Source: Arbacia lixula
Taxonomy: Eukaryota; Echinodermata; Echinoidea; Arbacioida; Arbaciidae
Length of the DNA stretch: 64,000 bases
NCBI GenBank assembly: GCA_963669155.1
Contig: OZ022579.1
Location: 23,879,770 to 23,943,769 of the forward strand
Direction of reading: 5' to 3'
Shown: in pieces, positions 1 through 64,000 of the stretch
Position numbering within the stretch: position 1 is the first letter of the stretch
How the letters are laid out: the number at the start of each line of letters is the position of its first letter
Program-made: the position numbers and the translations under genes
The notes under the pieces: model-generated
Database searches by the model: none
What the model was told of the DNA's origin: nothing
Seen by the model: the letters and a program-made list of their open reading frames with translations, nothing else

Positions 1-711
1 CAGCCTGTTTAATGGAATAAAAGAGATTATGTGTGTCTGTTATCTGGGCAAACAGATTGTATAACTTTGGTTCAAATTTCAGTCCATACCTACACCCAGG
101 CCGTAGATTTGAGCTCTTCTCGAGAATATGGACCGCGGCTCGTACGATAGATCGTTAATTTGTATCACAAAGTAGTTGCGATAGCAATCGATCATATGAG
201 TTGTAATTGGTACTGATCGGAATGTGTCGTGTGGATCTATCGTAACTATTATAATGGAATGCAAAGTCGCGTCCTACTGCAATTGTCTCTTTGTGGAACG
301 GGGCTGTAATTTAATAGGTTGTGGACAACAAGTAAATGAGTTAAGTGTACTTGATTTTACCACGTACATGACGTACTAGTTGTTTTCTTGATCTCGTACC
401 GCTTGCTCTTTTGGACAATGAAACGATACACACACAGGTTCTTTCGTGTAGCTAGGGAGACATCCTTCAGGGCGGGTATTCTGAACAAAACTTTAGTAAA
501 AAAAAAAAAACTGCGCCAGTCGATCGGCCTTTCACAATTTGAGATCTTTGAACGGCAAAACTTTAGACGAAAATTGGTTCAGAATAATACCGCAAGTGTG
601 ATTAACTTCATTACTTGCAAGTCACTGATTTAACTCTTTTCAAACTTGTATGTACGACTTTCATTTGCATGATAATTGTTATGTAAATCATATTTTGTGT
701 GTAACTTTCAG
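1..711. other. Upstream region of the EF-hand gene, no gene seen
   Basis: I see no convincing coding exon on either strand. The short open frames have no recognisable domain. A pyrimidine-rich stretch ending in TTTCAG lies at about 702-711, just before the AACAAAATGG start context, so a 5' untranslated exon may end upstream and splice here. There is no clear TATA box. Confidence 0.4.
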
Positions 712-717
712 AACAAA

Positions 718-944
718 ATGGCGCGCTATATCATCTCGGCATTGTGTCTGGTTCAGCTGATGGTCTGCGCATGCGCCTGCTCCTCTGGGGGCGGGTCTAG
801 CGGAGGGGGAGGATCGAGCAACAATTGGAATCTCCCCCGCTCGAACTCAGGCAGACCTTTTGGCGTGGACATCAATGAAAATACCGAGGCTTATCCCGAT
901 TACAACCGCGATTTCGGCACTTTCGGCGTCGGCGTGGAACATCG
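718..944 (+). CDS. EF-hand gene, coding exon 1
   Basis: Encodes residues 1-75 plus two bases of codon 76: signal peptide, Ser/Gly stretch and an Asn/Asp-rich segment. The donor is ATCG|GTAAGC. Confidence 0.75.
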
Positions 945-2843
945 GTAAGCAGACAAATAAAACATGGAAGAAAAAACAACTTCAAAGAAAAGATGATAAG
1001 ATTAATACGATTAGTTAAGATAAAAGGGCAAATCAAGAACGAAATTATAAAGAATGTTTTCATTACCGAATCACATATTATATTTAGGTATTTGTACACA
1101 GGATAGTGTTATTGCAATGTCTATACCATTAACAAAAATCCTCATGACTAACCAATATTGTGAAGAAAAAGAAAAGGAAAAATGATAAAGAAGCTTGTAG
1201 CCAGGAATTCATTATAATGCAATATAGACACAAGAGGGTGGTTTCAAAGAACCGTATCAGTGCAAATTTGTCTCAGCTAAGATAGTTGATATTTTGAACA
1301 TCAACTTAAGTTAAAGGAAAAAAAAACATTTTACAAAGAAATTTTAGGCATACACCCAGTAGTAAGGATAGCGTGCTCCACCCTGTAAATGAACGAAAAA
1401 ACAAGTCAGACAAAAATCTTGGAAGCAGACGGGATTTGAACCTGCAATCTTCTGCTTACCGGGCAGAGACTCAACCACGCAAGCTATTTCTAGTTCACGG
1501 GTCAAGACACGACAACATGAAAACAAATACCGAAAGAGTCTCATTTCATCTGACTCATTAATATTCATGAGTAGTCCGCCGTAGGGACAATTCGGCTAGA
1601 TTTTAGTGAAAGGGCTTTCTGGGGTAATTTCAATTTACAAAGAAATTTTAGGCATACACCAATTAGTATGGATAGCGTGCTCCATCCTGTAAATGAACGA
1701 AAAGCAAGTCAGATAAAAATCTTGGAACCAGACGGGATTTGAAATCTAGCCGAATTGTCCTTACAACTGGGTGTATGCCTAAAATTTCTTTGTAAATCAA
1801 AATCACCCCAGAAAGCCCTTTCACTAAAATCTACCCGAATTGTCCCTACGACGGACTACTCATGAATATTAATGAGTGAGATAAAATGAGACTCTTTCGG
1901 TATTTGTTTCCATGTCGTCGTGTCTTGACCCGTGAACTAGAAATAGCTTGCGTGGTTATGTCGCTGCCCAAGATTTTTGTCTGACTTGTCTTTCGTTAAT
2001 TTACAGGATGGTGCACGCTATCCTTACTACTTGGCTTATGCCTAACATTTCTTTGTAAATTGAAATTACCCCAGAAAGCCCTTTCACTAAAAAAAAAAAG
2101 CATGTTCACAAATTGCGCCAATCCCAGTTATGATAGTAATTAACGGTAGTTCCTTTTCCGGAAACCATCCACCTACACTTCATGCCAGGAGATATCATAT
2201 GTAATTATATACATATATTATATATAATTCCCCCTCCCCTCCCCTCGCCCCTCCCCTCGTCCCTCCCCTCGTCCAGGCCCTCTGACGGAGTGAGTGTGAA
2301 CGGCCACGTAGGAGCAGACTTGGGCGGAAACCCAGCAGCCGCAGTCGGCGTCACGATCAGGTAAGTTTGCACTCCTTCTGTACCATGTCAAATATCACTG
2401 TATAGGCATGATAGTATGTATGTATTTCTGATGCACATGTGTGGCAGTAGCGCATGAAATGTTGACTCCTTCTGCTCATGTCATGTCAATAATTGTTCTC
2501 GGCTAAACAATGTTCGTATTATAATGGTGCAGAGACGAGAGAGTGACAAACGAAGGGTTGTGGAAAATATTTGATTATCAAGGAAAGCATTTCGTTTTAA
2601 ATAAGATGGGTATACATCACATATTTCATTTGCATATTTATTTAAATTTCCTCATATTTGTGGAGGTTGGGTGGCACAGAAGCATTCATGTCGAGATGAT
2701 AAGAACCCCGTGTATGTAAATGAGCTTATATTGTTGTTAAATATGTATATTTGCTTATTTGATAAATCGCCTTTTGCAAGAAAACCCTACGTGTTCCAGT
2801 GTTTAAGTGTGTGTGTGTGGGGGGGGGGGGGGGGGGTGTATGT

Positions 2844-2902
<59 letters not shown>

Positions 2903-3484
2903 TGTGTGTGTGTATGTGTGTGTGTGTGTGTGTGTTAGTGATTTAATGTATGTTTGTACAGGGTGTCCGCCTACGTCGATCGATTTGACGAATGTTAAAT
3001 ATTTTCATATCGTCCAATCGTTCTCATTCTAAATCGTGTATGTCGCCCTCTTGTGCTACTTAGGTTCAAACGGAGCATTGAGAACGCGACCGCAGACACG
3101 ATCCACCGAGAGCTGTTCAGCGTGCTGGACTCGAACAAGGACGGCCAACTCGATGTCGCGGAATGGAGCGGGGAGGGCGGCAAAGTCTTGTCCTTCGCAT
3201 CCCTGATCGTGGATCACGACCTAGATAGTAAGTCTTCTATGCCGACACCTACTTATTTCATTTTTCAACAAATGCGTCAGGAAATGTTATCATAATATGT
3301 AATTTGAGAACTTTCATTATTGAACAGTTATGACATGTTCATCCTAGCCTATATCATAATTTATATATGTAGCATGTGGCGTAATGTGTCTTCTACTTTT
3401 CTCTCCCTCTGTTTCCATCCCTTCTCTCAATTTTATTTCCATCACTTTATGTCATATTATCCTCCCTCTATATCTCTTTCTACT

Positions 3485-3565
<81 letters not shown>

Positions 3566-3776
3566 CTCTGTTTCCCTTTTCCCTCCACTGCATTTCATGA
3601 TCTCGCCATCCCTTCGCACTTACCTTAACCAACTCAACCCCGTCCCTACACACCCGACCCACACAGAGAATGAGAAGATCTCTCTGGCCGAGTTTCAGCA
3701 AACCCGGATCCAGCCCGGTCTGAGAATGATCCTGGATCGTCTAGACTCCTTCCTGGGCAAAGATCATGAAGAATAA
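718..3776 (+). CDS. Secreted two-EF-hand protein (four coding exons)
   Basis: Joined exons 718-944, 2277-2360, 3064-3227 and 3667-3776 give 585 bases and a 194-residue protein; every boundary is GT-AG and the frame is kept. Residues 1 to about 20 look like a signal peptide with a hydrophobic core (IISALCLVQLMVCACA), followed by a Ser/Gly-rich linker. Two calcium loops are visible: 126-137 (DSNKDGQLDVAE) and 156-167 (DLDKNEKISLAE). Both have acidic or Asn residues at positions 1, 3 and 5, Ile or Leu at 8 and Glu at 12. The second has Glu in place of the usual Gly at position 6 and is split by intron 3. The likely role is an extracellular or secretory-pathway calcium-binding protein. I chose the start at 718 because it directly precedes the signal peptide and has A at -3 and G at +4; an in-frame ATG at 676 lies before a likely splice acceptor. 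I do not recognise the family. Confidence 0.72.
1331..2093. repeat. Cluster of a tRNA-derived SINE-like family, two orientations
   Basis: This lies in intron 1 of the EF-hand gene. A first copy on the plus strand (1331-1633) begins TTACAAAGAAATTTTAGGCA and ends in a segment whose reverse complement reads GAAAGCCCTTTCACTA. A second, shortened copy starts at 1634. From about 1745 the same sequence runs on the minus strand to 2093. In the first copy, the minus strand of 1432-1442 reads GGTTCAAATCC, a good pol III B box. About 40 bases upstream on that strand (about 1471-1485) is TAGCTTGCGTGGTTGAG, which resembles an A box. This makes a tRNA-derived SINE likely. The minus-strand copy has lost most of the tRNA-like part. 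Confidence 0.6.
1432..1488 (-). promoter_or_regulatory. tRNA-like A and B boxes of the SINE-like repeat
   Basis: On the minus strand, an A-box-like TAGCTTGCGTGG is followed by a B box GGTTCAAATCC, with internal-promoter spacing like that of a tRNA. The fold has decayed, so I do not call it a functional tRNA. Confidence 0.5.
2277..2360 (+). CDS. EF-hand gene, coding exon 2
   Basis: 84 bases, phase 2 at both ends, acceptor GTCCAG and donor CAG|GTAAGT. It encodes a Gly/Ala/Val-rich linker (residues 76-104) with no domain. It is supported by frame continuity with the EF-hand exons and strong splice sites. Confidence 0.6.
2806..2938. repeat. G-tract and (GT)n microsatellite
   Basis: In intron 2 (2361-3063) of the EF-hand gene: about 17 G residues at 2820-2836, followed by about 100 bases of nearly pure GT. 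The Cys-Val open frames across it are artefacts of the repeat. Confidence 0.95.
3064..3227 (+). CDS. EF-hand gene, coding exon 3
   Basis: Acceptor CTACTTAG, donor GATA|GTAAGT. It encodes residues 104-158, including the complete first calcium loop and the first part of the second. Clear codon structure and GC-rich composition set it apart from the flanking AT-rich introns. Confidence 0.8.
3490..3560. repeat. (CT)n followed by (TA)n microsatellite
   Basis: About 40 bases of CT and then about 28 bases of TA, in intron 3 (3228-3666) of the EF-hand gene. Confidence 0.95.
3667..3776 (+). CDS. EF-hand gene, coding exon 4
   Basis: The acceptor is CACACAG. It completes the second calcium loop (NEKISLAEF), adds an amphipathic C-terminal helix and ends at TAA 3774-3776. 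An alternative acceptor two bases later would create an early stop, so the one used is well constrained. Confidence 0.78.
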
Positions 3777-4255
3777 ACGAAACGGCTCTTCTAAATGGAC
3801 GCCTTTACTCGATTCAAACGAGAACATAGATGTTCAGTAGTTGCACAATAATCAGAGCAGAACATCGGTTTTGCTAACCCAGCGTGATCGTGGATGTCTA
3901 GGAGAAATTCGACAAAACTTTAAAGAAGTTGTGATTTTAATCATTTGTCCATACGTGACGTAGACACGTCACTTTTCACTTATTCATAGACACGTCACTT
4001 TTCATACACACGACGATGTCAAATAGTGTCACGTGTTCATAGAGTTAATAGACGGAGAAAGATTGTGGTGATATTGATTATGATTATGATTTTTTTTAAA
4101 TTCTGCCAAAATCTGACACTAACATCGCTTTTCTGCACTTTGTAACCCTTCGCCAGACCAAATGTTGGCCTATGTTTTTTATGTGAATTATTTGTGCAAA
4201 AATGCATGAATGAAACATAAAGGGTAATGACTATAGAGTTAACGTCAAGTGAACA

Positions 4256-4261
4256 AATAAA
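4256..4261 (+). terminator. Candidate poly(A) signal of the EF-hand gene
   Basis: AATAAA 480 bases after the stop codon. It is the first good match on the plus strand in an AT-rich 3' untranslated region. Confidence 0.4.
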
Positions 4262-4529
4262 TATAATTCCAATTAATTGAAATTGCTAGTTAGATTTCAA
4301 AACGAAACAATTTGGCTCTACGTAAATAAACACACTATGACAAACATTGTCTTCCTTCTTAGTTTTTTCCCATTAAAACAATACGCTCTGTTTTAAACGC
4401 TGTATCGTTTTGATGATAGAATTATTAAAAAAGATCTTATAAAAAAAATTATTGACATAATGATTGTTCAAGGTGTCAGGTATGAACGTGAAGAGAAAGG
4501 AGAGATACTTGATATATATATAGTTTTTT

Positions 4530-4714
4530 GCAAAGAAATTTTAGGCATACACCCAGTAGTAAGGAAAGCGTGCTCCATGCTGTAAATGAACGAAAAACAA
4601 GTCAGACAAAAATCTTGGAAACAGACGGGAGCACGCTATCCTTACTACTGGGTGTATGCCTTAAAATTTCTTTGCAAATTGAAATTACCCCAGAAAGCCC
4701 TTTCACTAAAATAA
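4530..4714. repeat. Hairpin copy of the 1.3-kb SINE-like family
   Basis: Left arm 4532-4578 (AAGAAATTTTAGGCATACAC and on to GCGTGCTCC) is repeated in reverse at about 4628-4674. It is followed by the same CAGAAAGCCCTTTCACTAAA tail seen at 1.6-2.1 kb. The tRNA-like centre is missing. The preceding 4280-4525 is AT-rich and featureless. Confidence 0.65.
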
Positions 4715-4796
4715 TTGATATTTGTTTCTGATATTTGTTTCTGTTTTTGATTATGCGTGGTTGTCTGTTTCTGATTGATTGGTTTGTTTGTTGAAT

Positions 4797-4863
4797 GATT
4801 GGTTGGTTGGTTGGTTGGTTGGTTGGTTGGTTGGTTGGTTGGTTGGTTGTTTGGTTGGTTGGT
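4797..4863. repeat. (GGTT)n microsatellite
   Basis: About 16 near-perfect tetranucleotide units with one interruption; a run of G follows at 4925-4942. Confidence 0.95.
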
Positions 4864-5084
4864 GTTTGTAGCAGAAAGGGGCAGAGATAGACATGATAGA
4901 GAGAGAGCGAGAAATGGTGGTGGGCGGGGGGGGGGGGGGGGGGAGTGGGGACAGGTGAAGAGACCAATATCACATATATGTACCTGGTTACCTTTTCTTC
5001 ACTTAGAGATAATAATCCATGACAACATAAATCATAATTGTGTAAATTATTCCTTGTGCGACTGTTTGAAATATGAACCAAAGA

Positions 5085-5265
5085 TGGGTTGAGAGAGTGG
5101 AAGAGTGAGAGAGAGGGGATCGTCGACAATATGCACACGATTTCGGCACTGGTCGACTGGTCGAGTGGAGGGGGGGGGGGGGGCTGGGTGAGTGAGTGTG
5201 TATGTTATTGGAGCGAACTTGGCGCAATGGGGCCCAAATTGTCAACAGCTAAATGTAGTTAGTGA
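5085..5265. repeat. Dispersed composite repeat with an embedded G tract
   Basis: GCACACGATTTCGGCACTGG (5132-5151), a G run at 5169-5183, and GCGAACTTGGCGCAATG through CAACAGCTAAATGTAG (5213-5256). The first part recurs inverted at about 29138-29165. The last part recurs inverted at about 27522-27575, again beside a C/G run. Confidence 0.55.
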
Positions 5266-5317
5266 TCCATTTCTGTCTAATGTACGTTATCGAGTTCAAA
5301 CGCAATAAGCTAAAACC

Positions 5318-5640
5318 TTAATTTTCTTTAAACATGTACTTACTTTTAAATTCATTTGACAGGAAGTAGTTACATGAACTGCCACTTTGAGCAAGGTTTA
5401 AATCTGGGTCTATGTCATTGACAAAATCAAAATCACTGGATAAGTCTTCCCCAACATCCACTTGCCCAGAGGCTGTAAAGAATGTATCATCTATTTCAGA
5501 GGTACCAGTGTTGCTATTGCTGCATACATAGTTATGGAATACATCATGAAATTCAGTGTCACTAATGGAATAAAATGGGAGTATCTGCTCATTATGTAAT
5601 TCTTCGAAGAAGAAAACAAATAGTGGCTAGTTGTATAGAG
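5318..5640 (-). pseudogene. Fragment of a non-LTR retrotransposon ORF
   Basis: The minus strand is open without a start Met from about 5640 to the TAA at 5318-5320. It reads an acidic, Asn/Ser-rich protein with segments such as LPFYSISDTEFHDVFHNY and DFVNDIDPDLNLAQSG, then CNYFLSNEFKSK. To my knowledge, acidic linkers of this style precede the endonuclease in CR1/L2-like ORF2 proteins. No catalytic motif is left. The assignment rests on style, not on a conserved domain. Confidence 0.35.
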
Positions 5641-5814
5641 CTAAAAATACGTATGTGACAAATTAGCAAGCTCAGTTGATAAGTTACCACTAATAAATTC
5701 AGGTAAATCATAGCCTATCCGATAGGCGTCGGGCTAATGGGCTAACTACTGACGGGCGAGGGCGAAGGGCGAAGCCCGTCCTCTCCCGTCATGAGTCATG
5801 TACCCCTAAAATAT

Positions 5815-5945
5815 CATCATCACCCCCCCCCCCTCCCCCCCCCCCTCCCCCGGGCTCAGCGACTTCTTGATGAAAAACATGTCCCCCCCCCCCCCCCCCC
5901 CCACCTTCGGGGAGCGATTTCCGCCCTTGGTTCTATGCCACATTT
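5815..5945. repeat. C-tract repeat, inverted relative to 36.9 kb
   Basis: Long C runs (about 5822-5850 and 5882-5902) flank a unique part whose complement includes GGGCGGAAATCGCTCCCCGA. The same unique sequence occurs on the plus strand at about 36914-36933, beside a G tract. Confidence 0.7.
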
Positions 5946-6129
5946 TGTGTTTCATTATTAAGAGCAAGTTTCTTGGTTGTGTTTTTAACACATATAGTTA
6001 ATATTATTTATTTTTAGAGTCTCACGCTTTTTATGCTAAAAAGTCAAGAATATGGATAGCTGTGATACTGCGACGCACCCAAGAGCAAGTAGCTTGATCG
6101 TGCCTATAACTTTGGCAGGTCGCAAGGTA

Positions 6130-7190
6130 ATTTTCCTCCGCAATCAAGTTATTAACTCACTCATACTATTAAGGGGTCTTAACCCAAGAACACAGATCTT
6201 TACCGAGCCCAAAATATTCTTAAGCTTTAAATAGAAGTCTGTGCGAAATACAGTCAAATGCCATTTCGAAATCTACTGCTACTAGAAATCCTGTTGGTTG
6301 ATACAATGATTGAAAAAAAATATGTCATCAATTAGCCGCACAGCCTCTCCAATATTGCAATCTTTAACATATCCAACCTGATCGTAATGAATGATGTCTC
6401 ATAACACCTCCTTAACTCTTCTGGCTATTACTTTTGATAATATTTTATAATCTACATTTAAGAGAGTTATCGGCCTATAATTTTTCGTGTCCAAAATATC
6501 TTTGCCTTCCTTCTCAATGAGTGTAACTACTCCTTGTCTTTGTGAATTAGATAACATTTTTTTGTCAAAGCCTTCATTCAAGGCCTCCACAATGAATTTA
6601 CCTAAAACTGGCCAAAACGTAAAATAGAACTCGGCAGTAAACCCATCATTACCAGGTGACTGATTCAATTTCATTTCTTTAACGGCTCGATAGCATTCTT
6701 GCAATGTTTCCTGGTCTCAACATGAATCTTTATTGTCTTTACCTAACTTGGCAGTTCATTCAAGAAGATGTGTTTTCAATATTCTCTGTCATTTCAACAT
6801 TTTAGCATGCATATAACTTGTCATAAAACTCCCTGATAGTCTTCAAAATCCCTTTGCCATCCCTTACTATTTTTTTTTCATTATAAATCTCCTTAATCAC
6901 AGTTTTCCTTTATTTGACTTCAGTAGGTGTTCAAAATATTGTGAATTTCTTTCTCCTGCTTTATACCATTCTGCTCGCGAACGGACTTTTAACCCTTGAC
7001 GGGAGTAATCGAACAATTTTTCCAATTCCTATTTTTTCACGTCAATTTCTTCCTGAATAGTATTATTCAAATTACTCGTCAATATACACGTACATGTATG
7101 TTCTAAATCTTTGATTTCTTTTTTTAACTTTTTCAATATGAGATCTTTTTCGAGATGTCGCGGCGTGGAAGAGCGCCACCTATTGGAGTA
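6130..7190 (-). pseudogene. L1/Tx1-type reverse transcriptase fragment, decayed
   Basis: Read on the minus strand, about 7000-6910 encodes AEWYKAGERNSQYFEHLLKS. Positions 6704-6399 encode 101 residues with SPGNDGFTAEFY and NYRPITLLNVDYKILSKVIA. After a stop, DQVGYVKDCNIGEAVRL and remnants of the AFDCISH block follow. These are the order and wording of RT blocks in L1/Tx1-clade elements. The YXDD catalytic block is not seen. Several frameshifts and stops make it a dead 5'- and 3'-truncated copy. It lies between the EF-hand gene and the transporter. Confidence 0.75.
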
Positions 7191-7700
7191 ATTGCACACT
7201 TTTTCCAAAGCAGCGAGAAAACTTTGTTGAACTCGACAATTCTATGTAATTATATATAAATGTAAAAAAAACAACAACTAGGTATTGTGTTCTAACATTC
7301 CTTTACATTAAAGTGAATATACTAAACCGGGGAGACAAAAAGTCTTCAAAAGGGTGATCATGAGCAATCTTCTTAACAATAGTCTTAAATTCTTGTATTG
7401 TTCATTTTACAAACTTGCTGAAAGTTATTTTGCCCTCAAATGATCCACATTTTGGAGTTTATTGATTAAATCACAAATCCTCAAAATGGTTCCGAACAAT
7501 GTGAGGATTCTCTACGAACAGACAGTGATCTTCAAGAAACACAGCAAATACTGGATTTAATGAGGGAGAGGAACCGCTGGAAAGAACTTGTCCAGGGAAC
7601 TATAGGGAATACTTCCCGACTTGATTGATTGATTGAGTGAGTGTATTATGGAAGAGTGCACAGGGATGGGGAGGTTATCATGTTTTTGCAGTTTGTTCAC
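7190..7700. other. Region upstream of the transporter start
   Basis: No gene or repeat recognised. A splice-acceptor-like tract ends TTCACGCAG at about 7695-7705, so the exon carrying the start codon may begin there, with the 5' untranslated exon further upstream. Confidence 0.3.
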
Positions 7701-7748
7701 GCAGTTTAAGAGCAGTACTGTTGTTGATACCATTGGCGCCTTCTCATC

Positions 7749-7959
7749 ATGCTGTCGTCGGCGTCGCTGCCGTGTTTGGGCGGGATGAACGCTGTCGTTA
7801 TCTGGACCGGCCTCGCGCTCTTCCTTCAGACCTGCCTCGTGCTGGGGGTCGTCAAGATGGTGGGTGTGCTCAGCGAGGAACTTGCGGACGAGCTCGGCAT
7901 GACGCCTACGGGGATGGGGGCAGTTCTCAGCCTATTCAGCGCCGCCGCGTTTAGCCCGG
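7749..7959 (+). CDS. SLC16-like gene, coding exon 1
   Basis: 70 codons plus one base. GC-rich; contains the first predicted membrane helix (VVIWTGLALFLQTCLVLGVV) and ELADELGMTPTGMGAVLSL. The donor is CCGG|GTAAGC. Confidence 0.72.
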
Positions 7960-10900
7960 GTAAGCTAGTTAGAGTATAGTCCATCTAGCAAGGGACTACA
8001 GTCAAACCATGGTTTTACCATAATATGTCTGTTCCAAATTAATTTTAATTTATTTCATGGTTTACAACGGATCCATGTTATAGTAAAACCATGGTTTAAC
8101 CATGGTTTCACCTTGGTTTCACCACGGCAAAGCCAATTTTAAGTAGGTGACATTCACTATTTCATGTTTAAACTTCAAATCAATATTGGTATGAATACTT
8201 TTATCTGGTTATGTGGAGGTTATCTTTTTAAAAGTACAACACTGTGGCACACGTGAATCATGATATACATTAGCATCTAAGTGTAAAATGTTTCGAAGTA
8301 GTAAACGTCCTGTGTATATATTAATGTACCACTTCGGTCATACAGCGATTGCTTGAAGTGATAGCAGGATTAGGATTAGACTGAATTGGGAGTCTTACAT
8401 GATTATTATACAAATAATGCACAGTTGTGAGTGCGTTTGGGGCTGTGCAGTGCACGGTAGGAGGGTGTTTACCGTGCGCTGCATCGCCTCAACGTCACGA
8501 ACGTTAAAACTGTGCATTATTTGTTATAAGACAGGTAGGAATTTAAAGGTTAGGTCTACCGGTACCTTGAAGATTTTGGAGGACATCCTATAAATAATAG
8601 TTTACACTACGTATTAAGAAATTAAATGGCAGCTTCCACGGACTGCTAATCTAAACACCAACGGAAACAGAAAAAAACAGTAGTTTCTATGATGCGACAC
8701 TCCAACATGAACGATGTTACACTTAGGCCTATAGAAGTCTTTTCAAACCATTAGGTCTCACTGGTTTCTATTAGTTTCTACTGGTCTCCATCGAATGGTT
8801 CAACCATGATTAAATAACCGTGTTTTTGTACCGTGGTAAAACCATGGTTTCATCCATGGTTCAATAGCCGTGGTTTTTCAACCATGGTAAAACCATGGTT
8901 GCATCATGGTTTTTTAGCAATGGTTATCCAATGGTTCAACCATGGCTTTGTTACCATGATTTTTGTACCGTGGTAAAACCATGGTTTGTAAGCGCGGTGT
9001 CTTAATCATGTTTTTTAACGATGGTTATTCTAAACTACAGTGGATTCTCAACGTTGGCAACTTCGTTGTTTAACGATGGGTTCTTAACCATGGTAAAGTA
9101 ACGATGGTTATTCAATGGTTTAACCATGGTTAAAAACATCGTTAAGAACCCAATGTTAAACCATGATATTGTCGCGGTTAAAAACTATGGTTTTTGAACC
9201 ATTTTAAAAAACATTGTATAACCATGGTTAAATAACAGTAGTTTTTCAACGTTGGAAAATACCGTTGTTTAACCAAGGTTTCTCAACCATAGTTTTTGTA
9301 ATCATTGTAATACGATGGTTTAACTATGATTTCATTACTATGGTTTTAGTACCATAGTTAAACCATGGTTTATTTATGGTTTTGTTAACTTGTTTCTTGA
9401 AATGCTGTAGAACTATAGTTTAACCATGGTTTTGAAACAGTGGTGTAATAACTGTGGTTTAACCACGGTTTAACCAGTTTTTAAACCATTATCTATTAAC
9501 AGTGTTAAAACCATGGTTAACCATGGTTATGTTGGTAAAACCATGGATACTCACGGTTGGATCCGGAAAACAGTCGATCCATTGTAAAACCATTGGTGAA
9601 CCATGGTATTACCATGGTTACGATGGTAAAACCATGATTTTTTTTTTACAAGGGGGCCTGGGTGTGTGAGAGCAAAAGAGGGAAAATGAGAGGTGGAGAT
9701 GGGGGATCAGTTTATACATGGTATCAGAGATTCTAGCAATATTCCTGGATTCACCCATCATCTTTTTGTTATTCTCTAAAAAAAAATATTATCCGCGCAG
9801 TGCATGCAGCCATGCAGCCAGCGCGCTGCTCTGCATGCTAAAATGGCGGCGGTATCGCCCACTGAACTATACCACTACGTAGTGGTATAGTTCAGTGGTG
9901 TCGCCCCATGGTGTACTACACTTTTTCTGTGTGCAAATACGCGAGAATAATCAGCCTTGAACTTCAGTTAGGATTTCTTCAATATATCAATATATCAATA
10001 TATATAATATATAATATATCAATAATATATCAATAAATATGTGTAAGTCGAAAGCCATATTGGGCTAATGCATTTGTACACAAACAAGGTCGTTATTGTA
10101 AATGTGCAGCCAAATGGTAATCTATTTTATCTCAAGGCCTATTGTATACTAAGGCCTATTGTATCTCAAGGCCTATCATATTTGTGGCCATCTGTGTTGG
10201 TGCTATTGTAAACCATTCTTTGATGCTTGATTGTACTTGATTCTACTTGATTCTAAAACTTTAAAAAAGGACTTAGTCATAATGGTTTTCATTCATTTGC
10301 TATCTGTGACTGCAAGTCTTAACCTTTTGCTCTCTTCTTGTACATGTAGTATGTACTTGTAACCTAGACTGTACGTGCACATCTGTATATCAATAAATAT
10401 GTGCACAAGTTTACATGAAATGTGCTTTCAAGGTGTAAATGGAAAGTATGTTGGGAAAAGACTCAAAGAGTATTGTATTATCCCACAGATTCATGTTCAT
10501 GTACCTTTCAAGTACAATTAGTAGAATGTGGAGACATCCACCCTAATCCAGGCCCTTCTACTGTTAATGCATAGTCTTTAACACTGAAAACAGTACACTA
10601 TTAAACAAGGTTAGATGTGATATCAATACGCTGTATAGTCTCAACTCGCAAAAGTTTGGAATACCGGTAACTTTAGGCACGGACTGGTGCAATGAGGTAT
10701 TGGTATATAAAAAGGGCTGCAAATACCTTTGCCCCAAAATTATGAGTATCAGCCGAACCTTGTAAGCTACGGCACATATCATGCATATACACAAATATAT
10801 ACACTTTTAATATCATTTTGGCATGTTACATTCATTAAAACTAACAACTTACATGTATGTAGTACAGTGCAATACAGTTAATCAAGTAGACTTCAAATTT

Positions 10901-12006
10901 GAGTATCACTCTTTTCCCTCTCAATCATGTTATGGATTTTTATTTAAATAAGGACGCACAAAAACTGTACACAGCAAGGTAAGTAATTTTCATCAACAGT
11001 TTGGCTTAATGGTAGGCAATAATGTGCTTTATTGTTTACTTTGTTTTAGATTGTTTGAGTAGAAAGCCATTATGCATTATGTATCATTGTATCTGAGATG
11101 AGGATAGAAGAAGGCGGGCGGGAGGGAAGAGGGGGAAGACGAGAAAAAGAGGAAGGGAGGAGAGGAAGATGTGGGATGTAGGAGCAGGATGAGGAGAGGA
11201 GTAGGGAACGGAAGGGGACGAGGAAGGAGGAGGAGAAAGAGGAAGATCGGGAAAATTATGTGTATGCGGAGATATGGGGGCAGAGGGTGAAAAGTGAGGG
11301 GATGGAGGAAGAGATAATTTGTATGGAGAGGGAGGGGGGAGATACAGAATGGAAAGAAGGAGAAAATGATCAGGGATAGATGAGGTGCATTAGGCAGTGT
11401 TAGGGGAGAAATAGAGGGTGGGGGATAAGGGAAGGTGGAGGAAGAGGAGGAAATAGAGGAAGGAACTGAGGAAGGGGAGGGAAAAGAAATTCAGGAAAAG
11501 ATGGGGTGTATGAGGAGAGGGATATAGGACGTAGAGGGAAAGGGGAGGATGTTAAGGAAGAGAAAGAGGAGAAGGAAGAGGGGGAACTAGAAGAGCGGAA
11601 GGAGAAATAGAGGAAAATCAGAGATAGATAAGCTACGTGAGGAGAGGAATAGGGAACAATGTGGTGGGGGAGGGGGTTGGTAATCAAGGGGAGGAGGTGG
11701 AGAAGGAAAAGAGGAGGATAAGAATATCAGGGATAGATGAGCAAGAAAAGGAGTAGGAAAAGATTAGGAATGAAAGAAAGAGGGCAGAAGAGGGAGGCCG
11801 TGGATAGATGAGCTGCATAAGGAGAAAAATACAGGACGGAGGAAGGAAAAAAGAAGTCTTAATGAAATTGCAATGGGATGAAGTTAGGCGGAAGAGGTAG
11901 GTCGAGGAAAGGGTGAAGGGAAGGAGAAGAAGAAAAATTACCTGAACAAAACAAGTGAATGTCCTTAAACTCCACGTTAGCTTTTCCTCTTCCACCTTCC
12001 CTTTGC

Positions 12007-12051
<45 letters not shown>

Positions 12052-12070
12052 CACGCATACACACAACACA

Positions 12071-12116
<46 letters not shown>

Positions 12117-15100
12117 TGTGGGAACACAATGCTCTGCAGAAAGGATTATATTTCAGGTCCACTGCAAGCTTTTCTCGGGGTAATGGAGTGTTCAATGACC
12201 TACTTGTGATAGAATGCATTTATATTCAAATGGTTTTTTTTATCATATTCCCGACGTTTTAACCAAGTCAATAGGCAGACCCAACTAAAGTTTCTTTTGT
12301 ACAAACTTGGATGTTCTGTATCAACCAGAAGAATCAATTTTAATAGCTACGAATCATACAGACCATGACATGCACCAATGAATGGAATGTGCCCTTATTT
12401 CCCACCATAATATATTACTATGCTATCCAAAGATTTTTTTTCTGAAAAACACAAAGGGTTGTTTGGTCACTGCACTGGTCATTGTTGTTAACCCCTGCTC
12501 CTCAGAGGGGGGGGGGGGGGGGGGGGGGCAGGGATAAGCGCTCTTCCTAAATTCCCCTTCTGCAGCTTCTCCCTCCCCTCTCCCTCATTTCGTAAATGGT
12601 CTGTTGCATCTTTTTTTATTGATTTCTCAAACATAGCAAATATTTGAAAGCTCACAGCATTATTTTTTTTCTAAATATTTGTACAAAGTGTGTCTTGTAT
12701 GTACTAATCGTCTGTGAAAAGTGTGACATATGTGTTGTATGAAAGTTTGTGATTACTTTTGAACCGAGTTAAAACAAATTAAACTATTAAACGAGATTTC
12801 GACCCCAATGATGACGTACCATTACTTCCCCCTTACCTTTCAAGACACAAAGTGCATTCCAGGCTCTATATTATCATGATTACCAACAAGACAAGACTAT
12901 TTGAGCTATATTTGTGATACATGGAAGCGGAGATGAACAGATCTGAGCAGTACTCTAGAAGGTCAAACATCCGCATTTTCAGACTTGCTGAGACGAAGGG
13001 GGAGAACACCGATACCCTCATCGCTGACATGATCACTCAGAAGCTGGGTGTGTCGATCGACCCAGCGAGTGACATCGACCGCTCGCACAGGACTGGCAGA
13101 CCTCGCGATCCCAACGAGCCACCATCAGGACCGGGCCCTACATCTGGGACATCATCAGCTGACAGAGCGCGCCCGCGTCCTGTCATAGTTAGGCTTACGA
13201 CCCACAGGAAAAACCGCGAAATCATCCTAGATAGGAAAAAGTTGAAAGGCACACGGATAGTAATTGTAGAAGATCTCACTATCGAAAATCAGAAACTCCT
13301 GGCCGCAGAGACATGCATGATGACTTTTTGAATGAAACTGCCGATTTATTGCCAAATGAATATAATGTTATCCCGTTGACTAATAAGACACTGCCTTTCA
13401 TTAATTTAAATTGCAGGAGTCTAAAAAAGAATTTGGATATTTTTGAGACTGTAATTTTATCCTTTAAAAATAAATGCTGTTATTGCCTTGTCTGAAACTT
13501 GGCTTTCTGACAATGGAACTACATGTATTTCAAGATGGGTATTCTTATATTGGTAATAATAGAAAAGGAAAAGGAGGTGGTGGTGTTGGTTTCTATGTAA
13601 GAAATGATATAAAATTCATTAGACGAAATGATCTTGATATTTTTAATGAAATTATTGAATCTCTCTTTACAGAAATTCGTACCAAATACAAAAATGTTGT
13701 TCTTGCCACCATTTATAGACCGCCCTCACAGTCAGTTGTAGAATGTTTGCATTGTCTTGAACACCCATTAATTCAGGTATCAACTGAACATAAGGAATGC
13801 ATTTTAACTGGTGACTTTAATATTAATTCATTGAACACTTCACACTGTTCTGATGTAGATAAATTTGTTGACTTTTTAATGACATACTCTTTCATCCCAT
13901 TGATTCTCAAACCCACTAGGGTAACTGAAAATTCTACATCTCTTATAGATAACATTTTTGTAAATCGACCTGAAAAAAATTAAGAATATGGTATTATAGT
14001 GTGCGACGTAAGTGATCACTTTCCCATCTTTTGTCATTACAGGGTTGAATTAGATATATATGTTGAAACTACGCATAAACGTGAGATAAATGATCAATAT
14101 ACTGCTAGATTTTGTGAAAATTTAAGCCAAATTGATTGGGATAGATGTTTACAAAACGGTGATGTTAATAATGGATTCAAGGTGTTCATGAAATTAATAA
14201 CTTGTGTATATAATAGATGTTTTCCGCTTGGGGAGCGTAAACAGAAATGTACTATGTATAAGAAGTCATGGTTTGATAGAAGTCTTAACAAAATGTGCAA
14301 TAAGAAAAATGCATTGTATTCAAAGTTTGTTAAAAATCCAACAGATTATCGTCAGAATGTGTATACTACATACAGAAACATAGTAAATGCTGAAGTTCGT
14401 CAAAGAAAAAGAAAATTACTATATGAATCAAATCAAAAATACTAAAAAATGATATGAAAGATACATGGAGAATCATAAATAAGCTTTTGAATAAAACTCG
14501 GGAAAAGATACAGCTTCGCATTTTGCAGCCGCATGGTCAGTTTATTTATGATCAACATGTTATTGCTGACACTTTCAATGAGTTTTTTTTTGTTGTAATA
14601 TTGGGTCAGAAATAGTGGTAAATATTGCACCCACATCATCACATTTTACAGATTTTTGCTTCCAAATGATTATTCACATTCTATGTTTTTAAAACTTGTT
14701 GAAATGTGTGATATTCTTGAAATTGTAAATAGTCTAAAATCTAATAAAAGCCCAGGATATGATGGCATAAATATTAGTATTATAAAAAGGTGTATTATCT
14801 TGTTTGTAAAACCATTGTGCAATATGTTTAATTTGTCTATTGAAGAAGGTGTGTTTCCAAACTGTTTAAAAACATCAAAAATAATTCCTATTCATAAGGG
14901 GGGTTGCAAGAATACTTTAACTAATTACAGACCTATTGTTTTCTAAAATATTTGAGAAACTGATTTATAAACAATTGATGGATTATTTGATAAAGAAAGA
15001 TATTTCATAAGTAAAACAATTTGGTTTCAGACAAGGGCATTCCTCTTACATGGCTCTCATGGAATTCACTAATACATTATCAGAAGCCTTTGAAAATAAA

Positions 15101-16378
15101 CAGATATTACTTGGATTGTTTTTAGATTTGTCAAAAGCCTTTGGTTGCATTGACCATAAAAGTTTGATTAAAAAGATGGAGCATTATGGTATAAGAGGCA
15201 TTGCCCAGAATTGGTTTCAAAGCTATTGATGTGATCGAGTGCAATATGTGTTTATTGGAAATGAATCGTCTACTTATCGTGATATAAATATTGGTATACC
15301 TCAGGGTTCTGTATTAGGGCCCTTACTGTTTCTTTTATATGTGAATGATTTACTAGTTCCAGATGATACTAATATAATTTTATCTGGTAAAGATGTAAAT
15401 AGCCTGTGCTTAACATTTAACAATGAACTTCGCTCAGTCAGTAATTGGTTCCTTGCAAATAAGCTTAAATTAAATGTCGATAAAACTTGTTGTATGCTCT
15501 TTAAACCCAAAAATAAGATTATCGTAGAAGATGATGTGAATATACATATAAGCTTGTTTAAGATTCCCCTTGTTAAATCAAAAAAGTTTTTAGGTATTAT
15601 AATAGATGATAAACTTTTATGGAAGGAACACATAGGTAGCCTGTGCACAAAAGTAAGACAAGGAATTGATGCAATAAATAGACTTAAGGACATTGCACCA
15701 CTTAGTATCATTGTTCAGCTTTATCAAACTATTATTTTACCACATCTTACTTATTGTAATATAATTTGGGTAAATTGTGCCATGACTCACCTCAGTAGAC
15801 TTAACACTTCAAAGATATACAATTAGAATTATCACAAACTCCAAGCCTCGTGTTCACACTGGGCCATTATCTAAAAAACTCAAGTTGTTAAAATTGTATG
15901 ATTTACATGTTGTTCAGACAGCTCGTTTTATGTATCTTTTGATAATGGAAATCTACCATCATTATTTGATTCCTATTTTGTTCAAAATAAAAAAAAAAAA
16001 AGGCAAACTGGAGATTGCGACGTTTCGACCACTATGCTAGTCTTCGTCAGGCAATGTGGACAATAGTTGTTGTTGTTGTTGCTGGTTGATTTTAGGCGCG
16101 TGTTCAATCACACCAGATTATGTACACGCCGGCATTGTAGTGGGTCGAATGCAGCTACACGTCACTGAGGAGGTGGCTGGCTCTCCGGAAAGGAGTCTAC
16201 GACCCTGTACTGTGCATATTAAGTTTGTTTGTTTAGTTTACTGTTTAGAATTTATGTTGTTAATAATTTTTGTTAGAGGTGCATTGAAGTTGATTAGAAG
16301 TTGATTGTTACATTTTTTTTTCTTTGATAATTTATTTAACTCTCTTTCTCTCACGATTTTCAGCGAGCATATTTTTCT

Positions 16379-16415
<37 letters not shown>

Positions 16416-19400
16416 AGTTCTTTACTTTCTTTTGACATGTATAATACAAAAACTACAGACTGAGGGAGAAGGAGATCGAGAAAAAGAAGAGAGAGAGAGA
16501 AAAAAATATAAAAAAGGAAGAGCATAATGTTTTGGATACTGTAAATACTGTAACATGCATTTGTAGTTCCTGTGAGAGGCAAGTGCAACCTTGTTAACGT
16601 TCTCTCATATAGATACTGTAGAACAAAGAACAACAAATTTAATCTATGGGAACAATCTGATAATCATGTATTCACGCTTCTAGAGAATGTACAAAAAAGT
16701 GATTGGTCTCAAAACTATCCCTTTGAGATAGCTACTGACCGAACTACTGTAATTGATATCTTAATGCAATGCACAAGACACAAGACACAAGAATAAAATG
16801 TTTATTATTCTGCTCACCTTGTTTCATGCTTTTTGATATATGATATAGCAAGATGTCATGGGTATATCTAGACATACACATATACATACACACACAGAAG
16901 AGGGGAACAAACAGCGATAAACAACAAACTATACTTCATTTTATTTCCTCAAAACAATTTCAAACCACAAACAATGTTGAAACAATTTCGAAACAATTTC
17001 AAACCACATGCATGTAACTACTTTTCCAGATGAACATACTGTAAGCACATAAGTGTGCTCGAAAAAAAAAAAAAAAAAAAAAAAAAGGGAAGAAAAAAGG
17101 GTTTGGTTTGGGAGGGCAACTACATACTTGTGTGATCGCTCTTCCAGTGATTAAATATACATAAATAAACCAGATACAATACATATATACGTACACACAT
17201 GCACATATATATAAATATATGTACACATATACATATATACTCATACACATACACACATATAAATCAATGCTAATTTGTGAATGAAGGGGATGCGCATGTG
17301 GGACGAACTTCCTTGTCATTTTGCTGATTCTGGAGTACTTAATCAGATATACTTGTATTTATCTGTTGTTTTGATGTAACGTATAACTAGAGCATGGTTC
17401 TGTTTAGTACCTAACAGATGTTTTATGGTTATGTTTTTTTCCCGGATACACGTAAAGAGTTGTTTTCTTTGTTCCTTGTATTCCTTACAATGCAGTAAAA
17501 AATGTTCAATTGTTTCGTGCACTTTACAGTAATCGCAAAGCCCGCTTTCATGTCTGTTAAGACGAAATTTATAAAAATTTAAGTTACACTTTCCCAGTCT
17601 TAATCTGTGTATGATTTTCTCATCTCTTCTGTTACTGAGATTGATCTGAGATTTTGGTTGTATAATAGGTTGAAGAGAGTAAAAGAATCTACCCGTTGTA
17701 TTGGAATCCCACTGCATTTGCCAAATTTGTTTGTAAAAATAAATCATGTGATTAACTAGTTCTTTTCTGCATCTGGGGACTGCTATGTCAATATTTTCTT
17801 TTAGGGCAGCTTTTTTAGCCAAATAGTCTACATGCTCATTTCCGGCTATACCACAATGAGCAGGAACCCATTCAAAATGAACCGTGATACCATAAGTATT
17901 CAAATATGTTATTTTTTCTGATATTTCCCTTATGATACAGGATTCTTTCAAATTATGTATTGCCTCGATAGCGGAAATCGAATCACTTAAGATGACAACA
18001 GACAGGGGGAGGGCCTCTTCAATCCATCCCAGAGCGAGAAGAATAGCAATTAATTCTGCCCTCATGATCCCTACTGGGGAAATTCTGTATAGTCTTTCTA
18101 TTTTAAAATATGGTATATAATAAGCAACTCCTGTCATGCCATCTGCTAGCTTAGACCCATCCGTGAATATTTTTACATAATTTTGCCATTTTGTTGAGAC
18201 GACTTCGTTTGTAACCAACTGTAATTCAGCTGGTAAGCTATTTTGTTTGGATACTTGTGTGTGGATATCTAATGATATTTGCGGTCTAGCGTAAGTCCAG
18301 AAAGGTATATTGTGAATATAGTCTGATTGCTTTTCCAAGAGAGAGACCTGTAATTTACATGCTCTGTTGCGTATTGGTCCTTTACCTTCGGGCCATTTGT
18401 CATATTCATATTGCCAGCAACTTTTCAAAACCTCTTTTGTTGGGTGGTTCTCTTTTCGAGTTTCAAGATAGAATTTATATTTGTCTACAAAAAGATTTCT
18501 CCTAAGTTCTAGTGGGGGTTCTCCACATTCCACTTGGAGGGCGGCTAGCGAGGTAGTTTTTGTAGCGCCAGTAACAATGCACAATGATTCATGCTGGATT
18601 GAGTTTATTTTTTTTAAAACAGAGGAGGATGCCGCATCATACGCTTCACACCCATAGTCTATTACTGAGCGTATAAGGCCTTTGTATATCATGAACAGTA
18701 TATTTGCATTTTTCCCCCAGGAAGTTCCTGAAATACAACGTAACAAATTGATGCGTTTCTTGCATTTTGCAACTAGCTTATTGACATGAGTATTCCATGT
18801 TAATTTGGCGTCAAACCATATACCTAGAAATTTGTGTTCTTTTTTCTGAGTTATATTTTCGTTATTTATTTTCAATTCAATATCTTGAAATCGTTTTTTC
18901 CCAAAGACGATTGCACAAGACTTAGTAGACGAAACACGTAGGCCCCAGCACTTGCATATTGATTCTATTTGTGATAGGGCTAATTGTAGTTTGTGTTGAA
19001 TAAACTTGATATTTCGGTTGGAGAACCAGATACATAAATCATCAGCATAAATGGAAATGTTTACTGTATTTGAGACATTAGAAAAATCATTTGTCATAAA
19101 ATTAAAGAGTAAAGGGCTAAGTACGCTGCCTTGTGGAATTCCACATTCTAGTACTTTGTGAGATGAGAGTTGTCCCTCTAATCTTGTTTGACAAGTTCTG
19201 ATTTTTAAAAAGGAATCGATCCATTTGAGAATATTTCCAGTAATGCCTTTTTCATATAATTTGATAACGAGGCCCCGACGCCACAACATGTCATACGCTT
19301 TTTCTAGATCTAGAAACACTGCAACTGTATATTCTTTGTTTGCTAAAGCTTTATGGATGTCAGTTTCTAGTCTAATAACATGGTCTGTTGTACTTCTCTC

Positions 19401-22400
19401 CTTTCTAAAACCCGCCTGTAAGGGCGTAATCAAATCATATCGTTCAATAAACCAGGACAGACGATTTTTAACCAATCTTTCCATTAGTTTACAAAGTACT
19501 GGGGTAAGAGATATGGGACGGTAGGAATTTGGATTAACTGGGTTTTTACCTTGTTTTAGAACTGGAATTAAAATGGCATGAGTCCATTGGCATGGCAAAA
19601 TAGAATTCTCCCATATTTCATTGAATAAATTTAAGAGGTACTTATGTAAAGGTTCTGGTAGGTTAGTGATCAGGCATGATCGGATTCCATCCTGACCAGG
19701 TGCTGTATCTTTCATTGCTCTCAGAGCTTCCGTTAATTCCCATAGTGTGAAAGGTTTATTTAGATCTTCATTTGATTCATCATCTAAATGTATATCTACT
19801 TTCTGAAAGAAATCGTCTTCATTCTTTTGAGATGTTTCTTTATTTAAGTTTGAAATGTTATTACTGAAGATGTCCAAGAAGATTTCGGACTTATCTTTTG
19901 GTGTAGTAATAGGTTTTTCATTTACGATTAGATCTGGTATTTTCTTTTTGCTATTTCTAATGCGTTTAACTTTGTTCCATACTTCACCCAGATCTGTCAT
20001 CCGATTCATGTTTTTGCTTTTGGAAATCCAATATTCCTGTTCAGCGTTGCGAATAATTTTCTGTGCAATTCGTTTTTTGTCTGTATAGGATAAAACATCA
20101 TCCGAGGAAAAAGATCGTCTGTTTAGCTTATTCCTAGCAGTTTTTCTTTCTTGTATAGCTTTTTTACAGGATTCATTCCACCAGGGAACCGGATCTTTGA
20201 ACTTACCTTCCTTCGTTTTACGAAGAATTTCTGATGCAGATTTCAGTATTGCCTCTACTATAAAATCATATTTACCTTGTATGTTTAAGTTTGAGTATGT
20301 CGTATGGCAAATTGCACCAAAGTATTTAGTTATTGACTTTTTATACTTTTTCCAATCAGCATTCTTAAAAGAAATATTGCTCTTCGGATTGATGCAGTTA
20401 GCGCTTGGTGGAAGAGGTACTCCTATATGACAATTTAAAAGAAGGTGGTCGCTACCAAAACAGTCGTTTGTAACGCTCCACTGACATTTGCTCGATATAG
20501 CTTTCGAAGCCAGAGTAAGATCAATGTTTGAATATTTTCCAGAGTGTGGGTCTAATCTGGTAGGGGAGCCATCGTTAACTATTACAATATCATTTGCGGT
20601 AATAAACTCCTCAATAGTTTTGCCATTGCTATCTGTATGGTCACTTCCCCATATAACATTATGCGAGTTGAAGTCACCACATATAACATAATTATCTTTC
20701 AAGTTATGAAGCAAGAGCTGCAAATCTTCAGCTTCTATTTTTTTGCAGGGGTTATAATAATTTACAACTGAGAAGACATGATCGAGATATATATTGACTT
20801 TTTGGAATTCTTTTCCTGGAGGAGTATCAATGATATCATAAGGTATTGAGTTATGAATATAAAAAGCTAGCCCTCCGTGATTATCTGCTCTGTTTTTTGT
20901 TAATAAAGTGTAGTTCGGAAAATCAAGAGTATTGAAATCATGAAACCATGTTTCTTGGAGACATATAATATATGGTGTTTCACTGCTCCGTAACATCGAA
21001 TAATAGAATTCCATTCCATGTGCGTTCATGCTCTGAGCATTCCACTGTAAGATATGAATCATGATAAACGAAAAGACTAAAAACGGTCTGGGTTTAAACC
21101 AGAGGGAGCGAGTAAACAAAAGCCCCCTATTCATGCTGTAAGTCGAGTTTGAACTACTTCGGGAGAGACTGCCGGTATATTTAAGTATTTTTGGGCAGCA
21201 TCGATGACAAGATTGATTTTGTTAGAGTTAGAGGAATTTGGATTCATGTTATTAATAACATGTACAATGAAAGATAAAAAGTCGATGGGGTTAATAGAGA
21301 TGGGAACTTGATAGGTTTCATTGCTAGTACCAGCTTCATTGTTTTGGGTTTCTATTGTCATCTGTTTGGGTTGTGTAGAAGGGAGTGGTTGGGTACTAGC
21401 ATTGGTAGCACCGTTGTTGTGTGGTACCGAACGTTTGGAAGTGGAAGGGCGTTGAGGAAGTGGGGGCGGGGCGATTGTTGGTTGAGCTTGAGGGATACTT
21501 ACCTCTGTGGGTACTTTCAATGACATTTCCCGCTTGGCGGCATGAAAGTTTTTCGTCGCATCTGCGTAAGAGATTTTTTCGTTTAGTTTAATCTGCTGGA
21601 TTTTTATGGCGTCCTTATACCCAGAGCAACCTTTATACGCAGCAGAATGATTTTGGTTGCATCTGCAGCAGGTTGGATTTTCTTTGTTGGGACAGTCATT
21701 AAATGAGTGGCTGCCCCCGCAGCGCACACAACGCACATTGTTCGAGCAGCGCTCCTGCGTATGTCCAAACCTTTGGCATTTGTAACACCTTGGAACGGGG
21801 GGGACGTAATCTTCCACTTTGTATAACTCGTAGGCAAAGGTTATTTCTTTAGGTACAGTATTGCGCTCAAAAGTGAGGAGAACAGATGGGGTATTCTTCA
21901 ATACCCCATCTATTCTCCTCTTAAATCGTCGTACGTGGCTTACCTTTTCACTTTTGAGGTGTTCAAGAAGTTCCAGCTCCGTAATGTCCGTACTTACCTT
22001 TATAACTCCTTTCTTTTGATTTGCGTTCGGATTAAACTCACTTATCTTAACTTCAGTTCCCGCGAGATGCGTGATTGATAGAAGCATGGCGTATTGTTTG
22101 GTATGAAAACAGGTTACGTGGATTGTTTTTTGGTTTCGTACGACTTTTTTAACATGGCCGATATTTTGGTGAAGGGACTGAGCGATTTTAATGGGGTTAG
22201 CTTTGGCTATATTGGCTTCCACGCCCGTAATGGTGGCCGTCAATTGTGTTTTATTGTTGATTACCGAGTCTTTTCCTTTCGCTGTCTCATTTTCTTTTTT
22301 AGGTGATTCTGTTAAGGTGCTCGTTCTTGGTCTTTTCTTTCTGCCTCTAGGACTAGTAGCGGTTTGCCATTTCATCGTTTCTTCCCTTTCACTTTCACTT

Positions 22401-25400
22401 TCCGTCTCCCGTTCTTCTTCTCCCTTTTCTGTTTTTTTTTTTTTCATTGGAGTCGAGCGCGCGTAAATTGCCGAAACATATTCCTCATAATTCTCCTCGC
22501 CTGAGGAGGCCGAAGCCATGTCAAACGAAAAAGATCAAACGATTTCAAGTCAGAAATTCATTAATGAGGGAGAAAGGGTGAAAAGCTGACAAGATGGAGG
22601 TAGATTATGATTAGATAAAGGTGTTAGAAATGGTGCAGAAAAAGGTGGGTCGGGTCGAGATGACTCTTACCTTTGAACCGGGCCTTACCAAAGCTAAGTG
22701 TGAGCTGACAAACGGAATGGGATATACTAAAGTATGCGGTCGTGGAAGACCGCATACTGCGCGCGTCTTTTATAGCGTAAGCTGCGTTCCGAAGGTGCCG
22801 GAACCGCCGCGCTGCGATTGGTCGGCGCACTCGACCAATCACTAGCCGCGGGCGGTGCGACATCCGGGCGGGTAGCGGACGTCGGGGAAAGCCCCTCGGT
22901 TGGCGGCGGCGCCGCGGGCGGGCGACCACTGGCGGTAGCTGCACAATTAACTGCTACTGTGGTCAGAAGCGGGCGTCGGAAGGCGGTCAAGCGGAGAGTT
23001 ACGGGTGGTCGCGGGTGGCGCATGGCGGCGGATGGTCGGAAGCCATTCCTCGGGGATCTCAATGCCGTTATCCCTATTGATGTTATTCGGATGTAAGCGG
23101 ATTTGGATAGCCTCTTTAACACGCCGTGTGTACCAGTGCTTATCCCGCGCTATGCAGCTTACCGCGTCCCAATTGGGAAGGTGATCTGCATTCCAAGCAT
23201 GCTCTGCGACTGCCGAACTATCAATGCGTCGATGCTTGACATCTCTGCGGTGCTCTACCATTCTTTCGCTGACGGGTCTACCCGTTTCCCCGATGTACAC
23301 CTTGTCACAAGTCCCGCATGGAATCTTGTAGACAACGCCATCGAGTCTGTCGGGTATCGCGGGGTCCTTAGGGCGCACTAGCTGCTTACGAATGGTAGTA
23401 TCGGACTTGAAAACGGCGCGTATGCTATGCTTCTCTAAACGGCGGCGAAGCTGGCGGGAAATCGAATCGACAAACGGTAGAACAACGGTAGACTTGTACT
23501 GCATAATCTCTTTGTCGGTAGAGTTCTTCCTCTTAGTCACGCGGTTGAGGAAAGAGCGCGGGTAACCATTGGAAACTAGAGCGGAAGCAATGCGTTGTTT
23601 CTCAATGGCAGTGCAGTGCGGCTTAGAAACAATGCGCGATGCCCTGTCATAAAGGCATTTAACGACCCCGCGTTTGACGGATTGGGGATGATGCGAATCG
23701 TAAGCTAGGTATTGGTCGGTGTGCGTGGGCTTTCTGTACACTGTGGTGGTGAGACGGCCCTCACTGTCGCGGTGCACCAGTGTATCGAGAAAGGCGATGC
23801 GGCTATTGTCTTCCGTCTCCATAGTGAAACGGATAGACGGCTGCTGCGCGTTCACGTAATTCAAAAGGCAATCGGTAGCGGATCTGTTAGTTACAATGAA
23901 GGTATCATCGACATAGCGTTTCCAAATTCTCGGCTTGAATTCGGGCGGACAAGCGTTGAGCGCGTCTTCCTCAAAGGATTCCATGTACAAGTTAGCAATA
24001 ACGGCAGAAACGGGGCTTCCCATGGCCGCGCCTTCTTGTTGTTCATAGAAGAGTCCGTCGTACATAAAGTACGTGGACTTCAACACGAAACCAAGAAGTT
24101 CTGTGACCTGGGCTGGAGAAAGGTCGGTACGGTCGGGCAAGGTAGCGTCGGCACTCAGGCGCTGAAAGGCGACATCGCATGCTGCTTCAACGGGTACATT
24201 GGTAAACAGGGACACGACATCGAAAGAGACCATGACTTCGTGATCAAGTATGGTCTCGCTGCGCAAGAAATCGACAAAAGAAGCGGAGTTGCGGACTGCA
24301 TAACGGTTATGACCAATAAGCGGCGAGAGTATGTCGGCTAAGAATTTGGAAGCGTTATAGGCAAAAGAACTCACACACGAAACAATCGGGCGCAGCGGAA
24401 CATCGGGCTTGTGGATCTTCGGTAATCCATAAATTCTAGGCGGTTGCTTCTGCGAGGGCCTAAGTACCCTGTACGTCGCGTCATCGATATCACCATTCTT
24501 GTGGAAGCCGCGGAGAAATGGCTGCTAGCTTGCGGGCGAGACAATCGGTAGGGTCCTTTCGTAAGGCGCGGTCTCCAGTTTGCCTTTTCGTGAGACAACA
24601 GATTACCACTCTAGCGATACTACTACCACGATGATCAACATCTTCCGTAATAAAAATATGGTTATATATTCCACCAGACAATCTGAAGATTTTAGAGTAC
24701 CAAACTATAGATGTGAGCTGTCAAGAAGCACAATAAAATATTCTGGCCCAATTACATGGAATAACCTCCCAAAGTCTCAAAACCAATGCTCTTCACCAGC
24801 AATATTCACTCGTGAACTAAAAGCAAATATTATTAATTCATATATATAACTTTGCCCACGCATTTATATCAAACATATCCCATCATTTGTTAAACCGTAT
24901 GTATGTGCGTATGTGTGTGTTATAAACGTTTTTAATTCATTGTATGCAATCTGTATCGACTGTTTTTTTAATGTAATTGATTGTAGGGAAGAACTTTTGA
25001 TAGGTCAATGGCCTCTGTTCTTCCCTCCACATTGAATTGTATTACATGTACCTCCTTTACTGTATTTCTTGTATTTTTGTGACATCTCTTTGCTCCCTCC
25101 CCTAATACCCCTTCGTTCACCCCACCAACTTACACACACACACACACACACACAATCACCAAATCCCCTCTTCCTTCCCCACCGCATTAGGTCCTCTCGT
25201 GGGGCACCTACACCGACGGAGGGCCTTCCGACGTCCTCTCTTGGTCTTCGGTGCGGTCATCTCTTCAACCGCTCTCACTGCGGGATCAGTCGTCTCAAGC
25301 ACCGCCCAGCTCGCCGTATGCCTGACACTGGCTGGTTCGCTCACTTCATGTTTATGTTAAATTTTCAAATCGGAACGATATCCAGCCAGCATAAAAAGTT

Positions 25401-27926
25401 ATGTCTTCCCAGAGTGCAACGCGCAGCCTCGACTGAATTTGTGTTTGCAGTCATATCTTCCTCCGGTCTCTTAAACTAGCACACTAGCTAGACTGGAAAC
25501 AGACATGACTGCAAACTGAATCTGAATGTGGCTGCGCGGTGCATCATGGGACGATTTTTCCTGACATGGGGGAAAGAGAAGTCATCATTGAGTAGAGTGT
25601 ACTATCTTCCATGATTGTTATGCTAGTGAAGTCCGAATGATATCAATACAATCGTCAGATATAGGCTAGTATTTTCACGGAATTACATTAAAAAACGGAT
25701 ATTTTATTTGTAACAAAATGCTAAATTATATGTTAAATGAATGACGTCCCTGATGCAGTTTGAAATGTGACATCAAACCGTGTAACTTGAATGCGAATAG
25801 CGAATGCCATCTCAATTCCTGCGTAGGCTATATTCATTATATTATTGAAATCCAACCAGAGACCCTATGTCCACAATTCATGCCATTTCCTGTTCATTCT
25901 GTCTGCTTCGACAGGGCTCGGTGCTAACATTTTATCGCAGTGCCTGGTGGTCACGATTAAGTGGCAGTGCGGAGAGCGCTTCAACACGGCTTTCGGCATG
26001 TGTAAGTCCGGCTACGCAGTAGGGATGGTCTTCGTTCCTATGCTCGCGGCGTCTCTCATGGATATCTACGGATGGCGCGGTGCGCTAGGTATTGTGGGAG
26101 GCATCTCGTTACACCTAGTTCCGGTGGCTTTGATGGTGGTCACAGACATTGAGGATCAGCTTGAAACGGAAACCCAGGATCAGACTTTAGACACAGGCAC
26201 AGAAAAGCTCCATGACGCGAATGAACATGGGGAACACACGTCCTTGCTAGCAACGTCCTCTTCTCGGGAGCACGCTTCTGGATCTATTAATCACGGTGAC
26301 CAGTTAGGGCTTACAAAATGTTTATCTGCATTGGGAGTCTCCGGGCGTGTTCGGGGGATAATCGCTATGACCGAGGGTTCGTTTGGTGGTCGTTGTGTCG
26401 CTGTGTTGTACAGAGCGTGTGAAGTTGTTGAACAGTCTCCGTTTAACCAGGACCGGAGTCTAATCGTTCTCACAATCGTCAACGTGTTTGTGGCGATTGC
26501 TCACGGCGGATGGCATGCGTTTTTCATCCCGCGCGCGACCAGCTCCAACATTCCACTGCAGTCTGTCCTCTACCTCATCTACGCCACTGCGTCAGCTTGC
26601 TTCCTGGCCCGCATCTGCAGCGGGGTGTTCCTGAACAACCCCTTGTTGTCAGGCTACGATGTCTTTCTCGCCTTTCGTATCGTCAACATTGTCGCTCTTG
26701 CCATCGACAATTACCTCCCGGTATCGTTCGGGATAAAGGTTGTGTTGTCGTTCGTGACGTCATTCGCGATAAATGAGGAGAATTTGTTCATGGTGTACAT
26801 TATAACGAAGAGTGTTTCACCGGAGGACTTCTCTTTGATTTTTGCGGTGTCGCAGATTGCCTTCGGAGTCGGAGTCTTCATAGGTACATTTCTAACAGGT
26901 AGGGTTTTTTTGCGTATAATGATCATGTCCGTTCTGTGCGTTTGTGTATGTTTGTGTCTGCACATGCGCGAGCGTGTATATGTGTGTGTGTTTTTTAGTT
27001 TACCTCTGTTTCTTTGTATTTTTTTTTTTAGATTTCATAGATATTTTTTCATGTTTCTTGTTACACTTCTCCACCCTCTGACACAAAAGCAGCATTGTAG
27101 TATGACGCGGGTGTCCCATATCAGCCCCATTGTTTTTTTTTTTTCAATATACACTCTATTAATGCCAAGATGACAGTTCACTGAACCTTGAAACCGTGCC
27201 CGCCCTGTCGATAATGTGCAATGTCTCCTTTAGTCCGGCGAGCGCGGTGCCAACATTTTACCAGTATCGCGTCTCGATCATGTCATTTCGAGTTGTATGA
27301 AAGGTTGATGGCAAACTCCGTTGATCGACGGGAAAATAACTATAGTTCGAACGCAAGGTAAATAAAATAGAGATTTTGAATAAAATGTGGAATATTGTGG
27401 AATAAAAAAATTTCCTTCTTGAATGCGTAATTATTCAACAAATCGCACATCCTTCTTTCGATAACGTACATTAGACAGAAATACGCGGGGTTTCAAGGGT
27501 AGTGGCCGGTTTGTGGACCACTTGCTACATTTAGCTGTTGACAATTGGGGCCGCATTGCGCCAAGTTCGCTTCATTAACATACGTACTCACCCCCCCTCC
27601 CCCCCACACACACACGCACACACACGCACACACACGCACACACACAAACACACACAAACACACAAGTCTCGATGTGCCCACTGTCGCGTTTTAATGCACG
27701 TTTAATACACACGTACTGTGAACGGATTTGTAGTTATCGTGTGCCTGATCATTCCAATCGGTCATCTCTTTCAGGTTTGCTCGCGGACGAAATAAGCTAC
27801 AAGGCATCGTTCACACTGCTGATCGCAATAGAGAGCGTGGTATTCCTCATCATCCTACCATTGAGGTGCATCGGTGCCAATAGGCAGAGTGAAGAGAAAG
27901 AGACAAGTGTAGACGAGGACGAATGA
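7749..27926 (+). CDS. Monocarboxylate-transporter-like MFS protein (SLC16 family), four coding exons
   Basis: Exons 7749-7959, 25191-25334, 25915-26898 and 27775-27926 give 1491 bases and 496 residues; all three introns are phase 1. Exon 1 holds the first membrane segment and the SPG that joins PLVGHL in exon 2. Exon 3 starts with GLGANILS, continues with the RFNTAFGMCKSGYAVG and GWRGALGIVGG segments typical of MCT segments 4-6, then a long hydrophilic cytoplasmic loop with many Thr, His and Glu, and segments 7-11. Exon 4 gives GLLADEISYKASF and the last membrane segment with an acidic tail. Members carry lactate, pyruvate, aromatic amino acids or other organic acids across the plasma membrane. 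The substrate cannot be told here, and the usual DGGWGW start of segment 1 is not evident. Start 7749 is preceded by an in-frame stop; Met at 7785 is an alternative. Confidence 0.78.
7998..9650. repeat. Field of AACCATGGTT palindromes
   Basis: Within SLC16-like intron 1. I count about 19 CCATGG hexamers, mostly inside AACCATGGTT-like decamers, at 7998-8120 and 8815-9625. Many degenerate versions (ACCGTGGT, ACGATGGT, ACCATAGT) lie between them. Spacing is irregular, roughly 15-40 bases, so it is not a simple tandem array. By chance one would expect less than one CCATGG in this length. Confidence 0.8.
8407..8532. repeat. Small hairpin element (MITE-like)
   Basis: Outer arms AAATAATGCACAGTT (8412-8426) and AACTGTGCATTATTT (8507-8521), plus inner arms GCAGTGCACGGTA (8447-8459) and TACCGTGCGCTGC (8470-8482), make a two-stage fold-back. 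Confidence 0.6.
9859..9898. repeat. Perfect 40-bp palindrome without spacer
   Basis: Arms 9859-9878 and 9879-9898 are exact reverse complements, centred at CACTAC|GTAGTG. Pairing stops on both sides. It may be the end of a fold-back element or a cruciform-prone site. Confidence 0.95.
9985..10180. repeat. Short tandem runs
   Basis: TATATCAA units near 9985-10035 and three near copies of AAGGCCTATTGTATCTC at about 10133-10175. A further copy of the TATCAATAAATATGTG motif of this area is at about 10388. The rest of 10180-11090, apart from the 2A-motif fragment, shows no recognised feature. Confidence 0.5.
10430..10572 (+). pseudogene. CR1/L2-like retrotransposon fragment with a 2A-like motif
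   Basis: The plus-strand frame ending at TAG 10572 reads RVLYYPTDSCSC, then FQVQLVECGDIHPNPGP and a stop. GDIHPNPGP (10530-10556) is a hallmark of CR1/L2-like ORF2 N-termini in marine invertebrates. It matches the 2A ribosome-skipping core NPG|P, with His where viral 2A sequences have Glu. The endonuclease that should follow is missing. Confidence 0.6.
11096..11880. repeat. Purine-rich tract with loose 75-125-base units
   Basis: The plus strand is almost all A and G for nearly 800 bases. Related segments containing GATAGATGAG and AGGAGAGGAATAGGGA recur at about 11375, 11497, 11620, 11728 and 11803, which suggests a degenerate minisatellite. The Ser/Pro/Leu-rich minus-strand frames here are artefacts of composition. 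Confidence 0.75.
12010..12113. repeat. (CA)n microsatellite
   Basis: About 100 bases of CA with a few interruptions. A run of about 21 G is at 12508-12528. Confidence 0.95.
12921..13331 (+). CDS. ORF1 remnant of a CR1/L2-like non-LTR element
   Basis: 136 residues from a Met to TGA. EQYSRRSNIRIFRLAE, a DRSHRTGRP block, RPRPVIVRL and LKGTRIVIVEDLT match the RRM-type nucleic-acid-binding ORF1 proteins of metazoan non-LTR elements. These coat the element RNA and help it re-enter the nucleus. The coiled coil usually found upstream is not visible, so the copy is probably N-terminally shortened. The next frame overlaps its end by about 19 bases. Confidence 0.65.
   Translation: MEAEMNRSEQYSRRSNIRIFRLAETKGENTDTLIADMITQKLGVSIDPASDIDRSHRTGRPRDPNEPPSGPGPTSGTSSADRARPRPVIVRLTTHRKNREIILDRKKLKGTRIVIVEDLTIENQKLLAAETCMMTF
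13313..15992 (+). pseudogene. ORF2 (endonuclease and reverse transcriptase) of the CR1/L2-like element, dead
   Basis: The protein is readable in pieces over several frames. Endonuclease: INLNCRSLKKN at about 13400, then after a shift SETWL, GGVGFYVRNDIK, CILTGDFNIN (about 13797-13826) and VSDHFPIF (about 14007). Reverse transcriptase: KSPGYDGIN (14747-14773), LTNYRPIVF (about 14920), FGFRQGHSS, LFLDLSKAFGCIDHKSL and GIPQGSVLGPLLFLLYVNDL. The catalytic block reads VPDDTN instead of ADD, with residues missing before it. Stops or shifts near 13495, 13983, 14445, 14946, 15009, 15229 and 15826 show it is inactive. The reading ends in YFVQNK at 15990, where an A run and foreign sequence begin. The rest seems to resume at about 24646. 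Confidence 0.8.
16002..16060 (-). ncRNA. Hammerhead-like motif at a Penelope-type terminus
   Basis: The minus strand from 16050 reads CTGACGA, then a stem (GACTA paired with TGGTC around a six-base loop), then GAAACGTC. CUGANGA, helix II and GAAA in this order are the conserved core of hammerhead ribozymes. From memory, these are reported in Penelope-like elements. One extra A separates CUGACGA from the stem and helix III would be minimal, so self-cleavage is uncertain. Confidence 0.35.
16060..17340. other. Sequence between the Penelope-type end and the I/R1-type ORF2
   Basis: Probably holds the 3' untranslated region of the I/R1-type element (minus strand) and the rest of the Penelope end. 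There are A runs at 16380-16414 and 17061-17086, a GA-rich stretch at 16460-16510, and TA/CA-rich sequence at 17160-17260. On the minus strand AATAAAA at about 16936-16942 could be the element's poly(A) signal. No coding region is convincing. Confidence 0.4.
17343..21134 (-). CDS. ORF2 of an I/R1-type non-LTR retrotransposon: endonuclease, reverse transcriptase, RNase H
   Basis: 1263 uninterrupted residues. The N-terminal APE-type endonuclease runs from about residue 27 (ILQWNAQSMN) through LQETWF, VICGDFNSHNVIWGS and SDHLLLNCHIG at about 235. The reverse transcriptase has GQDGIRSCLI, NPNSYRPISLTPVLCKLMER, AVFLDLEKAYDMLW, GIPQGSVLSPLLFNFMTND and the catalytic SIYADDLCIW. An RNase H domain follows: IFTDGSKLADG, MRAELIAILLAL, ILSDSISAIEA, WVPAHCGIAGNEHVDYLAKK. 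It includes the Asp, Glu, Asp and His/Asp catalytic positions. Near the C-terminus CDYCKVHETIEHFLLHC is a CCHC motif. The product nicks target DNA and reverse transcribes the element RNA on it. All catalytic residues I can check are present. ORF2's ATG overlaps the ORF1 stop as ATGA. RNase H plus a CCHC-bearing ORF1 points to the I/R1 group; the exact clade is open. Confidence 0.92.
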   Translation of the reverse strand: MNRGLLFTRSLWFKPRPFLVFSFIMIHILQWNAQSMNAHGMEFYYSMLRSSETPYIICLQETWFHDFNTLDFPNYTLLTKNRADNHGGLAFYIHNSIPYDIIDTPPGKEFQKVNIYLDHVFSVVNYYNPCKKIEAEDLQLLLHNLKDNYVICGDFNSHNVIWGSDHTDSNGKTIEEFITANDIVIVNDGSPTRLDPHSGKYSNIDLTLASKAISSKCQWSVTNDCFGSDHLLLNCHIGVPLPPSANCINPKSNISFKNADWKKYKKSITKYFGAICHTTYSNLNIQGKYDFIVEAILKSASEILRKTKEGKFKDPVPWWNESCKKAIQERKTARNKLNRRSFSSDDVLSYTDKKRIAQKIIRNAEQEYWISKSKNMNRMTDLGEVWNKVKRIRNSKKKIPDLIVNEKPITTPKDKSEIFLDIFSNNISNLNKETSQKNEDDFFQKVDIHLDDESNEDLNKPFTLWELTEALRAMKDTAPGQDGIRSCLITNLPEPLHKYLLNLFNEIWENSILPCQWTHAILIPVLKQGKNPVNPNSYRPISLTPVLCKLMERLVKNRLSWFIERYDLITPLQAGFRKERSTTDHVIRLETDIHKALANKEYTVAVFLDLEKAYDMLWRRGLVIKLYEKGITGNILKWIDSFLKIRTCQTRLEGQLSSHKVLECGIPQGSVLSPLLFNFMTNDFSNVSNTVNISIYADDLCIWFSNRNIKFIQHKLQLALSQIESICKCWGLRVSSTKSCAIVFGKKRFQDIELKINNENITQKKEHKFLGIWFDAKLTWNTHVNKLVAKCKKRINLLRCISGTSWGKNANILFMIYKGLIRSVIDYGCEAYDAASSSVLKKINSIQHESLCIVTGATKTTSLAALQVECGEPPLELRRNLFVDKYKFYLETRKENHPTKEVLKSCWQYEYDKWPEGKGPIRNRACKLQVSLLEKQSDYIHNIPFWTYARPQISLDIHTQVSKQNSLPAELQLVTNEVVSTKWQNYVKIFTDGSKLADGMTGVAYYIPYFKIERLYRISPVGIMRAELIAILLALGWIEEALPLSVVILSDSISAIEAIHNLKESCIIREISEKITYLNTYGITVHFEWVPAHCGIAGNEHVDYLAKKAALKENIDIAVPRCRKELVNHMIYFYKQIWQMQWDSNTTGRFFYSLQPIIQPKSQINLSNRRDEKIIHRLRLGKCNLNFYKFRLNRHESGLCDYCKVHETIEHFLLHCKEYKEQRKQLFTCIREKNITIKHLLGTKQNHALVIRYIKTTDKYKYI
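21131..22519 (-). CDS. ORF1 of the I/R1-type element: Gag-like protein with three zinc knuckles
   Basis: 462 residues, complete. The N-terminal third is charged and Lys/Glu-rich (STPMKKKKTEKGEEERETES) and probably disordered. The middle (about residues 90-220) is a globular region of the kind found before the knuckles in I/Jockey ORF1. Then come three closely spaced CCHC motifs: CYKCQRFGHTQERC, CVRCGGSHSFNDC and CCRCNQNHSAAYKGC. The C-terminal part is Pro/Ser/Thr/Asn-rich. The protein is expected to bind element RNA and form the ribonucleoprotein. It ends in TGA overlapping the ORF2 ATG, so ORF2 is probably made by termination and reinitiation. Confidence 0.88.
   Translation of the reverse strand: MASASSGEENYEEYVSAIYARSTPMKKKKTEKGEEERETESESEREETMKWQTATSPRGRKKRPRTSTLTESPKKENETAKGKDSVINNKTQLTATITGVEANIAKANPIKIAQSLHQNIGHVKKVVRNQKTIHVTCFHTKQYAMLLSITHLAGTEVKISEFNPNANQKKGVIKVSTDITELELLEHLKSEKVSHVRRFKRRIDGVLKNTPSVLLTFERNTVPKEITFAYELYKVEDYVPPVPRCYKCQRFGHTQERCSNNVRCVRCGGSHSFNDCPNKENPTCCRCNQNHSAAYKGCSGYKDAIKIQQIKLNEKISYADATKNFHAAKREMSLKVPTEVSIPQAQPTIAPPPLPQRPSTSKRSVPHNNGATNASTQPLPSTQPKQMTIETQNNEAGTSNETYQVPISINPIDFLSFIVHVINNMNPNSSNSNKINLVIDAAQKYLNIPAVSPEVVQTRLTA
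22520..22946 (-). promoter_or_regulatory. 5' region of the I/R1-type element and 3' region of the Penelope-like element
   Basis: On the minus strand a TATA-like CTATAAAAG lies at about 22766-22774. Just downstream of it is an exact 11-bp hairpin, AGTATGCGGTC (22731-22741) against GACCGCATACT (22748-22758), with a six-base loop. The border between the two elements is somewhere here. Composition changes from GC-rich (above about 22760, as in the Penelope ORF) to AT-rich, so I place it near the hairpin. Confidence 0.4.
22947..24580 (-). pseudogene. Penelope-like element: reverse transcriptase with GIY-YIG endonuclease, one frameshift
   Basis: The main frame reads from about 24530 down to the stop at 22947. 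It begins GFHKNGDIDDATYRVLRPSQ and IYGLPKIHKPDVPLRPIVS, then SFDVVSLFTNVPVE (block A), GAAMGSPVSAVIANLYME (block B) and KRYVDDTFIV (catalytic YVDD). FLDTLV and TVYRKPTHTDQYL follow, the usual Penelope order. The C-terminal GIY-YIG domain starts at VVYKIPCGTCDKVYIGETGR and ends with NNINRDNGIEIPEEW. The preceding DPTDCLARKLAAI is in another frame, so a one-base indel sits near 24525. The reading is lost at about 24580, so the copy is 5'-truncated. It is more GC-rich than the surrounding intron. Penelope-like elements are telomerase-related retroelements; here the catalytic residues remain but the start is lost. Confidence 0.88.
24571..24590 (-). repeat. 17-base motif shared by both ends of the nested insertion
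   Basis: AAAAGGCAAACTGGAGA occurs on the minus strand here and on the plus strand at about 15998-16014, exactly where the Penelope-type end begins. It is therefore inverted at the two ends of the nested block. Confidence 0.6.
24604..24849 (+). pseudogene. C-terminal end of the CR1/L2-like ORF2
   Basis: Reads IFRNKNMVIYSTRQSEDFRV, then IKYSGPITWNNLPKSQNQ and FTRELKANIINSYI before TAA. The TRQ block, the GPxxWNxLP block and the FKxxLK-type end are the standard close of CR1/L2-like ORF2 proteins. They match the part missing from the copy that stops at 15990 (YFVQNK). Confidence 0.7.
25132..25154. repeat. (CA)n microsatellite before exon 2
   Basis: A short CA run directly before the polypyrimidine tract and the CATTAG acceptor of SLC16-like exon 2. 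Confidence 0.9.
25191..25334 (+). CDS. SLC16-like gene, coding exon 2
   Basis: 144 bases, phase 1 on both sides, acceptor GCATTAG. It reads PLVGHLHRRRAFRRP and then two hydrophobic segments (LLVFGAVISSTALTAGSVVS; TAQLAVCLTLAG). This is the loop after segment 2 and segments 3-4 of an MCT. I place the donor at GCTG|GTTCGC because it gives the conserved GLG with exon 3. A GTTTAT donor 20 bases later is possible but would add residues and break GLG. Confidence 0.72.
25395..25545. repeat. Imperfect hairpin in intron 2
   Basis: TTTGCAGTCATATC and GTCTCTTAAACTAG are roughly mirrored by CTAGCTAGAC and GACATGACTGCAAAC, with GCGCAGCC / GGCTGCGC further out. It is probably a decayed MITE in the 580-base intron 25335-25914. 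Confidence 0.45.
25915..26898 (+). CDS. SLC16-like gene, coding exon 3
   Basis: 984 bases, the main exon, with acceptor CGACAG and donor AACAG|GTAGGG. It encodes membrane segments 4-6, a hydrophilic loop of about 100 residues between TDIEDQLETE and PFNQDRS, and segments 7-11 (for example LIVLTIVNVFVAIAHGGWHA and AVSQIAFGVGVFIGTFLTG). Strong codon structure and higher GC than the flanks. Confidence 0.85.
27518..27640. repeat. Second copy of the 5.2-kb repeat, with C and CA runs
   Basis: In SLC16-like intron 3 (26899-27774). CTACATTTAGCTGTTGACAA and CATTGCGCCAAGTTCGCTTC are the inverted counterparts of 5213-5256, again ending at a C/CA tract (27594-27665). Confidence 0.7.
27775..27926 (+). CDS. 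SLC16-like gene, coding exon 4
   Basis: Acceptor CTTTCAG. It reads LLADEISYKASFTLLIAIES, the last hydrophobic segment (VVFLIILPL) and a short acidic cytoplasmic tail ending DEDE. The GLLADxxSYxxSF junction is typical of the final MCT helix pair. Confidence 0.82.
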
Positions 27927-27949
27927 CGTCAACAAAGAGATTGGTCCCC

Positions 27950-28047
27950 ATGGTTTTAACCCTTTTTGTGCCAGATAAAATGTTGCATTTTGTAATGTAT
28001 GGGTATTGATAGTAAAATTATCCACTAGTGGCACATTGAGGGTTAAG
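27950..28047. repeat. Short fold-back repeat after the transporter stop
   Basis: TTAACCCTTTTTGTGCCA at the left and TGGCACATTGAGGGTTAA at the right form imperfect ends. A related copy lies at about 53270-53368. Here it is in the presumed 3' untranslated region. Confidence 0.5.
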
Positions 28048-28363
28048 CTGTACTGTTTTTTTTCCTAATAGTCTGGATATTAACACTACTATATTTTGTC
28101 CGGCTGTTCTCACATGATAAGGTTAAGACATGCAGCCTGAACAGCCGTTTATAAGCGAAGATACATGACTTACTTTTTTCTTGTGTAGATATATTGCATA
28201 TGTCTATCAATTCACTCTTTGGTATCCTCCCTTGCGTTGTAATTGCAATAAGAAATGTAATACCTAATAATCAACCATGAATCGCGTATTCACTTTGTGG
28301 CAACTATCAATGCTTGTTCCTCATTTATTCTACCAATTGCACACTAAGAAGAGAGAAGAAAAT

Positions 28364-28365
<2 letters not shown>

Positions 28366-28408
<43 letters not shown>

Positions 28409-28507
28409 TTATACAGCATAGGTTGATTTTGATATTATGTATTACAATCTCCGGCGTGTCATTCAATTTGTTTGTCTTTACCTAGTAATCAGCGCCATCG
28501 CAACCTA
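28366..28507. repeat. (TA)n and a half copy of the 40.0-kb fold-back repeat
   Basis: A TA run (28366-28402) is followed by CTCCGGCGTGTCATTCAATT and AATCAGCGCCATCGCAAC. The same sequence forms the right arm and flank of the hairpin at 39979-40149, which is also beside a TA run. Confidence 0.65.
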
Positions 28508-28834
28508 TATTCTTCTTCTTATATATATATATGATATGAAAACCAATGATTACGAGCGAGAGGCAAAAGGTTGAAGTCCTTTATTGATTTATAGCGAGAC
28601 GTTTTTTCCCACTGGGTAGTGATAGCAGAAAGCACTAGAAATTACAACTGTTGGGATGGAAGTATGTATTCTTACGTCTGTTATTATAATGAAATGTTTT
28701 TTTTTTCCTGCAGCTGTATATACATGATAGTAATACATAATATCAAAATCAACAAATTGAATGCACACGTGCAGTTATCAAAGTCAGTCAAATGTTGTAC
28801 AGCTATTTGATATGATGCTTTCTGAAATTGGACA

Positions 28835-28840
28835 AATAAA
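28835..28840 (+). terminator. Candidate poly(A) signal of the SLC16-like gene
   Basis: AATAAA, followed by a second overlapping ATAAAT, 0.9 kb after the stop. Weak evidence by itself. Confidence 0.3.
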
Positions 28841-29137
28841 ATAAATGCAAGTACAATAATGTCACGCAAAATAGCGTGTACAAAATCTGCAATGATCCAC
28901 GTGATCCAATGATCCGAAACGTTGGAAAATTGTGGAATCTTAAAAAAGTCATTTCCTTTCCTATATATCGTATCGAAGGAAAGTTTATTTTCTGCAGTTC
29001 ACATCTGTTGCAATTTGACTGTAATAAGATTTAAGGAGAAGAAGAAATTAATCAAAGTTTGGCGTCGAGGCACAGACTTCCTTGCGAGGGGCCGTCGCTC
29101 GCACGGAAAAGGAGAATTGGCGGAATGACGTCACTGT

Positions 29138-29168
29138 GCCCGGCCGGTCGACCAGTGCCGACATCGTG
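29138..29168. repeat. Third piece of the 5.1-kb composite repeat
   Basis: GGTCGACCAGTGCCGACATC and GTGTGCATAT match the complement of about 5127-5156 with one or two differences. The rest of 28870-29560 holds C runs (29331-29344) and no gene. Confidence 0.55.
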
Positions 29169-29569
29169 TGCATATACATTATCCACATTTTTGACGATCA
29201 CTCGTCCTCGATTCTCCCATCTGTTTAACGTTCAAGGTAGACGGGTTTCTCTTCCACGAGCTTGCACTATGGCATGTTACCACATGATTGTGTGAAGTGT
29301 TTACAACCTTAGGATCTCGCACTATCTACCCCCCCCCCCCCCCCTCTTCTCCCGAACCCCTTTCTCTCCTCATTCACCCCTTTTTGGTTCATGTTTCCAA
29401 CAGTCGCTGTAGTCATGGATGATTATCTCTAGCTGAACAAAAAGTAACCAGGTACATGTGTGTGATTTCGGTCTCTTCAACTGCCCCCCCCCGCCCCTCT
29501 CTCTCTCTCCGTCTATCTCTCCCCCCTTCTGCTACAACCACAGCCATATGATTAATGGTGAATGTCTTA

Positions 29570-32500
29570 AGCCCTTTTCTCACTGTGCTAAGCCCCCCCC
29601 CCCCCCCCCCCCCCCCCGTTTAGACCCACCCATTTCCAGGGGCTAAGTTTAGCTCCACTTCTGTTCTCATTATGTTTTTGGAAAGTGGGCCAGCCCCACC
29701 GATAGTCCGGGACTATCTGACACCGCAATTTGGTAGAGCTAGCACCGCAATTGCGGTGCTAAACCTGCAGTTGCGGGGCTACGAAAGCCAGTGAGGACAC
29801 AACAAATAATCAGGGGTTAAGGAAGGCGACGATCGCACTGCAACCAATACGGCAAGGTAGTCATTTATTCAGCAACGTGGTTGCGAGTAAATGACTGAAC
29901 TCACGAGTAAATTATAAACAAAACGTTCGGAAGTATGGCCTTTTGTAGCACGATTAGCAGACTTTTACTGAACAAAAAGAAATCACTGGAAAAATTTTGA
30001 GCAATTGGTAATTGATGAGGGTCGGATGATTTTTGTAACTTTTTTAGGATTGAGTTTTAAATACGCGTAAAATAAGTTCAGTCGATGCCACCTCCCTGGT
30101 AGATGTCAAAACGGTATCGGAGGTTCAGCGCGCGCCTCGAAAATTGTTATTCTTTATACTTATACGTAGGTAGACCACCGATATCTGAGTTAGACGTAGT
30201 ACATGTGTGATATCGTATTCCGTACATAGGCTATACACACATTACTTCGGTGAACGAAATGTTATTACGTACGGCCGGGTACATGTACTGTACTAATGTC
30301 AGTACATTTCGCCTTCTCGAGCTCCGTGCGTGAAATACGAGCATGGATAATCATGAATATTCATTACCTAGAAAGTCCGGGGTTAACGAAAGCAAGTGAG
30401 AACAGGTACCTAGGGAGCAAAACCCGAATTTGGGGGTTTACATGACATGGGCTGTTGATATCAATGTGTTCTGGAGACCAGTTCTCACATTTTCTATATG
30501 GACTACCTTTGCGATATGCTGCTGGAAAGAAATGGCAGCCATTTTTCAAAATGGCCGCCGTGGAAATGTACTATTGACCACTATTTAAGATAACATTTGA
30601 ATGGAACATTTTCTCACATCATATGATGTATCATATTAAGGAAGATACAATCTCCTACAAAATTGTACGTCATTTGTTAAGACTTTGTGGAGATTTCCAT
30701 CACAAGTCGCGGCAAAGAATGTGAATTTTTACCATATTTTCCAAAGATCTTAATTTCAGGGTAATACAGATTCCTTCATATTTCCGATAAATTATTCATT
30801 AACGAGATGAAGCTTGTCAGAAAACTTTCCAAGTACCTGTCCTATACGATGTGCAAAAACCAATTACAGTGGTATGAATTTATAGTAATCTAAAGTCCAT
30901 ACCTTGATGTTAGCCAAAGCCGTTTTTTTGTTTCTGTTCCTCTGCTAACACGCAAAACCGTATATTGAGTATGTCTGTTCCTTGTGTTCATTATGAGCCT
31001 CTTGTGTCCACATTTTCTCCCATATTTCAATTTTTTATTGTCTTCATCATCATGACAGTGTTTGGTAAAGAAATTGGTGTTCCTAATAAAGATTTATGGG
31101 TACGCAAGCCTAACGCAGGTGAAAATATTCAAGTGAGTTGTATTTTAATGTATGTTTTAATGCCTACGAATCATTCTTTTTTATCACTGAGTCCTGAAAT
31201 ATGCTTAAACGTACAGTGCCACGTTGCACTGGTCTTGACATTCACTATGTCAGTCCTATCAAATGACCGCCATTTTCCAAAATAGTCGCTGCGTGTGACT
31301 TCTTTGGGCCACATCTCAGATAAAACTCCACGAAGAGTTGCAGTTTATGTGGGACATTCTCTATAACAGCTGGCATTCATGTATTTTGAATTTTGAAAAA
31401 AATCACAACAATATGTCAAGATCAGTGCTCTGCTTGTACTTTGCACATTATATTTAGATGTTTAGGCACGTTTCTGAAAAGTTTCACTTTGTTAGTATAA
31501 ATATTTTCTAAAATATGACAAAATTAGTATTGCATAGACCATCTTGTTTGGAATGTCATCCACTTTAATTTGATACCTGACATGATATGAGAAAGTGTCA
31601 GATTTTGAGGAAAAATGATTTTAACAATGCCCCCCCCCCCCCCCCCCATCCAAAATCAAAATTAACGAAATTAATTTATTCATATTTCCAGAATTCTTTT
31701 CATTAATGGATTAAAGCTTTAGGACAGTATGTCTACATATTTGCTTTTTATGATGTGTAAAAATTAAGAACAGTACATATCTTGATACATAGTTATGGTT
31801 CTCCAAAACGCAGAACCAGATTAATATAGAAATGTAAGTTGATGAAGACAAAACCAGCTGTCGGGATCAAGGTCAGCTATTAAAAAAAATCAAATTATTT
31901 CATGGATCACTTTGAATAATTTCATGGATTATTTAACCCCTGTAATCGGTTTAACGCCACATAAATTGCAACTCATAAAAGTGTATTAACCGTGATATGG
32001 TTACAAATAGTCACTCGTGGGGGCCATTTGTGAGAATGGCGGTTATTTGGTAGGTCATAGTGGATGTCAAGATCAGTGCAATATGTCTCTCTACTATTAT
32101 TTTAAGGTGATAAAACATATTTCAGGACTCGGTGATAAAAAAAACATGATTCATAGGCATGAAAGCATACATCAAAATACAACCTGTATTTAAAGCGGGT
32201 TCATCACTTGGAGGTTTTCACCTGCGTCAGGCTTGCAAACCCGTAAATGTAAATTAGGAACACCCATCATTTTACCAAACATTATCATGATGATGAAGAC
32301 AATAAACAAATTGTAATATGGGAGAAAATGTGGACACAAGAGGTTCAAAATGGCCACAAGGAACAGACATACTCAATAAACGGTTTTGCGTGTTAAACAT
32401 ATGGCAGAGGAACAGAAATGCACAAAAACGGCTTTGGCTAACATCAAGGTATGGACTTTAGATTACAATAACTTCATATCAAGATAAACACTGTAATTGA

Positions 32501-33067
32501 TTTTTACACATCGTACAGGGCAGATGCTTGCACAGTTTTCTGACAAGTTTCATCTCGTTAATTTTGGGAAATATGAAGGAATGATGAAGGAATGTGTGTT
32601 AACCGGAAATTAAAATCTTTGGAAAATTTTCAAAGAAAACATTCTTTGCCCCGACTTGTGATGGAAATCTCCACAAAATCTAATAAATGAGGTACCATCT
32701 TGTAGGAGATTTTATCTTCTTTAATATGATACCTCATATGATGTGAGAAAATGTTCCATTCAAATGTTAAAAATATTGGTAAATACTACATTTCGACGGC
32801 GGCCATTTTGGAAAATGGCTGCCATTTCTTTCCAGCAGCATATTGCAAAGGTAGTCCACATAGAAAATATGCAGACTGATCTTCCAAACACATCGATACC
32901 AAACAACCTTTTTAGAACAGCCCATGTCATGTAAACCTGTCTTGCCCCCTGGGTAAAGAGTGATTTTTCCTAGCCCCGCTTTCGTCGATAGTCCGGGACT
33001 AAAATTGCCAGTGAGAAAAGGGGCTAAGGATAGTCCGGGGTTAAGAGATCCAAGTGAGAACAGGGCT
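29570..33067. mobile_element. 3.5-kb fold-back element with long inverted arms
   Basis: Ends AGCCCTTTTCTCACTG (29570) and, inverted, AGCCCTGTTCTCACTT (ending 33067), each flanked by TA. The two halves are imperfect reverse complements over more than 1 kb. For example, 30517-30572 (GCTGGAAAGAAATGGCAGCC region) pairs with about 32790-32845. GTTCCTCTGCTAACACGCAA (30936-30955) pairs with about 32384-32418. AGGTGAAAATATTCAAG (about 31117) pairs with about 32205-32222. The axis is near 31.6 kb. Terminal motifs of the type GTGAGAA...GGGGCTA recur inside both ends. I find no transposase. It is a non-autonomous element; its transcript could fold into long double-stranded RNA. Confidence 0.75.
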
Positions 33068-33392
33068 TATAGGGAATGCCAATTTCACTGAGAAACAATG
33101 AATGAAGTTATGTACATACTGTTAAATAGACTGAAACCGCACGCTCATATCAATCAATTAATTAATTTTTTTTTTTTTATAGGATGTTATGTACGTTCAT
33201 GGTCAAATCATTTAATTTCATGTTTATGCAAGGGGTCGTCAGCCGCATGGAAGAAGAGGCTTAACGACGTCACGCCGTGTACAAAAACATGTTTTTGTAT
33301 GTTCATGTTATATAATTTCATGTTTATGTATGTTGTATTTATATTTGTCCATGAGCCAGTAAAAGGTTTTCATGTAAAAAGTGATAAACCAT

Positions 33393-33410
33393 ATACTACT
33401 ACTACGACGT

Positions 33411-33471
<61 letters not shown>

Positions 33472-33472
33472 C

Positions 33473-33503
<31 letters not shown>

Positions 33504-33515
33504 ATACTACTACTG

Positions 33516-33566
<51 letters not shown>

Positions 33567-33585
33567 CTACTAGTACTAGTAGTCT
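33393..33585. repeat. (ACT)n trinucleotide repeat
   Basis: About 190 bases of ACT with a few AAT, GCT and TCC units. The poly-Thr, poly-Leu and poly-Val frames through it are not genes. No gene is seen in 33070-34110. Confidence 0.95.
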
Positions 33586-34112
33586 AGCGTAGTGCATTCT
33601 ATCACTCGCAATTCGTAAACTACCAGTCATGCCGGTGCAATGGCAGAATGCAGCAAAGACGATCTGGATATGTTGTTAGAGTATAAGGAGACAATGTAGT
33701 AGAAGTAGCAGTGATGCAATTCACAACACACAATACGAGCCATCAAGACAGTTTACACAACGTCACATTCCAGCAAATACATTATATAGAGTCGCTCATG
33801 TAAAGCTCGAATGTATAGCTCGAAGTTTTCAGTGGATGTTCAATAATCATGTGACACAAATAAAACCATTACTTTTTTTTGGTCCTTTTTGTCCTTTATA
33901 ACATATCCAACATCTGCAATCATCCAAATGGTGAAATTTAAGCATTCAAAAATACTAAAATCTAAATTGAGCAAAATGCCATATTTAATGCATATGTTTA
34001 TGAGGCCTGTTTCTCCTTAGATAAGTGTATTTCTATCAGTTTCTGGGCAAACTGATTTGTGATAAATATGCTAAATATGCTTGAATTTTAAATACTGATT
34101 TCTATCCCTATT

Positions 34113-34603
34113 TTTAAAAGGACAGTTGATTTTGGTGAAAGAGAATACATTAAAGAATACATTAGTGAATGTTTCATGAAATTCCCTCAAAGGATAAGAA
34201 AGTTATAATCTTTTATTTTTTTATTTTGGAACGTCACGTGCGAGACGCTCTCCCATATGTTGTGTGATTGTTTTGTTTTAATTTTGATTTTTATCAAAAG
34301 AATATTTCCCATTTTACAGTGCATTTCATATATCACTAGACACACGCTTAGACAAACATATCTCTATGAAAAACAAGTAATTACTTCATGAAAAAACAGA
34401 AAAAGTGGAAATTATGGGAAAAAAAATAGTGCACAACATATGAGAGGGCATCTCGCACGTGACATCACAAAATTAAGTCTAAGAAACTATCAACTTTCTT
34501 ATCCTCTGACGGATTTTCTTAAAACAAACACTGATGATTTTTTTTCATGATTTTGCTTTTATTCAAACCAACTTAACTTCAGGGTTGACTTTCTCTTTAA
34601 TAA
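34113..34603. repeat. MITE with about 490 bases and imperfect inverted arms
   Basis: AGGATAAGAAAGTT and ACGTCACGTGCGAGACGCTC on the left (34191-34252) mirror GGCATCTCGCACGTGACATC and AACTTTCTTATCCTCTG on the right (34447-34508). The outermost ends TTAAAAGGACAGTTGA and, inverted, TTAAAGAGAAAGTCAA look like degenerate termini. Confidence 0.65.
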
Positions 34604-34810
34604 TTCATTGCATTGATGCCTTTAAGTTTTTGTTAAATTGTCATTACATTTTATCTTGCTATTCTTATATTCTACTTGTGGTTTATACTTACTATATATG
34701 TTGGCTCCTTACACAGTACATGTTGTTCTTTATATTTCACTGGTTATTTGTATTACTCTCGTGTGACAGTGTGCTATCCCTATGGTAGATGTCCGATCAA
34801 CTTTTACCTT

Positions 34811-34908
34811 AATGCTGGATATGTTACTCATTCCGAATATTTCGCTAGTGATAATCGTTTGTCTCGCAGTGTTGACTCCACATTGCGAGACAAACGATAT
34901 CACTAGTG
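34811..34908. mobile_element. 98-bp hairpin element with a 12-bp target duplication
   Basis: Arms TAGTGATAATCGTTTGTCTC (from 34846) and GAGACAAACGATATCACTA (to 34906) fold back over a short loop. The element is flanked by AACTTTTACCTT on both sides (34799-34810 and 34909-34920). A sister copy is at 44400-44519. Confidence 0.75.
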
Positions 34909-34925
34909 AACTTTTACCTTGTATG

Positions 34926-36400
34926 GCTTTACCCCCTCCCCCCCCCCCCCCCCGCCCCTGGCCCTTCGGATTTTGAGTGTTTTAATGGTTGTCTTTAATA
35001 TCTCTTGGGATCTAAATCTATACCCCCCCCCCCCCCCCACACACACACACACACACACCTTTGTTTAAATGGACCCCTTACCTTACCTTCCTAAAGAAAA
35101 ACAAATTGTATATATTTTTACAATAAAAAATAGTGTTATCAGACTTTATCTCTGTGATGTTTTGGGGAGATAGCCGCTCTTTCCACGCATAGTTGGCTCA
35201 GAGGCATAACTGGACTGCACGCTGGGTGGTTTCACAGCTTGGCCAGCATGCCGTAACATCACAAACATCCAATCAAATCAATCTCCCATGACAAACAGGC
35301 TTTCATACACAAGAACAGCCTGGTAGATAGTCAAAATGGCAACATTGATGACTTGAGTTTGTTTATTTCATATGGCTATAGAGATTAAAATAGTCTTCTT
35401 CGGCGTATTACTTACTTTGTGCTTTGAAAATAAATGTATGTATATATTAGTAAATTTCTGAACGTTTTTATTAAACAAAACACGAGGAGAAAGTATTAAC
35501 AATCATACGCCAAATATCTTGCGGACACTACATCATAAATACATGTATAATGAAAATGACCTGTTCTACATGTACTTTTAAACTAATAGCTATCACGATT
35601 TTTTTTTTCATGCCCTCTTGCTTCCTTGATGCTCGAACAAATATATCAATACATTTTCGAGAAAAATTAAGCCAGTGTTATCTTACGTTACATAAGGTGC
35701 GCGTTGAGTGAGTTTCGTATTTCTTTATTAAATGATTTAATCTCATACAAACGTCCGGTGAAATGAAATGCTACTCTAAGCAACATTTGTAAAAGCATTT
35801 ATGTTGCAATATATACATTTCAATTTACGAAATCATTCATCAATACACATGTACTATAGACTATCCCGCTCAATGTTTACCTCTATTCTCTACAAATTCA
35901 CATTGATCATCTCGATCAGTGCGTCGTCTGCATTGTCAAGATCATTATGGAACCAATTACTTACTGAAAAATGTCTCTGTAACCATTTTTAACCACAAAT
36001 TGACGGACATGTCAACAATCATACATTGATTGGCATATGCTTAAAAGGACAAATCGTAGTTCATGATTGATGTCCTAATGAGACAATGCAATGATGTGAA
36101 AATGTCCTACAAAAGAAAAAATAAGGCTATCAAGACCACATAGTATAACAGTTTATGATTGATGTATATGCCAAATAAAATAATGATGCATAACAACAAT
36201 ATTTCGAGCCAACTTTACCTAATTTCCATCAATCAACAGCGTGCGCATGTGCGTGGATGTTAGATATGCGTTGTGATAATATTCCGCGTATTGTGCATCG
36301 CTCATTACGCATTTTATACGACGTGCCTGTTAATTGATCATTGTATTTGCGCTACAAAAGGAGCACTAACAAAAAGCATTGTGACGTCATGTTAGACTGC
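34926..36400. other. Intergenic, C runs but no gene
   Basis: C runs at 34940-34953 and 35024-35038, a short CA run, and otherwise AT-rich sequence with no exon, repeat or RNA gene that I recognise. Confidence 0.4.
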
Positions 36401-36414
36401 TCGCCGCAAACTCT

Positions 36415-36552
36415 GGGAGCATTTCATAAAAGGACTTGTCGGATATTTTATCCGACAAGTTTGCTCTCGGCCAATAAGATGCAAGCATTTCAGAAGCTTA
36501 TAACAATTTGTCGGATAAAACGTCCGACAAGTCCTTTGTTGAAATGCCCCCC
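36415..36552. repeat. 138-bp MITE with GCATTTCA termini
   Basis: Left end GGGAGCATTTCATAAAAGGA plus CTTGTCGGATATTTTATCCG; right end, inverted, GGGGGGCATTTCAACAAAGG plus ACTTGTCGGACGTTTTATCC. The TTGTCGGATAAAA core is itself palindromic. No transposase. Confidence 0.7.
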
Positions 36553-36913
36553 TGTTTACCAATTTTTCCCGCGAAGCGTCACAGTAATACACTTTCCAAT
36601 ACATGTTCCCAAATATAAATGTGAATGATTGATACCATGATAATGATGATGACATTTTGGAGATTTAGGGCGGGAAAGCGAGAGGGCATACAATGTTAAA
36701 GAGAAACAGGAAACAGATGAAGAGAGGAGGAAATGTGAATGGTGAATATGTTTTCTGTTACAGCTCAGTTTGTTCAAGGAACGAATCTTTGAGTCATTCT
36801 AAAACAATACGAGTCGGCGTGTGGGTGGTGCGTATGTGCGTACTCCGTGTTAGAGAGATAACCATGCAGCGATAGAGACGGAAAGGGAGTGATGAGGATG
36901 TACCATTTATCAT

Positions 36914-37050
36914 GGGCGGAAATCGCTCCCCGAAGGTGGAGGGAACATGTTTTTCCTCAAGAAGTAGCTGAGCGGGGGGGGGGGGGGGGGGGGGGGGGGG
37001 CCGGGGGGGGGGGGCCGGGGGGGGGGGCGGGGGGGGAGGGGGGGGGGGCT
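36914..37050. repeat. G-tract repeat, counterpart of 5.8 kb
   Basis: GGGCGGAAATCGCTCCCCGA is followed by about 75 bases that are nearly pure G (36975-37049), with a few C and A. Strongly G-quadruplex-prone. Confidence 0.85.
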
Positions 37051-37553
37051 TTTGGGATAGTGATGGGATTTTGGAGATGTGTTTTTTTTTTCCTTCGTTT
37101 ATGACGTTTTTCGAAAAAAATTTAATTCACCCATTCATTTTTGCAGATATAATCAATATTACTGAACACAAACACACTTCCTTTTCACATACCTCAAATT
37201 GAACAAGATTTAAAAAATTTCGCCTTCTGCCTTTCTGACATAAGCATAATCATGGAATATTCGTCCAGTTAATGTAACTAATTTGTTTGTTAGTTTGTTG
37301 GGGGGGGGGGGGGGCTTGGGGGGTAGTGATGGGATTTTGGAGATGTGTTTTTTTTCCTTCGTTTATGACGTTTTTCGAAAAAAAAATAATTCACCCATTC
37401 ATTTTTGCAGATATAATCAATTTTACTGAACACAAACACACACTTCCTTTTCACATACCTCAAATTGAACAAGATTTAAAAAATTTCGCCTTCTGCCTTT
37501 CTGACATAAGCATAATCATGGAATATTCGTCCAGTTAATGTAACTAATTTGTT
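37050..37553. repeat. Tandem duplication with a 266-base period
   Basis: TAGTGATGGGATTTTGGAGA at 37058 recurs at 37324, and identity continues through ATTCGTCCAGTTAATGTAAC (about 37259 and 37525). Only small differences, so the duplication is recent. A G run starts the second unit too. Confidence 0.9.
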
Positions 37554-37679
37554 ACGTGAATTGTCGCTTTCGACTCCAGCATTAAGCGCGCAACTGAGCA
37601 TGCGCAGTACTGGACCTAGCAGAAATTATGCTAAAATTGCCTAGTGCGCATGCGTTGGTGAAGCAGACGACATCACCAT

Positions 37680-37850
37680 GGAAGTTAAAGTAGAGTCTAA
37701 AGTTAGACTCGGGTTTAACTAGTCTCGAACTAAACCCGACTTTCAGAATCATAAAAATGACTTAAACCCGAAGTCGGGTTTGAGCCCGGAATAACTAAAC
37801 TCGAGTCTAACTTTAGTCCCGGCTTAGTTAAACCCGACTTCAGAATACCG
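37680..37850. repeat. Fold-back repeat with AAACCCGACTT motifs
   Basis: AGTCTAAAGTTAGACTCGGG (37694-37713) is mirrored by CTCGAGTCTAACTTTAG (37800-37816). Several AAACCCGACTT and AAGTCGGGTTT copies lie between and after. A decayed MITE is likely. Confidence 0.6.
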
Positions 37851-37859
37851 ACCACAGAC

Positions 37860-38925
37860 GCCCAGCAAATTGCCGCATATGGGAAATTCCAAGATGGCGG
37901 CCAAACGTGTCCTCATGGAGCCCAAATAGTGTGCCCCGAGCTAGATAATGAACACTTAGGCCTAATGATTTAAGATGGCATGAGGATTTGTTGAACTCTG
38001 ATACCGATTGGTCAAATAATTTGAATAATCATTAGCGCTATTATGCTTATTACTGCACACCATTTGCTCCCAACTTCGCCTAACATGCTTAAGGCAAAAA
38101 ATCTTCGTGACGAACATTTTGAAAGTCTGACGGAATATTGCATTGTATCATTTTTAGTTTGGTGATATAAGGAAGAGAAATATAATTGTTAAATCGCACA
38201 GAAGCATGGTGCTATAGTACAATTTGGACAAAAAAGAAAGCAAGTGTAACTATTAACATGATTTAAGCTCGATTCCCAAGGTGTTGTGTGTCTTCGCTAT
38301 TCGCCGCGAATGTCTAGCAGAGGAAAAGGACGTATAGGTCATGAAGATGAAATTCCGTCGGACTAAACTAAGATAGTTCATCTCAAACCTTGCATTGTTC
38401 TTTGCTTAATTAGCATAATCATGTGCCAAGACGGACAGTTTGAATCTGACTGTTTGTGATTTTATCCGTAGTGAAAGGGTGTACTTAATGTTAACTGACT
38501 GAGTAGTGGTCCATCTCACCACTGGTCAATCTACCGTAGATCGAGAGTTAGGTCCACTGCTTACATTCTAAATTATACATAGGTCTAATTTCCTAAGATC
38601 TATCTGGTTATACGATCAGGGAGATGTCACTTAGAGTCTACATCACATGTCATTGAGATCTGCGATAGACTCAAGACAAAGTCTGTCACACATGCAACCA
38701 GCAGGTCTAACGTTAAGTTAAGTACAAGAGCAATATAACGGCCTTGTATGGGGCATTCACTTCATACAATTGTTTGCATATTGTAGGCTTAACGACAAAT
38801 GTTAGAGTATAAGTCCCATAAGTCTAATAATTTCAAGGTTATACTACAGTGCCTGGACCTTGTAAGGATTTGCTTTTTTCAATTGGTCTGACATAAATAA
38901 TTGTTATTATCCTCTTTCATACTGT
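37860..38925. other. Intergenic before the assembly gap
   Basis: AT-rich, no exon or repeat recognised on either strand. Confidence 0.4.
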
Positions 38926-39125
38926 NNNNNNNNNNNNNNNNNNNNNNNNNNNNNNNNNNNNNNNNNNNNNNNNNNNNNNNNNNNNNNNNNNNNNNNNNNN
39001 NNNNNNNNNNNNNNNNNNNNNNNNNNNNNNNNNNNNNNNNNNNNNNNNNNNNNNNNNNNNNNNNNNNNNNNNNNNNNNNNNNNNNNNNNNNNNNNNNNNN
39101 NNNNNNNNNNNNNNNNNNNNNNNNN
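38926..39125. other. Assembly gap of 200 N
   Basis: Exactly 200 undetermined bases. The true length is unknown. 39126-39780 beyond it shows no recognised feature. Confidence 1.
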
Positions 39126-39831
39126 TACAGCAGCTCCGAATGAGGCTATACAATCATAACTTCAAATATATTTACAATTTACAACATGTAGTATATTCAT
39201 CTTTCAGACGTTAACAAATACAAAGTCACTTTATAGCAACTTGCTTCAACTGGAGTTAACAGCGATTTGAAACTTCTTCTTTATTTCACAAGATGGCCCG
39301 TATTAGTTCCTGCGATTGTGCTGCACCTTCCACTCCACTGGTTCTCCCAATCGAAACCGCCACCCCTACCCCCTACCCCCTACCCCATTCAACCCCCAAG
39401 GATTGTTTATGTACAGCCCCTTTCTAATGTATTCTCGTGTTTATGATACATATTTCCTTGACCTCAAAGAACAAAGATTTATGCATGAATAGAAGGAAGT
39501 ATACATGAACTACGTGTTTTGTTTTGTTTTACTGCCACTAGTCAACATGACTGCTAGTCATATTGTATTGATAACTATGAGAGGACTGCTAGGTATGTAT
39601 AAAGAATTCAATCTTGAATGCAATAATCCGTGCTAGAAACTATACCAGACATCAGGGAAGCTCAGGTGTGTGTTATTGAGAAGGTAATTTGGAAGTACAT
39701 GTATGTTCATTCATTATGTAATATGACCTCAGTTATACATGCATTTTCGACTGAATCGGTGTATTAAATCACAAGTTGTCAATTATTGCATACTTCTCTG
39801 TCTCACCTTTTCTTAAAGGCTGATGTAAGTA

Positions 39832-39914
39832 TGTGTGTGTGTATGTGTGTGTGTGTATGTGCGTGTGTGTGTGTGTTTGTGTGTGTGTGTATGTGCGTGT
39901 ATATGTGTAACATA

Positions 39915-39978
<64 letters not shown>
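39832..39978. repeat. (GT)n and (TA)n microsatellite
   Basis: GT-rich 39832-39905, then TA to 39978. It adjoins the fold-back at 39979. Confidence 0.95.
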
Positions 39979-39981
<3 letters not shown>

Positions 39982-40149
39982 TGAAGACAAACAAATTGAA
40001 TGAAACGCCGGAGAAGAAATTTTTTCGAATTTTCGGTCATAAACCTTTATCAAGAATTTTTGGTCTATGACCGAAAATTCGAATAATTTTTCTTCTCCGG
40101 CGTTTCATTCAGTTTGTTTGTCTTCACCTAGAAATCAGCGCCATCGCAA
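39979..40149. repeat. Fold-back with about 62-base arms beside a TA repeat
   Basis: AGGTGAAGACAAACAAATTG at the left and, inverted, AGGTGAAGACAAACAAACTG at the right (ending about 40130). Arms run inward to TTTTCGGTCAT / ATGACCGAAAA with a loop of about 30 bases. The flank AATCAGCGCCATCGCAAC is shared with the 28.5-kb copy. Confidence 0.8.
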
Positions 40150-40304
40150 CTGTGTGTGTGTGACACACACACTGTGTGTGTGCTCGTGTTTGTTTGCCCT
40201 GAAAAGAGCTGTTTTGGACAAAAGAAAGAAAGCAGAAAATGTTACAGTGTTGATATTGAGAGTGTATGTACATGGCGTATGTGAGTGTGTGAAGGCACGT
40301 GTTG

Positions 40305-40307
<3 letters not shown>

Positions 40308-40363
<56 letters not shown>
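40308..40363. repeat. (GA)n microsatellite
   Basis: About 50 bases of GA followed by a G run. Confidence 0.95.
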
Positions 40364-40366
<3 letters not shown>

Positions 40367-40659
40367 GGGGGGGGGTAAGCAGTCATTTGAGAGATTTGAG
40401 AGGAAATGAACATGTGCTTGTGAGAGCAAGTGATTTACTTGTTTGTAAGATAATAGACAAATAGAGAGAGTGTGTAAATTGAATTTATGTGTCTGTGTGT
40501 GTGTGTGTGGGGGGGGGGGGCGGGACTGGGAGAGATGAGGTGAACAAAGTGAACAATTATGCATAGTATAGCGAAGACGGCAGGAGATAAACATCACATA
40601 GAGAAGGATAAATATATTAAATTGCGTGACACGATCATCATATAATACAAACATGATAT

Positions 40660-41317
40660 GAGCTACATTACACTTAAATGTACAAAATTGTAAACATCAA
40701 TGTACACACTGCCAAAGTCCCAACAACGTCAAGCCCGAAAAAATTCAACCAAATAAATATTAAAGGTATAGTTTTCCCTGATAACAGACACGTACTGAAG
40801 GTTTGATGAAGCTCCGGCTTTGTCAAGGGGTAATAAGTTATAATATAAGTTTTTCATTTTGTGACGCGTTTTAAGAATTGGTTTTGATGGACCGTCCGCT
40901 GGGGAGATTCAGATTTAAAACCTTACAAATTGCCCATGGAAGTATTAATTCCATTAACAGAACGGGACAAGCGAAATGAGACCGTTGCCACACAATCATG
41001 TTCATAGTAAATTGTTCAAACTCCTGAACAACACCTGCTGAAAACACATAACTTTTCAGCGGCTTGGCACCCCGCTTGGCACATGGCTTCAAAGAAAGAA
41101 AGTTGCTTCATATCCTTTCATAACATATCACTGGCCCTGCAGGCCTACCGCTATTTAAAAGCAAAAAATATTTCTGTATTTTTCTACCAGTCAGCAGCTA
41201 TCCAGATGCTAGCCGGTCTAGCGCCATCTATAGTTGCATACATGTTCTGTATTGAAATCGTTGTCGTAATCGTTCATTCATCACATTCATGTCGACGCGA
41301 ATGTCAGAAGGGTGATA
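40660..41317 (+). promoter_or_regulatory. Presumed TMEM11 promoter and 5' untranslated region
   Basis: No TATA box or defined motif is clear. A long open frame at 41083-41565 overlaps it in another phase but shows no domain. Assigned by position only. Confidence 0.3.
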
Positions 41318-41334
41318 ATGGCGGAGACAGAGAG
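41318..41334 (+). CDS. TMEM11: TMEM11 coding exon 1 (17 coding bases)
   Basis: ATG GCG GAG ACA GAG AG|GTAAAC encodes MAETE plus two bases of an Arg codon completed by exon 2. It sits in a locally CpG-richer stretch, as expected at a promoter-proximal exon. It is a prediction from splice phase and context, not from a conserved peptide. Confidence 0.6.
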
Positions 41335-44300
41335 GTAAACGAAGAGTTTAAAACATTTCATTTAGTTCATATTGTCTTTGTCAAATCATCATATTCTACT
41401 TCGTTTGTCTACTCCCAACTAAACCATTTTAAATGTCCATCGTTGGAATTATTTTTGCTGATTGTCTGTGGTGTGATTGACTCGGTGAGTGAGTGTGTGA
41501 GTCGAGCCCAGGGTAGTGCACTAGTGGTGTTTGCCTTGCCTGGCCAGCGCCAGACAACAAGGTAACTTTGTTGGGGTGATAAACAACATTAACGTGTTCA
41601 ATGAATAATCAGGTGTCCACTGTCTGGATCGATCAGGGTTGGTATTTTGAAAATCCATAGAGCTAAAAACTGTATCGCTCCTATGATAGTATTCCGAAAC
41701 TTATGTTACATGAGCTATACCAAACAATGGTCCAACTCCAAGTCTTGTGCATTCTGCATGAGACTCGCGCATTCAGGGTCCGACTCACGATTTCACGCAT
41801 GACACCCATTTTTCTCATGCATCAGGACCCGACAGAAAAAAAAAACAAGAAAAAAGTAACATTATTTGCTATAGATTTGCACTGGCCGCATTTTTGCACG
41901 AGCCGTCTACCGGCCAGCCACGCGAGACGAATCGAAGTGCAGCATATGTACGCGTATACGTACAGTTAAGGCCAGAAGTTTACATACACCCAGGAAATTC
42001 AAAGAAAAGTTGGCTCTTTCCAAACATCCTAAAACTTACTGTATCTTATAAAATATTTATCATGATGAATTTGATATAAAACAAATGAGTATGTCATGTT
42101 CCTTCATCACATTGCTTTGTAATGAGGAGCTGAAAAATATTTAGGTGTCATTTTTTCTCCCCAAATCTTCATATTTTGGACAAATTAAAAATAAAAACTT
42201 GACCAAAACATTTCATACATGTATTTGTGCTAGTTACTTCTCTACACAAACATTTCAGATTGCACTTTTTCTTCAGTAATGGCATATAAAATGTAAATAT
42301 AAATCATAGATTTGACATCTATTCTATTAAACAATATTTGAAAATATAATAAACAGTAGAATACATTTGGCATGAATATTAATTTGTTTTCTTCAAAGAA
42401 AATTCCAACTGAAATATGATTTAATCCCAACAGCATTCCAATCACATGAAAGAGTTTAATACACTCTTTCATTTGATACATGTACCAAATTTGTCACGGT
42501 AGTAATACAGGGAAACCCCGTTATAACGAGCACGGGTATAGCGAGAACCCTGTTATTACGAGGACATTTCTTGGGGCCCGATTTTTCTTCCATAGACCTC
42601 CGTGTATTCTGTTTTCATATAGCGAGATCGGCTATAGCGAAATTTCTGCTATAACGAGGCAAATTCCCAGCCCAAGAATACGGAAAAAGAAAAGAAATCA
42701 ACCCCGTTATTACGAGCACTTCTTTACAGCCACGCCGCGCAGCGAGGGAAATGCAACAACAGCACATAGTCAAGCAATTTTCTTTGAGCCGTTAAACACT
42801 GATCACACACACCATGCAAGAATCCACACACACACACACAGCCACACATGCATACATGTCCACATTACGTGTGTGCGGTACTGTCTCTGCCAGAGCCGTA
42901 TCTCTATACAGCTAGCTCTGGGTACTGCATGCCCCCGTGAAGTCACGCACTCACATGGCGCCTCTACACACATGCGACACCGCGCGTGTACGACCGGTCG
43001 TGCCTGGAGATTGCGTTCAATGATCATTCATTGCATACACGCGGTCATGCCAGCAGGCACGGCCGGGTAAATGAGCCTCCCCACTGCGTCATTTGTCGGT
43101 AAACGGAGGCGTTGGAAATATCATTTATTTACGTTTCCAACAGTGCTGTAAGATATTTTAGTGAATTGTTAGCTAGTGAATTCAATTTAGAATGCTTGCA
43201 AAGCTATTAAAAGATTACAGTACTAACGGTAAATATGTTATTATTTGTGTAGTCCTATATATGCATTTTTTCTGTATGTATTGATCACGTACTGGTATAG
43301 CGAGCAATCGGCTATAGCGAGGAAAAAGTGTGGGTCCCGATCCCCTCGTTATAACGGGGTTTCCCTGTATTGTTTCTGAAGATATCGTAAATTTTACGAT
43401 GTTTGGCAAGCAAACAAATTTTACTGAAGTCCATGGGTGTATGCAAACTTTTGGCCTCAACTGTACATGAATCGCATGCACATTGCATGGTTTTGTAGTG
43501 TACGTATGGCCATGGATCGTATGTACGTCGATATCGTGATGAAGCCCATCGAGCAACGTGTGTGTGCTACGCCGAGACGCTGAGTCATGAATATCTCACG
43601 CATAAAATTTTGTTGAACTTGGTATCTTTGCAATATTAATGAGGAGAGCAGCTGCTTTCCTGATTCCTGAGGCAGCAAAATTATGTCCTTTCATCATGTC
43701 TTTGGCATAACACCATCCGTGATGGTATGACGTCATGAAACTGACAGTGACATTGCACATCAATATTGTCTATCAGCGCGCCTTTACATGCAAAAATTTG
43801 AACGCGCGAATTACTTTTACACACAATGGAAAGGTATGGGCCTACATGTAGGTGCGTGAATCTGTAGATAAAATTGCTTGCGACATGTTAGGAGCAGTTT
43901 TATCTTTATCCTAACTCTTTATCCTAAGTGCATTTCAGTATACTGATTTAGCTCATTTGCATTATAAAAATTATCTCTGAGGCTCATTTACGTAAAATTT
44001 TTGTAGCTCATTTGAATAGAAATTGTATTTTTATCCTACACTGTACAAAGTATAATTTAACTTTAAAAATGATGGGTGTTTTGTAGTTCAATTCAACATG
44101 TGTCATACAGTGATTTTTGTCAGTTTATTTAATGATAAGCAGCTTAAAATTGACCAAATAAAGTAGGGTTAGGATCAGGACTAGAAATAGGGTCATAGTT
44201 GGGGAAGGTTGGGGTTTAGCAAGGTAATCGTCAAACCAACATTTTTTATCACACACCGCATCTCTTTGCTACAACACAGGTTTCACTGGCCTTTCAGTAC

Positions 44301-45901
44301 ACCCGCACACACTCAACTTTAAGTCCAGAGTAGAGTGTACTCGTCTCCAATGATGTTTAAATCTCCCAAATGATTATTGTTTATGTTATTCTGGTTAATA
44401 ATGCGAAATATGTTACTCATTGCGCATAATTCGCTAGTGATAATTGTTTGTCTTGCAATGTATGGTCTTTTTTTTATTCCGTTGACCATACATTGTGAGA
44501 CAAACGATTAATCACTTGTGTTATTCTGTTTAATTTAGATAAAGAGATCTAGGGGAATTTATACTTCATCGGACACGTCTACTATTGTGTGTGTGCACGC
44601 ACATGCTGAAAAGCCATTGTCTAGGATGAGAGTTGTGTTGCATGAATAAAATGGTTAGTCTTCGTGAATTTGGGGCCACAAAATTGCTCTAAAATCACAT
44701 ACTAACCTCTCTAATCCCTACCCTGACCTTACCATAATTTCTTTTCCTGATCCTAACCCTTAACTAATTTTGTTGAGTTTAAGCTGTTGATTCATCAAAT
44801 AAACCATTCAAATGTATCAAAATGAGGGAAGTTGCTGTCTAATGAAGTATCAAATCTCCAAGATCTAATATGATTGTGATTTAACTGATAATTTTATATC
44901 TTTCAGTTCTGTTTTGTTTTTTGCTGCTCTGACTGAGAGTGAGAGTCTGACTAAAGTATTCACAAACTTTTTGCCAGTGACAATAGTGGCTATTTGACTT
45001 TGAAGTAGAGGAAACTTTGGTGCCTGGTGCTCCGGATACATTCCATTAGCCCAAAGTTGAAAGTTAAAAGAAGCCTGTCACAATGATTTGTAGGGGTTGA
45101 CTCTGTCTATAGATATAAAGCATGCAGCGTCAATATAAATCATTAACTGTTATGTCCATCATAACTGAGAATGAATTAGTCAACAATGACAAGAGTCCAC
45201 CAATTATGCAGTTTTGTTCCATGATTTTGTTGTTTTGATTGGTGCAGAAATAAAAATAATATTTTTATGAATGGAAATTTGCCAAAAGTGACCTGTGAAT
45301 GTGATGTGTGCACCCCTGTACGTCTTATGAAATTATTGACTTGCTTCAATACTTAGTAACACATCTCCTGTTTGTCTGTCCATCCAGGGACCTTCAGCCT
45401 GTGGACTGTGCCATCATCCACAACATCTACGACAATGGCAGTGCGAGGGAGCACTTTGAGTTTGAGCTGGACCAAGCGCTGGAGGCGCAGCGGAACATCA
45501 TCATCATCGAGCCTTCCCACCTGGGTGACGAGACAGCCCGCTGGATCACCGTGGGCAACTGCCTGCACAAGACGGCCGTTATCTCGGGCATTTCGTGCCT
45601 GGTCGCGCCCGCCCTGCTCCCCACCCAGGCCACAAACTTTGTGGCGGTGCCCGCCGGTACCGTCAGTGTGGCGTGTGCGCTGCTGTACGGCGTCTCGTGG
45701 CAGTCGGACCCCTGCTGCAAGTACCAGGTGGAGTACGACACCAGAAACCTCTCCCGGCTACCGCTCCACTCACTGACCACAGCCACGCCCGTGGTGCTGG
45801 TGCGCAAGGACGATCAGTACCGCCGGGCTCTTCACAACCTGGTGGCCGGGCTTGCGGCAGCCCTACTGGCGTACAAAGTCTACCAGTGGTGCAGTCGCTA
45901 A
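41318..45901 (+). CDS. TMEM11: TMEM11, mitochondrial membrane morphogenesis protein (two coding exons)
   Basis: Exon 1 41318-41334 and exon 2 45388-45901 join in phase 2 to 531 bases, 176 residues, starting MAETERDLQPVDCAIIHNIY. The vertebrate protein is about 192 residues with a longer N-terminus. Highly conserved blocks: QALEAQ, IIIEP, GDETARWITVGNCLHKTAV, LYGVSWQ.DPCCKYQVEYD, LSRLPLH.LT..TPVVLVRKDD and LHN. Hydrophobic segments lie at about 68-84, 89-110 and 155-173. TMEM11 (PMI in Drosophila) is a mitochondrial membrane protein needed for normal cristae and mitochondrial shape. It has been linked to MICOS and, in later work, to BNIP3/BNIP3L at the outer membrane. Exon 2 is unmistakable. 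Exon 1 is inferred from a strong start context (A at -3, G at +4), the donor AG|GTAAAC, phase agreement and a fitting length. Confidence 0.9.
41963..43463. mobile_element. Tc1-like non-autonomous element in the TMEM11 intron
   Basis: Ends CAGTTAAGGCCAGAAGTTTA (41963) and, inverted, CAGTTGAGGCCAAAAGTTTG (to 43463), both flanked by TA. The AAGTTTACATACACCC continuation is the typical terminus of Tc1/mariner elements of the Sleeping-Beauty-like type. Without the pogo-like insertion it would be about 640 bp. No transposase frame. Confidence 0.82.
42508..43367. mobile_element. pogo/Tigger-like non-autonomous element, nested
   Basis: 860 bp with termini CAGGGAAACCCCGTTATAAC on both sides (about 24 exact bases), flanked by TA. 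Subterminal TATAGCGAG and TAACGAG motifs are repeated. CAGnnnAACCCCGTTATAACG is the signature of pogo/Tigger ends. The frame through it (42480-43070) has no DDE or CENP-B domain. Confidence 0.85.
44150..44780. repeat. Inverted pair of GGGTTAGGATCAGGA segments
   Basis: AGGGTTAGGATCAGGACTAG (about 44164) is mirrored at about 44745-44766. Looks like a decayed repeat; the hairpin element 44400-44519 lies between. Confidence 0.4.
44400..44519. mobile_element. 120-bp hairpin element with a 15-bp target duplication
   Basis: Sister of 34811-34908: the shared left part includes ATATGTTACTCATT and CGCTAGTGATAA. The right arm ends CAAACGATTAATCACTTGTG. Flanks GTTATTCTGGTTAAT (44385-44399) and GTTATTCTGTTTAAT (44520-44534) differ in one base. 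Confidence 0.75.
45388..45901 (+). CDS. TMEM11: TMEM11 coding exon 2
   Basis: Acceptor CCATCCAG at 45380-45387; 171 codons to TAA 45899-45901. GC-rich and free of repeats. It contains all conserved blocks and all three hydrophobic segments. Confidence 0.96.
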
Positions 45902-47870
45902 CAGGACCACCGAAGGCTGGTTGCGGAGAAGTGTACAACACAATTCTGTGTTTGTGTTGAAGACATGTAGGGATGCCGATGCCCCATATAATTCAGAAGG
46001 AGCCGTGTGCAGATGGGATGCACCATGAAAACCAGGTACTTGGTGCACATTTTGTGACAGGGTGCATTTCAACTGTGAAGTCAACTTGCCATTGGGTTTG
46101 TGGAATCCGAGAAGTAGTATCTGTTTGAAAGACGGCTGAGGCTAAGGATGCTGAGTAAAAGGATTGGAGTCAAAGGGATGTTATAAATGGATACCACTGT
46201 TTTTGTGAGTTTTGTGTGAGTGAACATCATACGTGTACATGTCTATTGAACTGAAGTTCTCTGTATTTCCTGGTTGGTTGTTCAAGTGAATGTACCGGTA
46301 ACTTCATATTGCTTTATTCGGCATGAGTATGAAAGTGTGACATGAAAAAGAAAAGAGTAACACATACCTCACTAGATGAATGCCAAATTCCTGATATTTC
46401 GCGGTATGAAAATGTTTGCTGTTTGACATCATTTACATACAGTCTGTAGCTCTAATTCCTTGATTCACTATAAATTGCCAAGTGTTACGTATTCAGGAAT
46501 GAGCTCTGTTCACATTAACATGCAGCACTTGACCCAATCTGCAATATAGATTTAAAATATATTTACTTACAATGTAAGTGACAAGGTATTGCAAACAGGG
46601 ATACCATTTCAGGCAAAATCTTGAATTTTTTGACTAGGCATATTCCACTTTAACTGACTGGCAGGCCAAAACAAAGAATATTGCTGGCACCCCCGTGGAA
46701 AATATTGTATACTCTGCATACACGACTGAAAAAATGTAGAACTGTGTACTGTACTTCAACTTCAGCGCCTGCCATTCCTTCCATCCGCTGTATTATTGCA
46801 TGTAAAAGCAGTATGTGTTGAAGACACGTAAAGCACATGAGAGTGCAAAAGAAATGGAGAAAGATTAACAAAAACTCCTGCTACTGTACATGTACATGTA
46901 CCACATGTCATTAGCTTGGCTAGAAACAATGATTATGAGCTTAGCGTGGAAAGTGTGTTTAAATGGAGTCGTCCTGCAAATGCAATTATTAATCACTATT
47001 AATCAATCTTAATCACTTTTTTTTAAGGCTACTATTTTCCTTCCTTGAATTGCTCTCATACATGTATGCACAGTAGGTAGCACACTTTTATTCCCCAACA
47101 CTGATGAACACTAGTTAGACTACTCTATAAACTGGTAGGCTTATGTATGTACTTTGCCAAGGTAATGGACAAAAGAAGTGTGTATCTTATATTTTGTCTT
47201 CCAATAGCTTCTGCATTTTCATTTCCCATTAATGGGATAATCTACATTGTAACCTGCAAAGTGTTTGGAAATGTATGAATTCCATGTGCACACTCTATGA
47301 ATTATCATGCATTAATCATCATTCGTATTGACTGGAACTACTGTGAACCTGTGTTGTAGATGTGAATTTGAATTAAGACGTACTGTACATGATACCTGCT
47401 TTATCTGTACCTTTAGCTTGTCAGTGCTTTGGGACTTGTGTATATTTCTGGCACATAAATGTATTAAAGCTTTCACTAAAGTGAGTATTGAGTTGTGAGA
47501 GCTTATATAAGGTTATTGAGTTTGTTAATTTTGAAAAAAAATCTGCAAGTTAAGAATATGCCTGGGCACGATTCATATCTTTACAAACTGTATTGGAAGA
47601 ACATAAAGTACTGGGCTCATTATTTTTATAATCAAATCTCCTTATTTTCAATTAAAAAGCAAGGTCATTGATGCAGATGTGTACTTGAACTAGGATTACA
47701 CAGTATAAATGAATAAATTTGTAAACAAAGTAAACTCAAATCCACCAGCAGATGGACATCAAATGTGCTATTGTGTAGTATTTATTCACTCACTACATGT
47801 ACATTATGTATGGAGCTGACATGATTTCTTATGATTTAGAACTTTGCACTATTGTACATTGATTTGTCAT
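45902..47870 (+). other. Presumed TMEM11 3' untranslated region and beyond
   Basis: AT-rich with no gene. Candidate poly(A) signals are ATTAAA at 47463-47468 and AATAAA near 47709; neither can be confirmed by sequence alone. Confidence 0.35.
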
Positions 47871-48083
47871 GAGATGCACAATAGTGAGATGCAGAGAGCC
47901 CTTCTTCGATGAAACGCAACCAACAGAAGTGTATATCCTTTGTGCAGATTATGGACATGTACATGTACATTTATTTGTCATGAGATGCACAATAGTGAGA
48001 TGCAGAGAGCCCTGCTTCGATGAAACGCAACCAACAGAAGTGTATATCCTTTGTGCAGATTATGGACATGCAAATGTACAACC
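47862..48083. repeat. Tandem duplication with a 111-base period
   Basis: ATTTGTCATGAGATGCACAA starts at 47862 and 47973; the copies are nearly identical for over 100 bases. The period is a multiple of three, so one frame shows a repeated peptide (FDETQPTEVYILCADYGH), but there is no other sign of coding. Confidence 0.9.
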
Positions 48084-48323
48084 GGTATGCTTTCTGCATT
48101 ATGTTTACCTTGTACCTTGCCCTTTCCTAAGTTTCCTTGGTTTATGATAAGGAAGGTCACTGTACTGTTTAAGATTTCTTGGTCAATAAGCCATTGTATT
48201 ATTCTCCAGTCAAGCAGACTGCTTTGATTCTTGCTACTTTACAACAGATAACATGTACATGTAGATGCTCACTGGATCTGTGCTTCACTGAAGCTCACAG
48301 AAAAAGCGTGCCACATAAGTTCT

Positions 48324-48634
48324 GGAGCCCGTATCACAAAGAGCTACAATTGACTGTACAATTGATAGATCAATGGTACCACTGATATATTGATTGTTAT
48401 AGAAAGAACCTACGATCAATATCAATCATAACTTGCAATTTATGTTGATCGTAGCTCGATTGTAACTACCAGTACCTGTATACGATCTATTGCAAAATCA
48501 TGCATAGACTTAGACTTGCAATAGAGAACAATGATGATTTGTAATACAGGGAGTTGCAAGAGATAGCAAGTTTACAATCATTTGCAAAGTTGCTGTAGAT
48601 AGCAACTCACTCTTTGTGATCATACAGGGCCCTG
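48324..48634. repeat. MITE with GCCC...ATCACAAAGAG termini, copy 1
   Basis: Ends GGAGCCCGTATCACAAAGAG and, inverted, CAGGGCCCTGTATGATCACA then AAGAG. The interior is full of short inverted AATTG/CAATT and GATCGTA motifs. Copy 2 is at 56371-56761. Confidence 0.7.
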
Positions 48635-48958
48635 ATCTGCTACTTAGACCCAATGTTTCCTTAGCCTTGGACTATAGGTGGGGCTTATACTGCCCTACTC
48701 TGACAAGAGGAAGCAAGTGACAAATCACTCAAATCTGGGTGATTGGTATTCTTAGATTGTACCCAGCATTCCCTACATATGGCCAAAATCTGGACAAGAA
48801 ATATTCATCTTGCTGCGAGATATTCAATCTAACATGATGTGGTGTTGCACTGATGCCAATGCAAGTGACAGACATATTTTGCTCATTTACAAGAAAAGTC
48901 TATTTTGTTAGTTGCTTCCTTTTATCAGATTAGGGCAGTATACATGTACCGGTATGTA

Positions 48959-50287
48959 CAGCTTACTCTCGATACAACGAGCACGGATATAACGAGGTTT
49001 CGTTATAACGAGAGAAATCTCTCGGTCCCAAAAGTTTCTACATGCAAACCTATGGTGCACCACGTCGCTTATAACGAGCACGGTTATAACGAGATTTCGT
49101 TATAACGAGCTTATTATGTTGACCCCAAGACAAAGAAAAACATAACTATTGCGTCGTTGCGTTACAACGAGGAAGGAAAAAAAATCAAGGGCTAGCTAGT
49201 TGAAAGCAATCTTCTCAAAAGATTGAAAACACATGAAAACACCGGCACCGCAAAGAGCCAGACACACATGTCTCGTAATACATGTCCACGCAACGCGAGC
49301 ATGTGCACAGCTTATGATACACTGTACACCACTCCTTCGCACATGCACAGCCTAATGTGCCGTGAATTGAAAGCGCATGGTTTGCGAGTCCGATCCACTG
49401 AACATCACGGCAATACATACAATGATACGACGCGGCGCGTGCTGAATTGGGGGTGTGTCTGATGAGCAGCGATTGATTGGGTTTCTTGCCAGAAACTAAT
49501 GTGATCTCGGACGGGTGAAGTTTATTTCACACACGAAAATATAAGAAAGAAAGAATTGAAGAGATGATAAAATATTCTTCTTTAAATTGATATACCACCG
49601 GAAATCATAATCACGATATAAAATGAAATATAAGTATGCAGGGGTAGCGTTAATCTTCTACATGGAACCCCCTCGTAACAATTTTGGAATGACCCAGAAA
49701 AGAAAGTGCCGATCATAACGGTGTTGCTACGTCATCGCAAACCTATCAGACGAGCGAGACGCTCTTAACTAAATCCACCTTCCCCTTATTTCCCGGCCGT
49801 TCGGCCCGTTGCGCCGCCCTTTCTCTTGTTTGTCCTAACAACTCGACCGCATGTTTTCTTGTCCAGAAAATTACGAATCGATAACAATTTTTTTGACCAG
49901 TTAATTTACTTTCAAAATAACACCCATCGTATCAGGAATGGTCTATAATTCATTGAATGCAATTAGCAATTAAAACGGCAAAAATATATCAAAGTCGGAT
50001 GATGTGTTGAGCACAAATAAATCCCCCTTTCAGTTTGAAAACGCATATTTCTTTAACCCCCTTTTCAGTTTGAAAATGCACGTTTCAAATACCTTTTTTT
50101 CAGTTTGATAACGCATGTTTCCAAGACGCCTATGGATATAAACACATAGTAAAACACAATGAACACACAAGCACACATGTTTCAATGTATTTTATTGTTT
50201 TTTTATTCTGTTTGGATACAACGAGGTTTCGTTATAACGAGGAAAAAGCCCTGGTCCCGACGACCTCGTTATATCGAGAGTAAGCTG
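48959..50287. mobile_element. Second pogo/Tigger-like non-autonomous element
   Basis: 1.33 kb, ends CAGCTTACTCTCGATACAAC and, inverted, CAGCTTACTCTCGATATAAC, flanked by TA. Subterminal GGTTTCGTTATAACGAG is repeated at both ends. No transposase. The ends differ from the 42.5-kb element, so it is a separate family. Confidence 0.85.
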
Positions 50288-50477
50288 TACTTTCTTAGGT
50301 AGGATATCGCACAGAGCTTAGACCATTTCTTGTTCACACTGGGTTTTACCCAAGTGGCCCATCAATGGTATAGGATACTTTTATAAATCCTAGAAGACCA
50401 TTTTTGTAATTATGTGTTCACAATTCTATTTTAATTTACGTTGTTCAGACAATATGTTTCTTAATGGTAATCCTAAT

Positions 50478-51600
50478 GGGTTAGGCCATTTCCTGACCTA
50501 CTGTTAATCTGACCTAGTCTTTCTGACCTAGTTTTTTGCCATTCACTCAGTACGGCCTCTGTTATTGGCTACTGTGCTAATGAATATTCAAGACTATAGT
50601 ATGGTTTGTCGAACATTCGCGCCGGCGCGGCCAAAGAGGCGGCCAGGAGGCGCAATTTTTTCGAACATTCGCGCCGGCGCGCCCAAAGAGGCGGCCAGGA
50701 GGCGCAATTTTTTCGAACATTCGCGCCGGCGCGCCCAAAGAGGCGGCCAGGAGGCGCAATTTTTTTTTACACGCTAGCTCTATATAGACGCCAGAGCTTT
50801 TCACAGCTGAGAGAGAAATCCTTGCTCTCTGCAATCGGCCACAGCCTGCGAGAGCACGCTCATGCCGATATCAGCTGTTCCTTTGTACCATTGTATGTGG
50901 GTAATGAGTTGATATAAGGACACTAGAAAACCTATTACTGTGCACAAATGCCATGTTGTGATAAAAAGTTGAGTAAATAGATATGTGTTTGTGTTATAAT
51001 TATTTCATGTTTGCTAGGTTTTATTAGACTATTTATTATTTTTTTATCTGTCCCTCCCGACATGATGCTCGAAATCCCCTAGAGCAAAATGGAATCTCCC
51101 GTCTCTTTTTCCCCAAATCTCGCTAGAGAAAAAAAATATTGGAGTCATCGACTGTTTGATAGGGGTGCATAATAAATTTCTACCAAAAATATTCCTTATT
51201 CAATCATTCAATAACATTCTCATGAGATGATGTATTCTTCAATAATACAACAAGGATAAACAAATTCACTTTTATCTTATTGTCCAACAAAAATCCAGTG
51301 TTTTTTACATTATATTTTCTTTCTGAGAGCACCGTCCCCTTTTTCTGTAGTGGAGCAGTCCGGCGCCGGCAATTCCCGCGTGGACTAGCGCGCCTCCAGC
51401 TCACCAGCTCCTGGCGATGGCCGCCTCTTTGAACGGCGCGACGTTCGACAAGCCATACCATCGTCTTGAATATTCATTAGTACAGTAGCCAATAACAGAG
51501 GCCGTCTCATGAAAACTGCCTCGTGTACAAAATGAATGGCAAAAAAACTAGGTCAGAAAGACTAGGTCAGATTAAATAGGTCAGGAAATGGCCTAACCCA
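50478..51600. mobile_element. hAT-like fold-back element with an 8-bp target duplication
   Basis: The ends GGGTTAGGCCATTTCCTGAC are inverted copies, and homology of the arms continues for about 180 bases (to the GCGGCC region). ATCCTAAT flanks it exactly on both sides (50470-50477 and 51601-51608). The 8-bp duplication points to the hAT group. The middle lacks a transposase. Confidence 0.82.
50609..50764. repeat. Three tandem 52-bp GC-rich units
   Basis: TCGAACATTCGCGCCGGCGC starts at 50609, 50661 and 50713, each unit ending GGCGCAATTTTT. A diverged single counterpart is inverted near 51414-51455 in the other arm. Lies inside the hAT-like element. Confidence 0.92.
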
Positions 51601-51609
51601 ATCCTAATG

Positions 51610-54600
51610 CTTATCTGAGGTTTCTCTGAGTAGTAGTGCTAATACATGGAGCTTCAGGGTGTGTTCCATCCATTGAAGATACAGTAGAATGTAATAACAA
51701 AGAGGCAGTGGGGGGAAAGTTATGAATACATTACGAAATTCCAAGCCTTTATATCTGTCAAATATTGCAGGGTGTAGAATCCCAGCGTAAAACAGTCTCA
51801 ACACATAGTCTGGGATTAAGGATAGTATGGGGCTGATAGAAAGGTGTAGTAATGCTGAGTATGTCTGTATACCAGCATTACCAGCATGTATTAAGTATAA
51901 TGATAATAATAGACTGCAATAAAAGCTCTGTATGATTTGCCCTGCAAATACATGTACCGGTAGTATGCAGGTTCACCTGTCCTTAACCTGTTGAGCACAC
52001 TTATACTACTGAACTGAAATACTGAACTGGACAAAATATACCGTGGTCTAAAACTGCAGGTCCTTCCCTTTCTTCCCTTTCCCTTTACCCGTGCCAATTC
52101 CTTTGAGCTGTAGTGTATTAGGGCTGCGTGAATACTGGTCCAGGAAGGATGTCAAAATTCTCATGGAACTGTAATAACCAAGGGGGTGTGGATTAATTGC
52201 ACGCTAAAAAGAAAGTTTATTCATACTTCTTATATTACCCGCACAGAAGATTATGCAGGAGTTGTGCTGCTCACTACATTATACATGTATGTATCTGAGT
52301 GGAGAAAAGCCAGCCCGCGTACATACAGGCTCAGTAAAGGTTAAAAGCACCGAGTACAGCTACGTGTAGACTGTAGACTGTTCAGCCTGTATTATAAATA
52401 CATAGGACATCAGCATGACAAGGTAACCTGTAAATGAACTGCATGACTCATGTGTTGTACAGATGTGGGTGAACTTTTGGACTTGGAGGGGATACTACAG
52501 GTTAAAGTGAGAGTATGGTCCGGTTTCATGGGAAGTTTGAACCCTAGCCTGATCCACGCTGTGATGTACATGACCAGGATGAGGTTGGGAACATGGACAA
52601 ATTGTGTCCACACAGTGATTTTGGTCCCTTATGAATAACATAAAATCATGCCACAATATAGCATGCTGCCCCTCTCTTGCAACTTAGCTGGTTATTTTGC
52701 AAAGTAGACCAACTTTTTCTGTGCAGATTTCCTGACTAGATAACGCACTGTTTTGACAACACGGGAACAATGAAGACGCAAATAGTGCTCAATTTTCTTA
52801 TTGGGCTCCTTTCCTGTCGGGTCAGAAATTATCATGCTAGTTGGTGTAATGATTGAAGAAGGCCCCTATGGTACATTCACATACATTGTATGTACCACAT
52901 CGATGAATGCATGTTCATGTAGCTACAATGTACTGCATTGTTATCTGAAAGAGATTTGAAACTGTTGTGGATGTGGGACGTACATGTATTGGCAGTTGTC
53001 AGGAAGAAGAGACAAAATAATTATATGAAGTGGTATGTAATGTGACATGATTGCATCAAAGTACTGAATGTATCTCCTCACAAAATCAAAAACAAGTCCT
53101 TATTACATATCTACAGCTTCTTCCAAAATGTTTTTGAAATATTCTTATATTCTTAAGACCAGGGTAGATTATGTGTACATGCCTTGTGTTGGGTTTCTTT
53201 TGTTTTCAAATGAAATGAATAAGAATGAAGCTTACAATCTCTTTAAAACTGCCAATTTGTTTGCTGTTCAAGGTTTTACCCTTTCTGTGTCAGAGAGAAT
53301 ATAGCTGTATGAGAGTTGTGTGTATTGATGGTGAAATAATTCACAGCTTGTACTTCAAGGGTTAAATGGCCTATACCTGGAATGTACATTTTTAGAAATA
53401 TTTCATTCTTAATATGAAAAATGTTTTTTCGCAAGAACCTTTGATAGGCAGCATGCAAGGGAAATGCACAATTTGTATGAATGCCCTCCAGTTGATCAAG
53501 CAGTCTTTTCAACCTTCACATCATTCATGAAAATGTACTAATCTCTGCGACTCCAAATTCAAGGCAAAAGCTTGCTCTTCTATCGAGCCAAATTCGTAGA
53601 AATATTAGGTATTAGAGTGATGATGAAATGTTACTTGGCCAAATATTCTTGAGCAATACATTGGCTACAAATGCAAATTCTGTCACGTAGCACACGTAAA
53701 TGTACTTGTAGTCCATGCTTTGAATTATGATTATATGTGATACTTGTCTGCCTCTTGGATTAAGCGTGAGTCAACTTTGATCTGCCGTAGGGATTAATGC
53801 TTAATCCCCTAATCTTACTGTGGATTAGAGGGGTGATCTATTAAGTTGAAGGTGTAGTGATGAGCTGTGAAAGGCCATGATCATCATCGTGTGTCACCTT
53901 TTTTGTCACTCCTATCAGAAAATTTGGAACAGCTCTGTCTGGCTGTTGTCTAGGATTTTGCCTTTTCTTTCTGTAACATGTTTTTAATGAAAAGAACATT
54001 TCAACATTTTTTTGCAAAACTTTGGGTTCATTTTTTCTTTAAATTATTTGTTTTATCCCAATTTGTCTTTTGAAGGGTGGAGCTAGATAGGGTCTAACTG
54101 ATTAGCAAATAGCTTTGTTGACCCTATGGAGTTTCATATATATGCAAATTAGAGGTGCTTTTATATAAGATATTTTATTCTTAACCTCCCAAAATTGTAA
54201 CGACACACTGTACACACAGTTTGTTATTTCCGGGCGAATGTAAGTAATTCTGTATACATCTACCTTCATAAATAAGTTTATATGCTAAAGGAAATTTGGG
54301 TCTTTATGTAATGAACAATTTTTTTCTCTCTTTTTGTTGATTTCATTTGCCCGCAAGACATTTTGAAGAAACATCGGATTGGTCTTATGTATGCCACATG
54401 CAGCCTCAGCATAGGTGTACATATTATTTTCTTATTTTGACTCTGAAATCTATAAATCATTCTCAATATACTCTTGTGCAATTTGAAATGTACATTTAAA
54501 GAAGAGTTTGTGAGTGTAATTTTCCTATCTCTCAACAACTGTTAATGCCATGTGTAAGTAGAATGTACAAGCCCTCACTTCATGTGTGAATGTTAAGTTT

Positions 54601-56365
54601 TCTTTTAAGCCTACAAGATACTCTGCAAAATGAATTACTGGTATCAGGTGTGTAATTTCATTTTAAAGAATTACAGTATTTGTGTTGTGTGCTATGTGTT
54701 ATTTTGTTTTGTTTTTCAATTATTTGTCAGTGTACATGTACACGGAGCTTCATTATGTCTGCAATTAAATTGCTTTGCTTCTGGGATTTTTGTTCTCCTT
54801 TTTTTTTTCATTAAAAAGATGAGAAGAAAATCTTTAATTATCAATTTATCATATATTGAAGATAGTCTTCATAATTATATTTGGCAAATTTAACTGCTGA
54901 AAGTTAGTAATTAAACAATTTAACACATTATTTATGTCATTCAGAGTACAGCATTCATGTTTACGATGCCACTCCGTGATTGCATGTAGACACGGTAGTG
55001 ATTTCCCACTCTGTAACTTTGAAACCCAGTAGATTATCATTGTTACGTCATTTGTGCAAATTGCATTGTCTCTGTGGCTTCTCAGAATCTAGCTCAAAGC
55101 TAGCTCAAAGCTCACCAGGCATTGTTGCAACGTGCATGGTTATCTCCCTGTTTTGATACATGATGAACTGATACACGTGCATGGCCATAAGAAACACTTG
55201 TCAATAATGTAACAGCCTCCATGTGTAGGTGTATTTCTCATTTGTACCAGTGGTTTAGGCACATCTGGGGATAAATGAGATAATGCATTATATTAAACTA
55301 ATATACTCTGCGTTTAAATACAAAATAGTTTCAATGATGAAACAGGTGAATGCCTCATTGCCAGTGGTTTGGGCACATCTGGGTATTATTCAGAATATGT
55401 GTAATATTAAGATGATCTACTATGCGTTCTAGACAAAATCTATATGCCCAATGGGCCATGTGTAAACTAAGGTAATTATGTATGTGCCATGATAGTTTGT
55501 TTTACTCCTGTCTTAATCATGGATAACCCATGAGAGTATTATAGTCTGCATATTTACTGGAAGTCCTTCAGGGAAACAAAAGATCAAGCTTTCTATCTGG
55601 AAGCGTCCGTGGTCAGTCCCATTGATGCATGTAGCTGTAGGCACAGTCATGCATCTTGGAGATATTTTCTGAATACCAACAAATGTTGACTTGACCATCT
55701 TTTTAATCGATAGTCATGTTGTGAGATGAGTATTTGCAGACTAAACCTTTGAAGATATGTAAAGGTAATGACAAGTATTTTCCGACCAAATATCCAGTTT
55801 TTCTGCTTATCCTTACCTTCATATGACCTAGGAATAGTGGCCTTGTAGAGTGTGATGTGTGTGGTGGGAAAAACTTATGAAAATTCATATGTACTAAATA
55901 CTGACCATACTTATGGTATGGTTATGAACAGAGGGCATGTAAAACAACAAGTGGACGGTTAAGCCAAAAAAAAGTACTGTCGAGACTTTAAGTCACATGT
56001 GTATGTAAAGAAACAGAAATACATTGTTACATAATGCTACACCTATTATGTGTTGATATAAATGGTAGACAGACAGGAATTTGATATGTAAAAAATGCAC
56101 AGAGATAAAGATTTACAAGTCTGTCACTTTGTACAGAAATAAAACTTGAAATTGATGAAGAATTAGTGGATTGTTGTTTCACTTGATTTTTTTGTTATGT
56201 GGATGTCTGGAGAATATTTGAAGTGATTATTATAGCTCAGCCTAGAATGCCAGTGCACTGCATTTGATTGTGATGTGAGTTTTGGGGAGATTAACATTAC
56301 ATGTATTTTGTGTATGTGTATGGGTATGTATTTGAGCATGATTGTGTTTTTATGTGTGTGACTTT
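51610..56365. other. Intergenic between TMEM11 and DHRS7B, no gene
   Basis: AT-rich, with many ACATGTA and TGTACATG words and one short fold-back at about 53270-53368 related to 27950-28047. AATAAA at about 56141 is an isolated candidate. No exon or RNA gene recognised. Confidence 0.4.
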
Positions 56366-56370
56366 CTCTC

Positions 56371-56761
56371 TGGGCCCAGTATCACAAAGAATCAGCTGCT
56401 CCATGTATCTATAGCAATTTTGCGATTGATTGCAAAGTTGCTGTCTACTGCAACTCGCCGTAGCACAAAATATCACTGCTCTCTTTTGTAAATCCAAGCC
56501 TACATGTGTATGCATAATTTTGCAATCAATCGTATAGTTGCAATAGATCTACGCTAGCTACTATTGATATCAATTGCAAGTTGTGATCGATATTGATCGT
56601 AGATTCTATGTGATATGGGTTTACGATTAAATCGTATCATCGAAAGCCCTTTCACTAAAATCTAGCCTAATATCAATCATATCATCGAAAGACCAGTCAT
56701 AGGATTGATCTACCGATTGTATGATCTACATGTATTGTCGCTCTTTGTGATCCAGGCCCCT
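56371..56761. repeat. MITE with GGGCCC...ATCACAAAGA termini, copy 2
   Basis: Ends TGGGCCCAGTATCACAAAGA and, inverted, GGGGCCTGGATCACAAAGAG. Interior motifs TTGCAATAGATC and GATCGTAGAT as in copy 1. Confidence 0.75.
56642..56668. repeat. 26-base piece of the SINE-like family inside the MITE
   Basis: GAAAGCCCTTTCACTAAAAT followed by CTAGCC is the same sequence as the SINE-like family near 1.6-1.8 kb. It is flanked here by ATCATATCATCGAAAG-like direct repeats. Confidence 0.55.
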
Positions 56762-56769
56762 GATTATGT

Positions 56770-58041
56770 CTGTATGTGTATACATGTATGAAAAAAAACT
56801 TTAAAAAGATATTAACAGTATTGTCTACTACAATCACCACAATTTTATTGGCAATAATTTATTAGTGGTACATGTGTATATAAAAATCATTGCATGATTG
56901 GTACGTACATAGCACATGAATTTTAAACTATTTACAACTCCTGCAAACAAAACAGGAAAACATAATTATTTGAATAGTACAGTATACATATGTATTCTGA
57001 TAAATGTTAGCTGCTTTGAATAAAAAATTCCAACTTCGATATCACCGTCTCAGGCACATAATAATCCATTATAAAAAAAAATCATGTAATACCAAAAGAC
57101 AATCATATGACCACTACAAACATATCTAAATATATCCAGGACAGCATGAATAGAGTTTGACATAAATGATACACATTATGCTTTCAGAACACATTCAAAT
57201 TTTAATTGCACTACTTAAAAGTTGATAAAAGTACTCCACCGAAGTTCACCCCCCCCCCCCCCCCCATCTTTATTCACTACACCAACAACTGTGCTACATT
57301 TGCTGACTTAAGAAAAAAGCAATTACTCGCTGGTTTGGAGAGCCGTTTCATGTCATGCTAGAGCAGTTTTGTGCTAGAGAGTCGACAATTAATTGGTACC
57401 AGTATGCTCTCCCTGTTGCTACATTCTTGGACTAAGTTTGAGGTTGTCTCACTGTGTGGACAGTGTGTATAAAATCTGAATAGAAGTGTTGCTTGAAAGA
57501 AGCCCCAGCCTTCTTTAGTATCCCACACAAAATGTATAGGAAACTGAGGAATAAATACAAGCCCCTCTCTAATACTGTACACATGTCTCAGTTGAGTACT
57601 GGTAATGTGTTTTTCTTTTATATGGTTAATAAAAACGTTCTCACTTTGATTTAATCCCTCCACACAGTGCAAACAATCTCCTACAGTCCACTCCCTTTAT
57701 AACTACATGCTCAGGACCAAGTTTATATCCTTGATACAATGAAATACATGTATACTGAACATACAGGCACACAGACACATGTACACAAATTTGAAGCTGG
57801 GACCAGCAGAATTGCTTTGTTATATTGAAATCTGGTATCTGTGCTTGTAATAATGGGAGTATTAACACCTCTATCTGCTTAGATGAAAAAGGAATGAAAA
57901 AGGAATGGCTCAGAGAGGTTCGACAGTGGATGATTTGGCCATACTTCACGCTTCACAACATCTCATTTCTGTCACTTCCAAATTAAAAGCACTCCTGGTA
58001 TTCCAGCAATTTTCTTTTCTCCAAAAATGTCCCAAACATCT
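56770..58041 (-). other. Presumed DHRS7B 3' untranslated region
   Basis: No other gene. A C run is at 57249-57265. On the minus strand AATAAA (57269-57274) lies about 770 bases after the DHRS7B stop and is a candidate poly(A) signal. Confidence 0.35.
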
Positions 58042-58244
58042 TCAATCTTCTGATTGGCCCCCATTAAGCGCTCTCCTTGCCATGATCCAGAAATACAGAT
58101 TGGGCAACAGCGCCCTCAAGTAGATGGCCGCACCGTGGACGAAGGGTCCCACCACTGCATCACTCTGTTGCATAGCAACTGCATCCACAATGCGGGCTGC
58201 CATGTAGGTTGTGGTCATGCCCTTAGCGATGGTTGAATCCATTT
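58042..58244 (-). CDS. DHRS7B: DHRS7B, last coding exon (partial gene)
   Basis: On the minus strand the acceptor CTATCACAG precedes 203 bases encoding 66 residues to TGA. They start MDSTIAKG, continue with AARIVDAVAMQQSDAVVGP, then AIYLRALLPNLYFWIMARRA and a short hydrophilic end. In human DHRS7B the same place reads MDTTTAQG, then [34 protein letters not shown]. Length, order and spacing agree. The protein is a short-chain dehydrogenase/reductase; mammalian DHRS7B (PexRAP) reduces acyl/alkyl-DHAP in ether-lipid synthesis at peroxisomes and ER. The cofactor and catalytic domain are encoded upstream, beyond the right edge. I found no other exon of it up to 64000. Its 3' end faces TMEM11. Confidence 0.75.
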
Positions 58245-58466
58245 CTGTGATAGGGGATGAATGAACATTCAGCCATGTTGGTAATGTATTCACAACTTTT
58301 CCACTATGTGCTTAGTATCATGGTATTACAATAACTTGCATTAGTGGGGTAGCTTAGTGAAAATATTGTGACACGGTGGACAAAAGCATGATTTTTTCAC
58401 CAAATAATCTTATGATGTACCTTCTTAAAAACGGCTATGCTCCAAGAAAATTGATGCTGGGAAAGC

Positions 58467-58922
58467 GTTGCCATGGTAACCAAAAGTTGACCAAAATTTA
58501 TAGTGCAAATTACTTCCACAGAATTTAAGCAATTAGTGTTAAATTTGGTATATACGACGATCTAGGAGTGTGGTTGCAAAAAACACCCTTTGCGATTGTG
58601 TGCCACCTAGCGTTGCCATGGTAACCAGATATTTTGGCAAAACTCTTGCTGAGCGAACTACTTCCACAATATTGAAGCAATTTAAATCACACTTAGTGTT
58701 CATGAAGACACTGGGGTATAGATGTGCAAGACATACTCTTTTGTTTTTGGGACAAAGCGTTGCCATGGAAACTGTACTCCAATAAAGCGTTGCCATGGGA
58801 AACACATCTTTTTGCATTAGCATGAGGCATTTAAGGTATTATGATCAAATTTGGTATGTACGATGTGTAGTTGTGCAAATCTCCCTTTGAGTTTGGACTG
58901 GACAAAGCATTGTCATGGTAAT
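58467..58922. repeat. Degenerate tandem units carrying RFX-type X-box motifs
   Basis: GTTGCCATGGTAAC at 58467-58480 and 58612-58625, GTTGCCATGGAAAC at 58759-58772, GTTGCCATGGGAAAC at 58789-58803 and ATTGTCATGGTAAT at 58909-58922. The main spacing is about 146 bases, with weak similarity between units (GCAATTTA, GTTGTGCAA). The first two are near-ideal RFX X-boxes (GTTGCC..GGTAAC). Confidence 0.75.
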
Positions 58923-59199
58923 CATGAACTTTTGGTAAAATCTTGTTGAGCGAATAACTCAAAAAGAACTACATACCACATATAGACAACTGATTTTTAA
59001 CCCAAGTCGCATTCTTTATGATCACATGAGTTGGATATACCGGATTAATCACCATCAGTGATATTTCTAGTTTGCTCTGTTTTTCAATCTTCTTGGCACC
59101 AGAATTGATGTGTCATTACTAGTATGATACGTTATGCATCCGAACACATCAAGGATGTTTAAGCGCATTAGAGCGCCAGCAGCCATTTACAGCCAAATG

Positions 59200-60168
59200 G
59201 CAGGCACCGGAAAATACGCTTATTTTATTTTCAGCGGGGTAGTCGTGACCTTCACTTGACCTCTCGAACCCCGAAAAAGGTCTCCTTTTCAAACTGCGAT
59301 ATTTCCATTAATAAACCATATTTTTGTACACTTTCTTTTGCAACTGTTTGTTGGTGGTCGAAATTTACCAAGTGTAAAAAAATATTTCATTAAAACAGGG
59401 AGAAAAATATTGTAAATTCGAGATAAATATGTGGTTCTAATAAAAAAAAATGAAAATAAACTCTATATTTCAATGTCAATCGATTTTGAGCCCCTAACAT
59501 TTAGAGGTCATCTGAAGCGGAATTTACTGTACTTTATGGAGATACCATTATTTTTCAACCTCCCCCCATAGAAGGGTCAGGATCCAGCAAAACATCAACC
59601 ATGTTCAAATCCAAAATGAGCGAGATATGACGAAGTTGTGAACGATCCTAACCAGCCAAATTAACGAAATGCCACCGGCGATCCAAGGGTCGTGGACTAT
59701 GATTGGCTGGTTAGGATCGCTCACAACTTTGTCATGTCTCATGCAGTTTGGATTTGAACATGGTGGATATTTTGCTGGATCCTGACCCTTCTACAAGGAG
59801 AGGATGAAAAAAAAAATGGTACTTTCACAAAGTACAATAGATTCCGCTTCAGATGATCTATAAGTGTTGGGGGCTCAAAAGTGATTGACATTGAAATGTA
59901 GAGTTTATTTTCATTTTTCTTTATTTAATTAGAGCCACATATTTATCTCGAATGTGCAATATTTCTATGTCTGTTTTCATTGAATATTTTTTCATACTTG
60001 GTAAACTTCGACCTCCAACATACAGTTGCAAAAGAAAGTGTACAAAAATATGGTTTATTCATGGAGATATCGCAGTTTGAAAGGGAGACCTTTTTCGCGG
60101 TTCGAGAGGTCAAGTGAAGGTCACGACTACCGAGCTGAAAATAAAATCGCGTGTTTTCTGCTGCCTGC
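59200..60168. mobile_element. Nearly 1-kb hairpin element with about 445-base arms
   Basis: Arms 59211-59659 and 59703-60156 are close reverse complements: GTAGTCGTGACCTTCACTTG at 59240 with its mirror near 60130, AGGGTCAGGATCCAGCAAAA at about 59574 with its mirror near 59785, and AACCAGCC at the tip. The loop is about 43 bases. No coding sequence. A transcript would form a long, nearly perfect stem. Confidence 0.88.
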
Positions 60169-60172
60169 GGAC

Positions 60173-60560
60173 GAATATTGGTTGCGAAGTCCGTATAATT
60201 TCTGAAAATTTGCGTCACTTTGAAGCACAAACATTTTATTTTTGAGCCCAAACAAAATTGGAATCAAATTCTCCGCTGGAGTACTGGCTTTCCAAAGTTG
60301 TAACTGGTGTGCCGTCCAATTTATAGAAGGGTCAGGATCCAGCAAAGTCAGAGAGCTTACATATATATTGGTTGCGAAGTCCGTACGATTTCTGAAATCT
60401 CGCGTCACCTTGAAGACGAATAGCACAAATGTTTTATTTTTGAGCCCAAACAATATTGGAATCAAAATCTCCGCTGAAGTATCGGCTTTTTAGAGCCGTA
60501 GCTGTCGTTGCCGCACAATCCATAGAAGGTTCAGGATTCAGCAAGGTCTGAGAGCTTACA
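60173..60560. repeat. Tandem duplication with a 191-base period
   Basis: GGTTGCGAAGTCCGTA at about 60179 and 60370. Each unit contains TTTTATTTTTGAGCCCAAAC and ends near AGAGCTTACAT. GTCAGGATCCAGCAAA links these units to the neighbouring hairpin. Confidence 0.85.
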
Positions 60561-62850
60561 TGTTTAAAAAAAAATTGAGGCCTGTTATTGAAAGCAAATA
60601 ACATAAAAACCCCTTTGAGGATCTCGAAAAAAAATGAAAATATTTATTAAGAAACATATAATCTCAATCCCTGGCTAAAAAAATCCTGATCAGTATGCTT
60701 ACAGAAGACACCAGCAAAAGATCTCGTGAGCATGTCGAATTCCTTCATAATCTAGGTGCAGCAAAATTTGCGCGTGAGATTTCGCGAGACGAAAAATAAA
60801 ACGCTCACCATTTCTATAGAACGAGCGAGCGCTGCCGATTGACTGTTTAATTAATGCAGATTCATTAAACTTTCCTTCTAGTCACAAAAGAATTTTTATT
60901 ACATTTTCCCTTTGATCTATACGTTTAATTCTCTGGATGAGTTTTGTCTGGATTTGACGTATAAACAAATCGGATGCACAAAAGTGTTTGGAGAAATATC
61001 CTCACCCCATATGTTTGCGCAGTTGTGGCATGTAATATCTACGATGCATGTATAAAGATTCAATTGAGGAATATTGTTACAATATAGCAAAAAGGCTCTA
61101 AACGTGATATCAAGTTGCAGTACAAAAGTCTCAGTTTCACAATATGCCGCATGATATGCGATTAAAAAATTGCATGAAACGTTACTTTCAGATATTTAAC
61201 ATGAAAAATGTGTCCAGCTGCGCCCAAGCTGGTATTTTCATCTAAAAAATATCAAACTTTATGTCCGCTTGTTCTTATTAACGACATTTAACAAGCACTT
61301 ATAGTGACATTAACAGTTCAGCAACAAAAGTGAAATGTATGCATGTATAGGAATGTGTATGACCTATTATACAATCCAGGTGAACGTGACGCAATCGCGT
61401 ATCCATCGTATTATTGAGAGCAGCTGCTAGCACGAGGCGGCTTCGCGAAGATGGTAGAAAGAATTCCAGTGAGCTGTATCTCCAGCTCGCCGAGTACCTC
61501 TTTCATCACATATGAACACTAACAAGATTGTACATGTCTGACCAGACAAAGTATCTCATTAATGATTAAAAGATTACCTTGCACCTGGCGAGTTGTGTTA
61601 ACAGTAGGCTAAAAAAAACGTGCAGATACAGGTCACTTACTCTTTTATTTATGCATTAATTTTACTTATCTATTTTATTGTATTTTACGCCTCTTATATC
61701 ACTCATATTTTTTCACTGATAATACCTGGCTTATTCAGTTGATATAAGGTAAAACTACTATAATCTAACGTCATCATTGGCTAGGAAAAGTACAATATAA
61801 CGGCTTGATAAAAAAAAGTAATCGTATGCTTGAACTTCAACCAATGCTTACAAGCAGTTGCTCCCTTTTATGTGTATGGCTTAGTGTACAGTTTAAACTT
61901 CTTAGAATCAATCAATCATGAACCCGTAACTATACTAGTGTAGATAAATATGCTTGGTCCCCATTTACAGAGACACTCAGAGAAGCATCAGTCTAATTCT
62001 GGTGTAAAGGCATGAACTAAAAAAACGCATTGCAAAAATGATTTTTTACCCAACTGTGAATTACCCAGTTCTGGCCTATGTGTAAAGCTATGCGGGCTTA
62101 AAGTTGATTGGCACATACTTCATCAAATTAGATCTAATGTATGACCATAACACACCCTAATACACCTATAATAATGCACACAAACACTCACTCGAATTAG
62201 ATTTTGACCAACCTATGCCCCGTTTAAAGTTGTTAAGACGGGTCTGGTGGTAAAGACTAGCAGAGACTATGGCACAAGTCTGCTTATTTTCCCCTTTGTT
62301 TTCAAAGTGCAGTTCATCTTGAAGAACAATAAATCGCACCATTTTCATGAAAGGTGATGCAAAGGAAAGAAAAATTATTTGTGACTTCTACTTCAATCAA
62401 TTTTGTGCATAGTCTCTTTAATTTTACTCCCTTTCCAGCCCTTCATATTTTTTTAATGTAATAACACAAATTTGCATGGGTGGGACTCACTCTTGTTTTT
62501 TCTTAGCAAATGTACACATCATCATTGAAATTACAATACGCTTAAACAGTTAAGAAAATATCTATTACAGTAAAAACTGATTTACTCACATTTGTATTGA
62601 CGGAAATTTCTTAAATAAATCATCTGGATCCAGAAAAAGATGAAAATAGCTGTCTCTGCAACCCCACTGCTTTCTTTGAAACTTCAGCATAGAGGGTCTA
62701 CATTTCAACTTTTGACCAATCAGAAGCCAGCATTCATAGGAGTCAGGGGAATTCCCTGTTACGCTAGTCTATAAATGCAGACACATTGTCAGACAAGTGG
62801 AACTTTTGAAATTATGTAAATTAAGGCTAATTACAAATGATTCGAGTCAG
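60560..62850. other. Likely DHRS7B intron, no exon seen
   Basis: AT-rich sequence with no further DHRS7B exon, no RNA gene and no recognised repeat. TACTAGTGTAGATAAATATG-like unique sequence only. Confidence 0.4.
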
Positions 62851-63027
62851 CAGATTTTTTGGAGCATACCCTAATTTTGATCCTCATACATATACAAATG
62901 TCTGGTGAAAAAATTATGCTTTTGTCCGGCCTGTCATGATCGAAGGTATATTTGTCACTAAGCTACCCCACTACATCTAGTGATTCAATTTCAATATATG
63001 AAATGCAGGCTGAATCTATTAGTTGTT

Positions 63028-63345
63028 GCTAGCATCAGGCTCTTCCACATGGAGTCCACGCTATGATAACCACTGCTTGCTCTACCCACAGTTTAGAACC
63101 AGTAGTCTTCACAATGTTGATACGATATAACACTTCCATTCTCTATTGAGTGCCGAAGTGGTGTTGTCATATCCACTGTTATGCCGACTTCTCATTCTAT
63201 TCAACATTACTCCAGTGAGACTTTCACTCATTCGACATCGTCTAGTGGGCTAGTGTCTGGCACTTCCAGTTAGAGTCCTCACTATAATCACCTCTGCTTG
63301 CTCTACCCACAGAGTTTGGAACCAGTTGTCTAGACAAGATGCCCA
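63028..63345. repeat. Diverged duplication with a period of about 222 bases
   Basis: CTGCTTGCTCTACCCACAG occurs at about 63082 and 63303, with similar flanks (GCTAGCATCAGGCTCTTCCA versus GCTAGTGTCTGGCACTTCCA). The remaining 63345-64000 shows nothing recognised. Confidence 0.7.
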
Positions 63346-64000
63346 TATGACATAACACTTCTGTACTTCTTGTACATAAGATTCCAGTCACATGTTCATT
63401 CAGTTGTCACCTTAATTGTCCCCTTAATTCTCCCTATTGCGATATCAAGCGATATCACCTCGCGATACTGATATCTGATTGATTGCTCTTGGGACGTATA
63501 CTTGCGTTAAGAGTTTGGTATATATTCAATTCACGCAATAACGCACAGAATCTGTAATTTCGACCCTCGTAAACCTTGTAATATTAAAATGGACGGGTTG
63601 TTACATGGATGAAGGACTTGAAAAAAATGCCACCAATCACTCATGGCGATGTTTTTGTCTACCTCAACATTGATTGTGGATGGATTTAATAAAAGAATGA
63701 AAAGACACAAGCAAGACGATGGCTATACAATGTTCGTGAACCGGAAGTTCATATCCCAAGAATTAAAGGTAAAAAAAATTAGAACGCTACACGCATTCAG
63801 ATTCAGAGAGCTATATGCGATAGGGAGAATTGTTTGACAATGTGATTTTGTCTGTGACCTTCTTCAAATGTTACCACAGTAACATAGAATGGAACAGCAT
63901 GACATGAGTTTGAGTATGAATACTACAGGTGTTTTCACATGATTCAGAGTGTAAACAGCACTCACTGGCATGAGATGAGCCATCGCCCTCCAGAGCGTTG

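Follow-up and report, generated by a model that had tools for sequence, protein, structure and literature searches.

The TMEM11 gene

In the window (the whole stretch of 64,000 nucleotides of Arbacia lixula DNA that was analysed), a predicted TMEM11 gene on the plus strand faces the end of a DHRS7B-type gene on the minus strand. The coding ends lie tail to tail, with 12,140 bases from stop to stop. This agrees with the initial annotation, which had placed TMEM11 on the plus strand and the last exon of DHRS7B on the minus strand, facing each other with 12 kb between them. The features of the pair are as follows.

41318..41334, plus strand: TMEM11 coding exon 1 (17 bases, MAETE and 2 further bases; assigned from the sequence and splice sites)
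41335..45387, plus strand: TMEM11 intron (4,053 bases; two nested terminal-inverted-repeat elements inside)
45388..45901, plus strand: TMEM11 coding exon 2 with the stop codon (Pfam PF14972; identity to human TMEM11)
45902..58041, no strand: intergenic region, both 3' UTRs included (repeat-bearing; six-frame Pfam recognised no gene)
47463..47717, plus strand: first ATTAAA (47463) and first AATAAA (47712) past the TMEM11 stop (possible 3' end; motif search only)
57269..57655, minus strand: ATTAAA starting at 57655 and AATAAA starting at 57274, each the first of its kind past the DHRS7B stop (possible 3' end; motif search only)
58042..58244, minus strand: final coding exon of a short-chain dehydrogenase/reductase (SDR) of the DHRS7B type (tblastn and alignment scores)

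The TMEM11 start codon is the ATG at 41318 and the stop codon ends at 45901. The donor AG/GTAAAC and the acceptor CATCCAG/G were read from the sequence, and joining the two exons at these valid GT and AG sites gives an open frame of 176 residues. The exon 2 frame (171 aa) matched Pfam PF14972 Mito_morph_reg with an E value of 4.7e-73 (244.6 bits, cut-off 27) over the full length of the profile (positions 1-159 of 159). Using tblastn, human TMEM11 was found to be 58.8% identical to the product over 165 residues (E 2.2e-68); the reference proteins in all our comparisons were sequences written out without a database entry. The gene is thus predicted to be a complete two-exon plus-strand gene, and its putative product is the orthologue of the mitochondrial morphology protein.

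The intron carries an element of about 1.5 kb (41960-43466), the outer arms of which (41960-42047 and 43379-43466; 88 nt, 76%) we take to resemble Tc1/mariner ends. A second element (42504-43371) with arms of 27 nt that are 100% identical (42504-42530 and 43345-43371) is nested in the outer one.

The DHRS7B-type exon

The exon on the minus strand is preceded by the acceptor TATCACAG/AA, remains open throughout and ends with the stop codon at 58044-58042. The 66 residues from its first ATG correspond to residues 259-324, the C-terminus, of human DHRS7B, and 22 of them are identical in an ungapped alignment (E 5.5e-8, tblastn against the 64 kb). This was the best of the 37 DHRS7B HSPs listed at E <= 50, the runner-up having an E value of 3.5. 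When the exon was aligned to four references, the only ones used, the scores were 107 for DHRS7B, 52 for DHRS7C, 28 for the DHRS7 tail and 23 for the HSD11B1 tail, and the respective maxima in 500 shuffles per comparison were 45, 45, 36 and 46. Among these references, the tail of the exon is therefore nearest to DHRS7B; DHRS7C is still a detectable relative, since 52 exceeds its shuffle maximum of 45, and the DHRS7 and HSD11B1 tails stay within the shuffle range. DHRS7C gave no match to the exon among the 54 HSPs listed at E <= 50 (tblastn). The assignment to DHRS7B proposed in the initial annotation thus held in the alignment to DHRS7B and DHRS7 (107 vs 28), and no better-fitting SDR was found among the four references. 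By these comparisons, the exon is predicted to end a gene of the DHRS7B type (PexRAP, an acyl/alkyl-DHAP reductase). In an invertebrate, the expected state is a single DHRS7B/C gene that has not been duplicated.

No Pfam model matched the exon tail. When the open frame of 89 residues, 23 of them read from the intron, was compared with PDB sequences by phmmer, nine sequences were returned, none of them an SDR by name. The best of them, 8prj (v31Bagel8), reached a whole-sequence E value of 7.3e-11 and was rejected as spurious: this value is summed over seven designed repeats, none of which passes singly (i-values of ~300 or higher), and the aligned residues 4-39 are half intron.

In 58246-64000, the three minus frames gave one Pfam line at E <= 10 (UL145, 0.11, below its cut-off) and no SDR, and tblastn of DHRS7B gave a single HSP (E 18) and no further exon. 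The SDR core exons, with the Rossmann nucleotide-binding motif and the YxxxK catalytic motif, were not found in this stretch and would be located past the window edge; the last exon is the only DHRS7B exon found within the window. We infer that it is part of an intact DHRS7B-type gene extending past the window edge.

The intergenic region

The six-frame Pfam search of 45902-58041, read through stops, gave one line at E <= 1, a ThrE match (E 0.19, 11.6 bits vs a cut-off of 26.3) that was discarded as far too weak. TMEM11 and DHRS7B are adjacent in the sense that no Pfam match at cut-off lies between them, a measure that Pfam-less genes could escape. If the two transcripts ended at the closest canonical poly(A) signals, about 9.5 kb would lie between them; such motifs are common by chance and constitute weak evidence. 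Nothing points to control of either gene by the end of its neighbour.

Six direct repeat families and six inverted pairs were found in the region. Because of these repeats and its 12 kb length, the gap does not seem to be tightly constrained. The perfect 34-base inverted pair 50504-50537/51542-51575, with arms about 1 kb apart, brackets three 52-base tandem copies, and 50504-51575 is probably a small non-autonomous DNA transposon. The CpG observed/expected ratio is 0.55 in 45902-58041; for four further stretches of the window it ranges from 0.72 to 0.85.

Comparison with vertebrates

The vertebrate neighbourhood of the pair is human 17p11.2 (the Smith-Magenis region) and mouse 11B2; human TMEM11 and DHRS7B presumably lie tail to tail. 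A published mouse gene list runs Shmt1, Dhrs7b, Tmem11, Gtlf3b, Gtlf3a, Map2k3 (PMC2990707). In a table for the pig, DHRS7B, TMEM11, NATD1 and MAP2K3 are given as lying downstream of a single lncRNA (PMC11240794), and axolotl dhrs7b, tmem11 and natd1 are termed physically linked in the text concerned (PMC6473073). A human DHRS7B-TMEM11 chimeric RNA is reported in a class whose two parts match opposite chromosome strands (PMC5861515), which implies that the two human genes lie on opposite strands. Taken together, these publications support linkage of the two genes in all four species (human, mouse, pig and axolotl). The initial annotation had the human genes as direct convergent neighbours; linkage is borne out by the papers and opposite strands are implied, and the precise convergent order is presumed. 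Furthermore, the synteny of dhrs7a, b and c is described as conserved across vertebrates in the relevant part of a tilapia study.

Like the vertebrate DHRS7B-TMEM11-NATD1-MAP2K3 neighbourhood, the window has TMEM11 adjoining DHRS7B, on opposite strands as is implied for human. Unlike that neighbourhood, it holds no recognised NATD1 or MAP2K3, and an MFS transporter exon (25827-27170) and retrotransposons lie upstream (5') of TMEM11. A tblastn search with NATD1 (62 HSPs at E <= 50) did not find this gene in the window: the best HSP (20239-20328, E 0.053) lies opposite a retrotransposon frame, and the HSP at 30109-30174 (E 0.071) was not accepted either.

Origin of the adjacency

The best explanation is probably that the two genes were adjacent in the common ancestor with vertebrates and have never been separated, by passive retention. 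The adjacency would have been present already in that ancestor and would have been inherited passively, no rearrangement breakpoint having been fixed between TMEM11 and DHRS7B. Both genes are presumably compact and of a housekeeping type, so that a special 3' mechanism would be unnecessary, and the gap would meanwhile have been free to gain repeats. We infer both the common descent of the adjacency and its passive retention from the window and the vertebrate literature. A great age of the linkage, "very old" in the initial annotation, would fit this one window and the published vertebrate passages, because TMEM11 in the window is only 59% identical to human TMEM11.

Chance recurrence was estimated under two assumptions. 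With a full shuffle of an assumed 20,000 genes, a given pair would be adjacent and convergent with P ~2.5e-5, and about 0.125 human convergent pairs in total would be expected to recur. When genes are shuffled within groups of an assumed ~1,000 genes, about 2.5 convergent matches are expected genome-wide. Inheritance is therefore favoured over chance recurrence.

Several points stand against inheritance. The invertebrate side consists of one window with only one DHRS7B exon, the comparison depends on the reference sequences described above, and NATD1, the next vertebrate gene, was not found in the window. Retention is moreover not the default, since vertebrates lost 84% of the bilaterian-ancestor blocks in the account of Robert et al. 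(PMC8851819) and the convergent orientation is less common in conserved pairs. In the part of the survey of conserved eukaryotic pairs that bears on this, divergent and co-directional pairs are much commoner than convergent ones, and metazoan convergent pairs have a mean gap of 34,165 bases (PMC2871058). A convergent pair 12 kb apart thus has the orientation with the least reason for retention and an ordinary distance.

The initial annotation called such conservation unusual, which is an overstatement. Deep conservation of local gene order is an established pattern in animals: Robert et al. (2022) place 256 blocks, each of at least three genes, at the bilaterian ancestor, and three shuffled sets gave 45, 48 and 56 (PMC8851819). 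The TMEM11-DHRS7B pair resembles these blocks in that unrelated genes were long kept adjacent, and differs from them, as the blocks are described there, in being one pair in one window instead of at least three genes within five intervening ones. It also resembles genomic regulatory blocks with bystander genes, as outlined for Synorth (PMC2745767), in which unrelated genes are held together; unlike in those blocks, the scanned stretches showed no recognisable developmental regulator close to the pair. The pair is probably one more case of a documented pattern and a modest addition to it. Deep animal microsynteny blocks were reportedly also the subject of Irimia et al. 2012. If found in several phyla, the pair would provide a clean two-gene test of passive survival vs hidden co-regulation.

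Alternative explanations

Selection may have kept the pair together, removing breaks between the two, if cis-regulatory elements or a chromatin domain, in one of the genes or in the gap, were needed by the partner or a third gene nearby; the two would then form a genomic regulatory block or a co-regulated pair. Other animal microsyntenies are described as subject to constraints of this kind, and co-expression is higher in gene-dense blocks than in random ones (PMC8851819). The proteins themselves offer a further argument, and the statement in the initial annotation that they have no known common function is debatable. TMEM11 and its fly orthologue PMI are described as shaping mitochondria (PMC11325201), and the fission that mitochondria of brown fat undergo in the cold is described as requiring peroxisomal lipids (plasmalogens) that DHRS7B/PexRAP helps to make (PMC10541902). 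Both proteins would therefore bear on mitochondrial shape, TMEM11/PMI directly and DHRS7B/PexRAP via plasmalogens; the functional tie that can be conceived on these grounds is an indirect one. However, the pair includes no developmental regulator, its gap spans 12 kb and bears repeats, and convergent pairs, which lack a common promoter, are under-represented among conserved pairs in the survey cited above (PMC2871058). Our literature search returned no paper joining PexRAP with TMEM11 and none joining TMEM11 with microsynteny. We consider selected retention unlikely. Its most specific form, selection since early bilaterians acting via a shared regulatory domain that coordinates the synthesis of ether lipids in peroxisomes (DHRS7B/PexRAP) and the morphology of mitochondria (TMEM11), is highly improbable; if true, it would amount to an operon-like coupling of two organelles through gene position.

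Coincidence inside one ancestral chromosome is a real rival to inheritance. The genes would have belonged to the same linkage group and been joined independently in two lineages. Linkage at the scale of chromosomes persists while local order shuffles, and two hemichordate genomes are reported to have kept their chromosomes with no apparent microsynteny between them (PMC11175523). Shuffling within groups would also yield the few convergent matches genome-wide estimated above (~2.5). Nevertheless, a particular pair would still recur with a probability of about 1 in 2,000, and inherited local order exceeds that in shuffled controls in the comparison of Robert et al. (PMC8851819). We regard such a coincidence as quite unlikely.

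The comparison also depends on the identity of the exon, which might come from a lineage-specific SDR paralogue or be a stray or dead fragment, the real DHRS7B orthologue lying elsewhere. An identity of only 22/66, a DHRS7C score above its shuffle maximum (52 vs 45) and the 5.8 kb beyond the exon without another DHRS7B exon would be compatible with this. On the other hand, the DHRS7B score is double that of DHRS7C, the DHRS7 and HSD11B1 tails do not beat their shuffles, the frame is open and has both an acceptor and a stop, and introns of several kb are normal here, that of TMEM11 being 4.1 kb long. A paralogue or fragment is thus very unlikely. Should the pair be confirmed in several phyla, it would serve as a simple orthology marker distinguishing DHRS7B from DHRS7C in invertebrates.

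Overlapping 3' ends or shared 3' regulation, which the initial annotation offered as the explanation, have a negligible chance of having kept the pair together: the convergent orientation is the layout that permits overlap and very long 3' UTRs are conceivable, but the stops are 12,140 bases apart and the first AATAAA motifs at 47712 (plus strand) and 57274 (minus strand) leave about 9.5 kb between them, so that an overlap appears improbable from the sequence.

Other features of the window

Outside the pair, the following features were recognised.

2999-3292, plus strand: possible EF-hand exon (EF-hand_5, E 0.0002; 21.1 bits vs a cut-off of 25.9)
17343-22534, minus strand: non-LTR retrotransposon (uninterrupted 1,292-residue frame with endonuclease, reverse transcriptase and RNase H)
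22947-24524, minus strand: reverse transcriptase frame of 525 residues (RVT_1, E 2.3e-8)
25827-27170, plus strand: MFS transporter exon (MFS_1, E 2.5e-12)

Scans of the window returned no tRNA and no Rfam match. A six-frame Pfam search of 27930-38880 gave six lines with E values of 0.049 to 0.6, none of which reached its cut-off. A run of 200 N at ~38900-39150 is an assembly gap or a mask. The MFS exon is, we presume, monocarboxylate-transporter-like; more MFS exons may sit near 7728-7976 and 27579-27923, where no Pfam match was found at E <= 0.1. We take the tail of the 525-residue reverse transcriptase frame to be GIY-YIG nuclease-like, as in Penelope-like elements. In the non-LTR retrotransposon, a 467-residue frame preceding the 1,292-residue frame carries zinc-knuckle-like motifs, as judged by eye, and the element looks young and possibly active.
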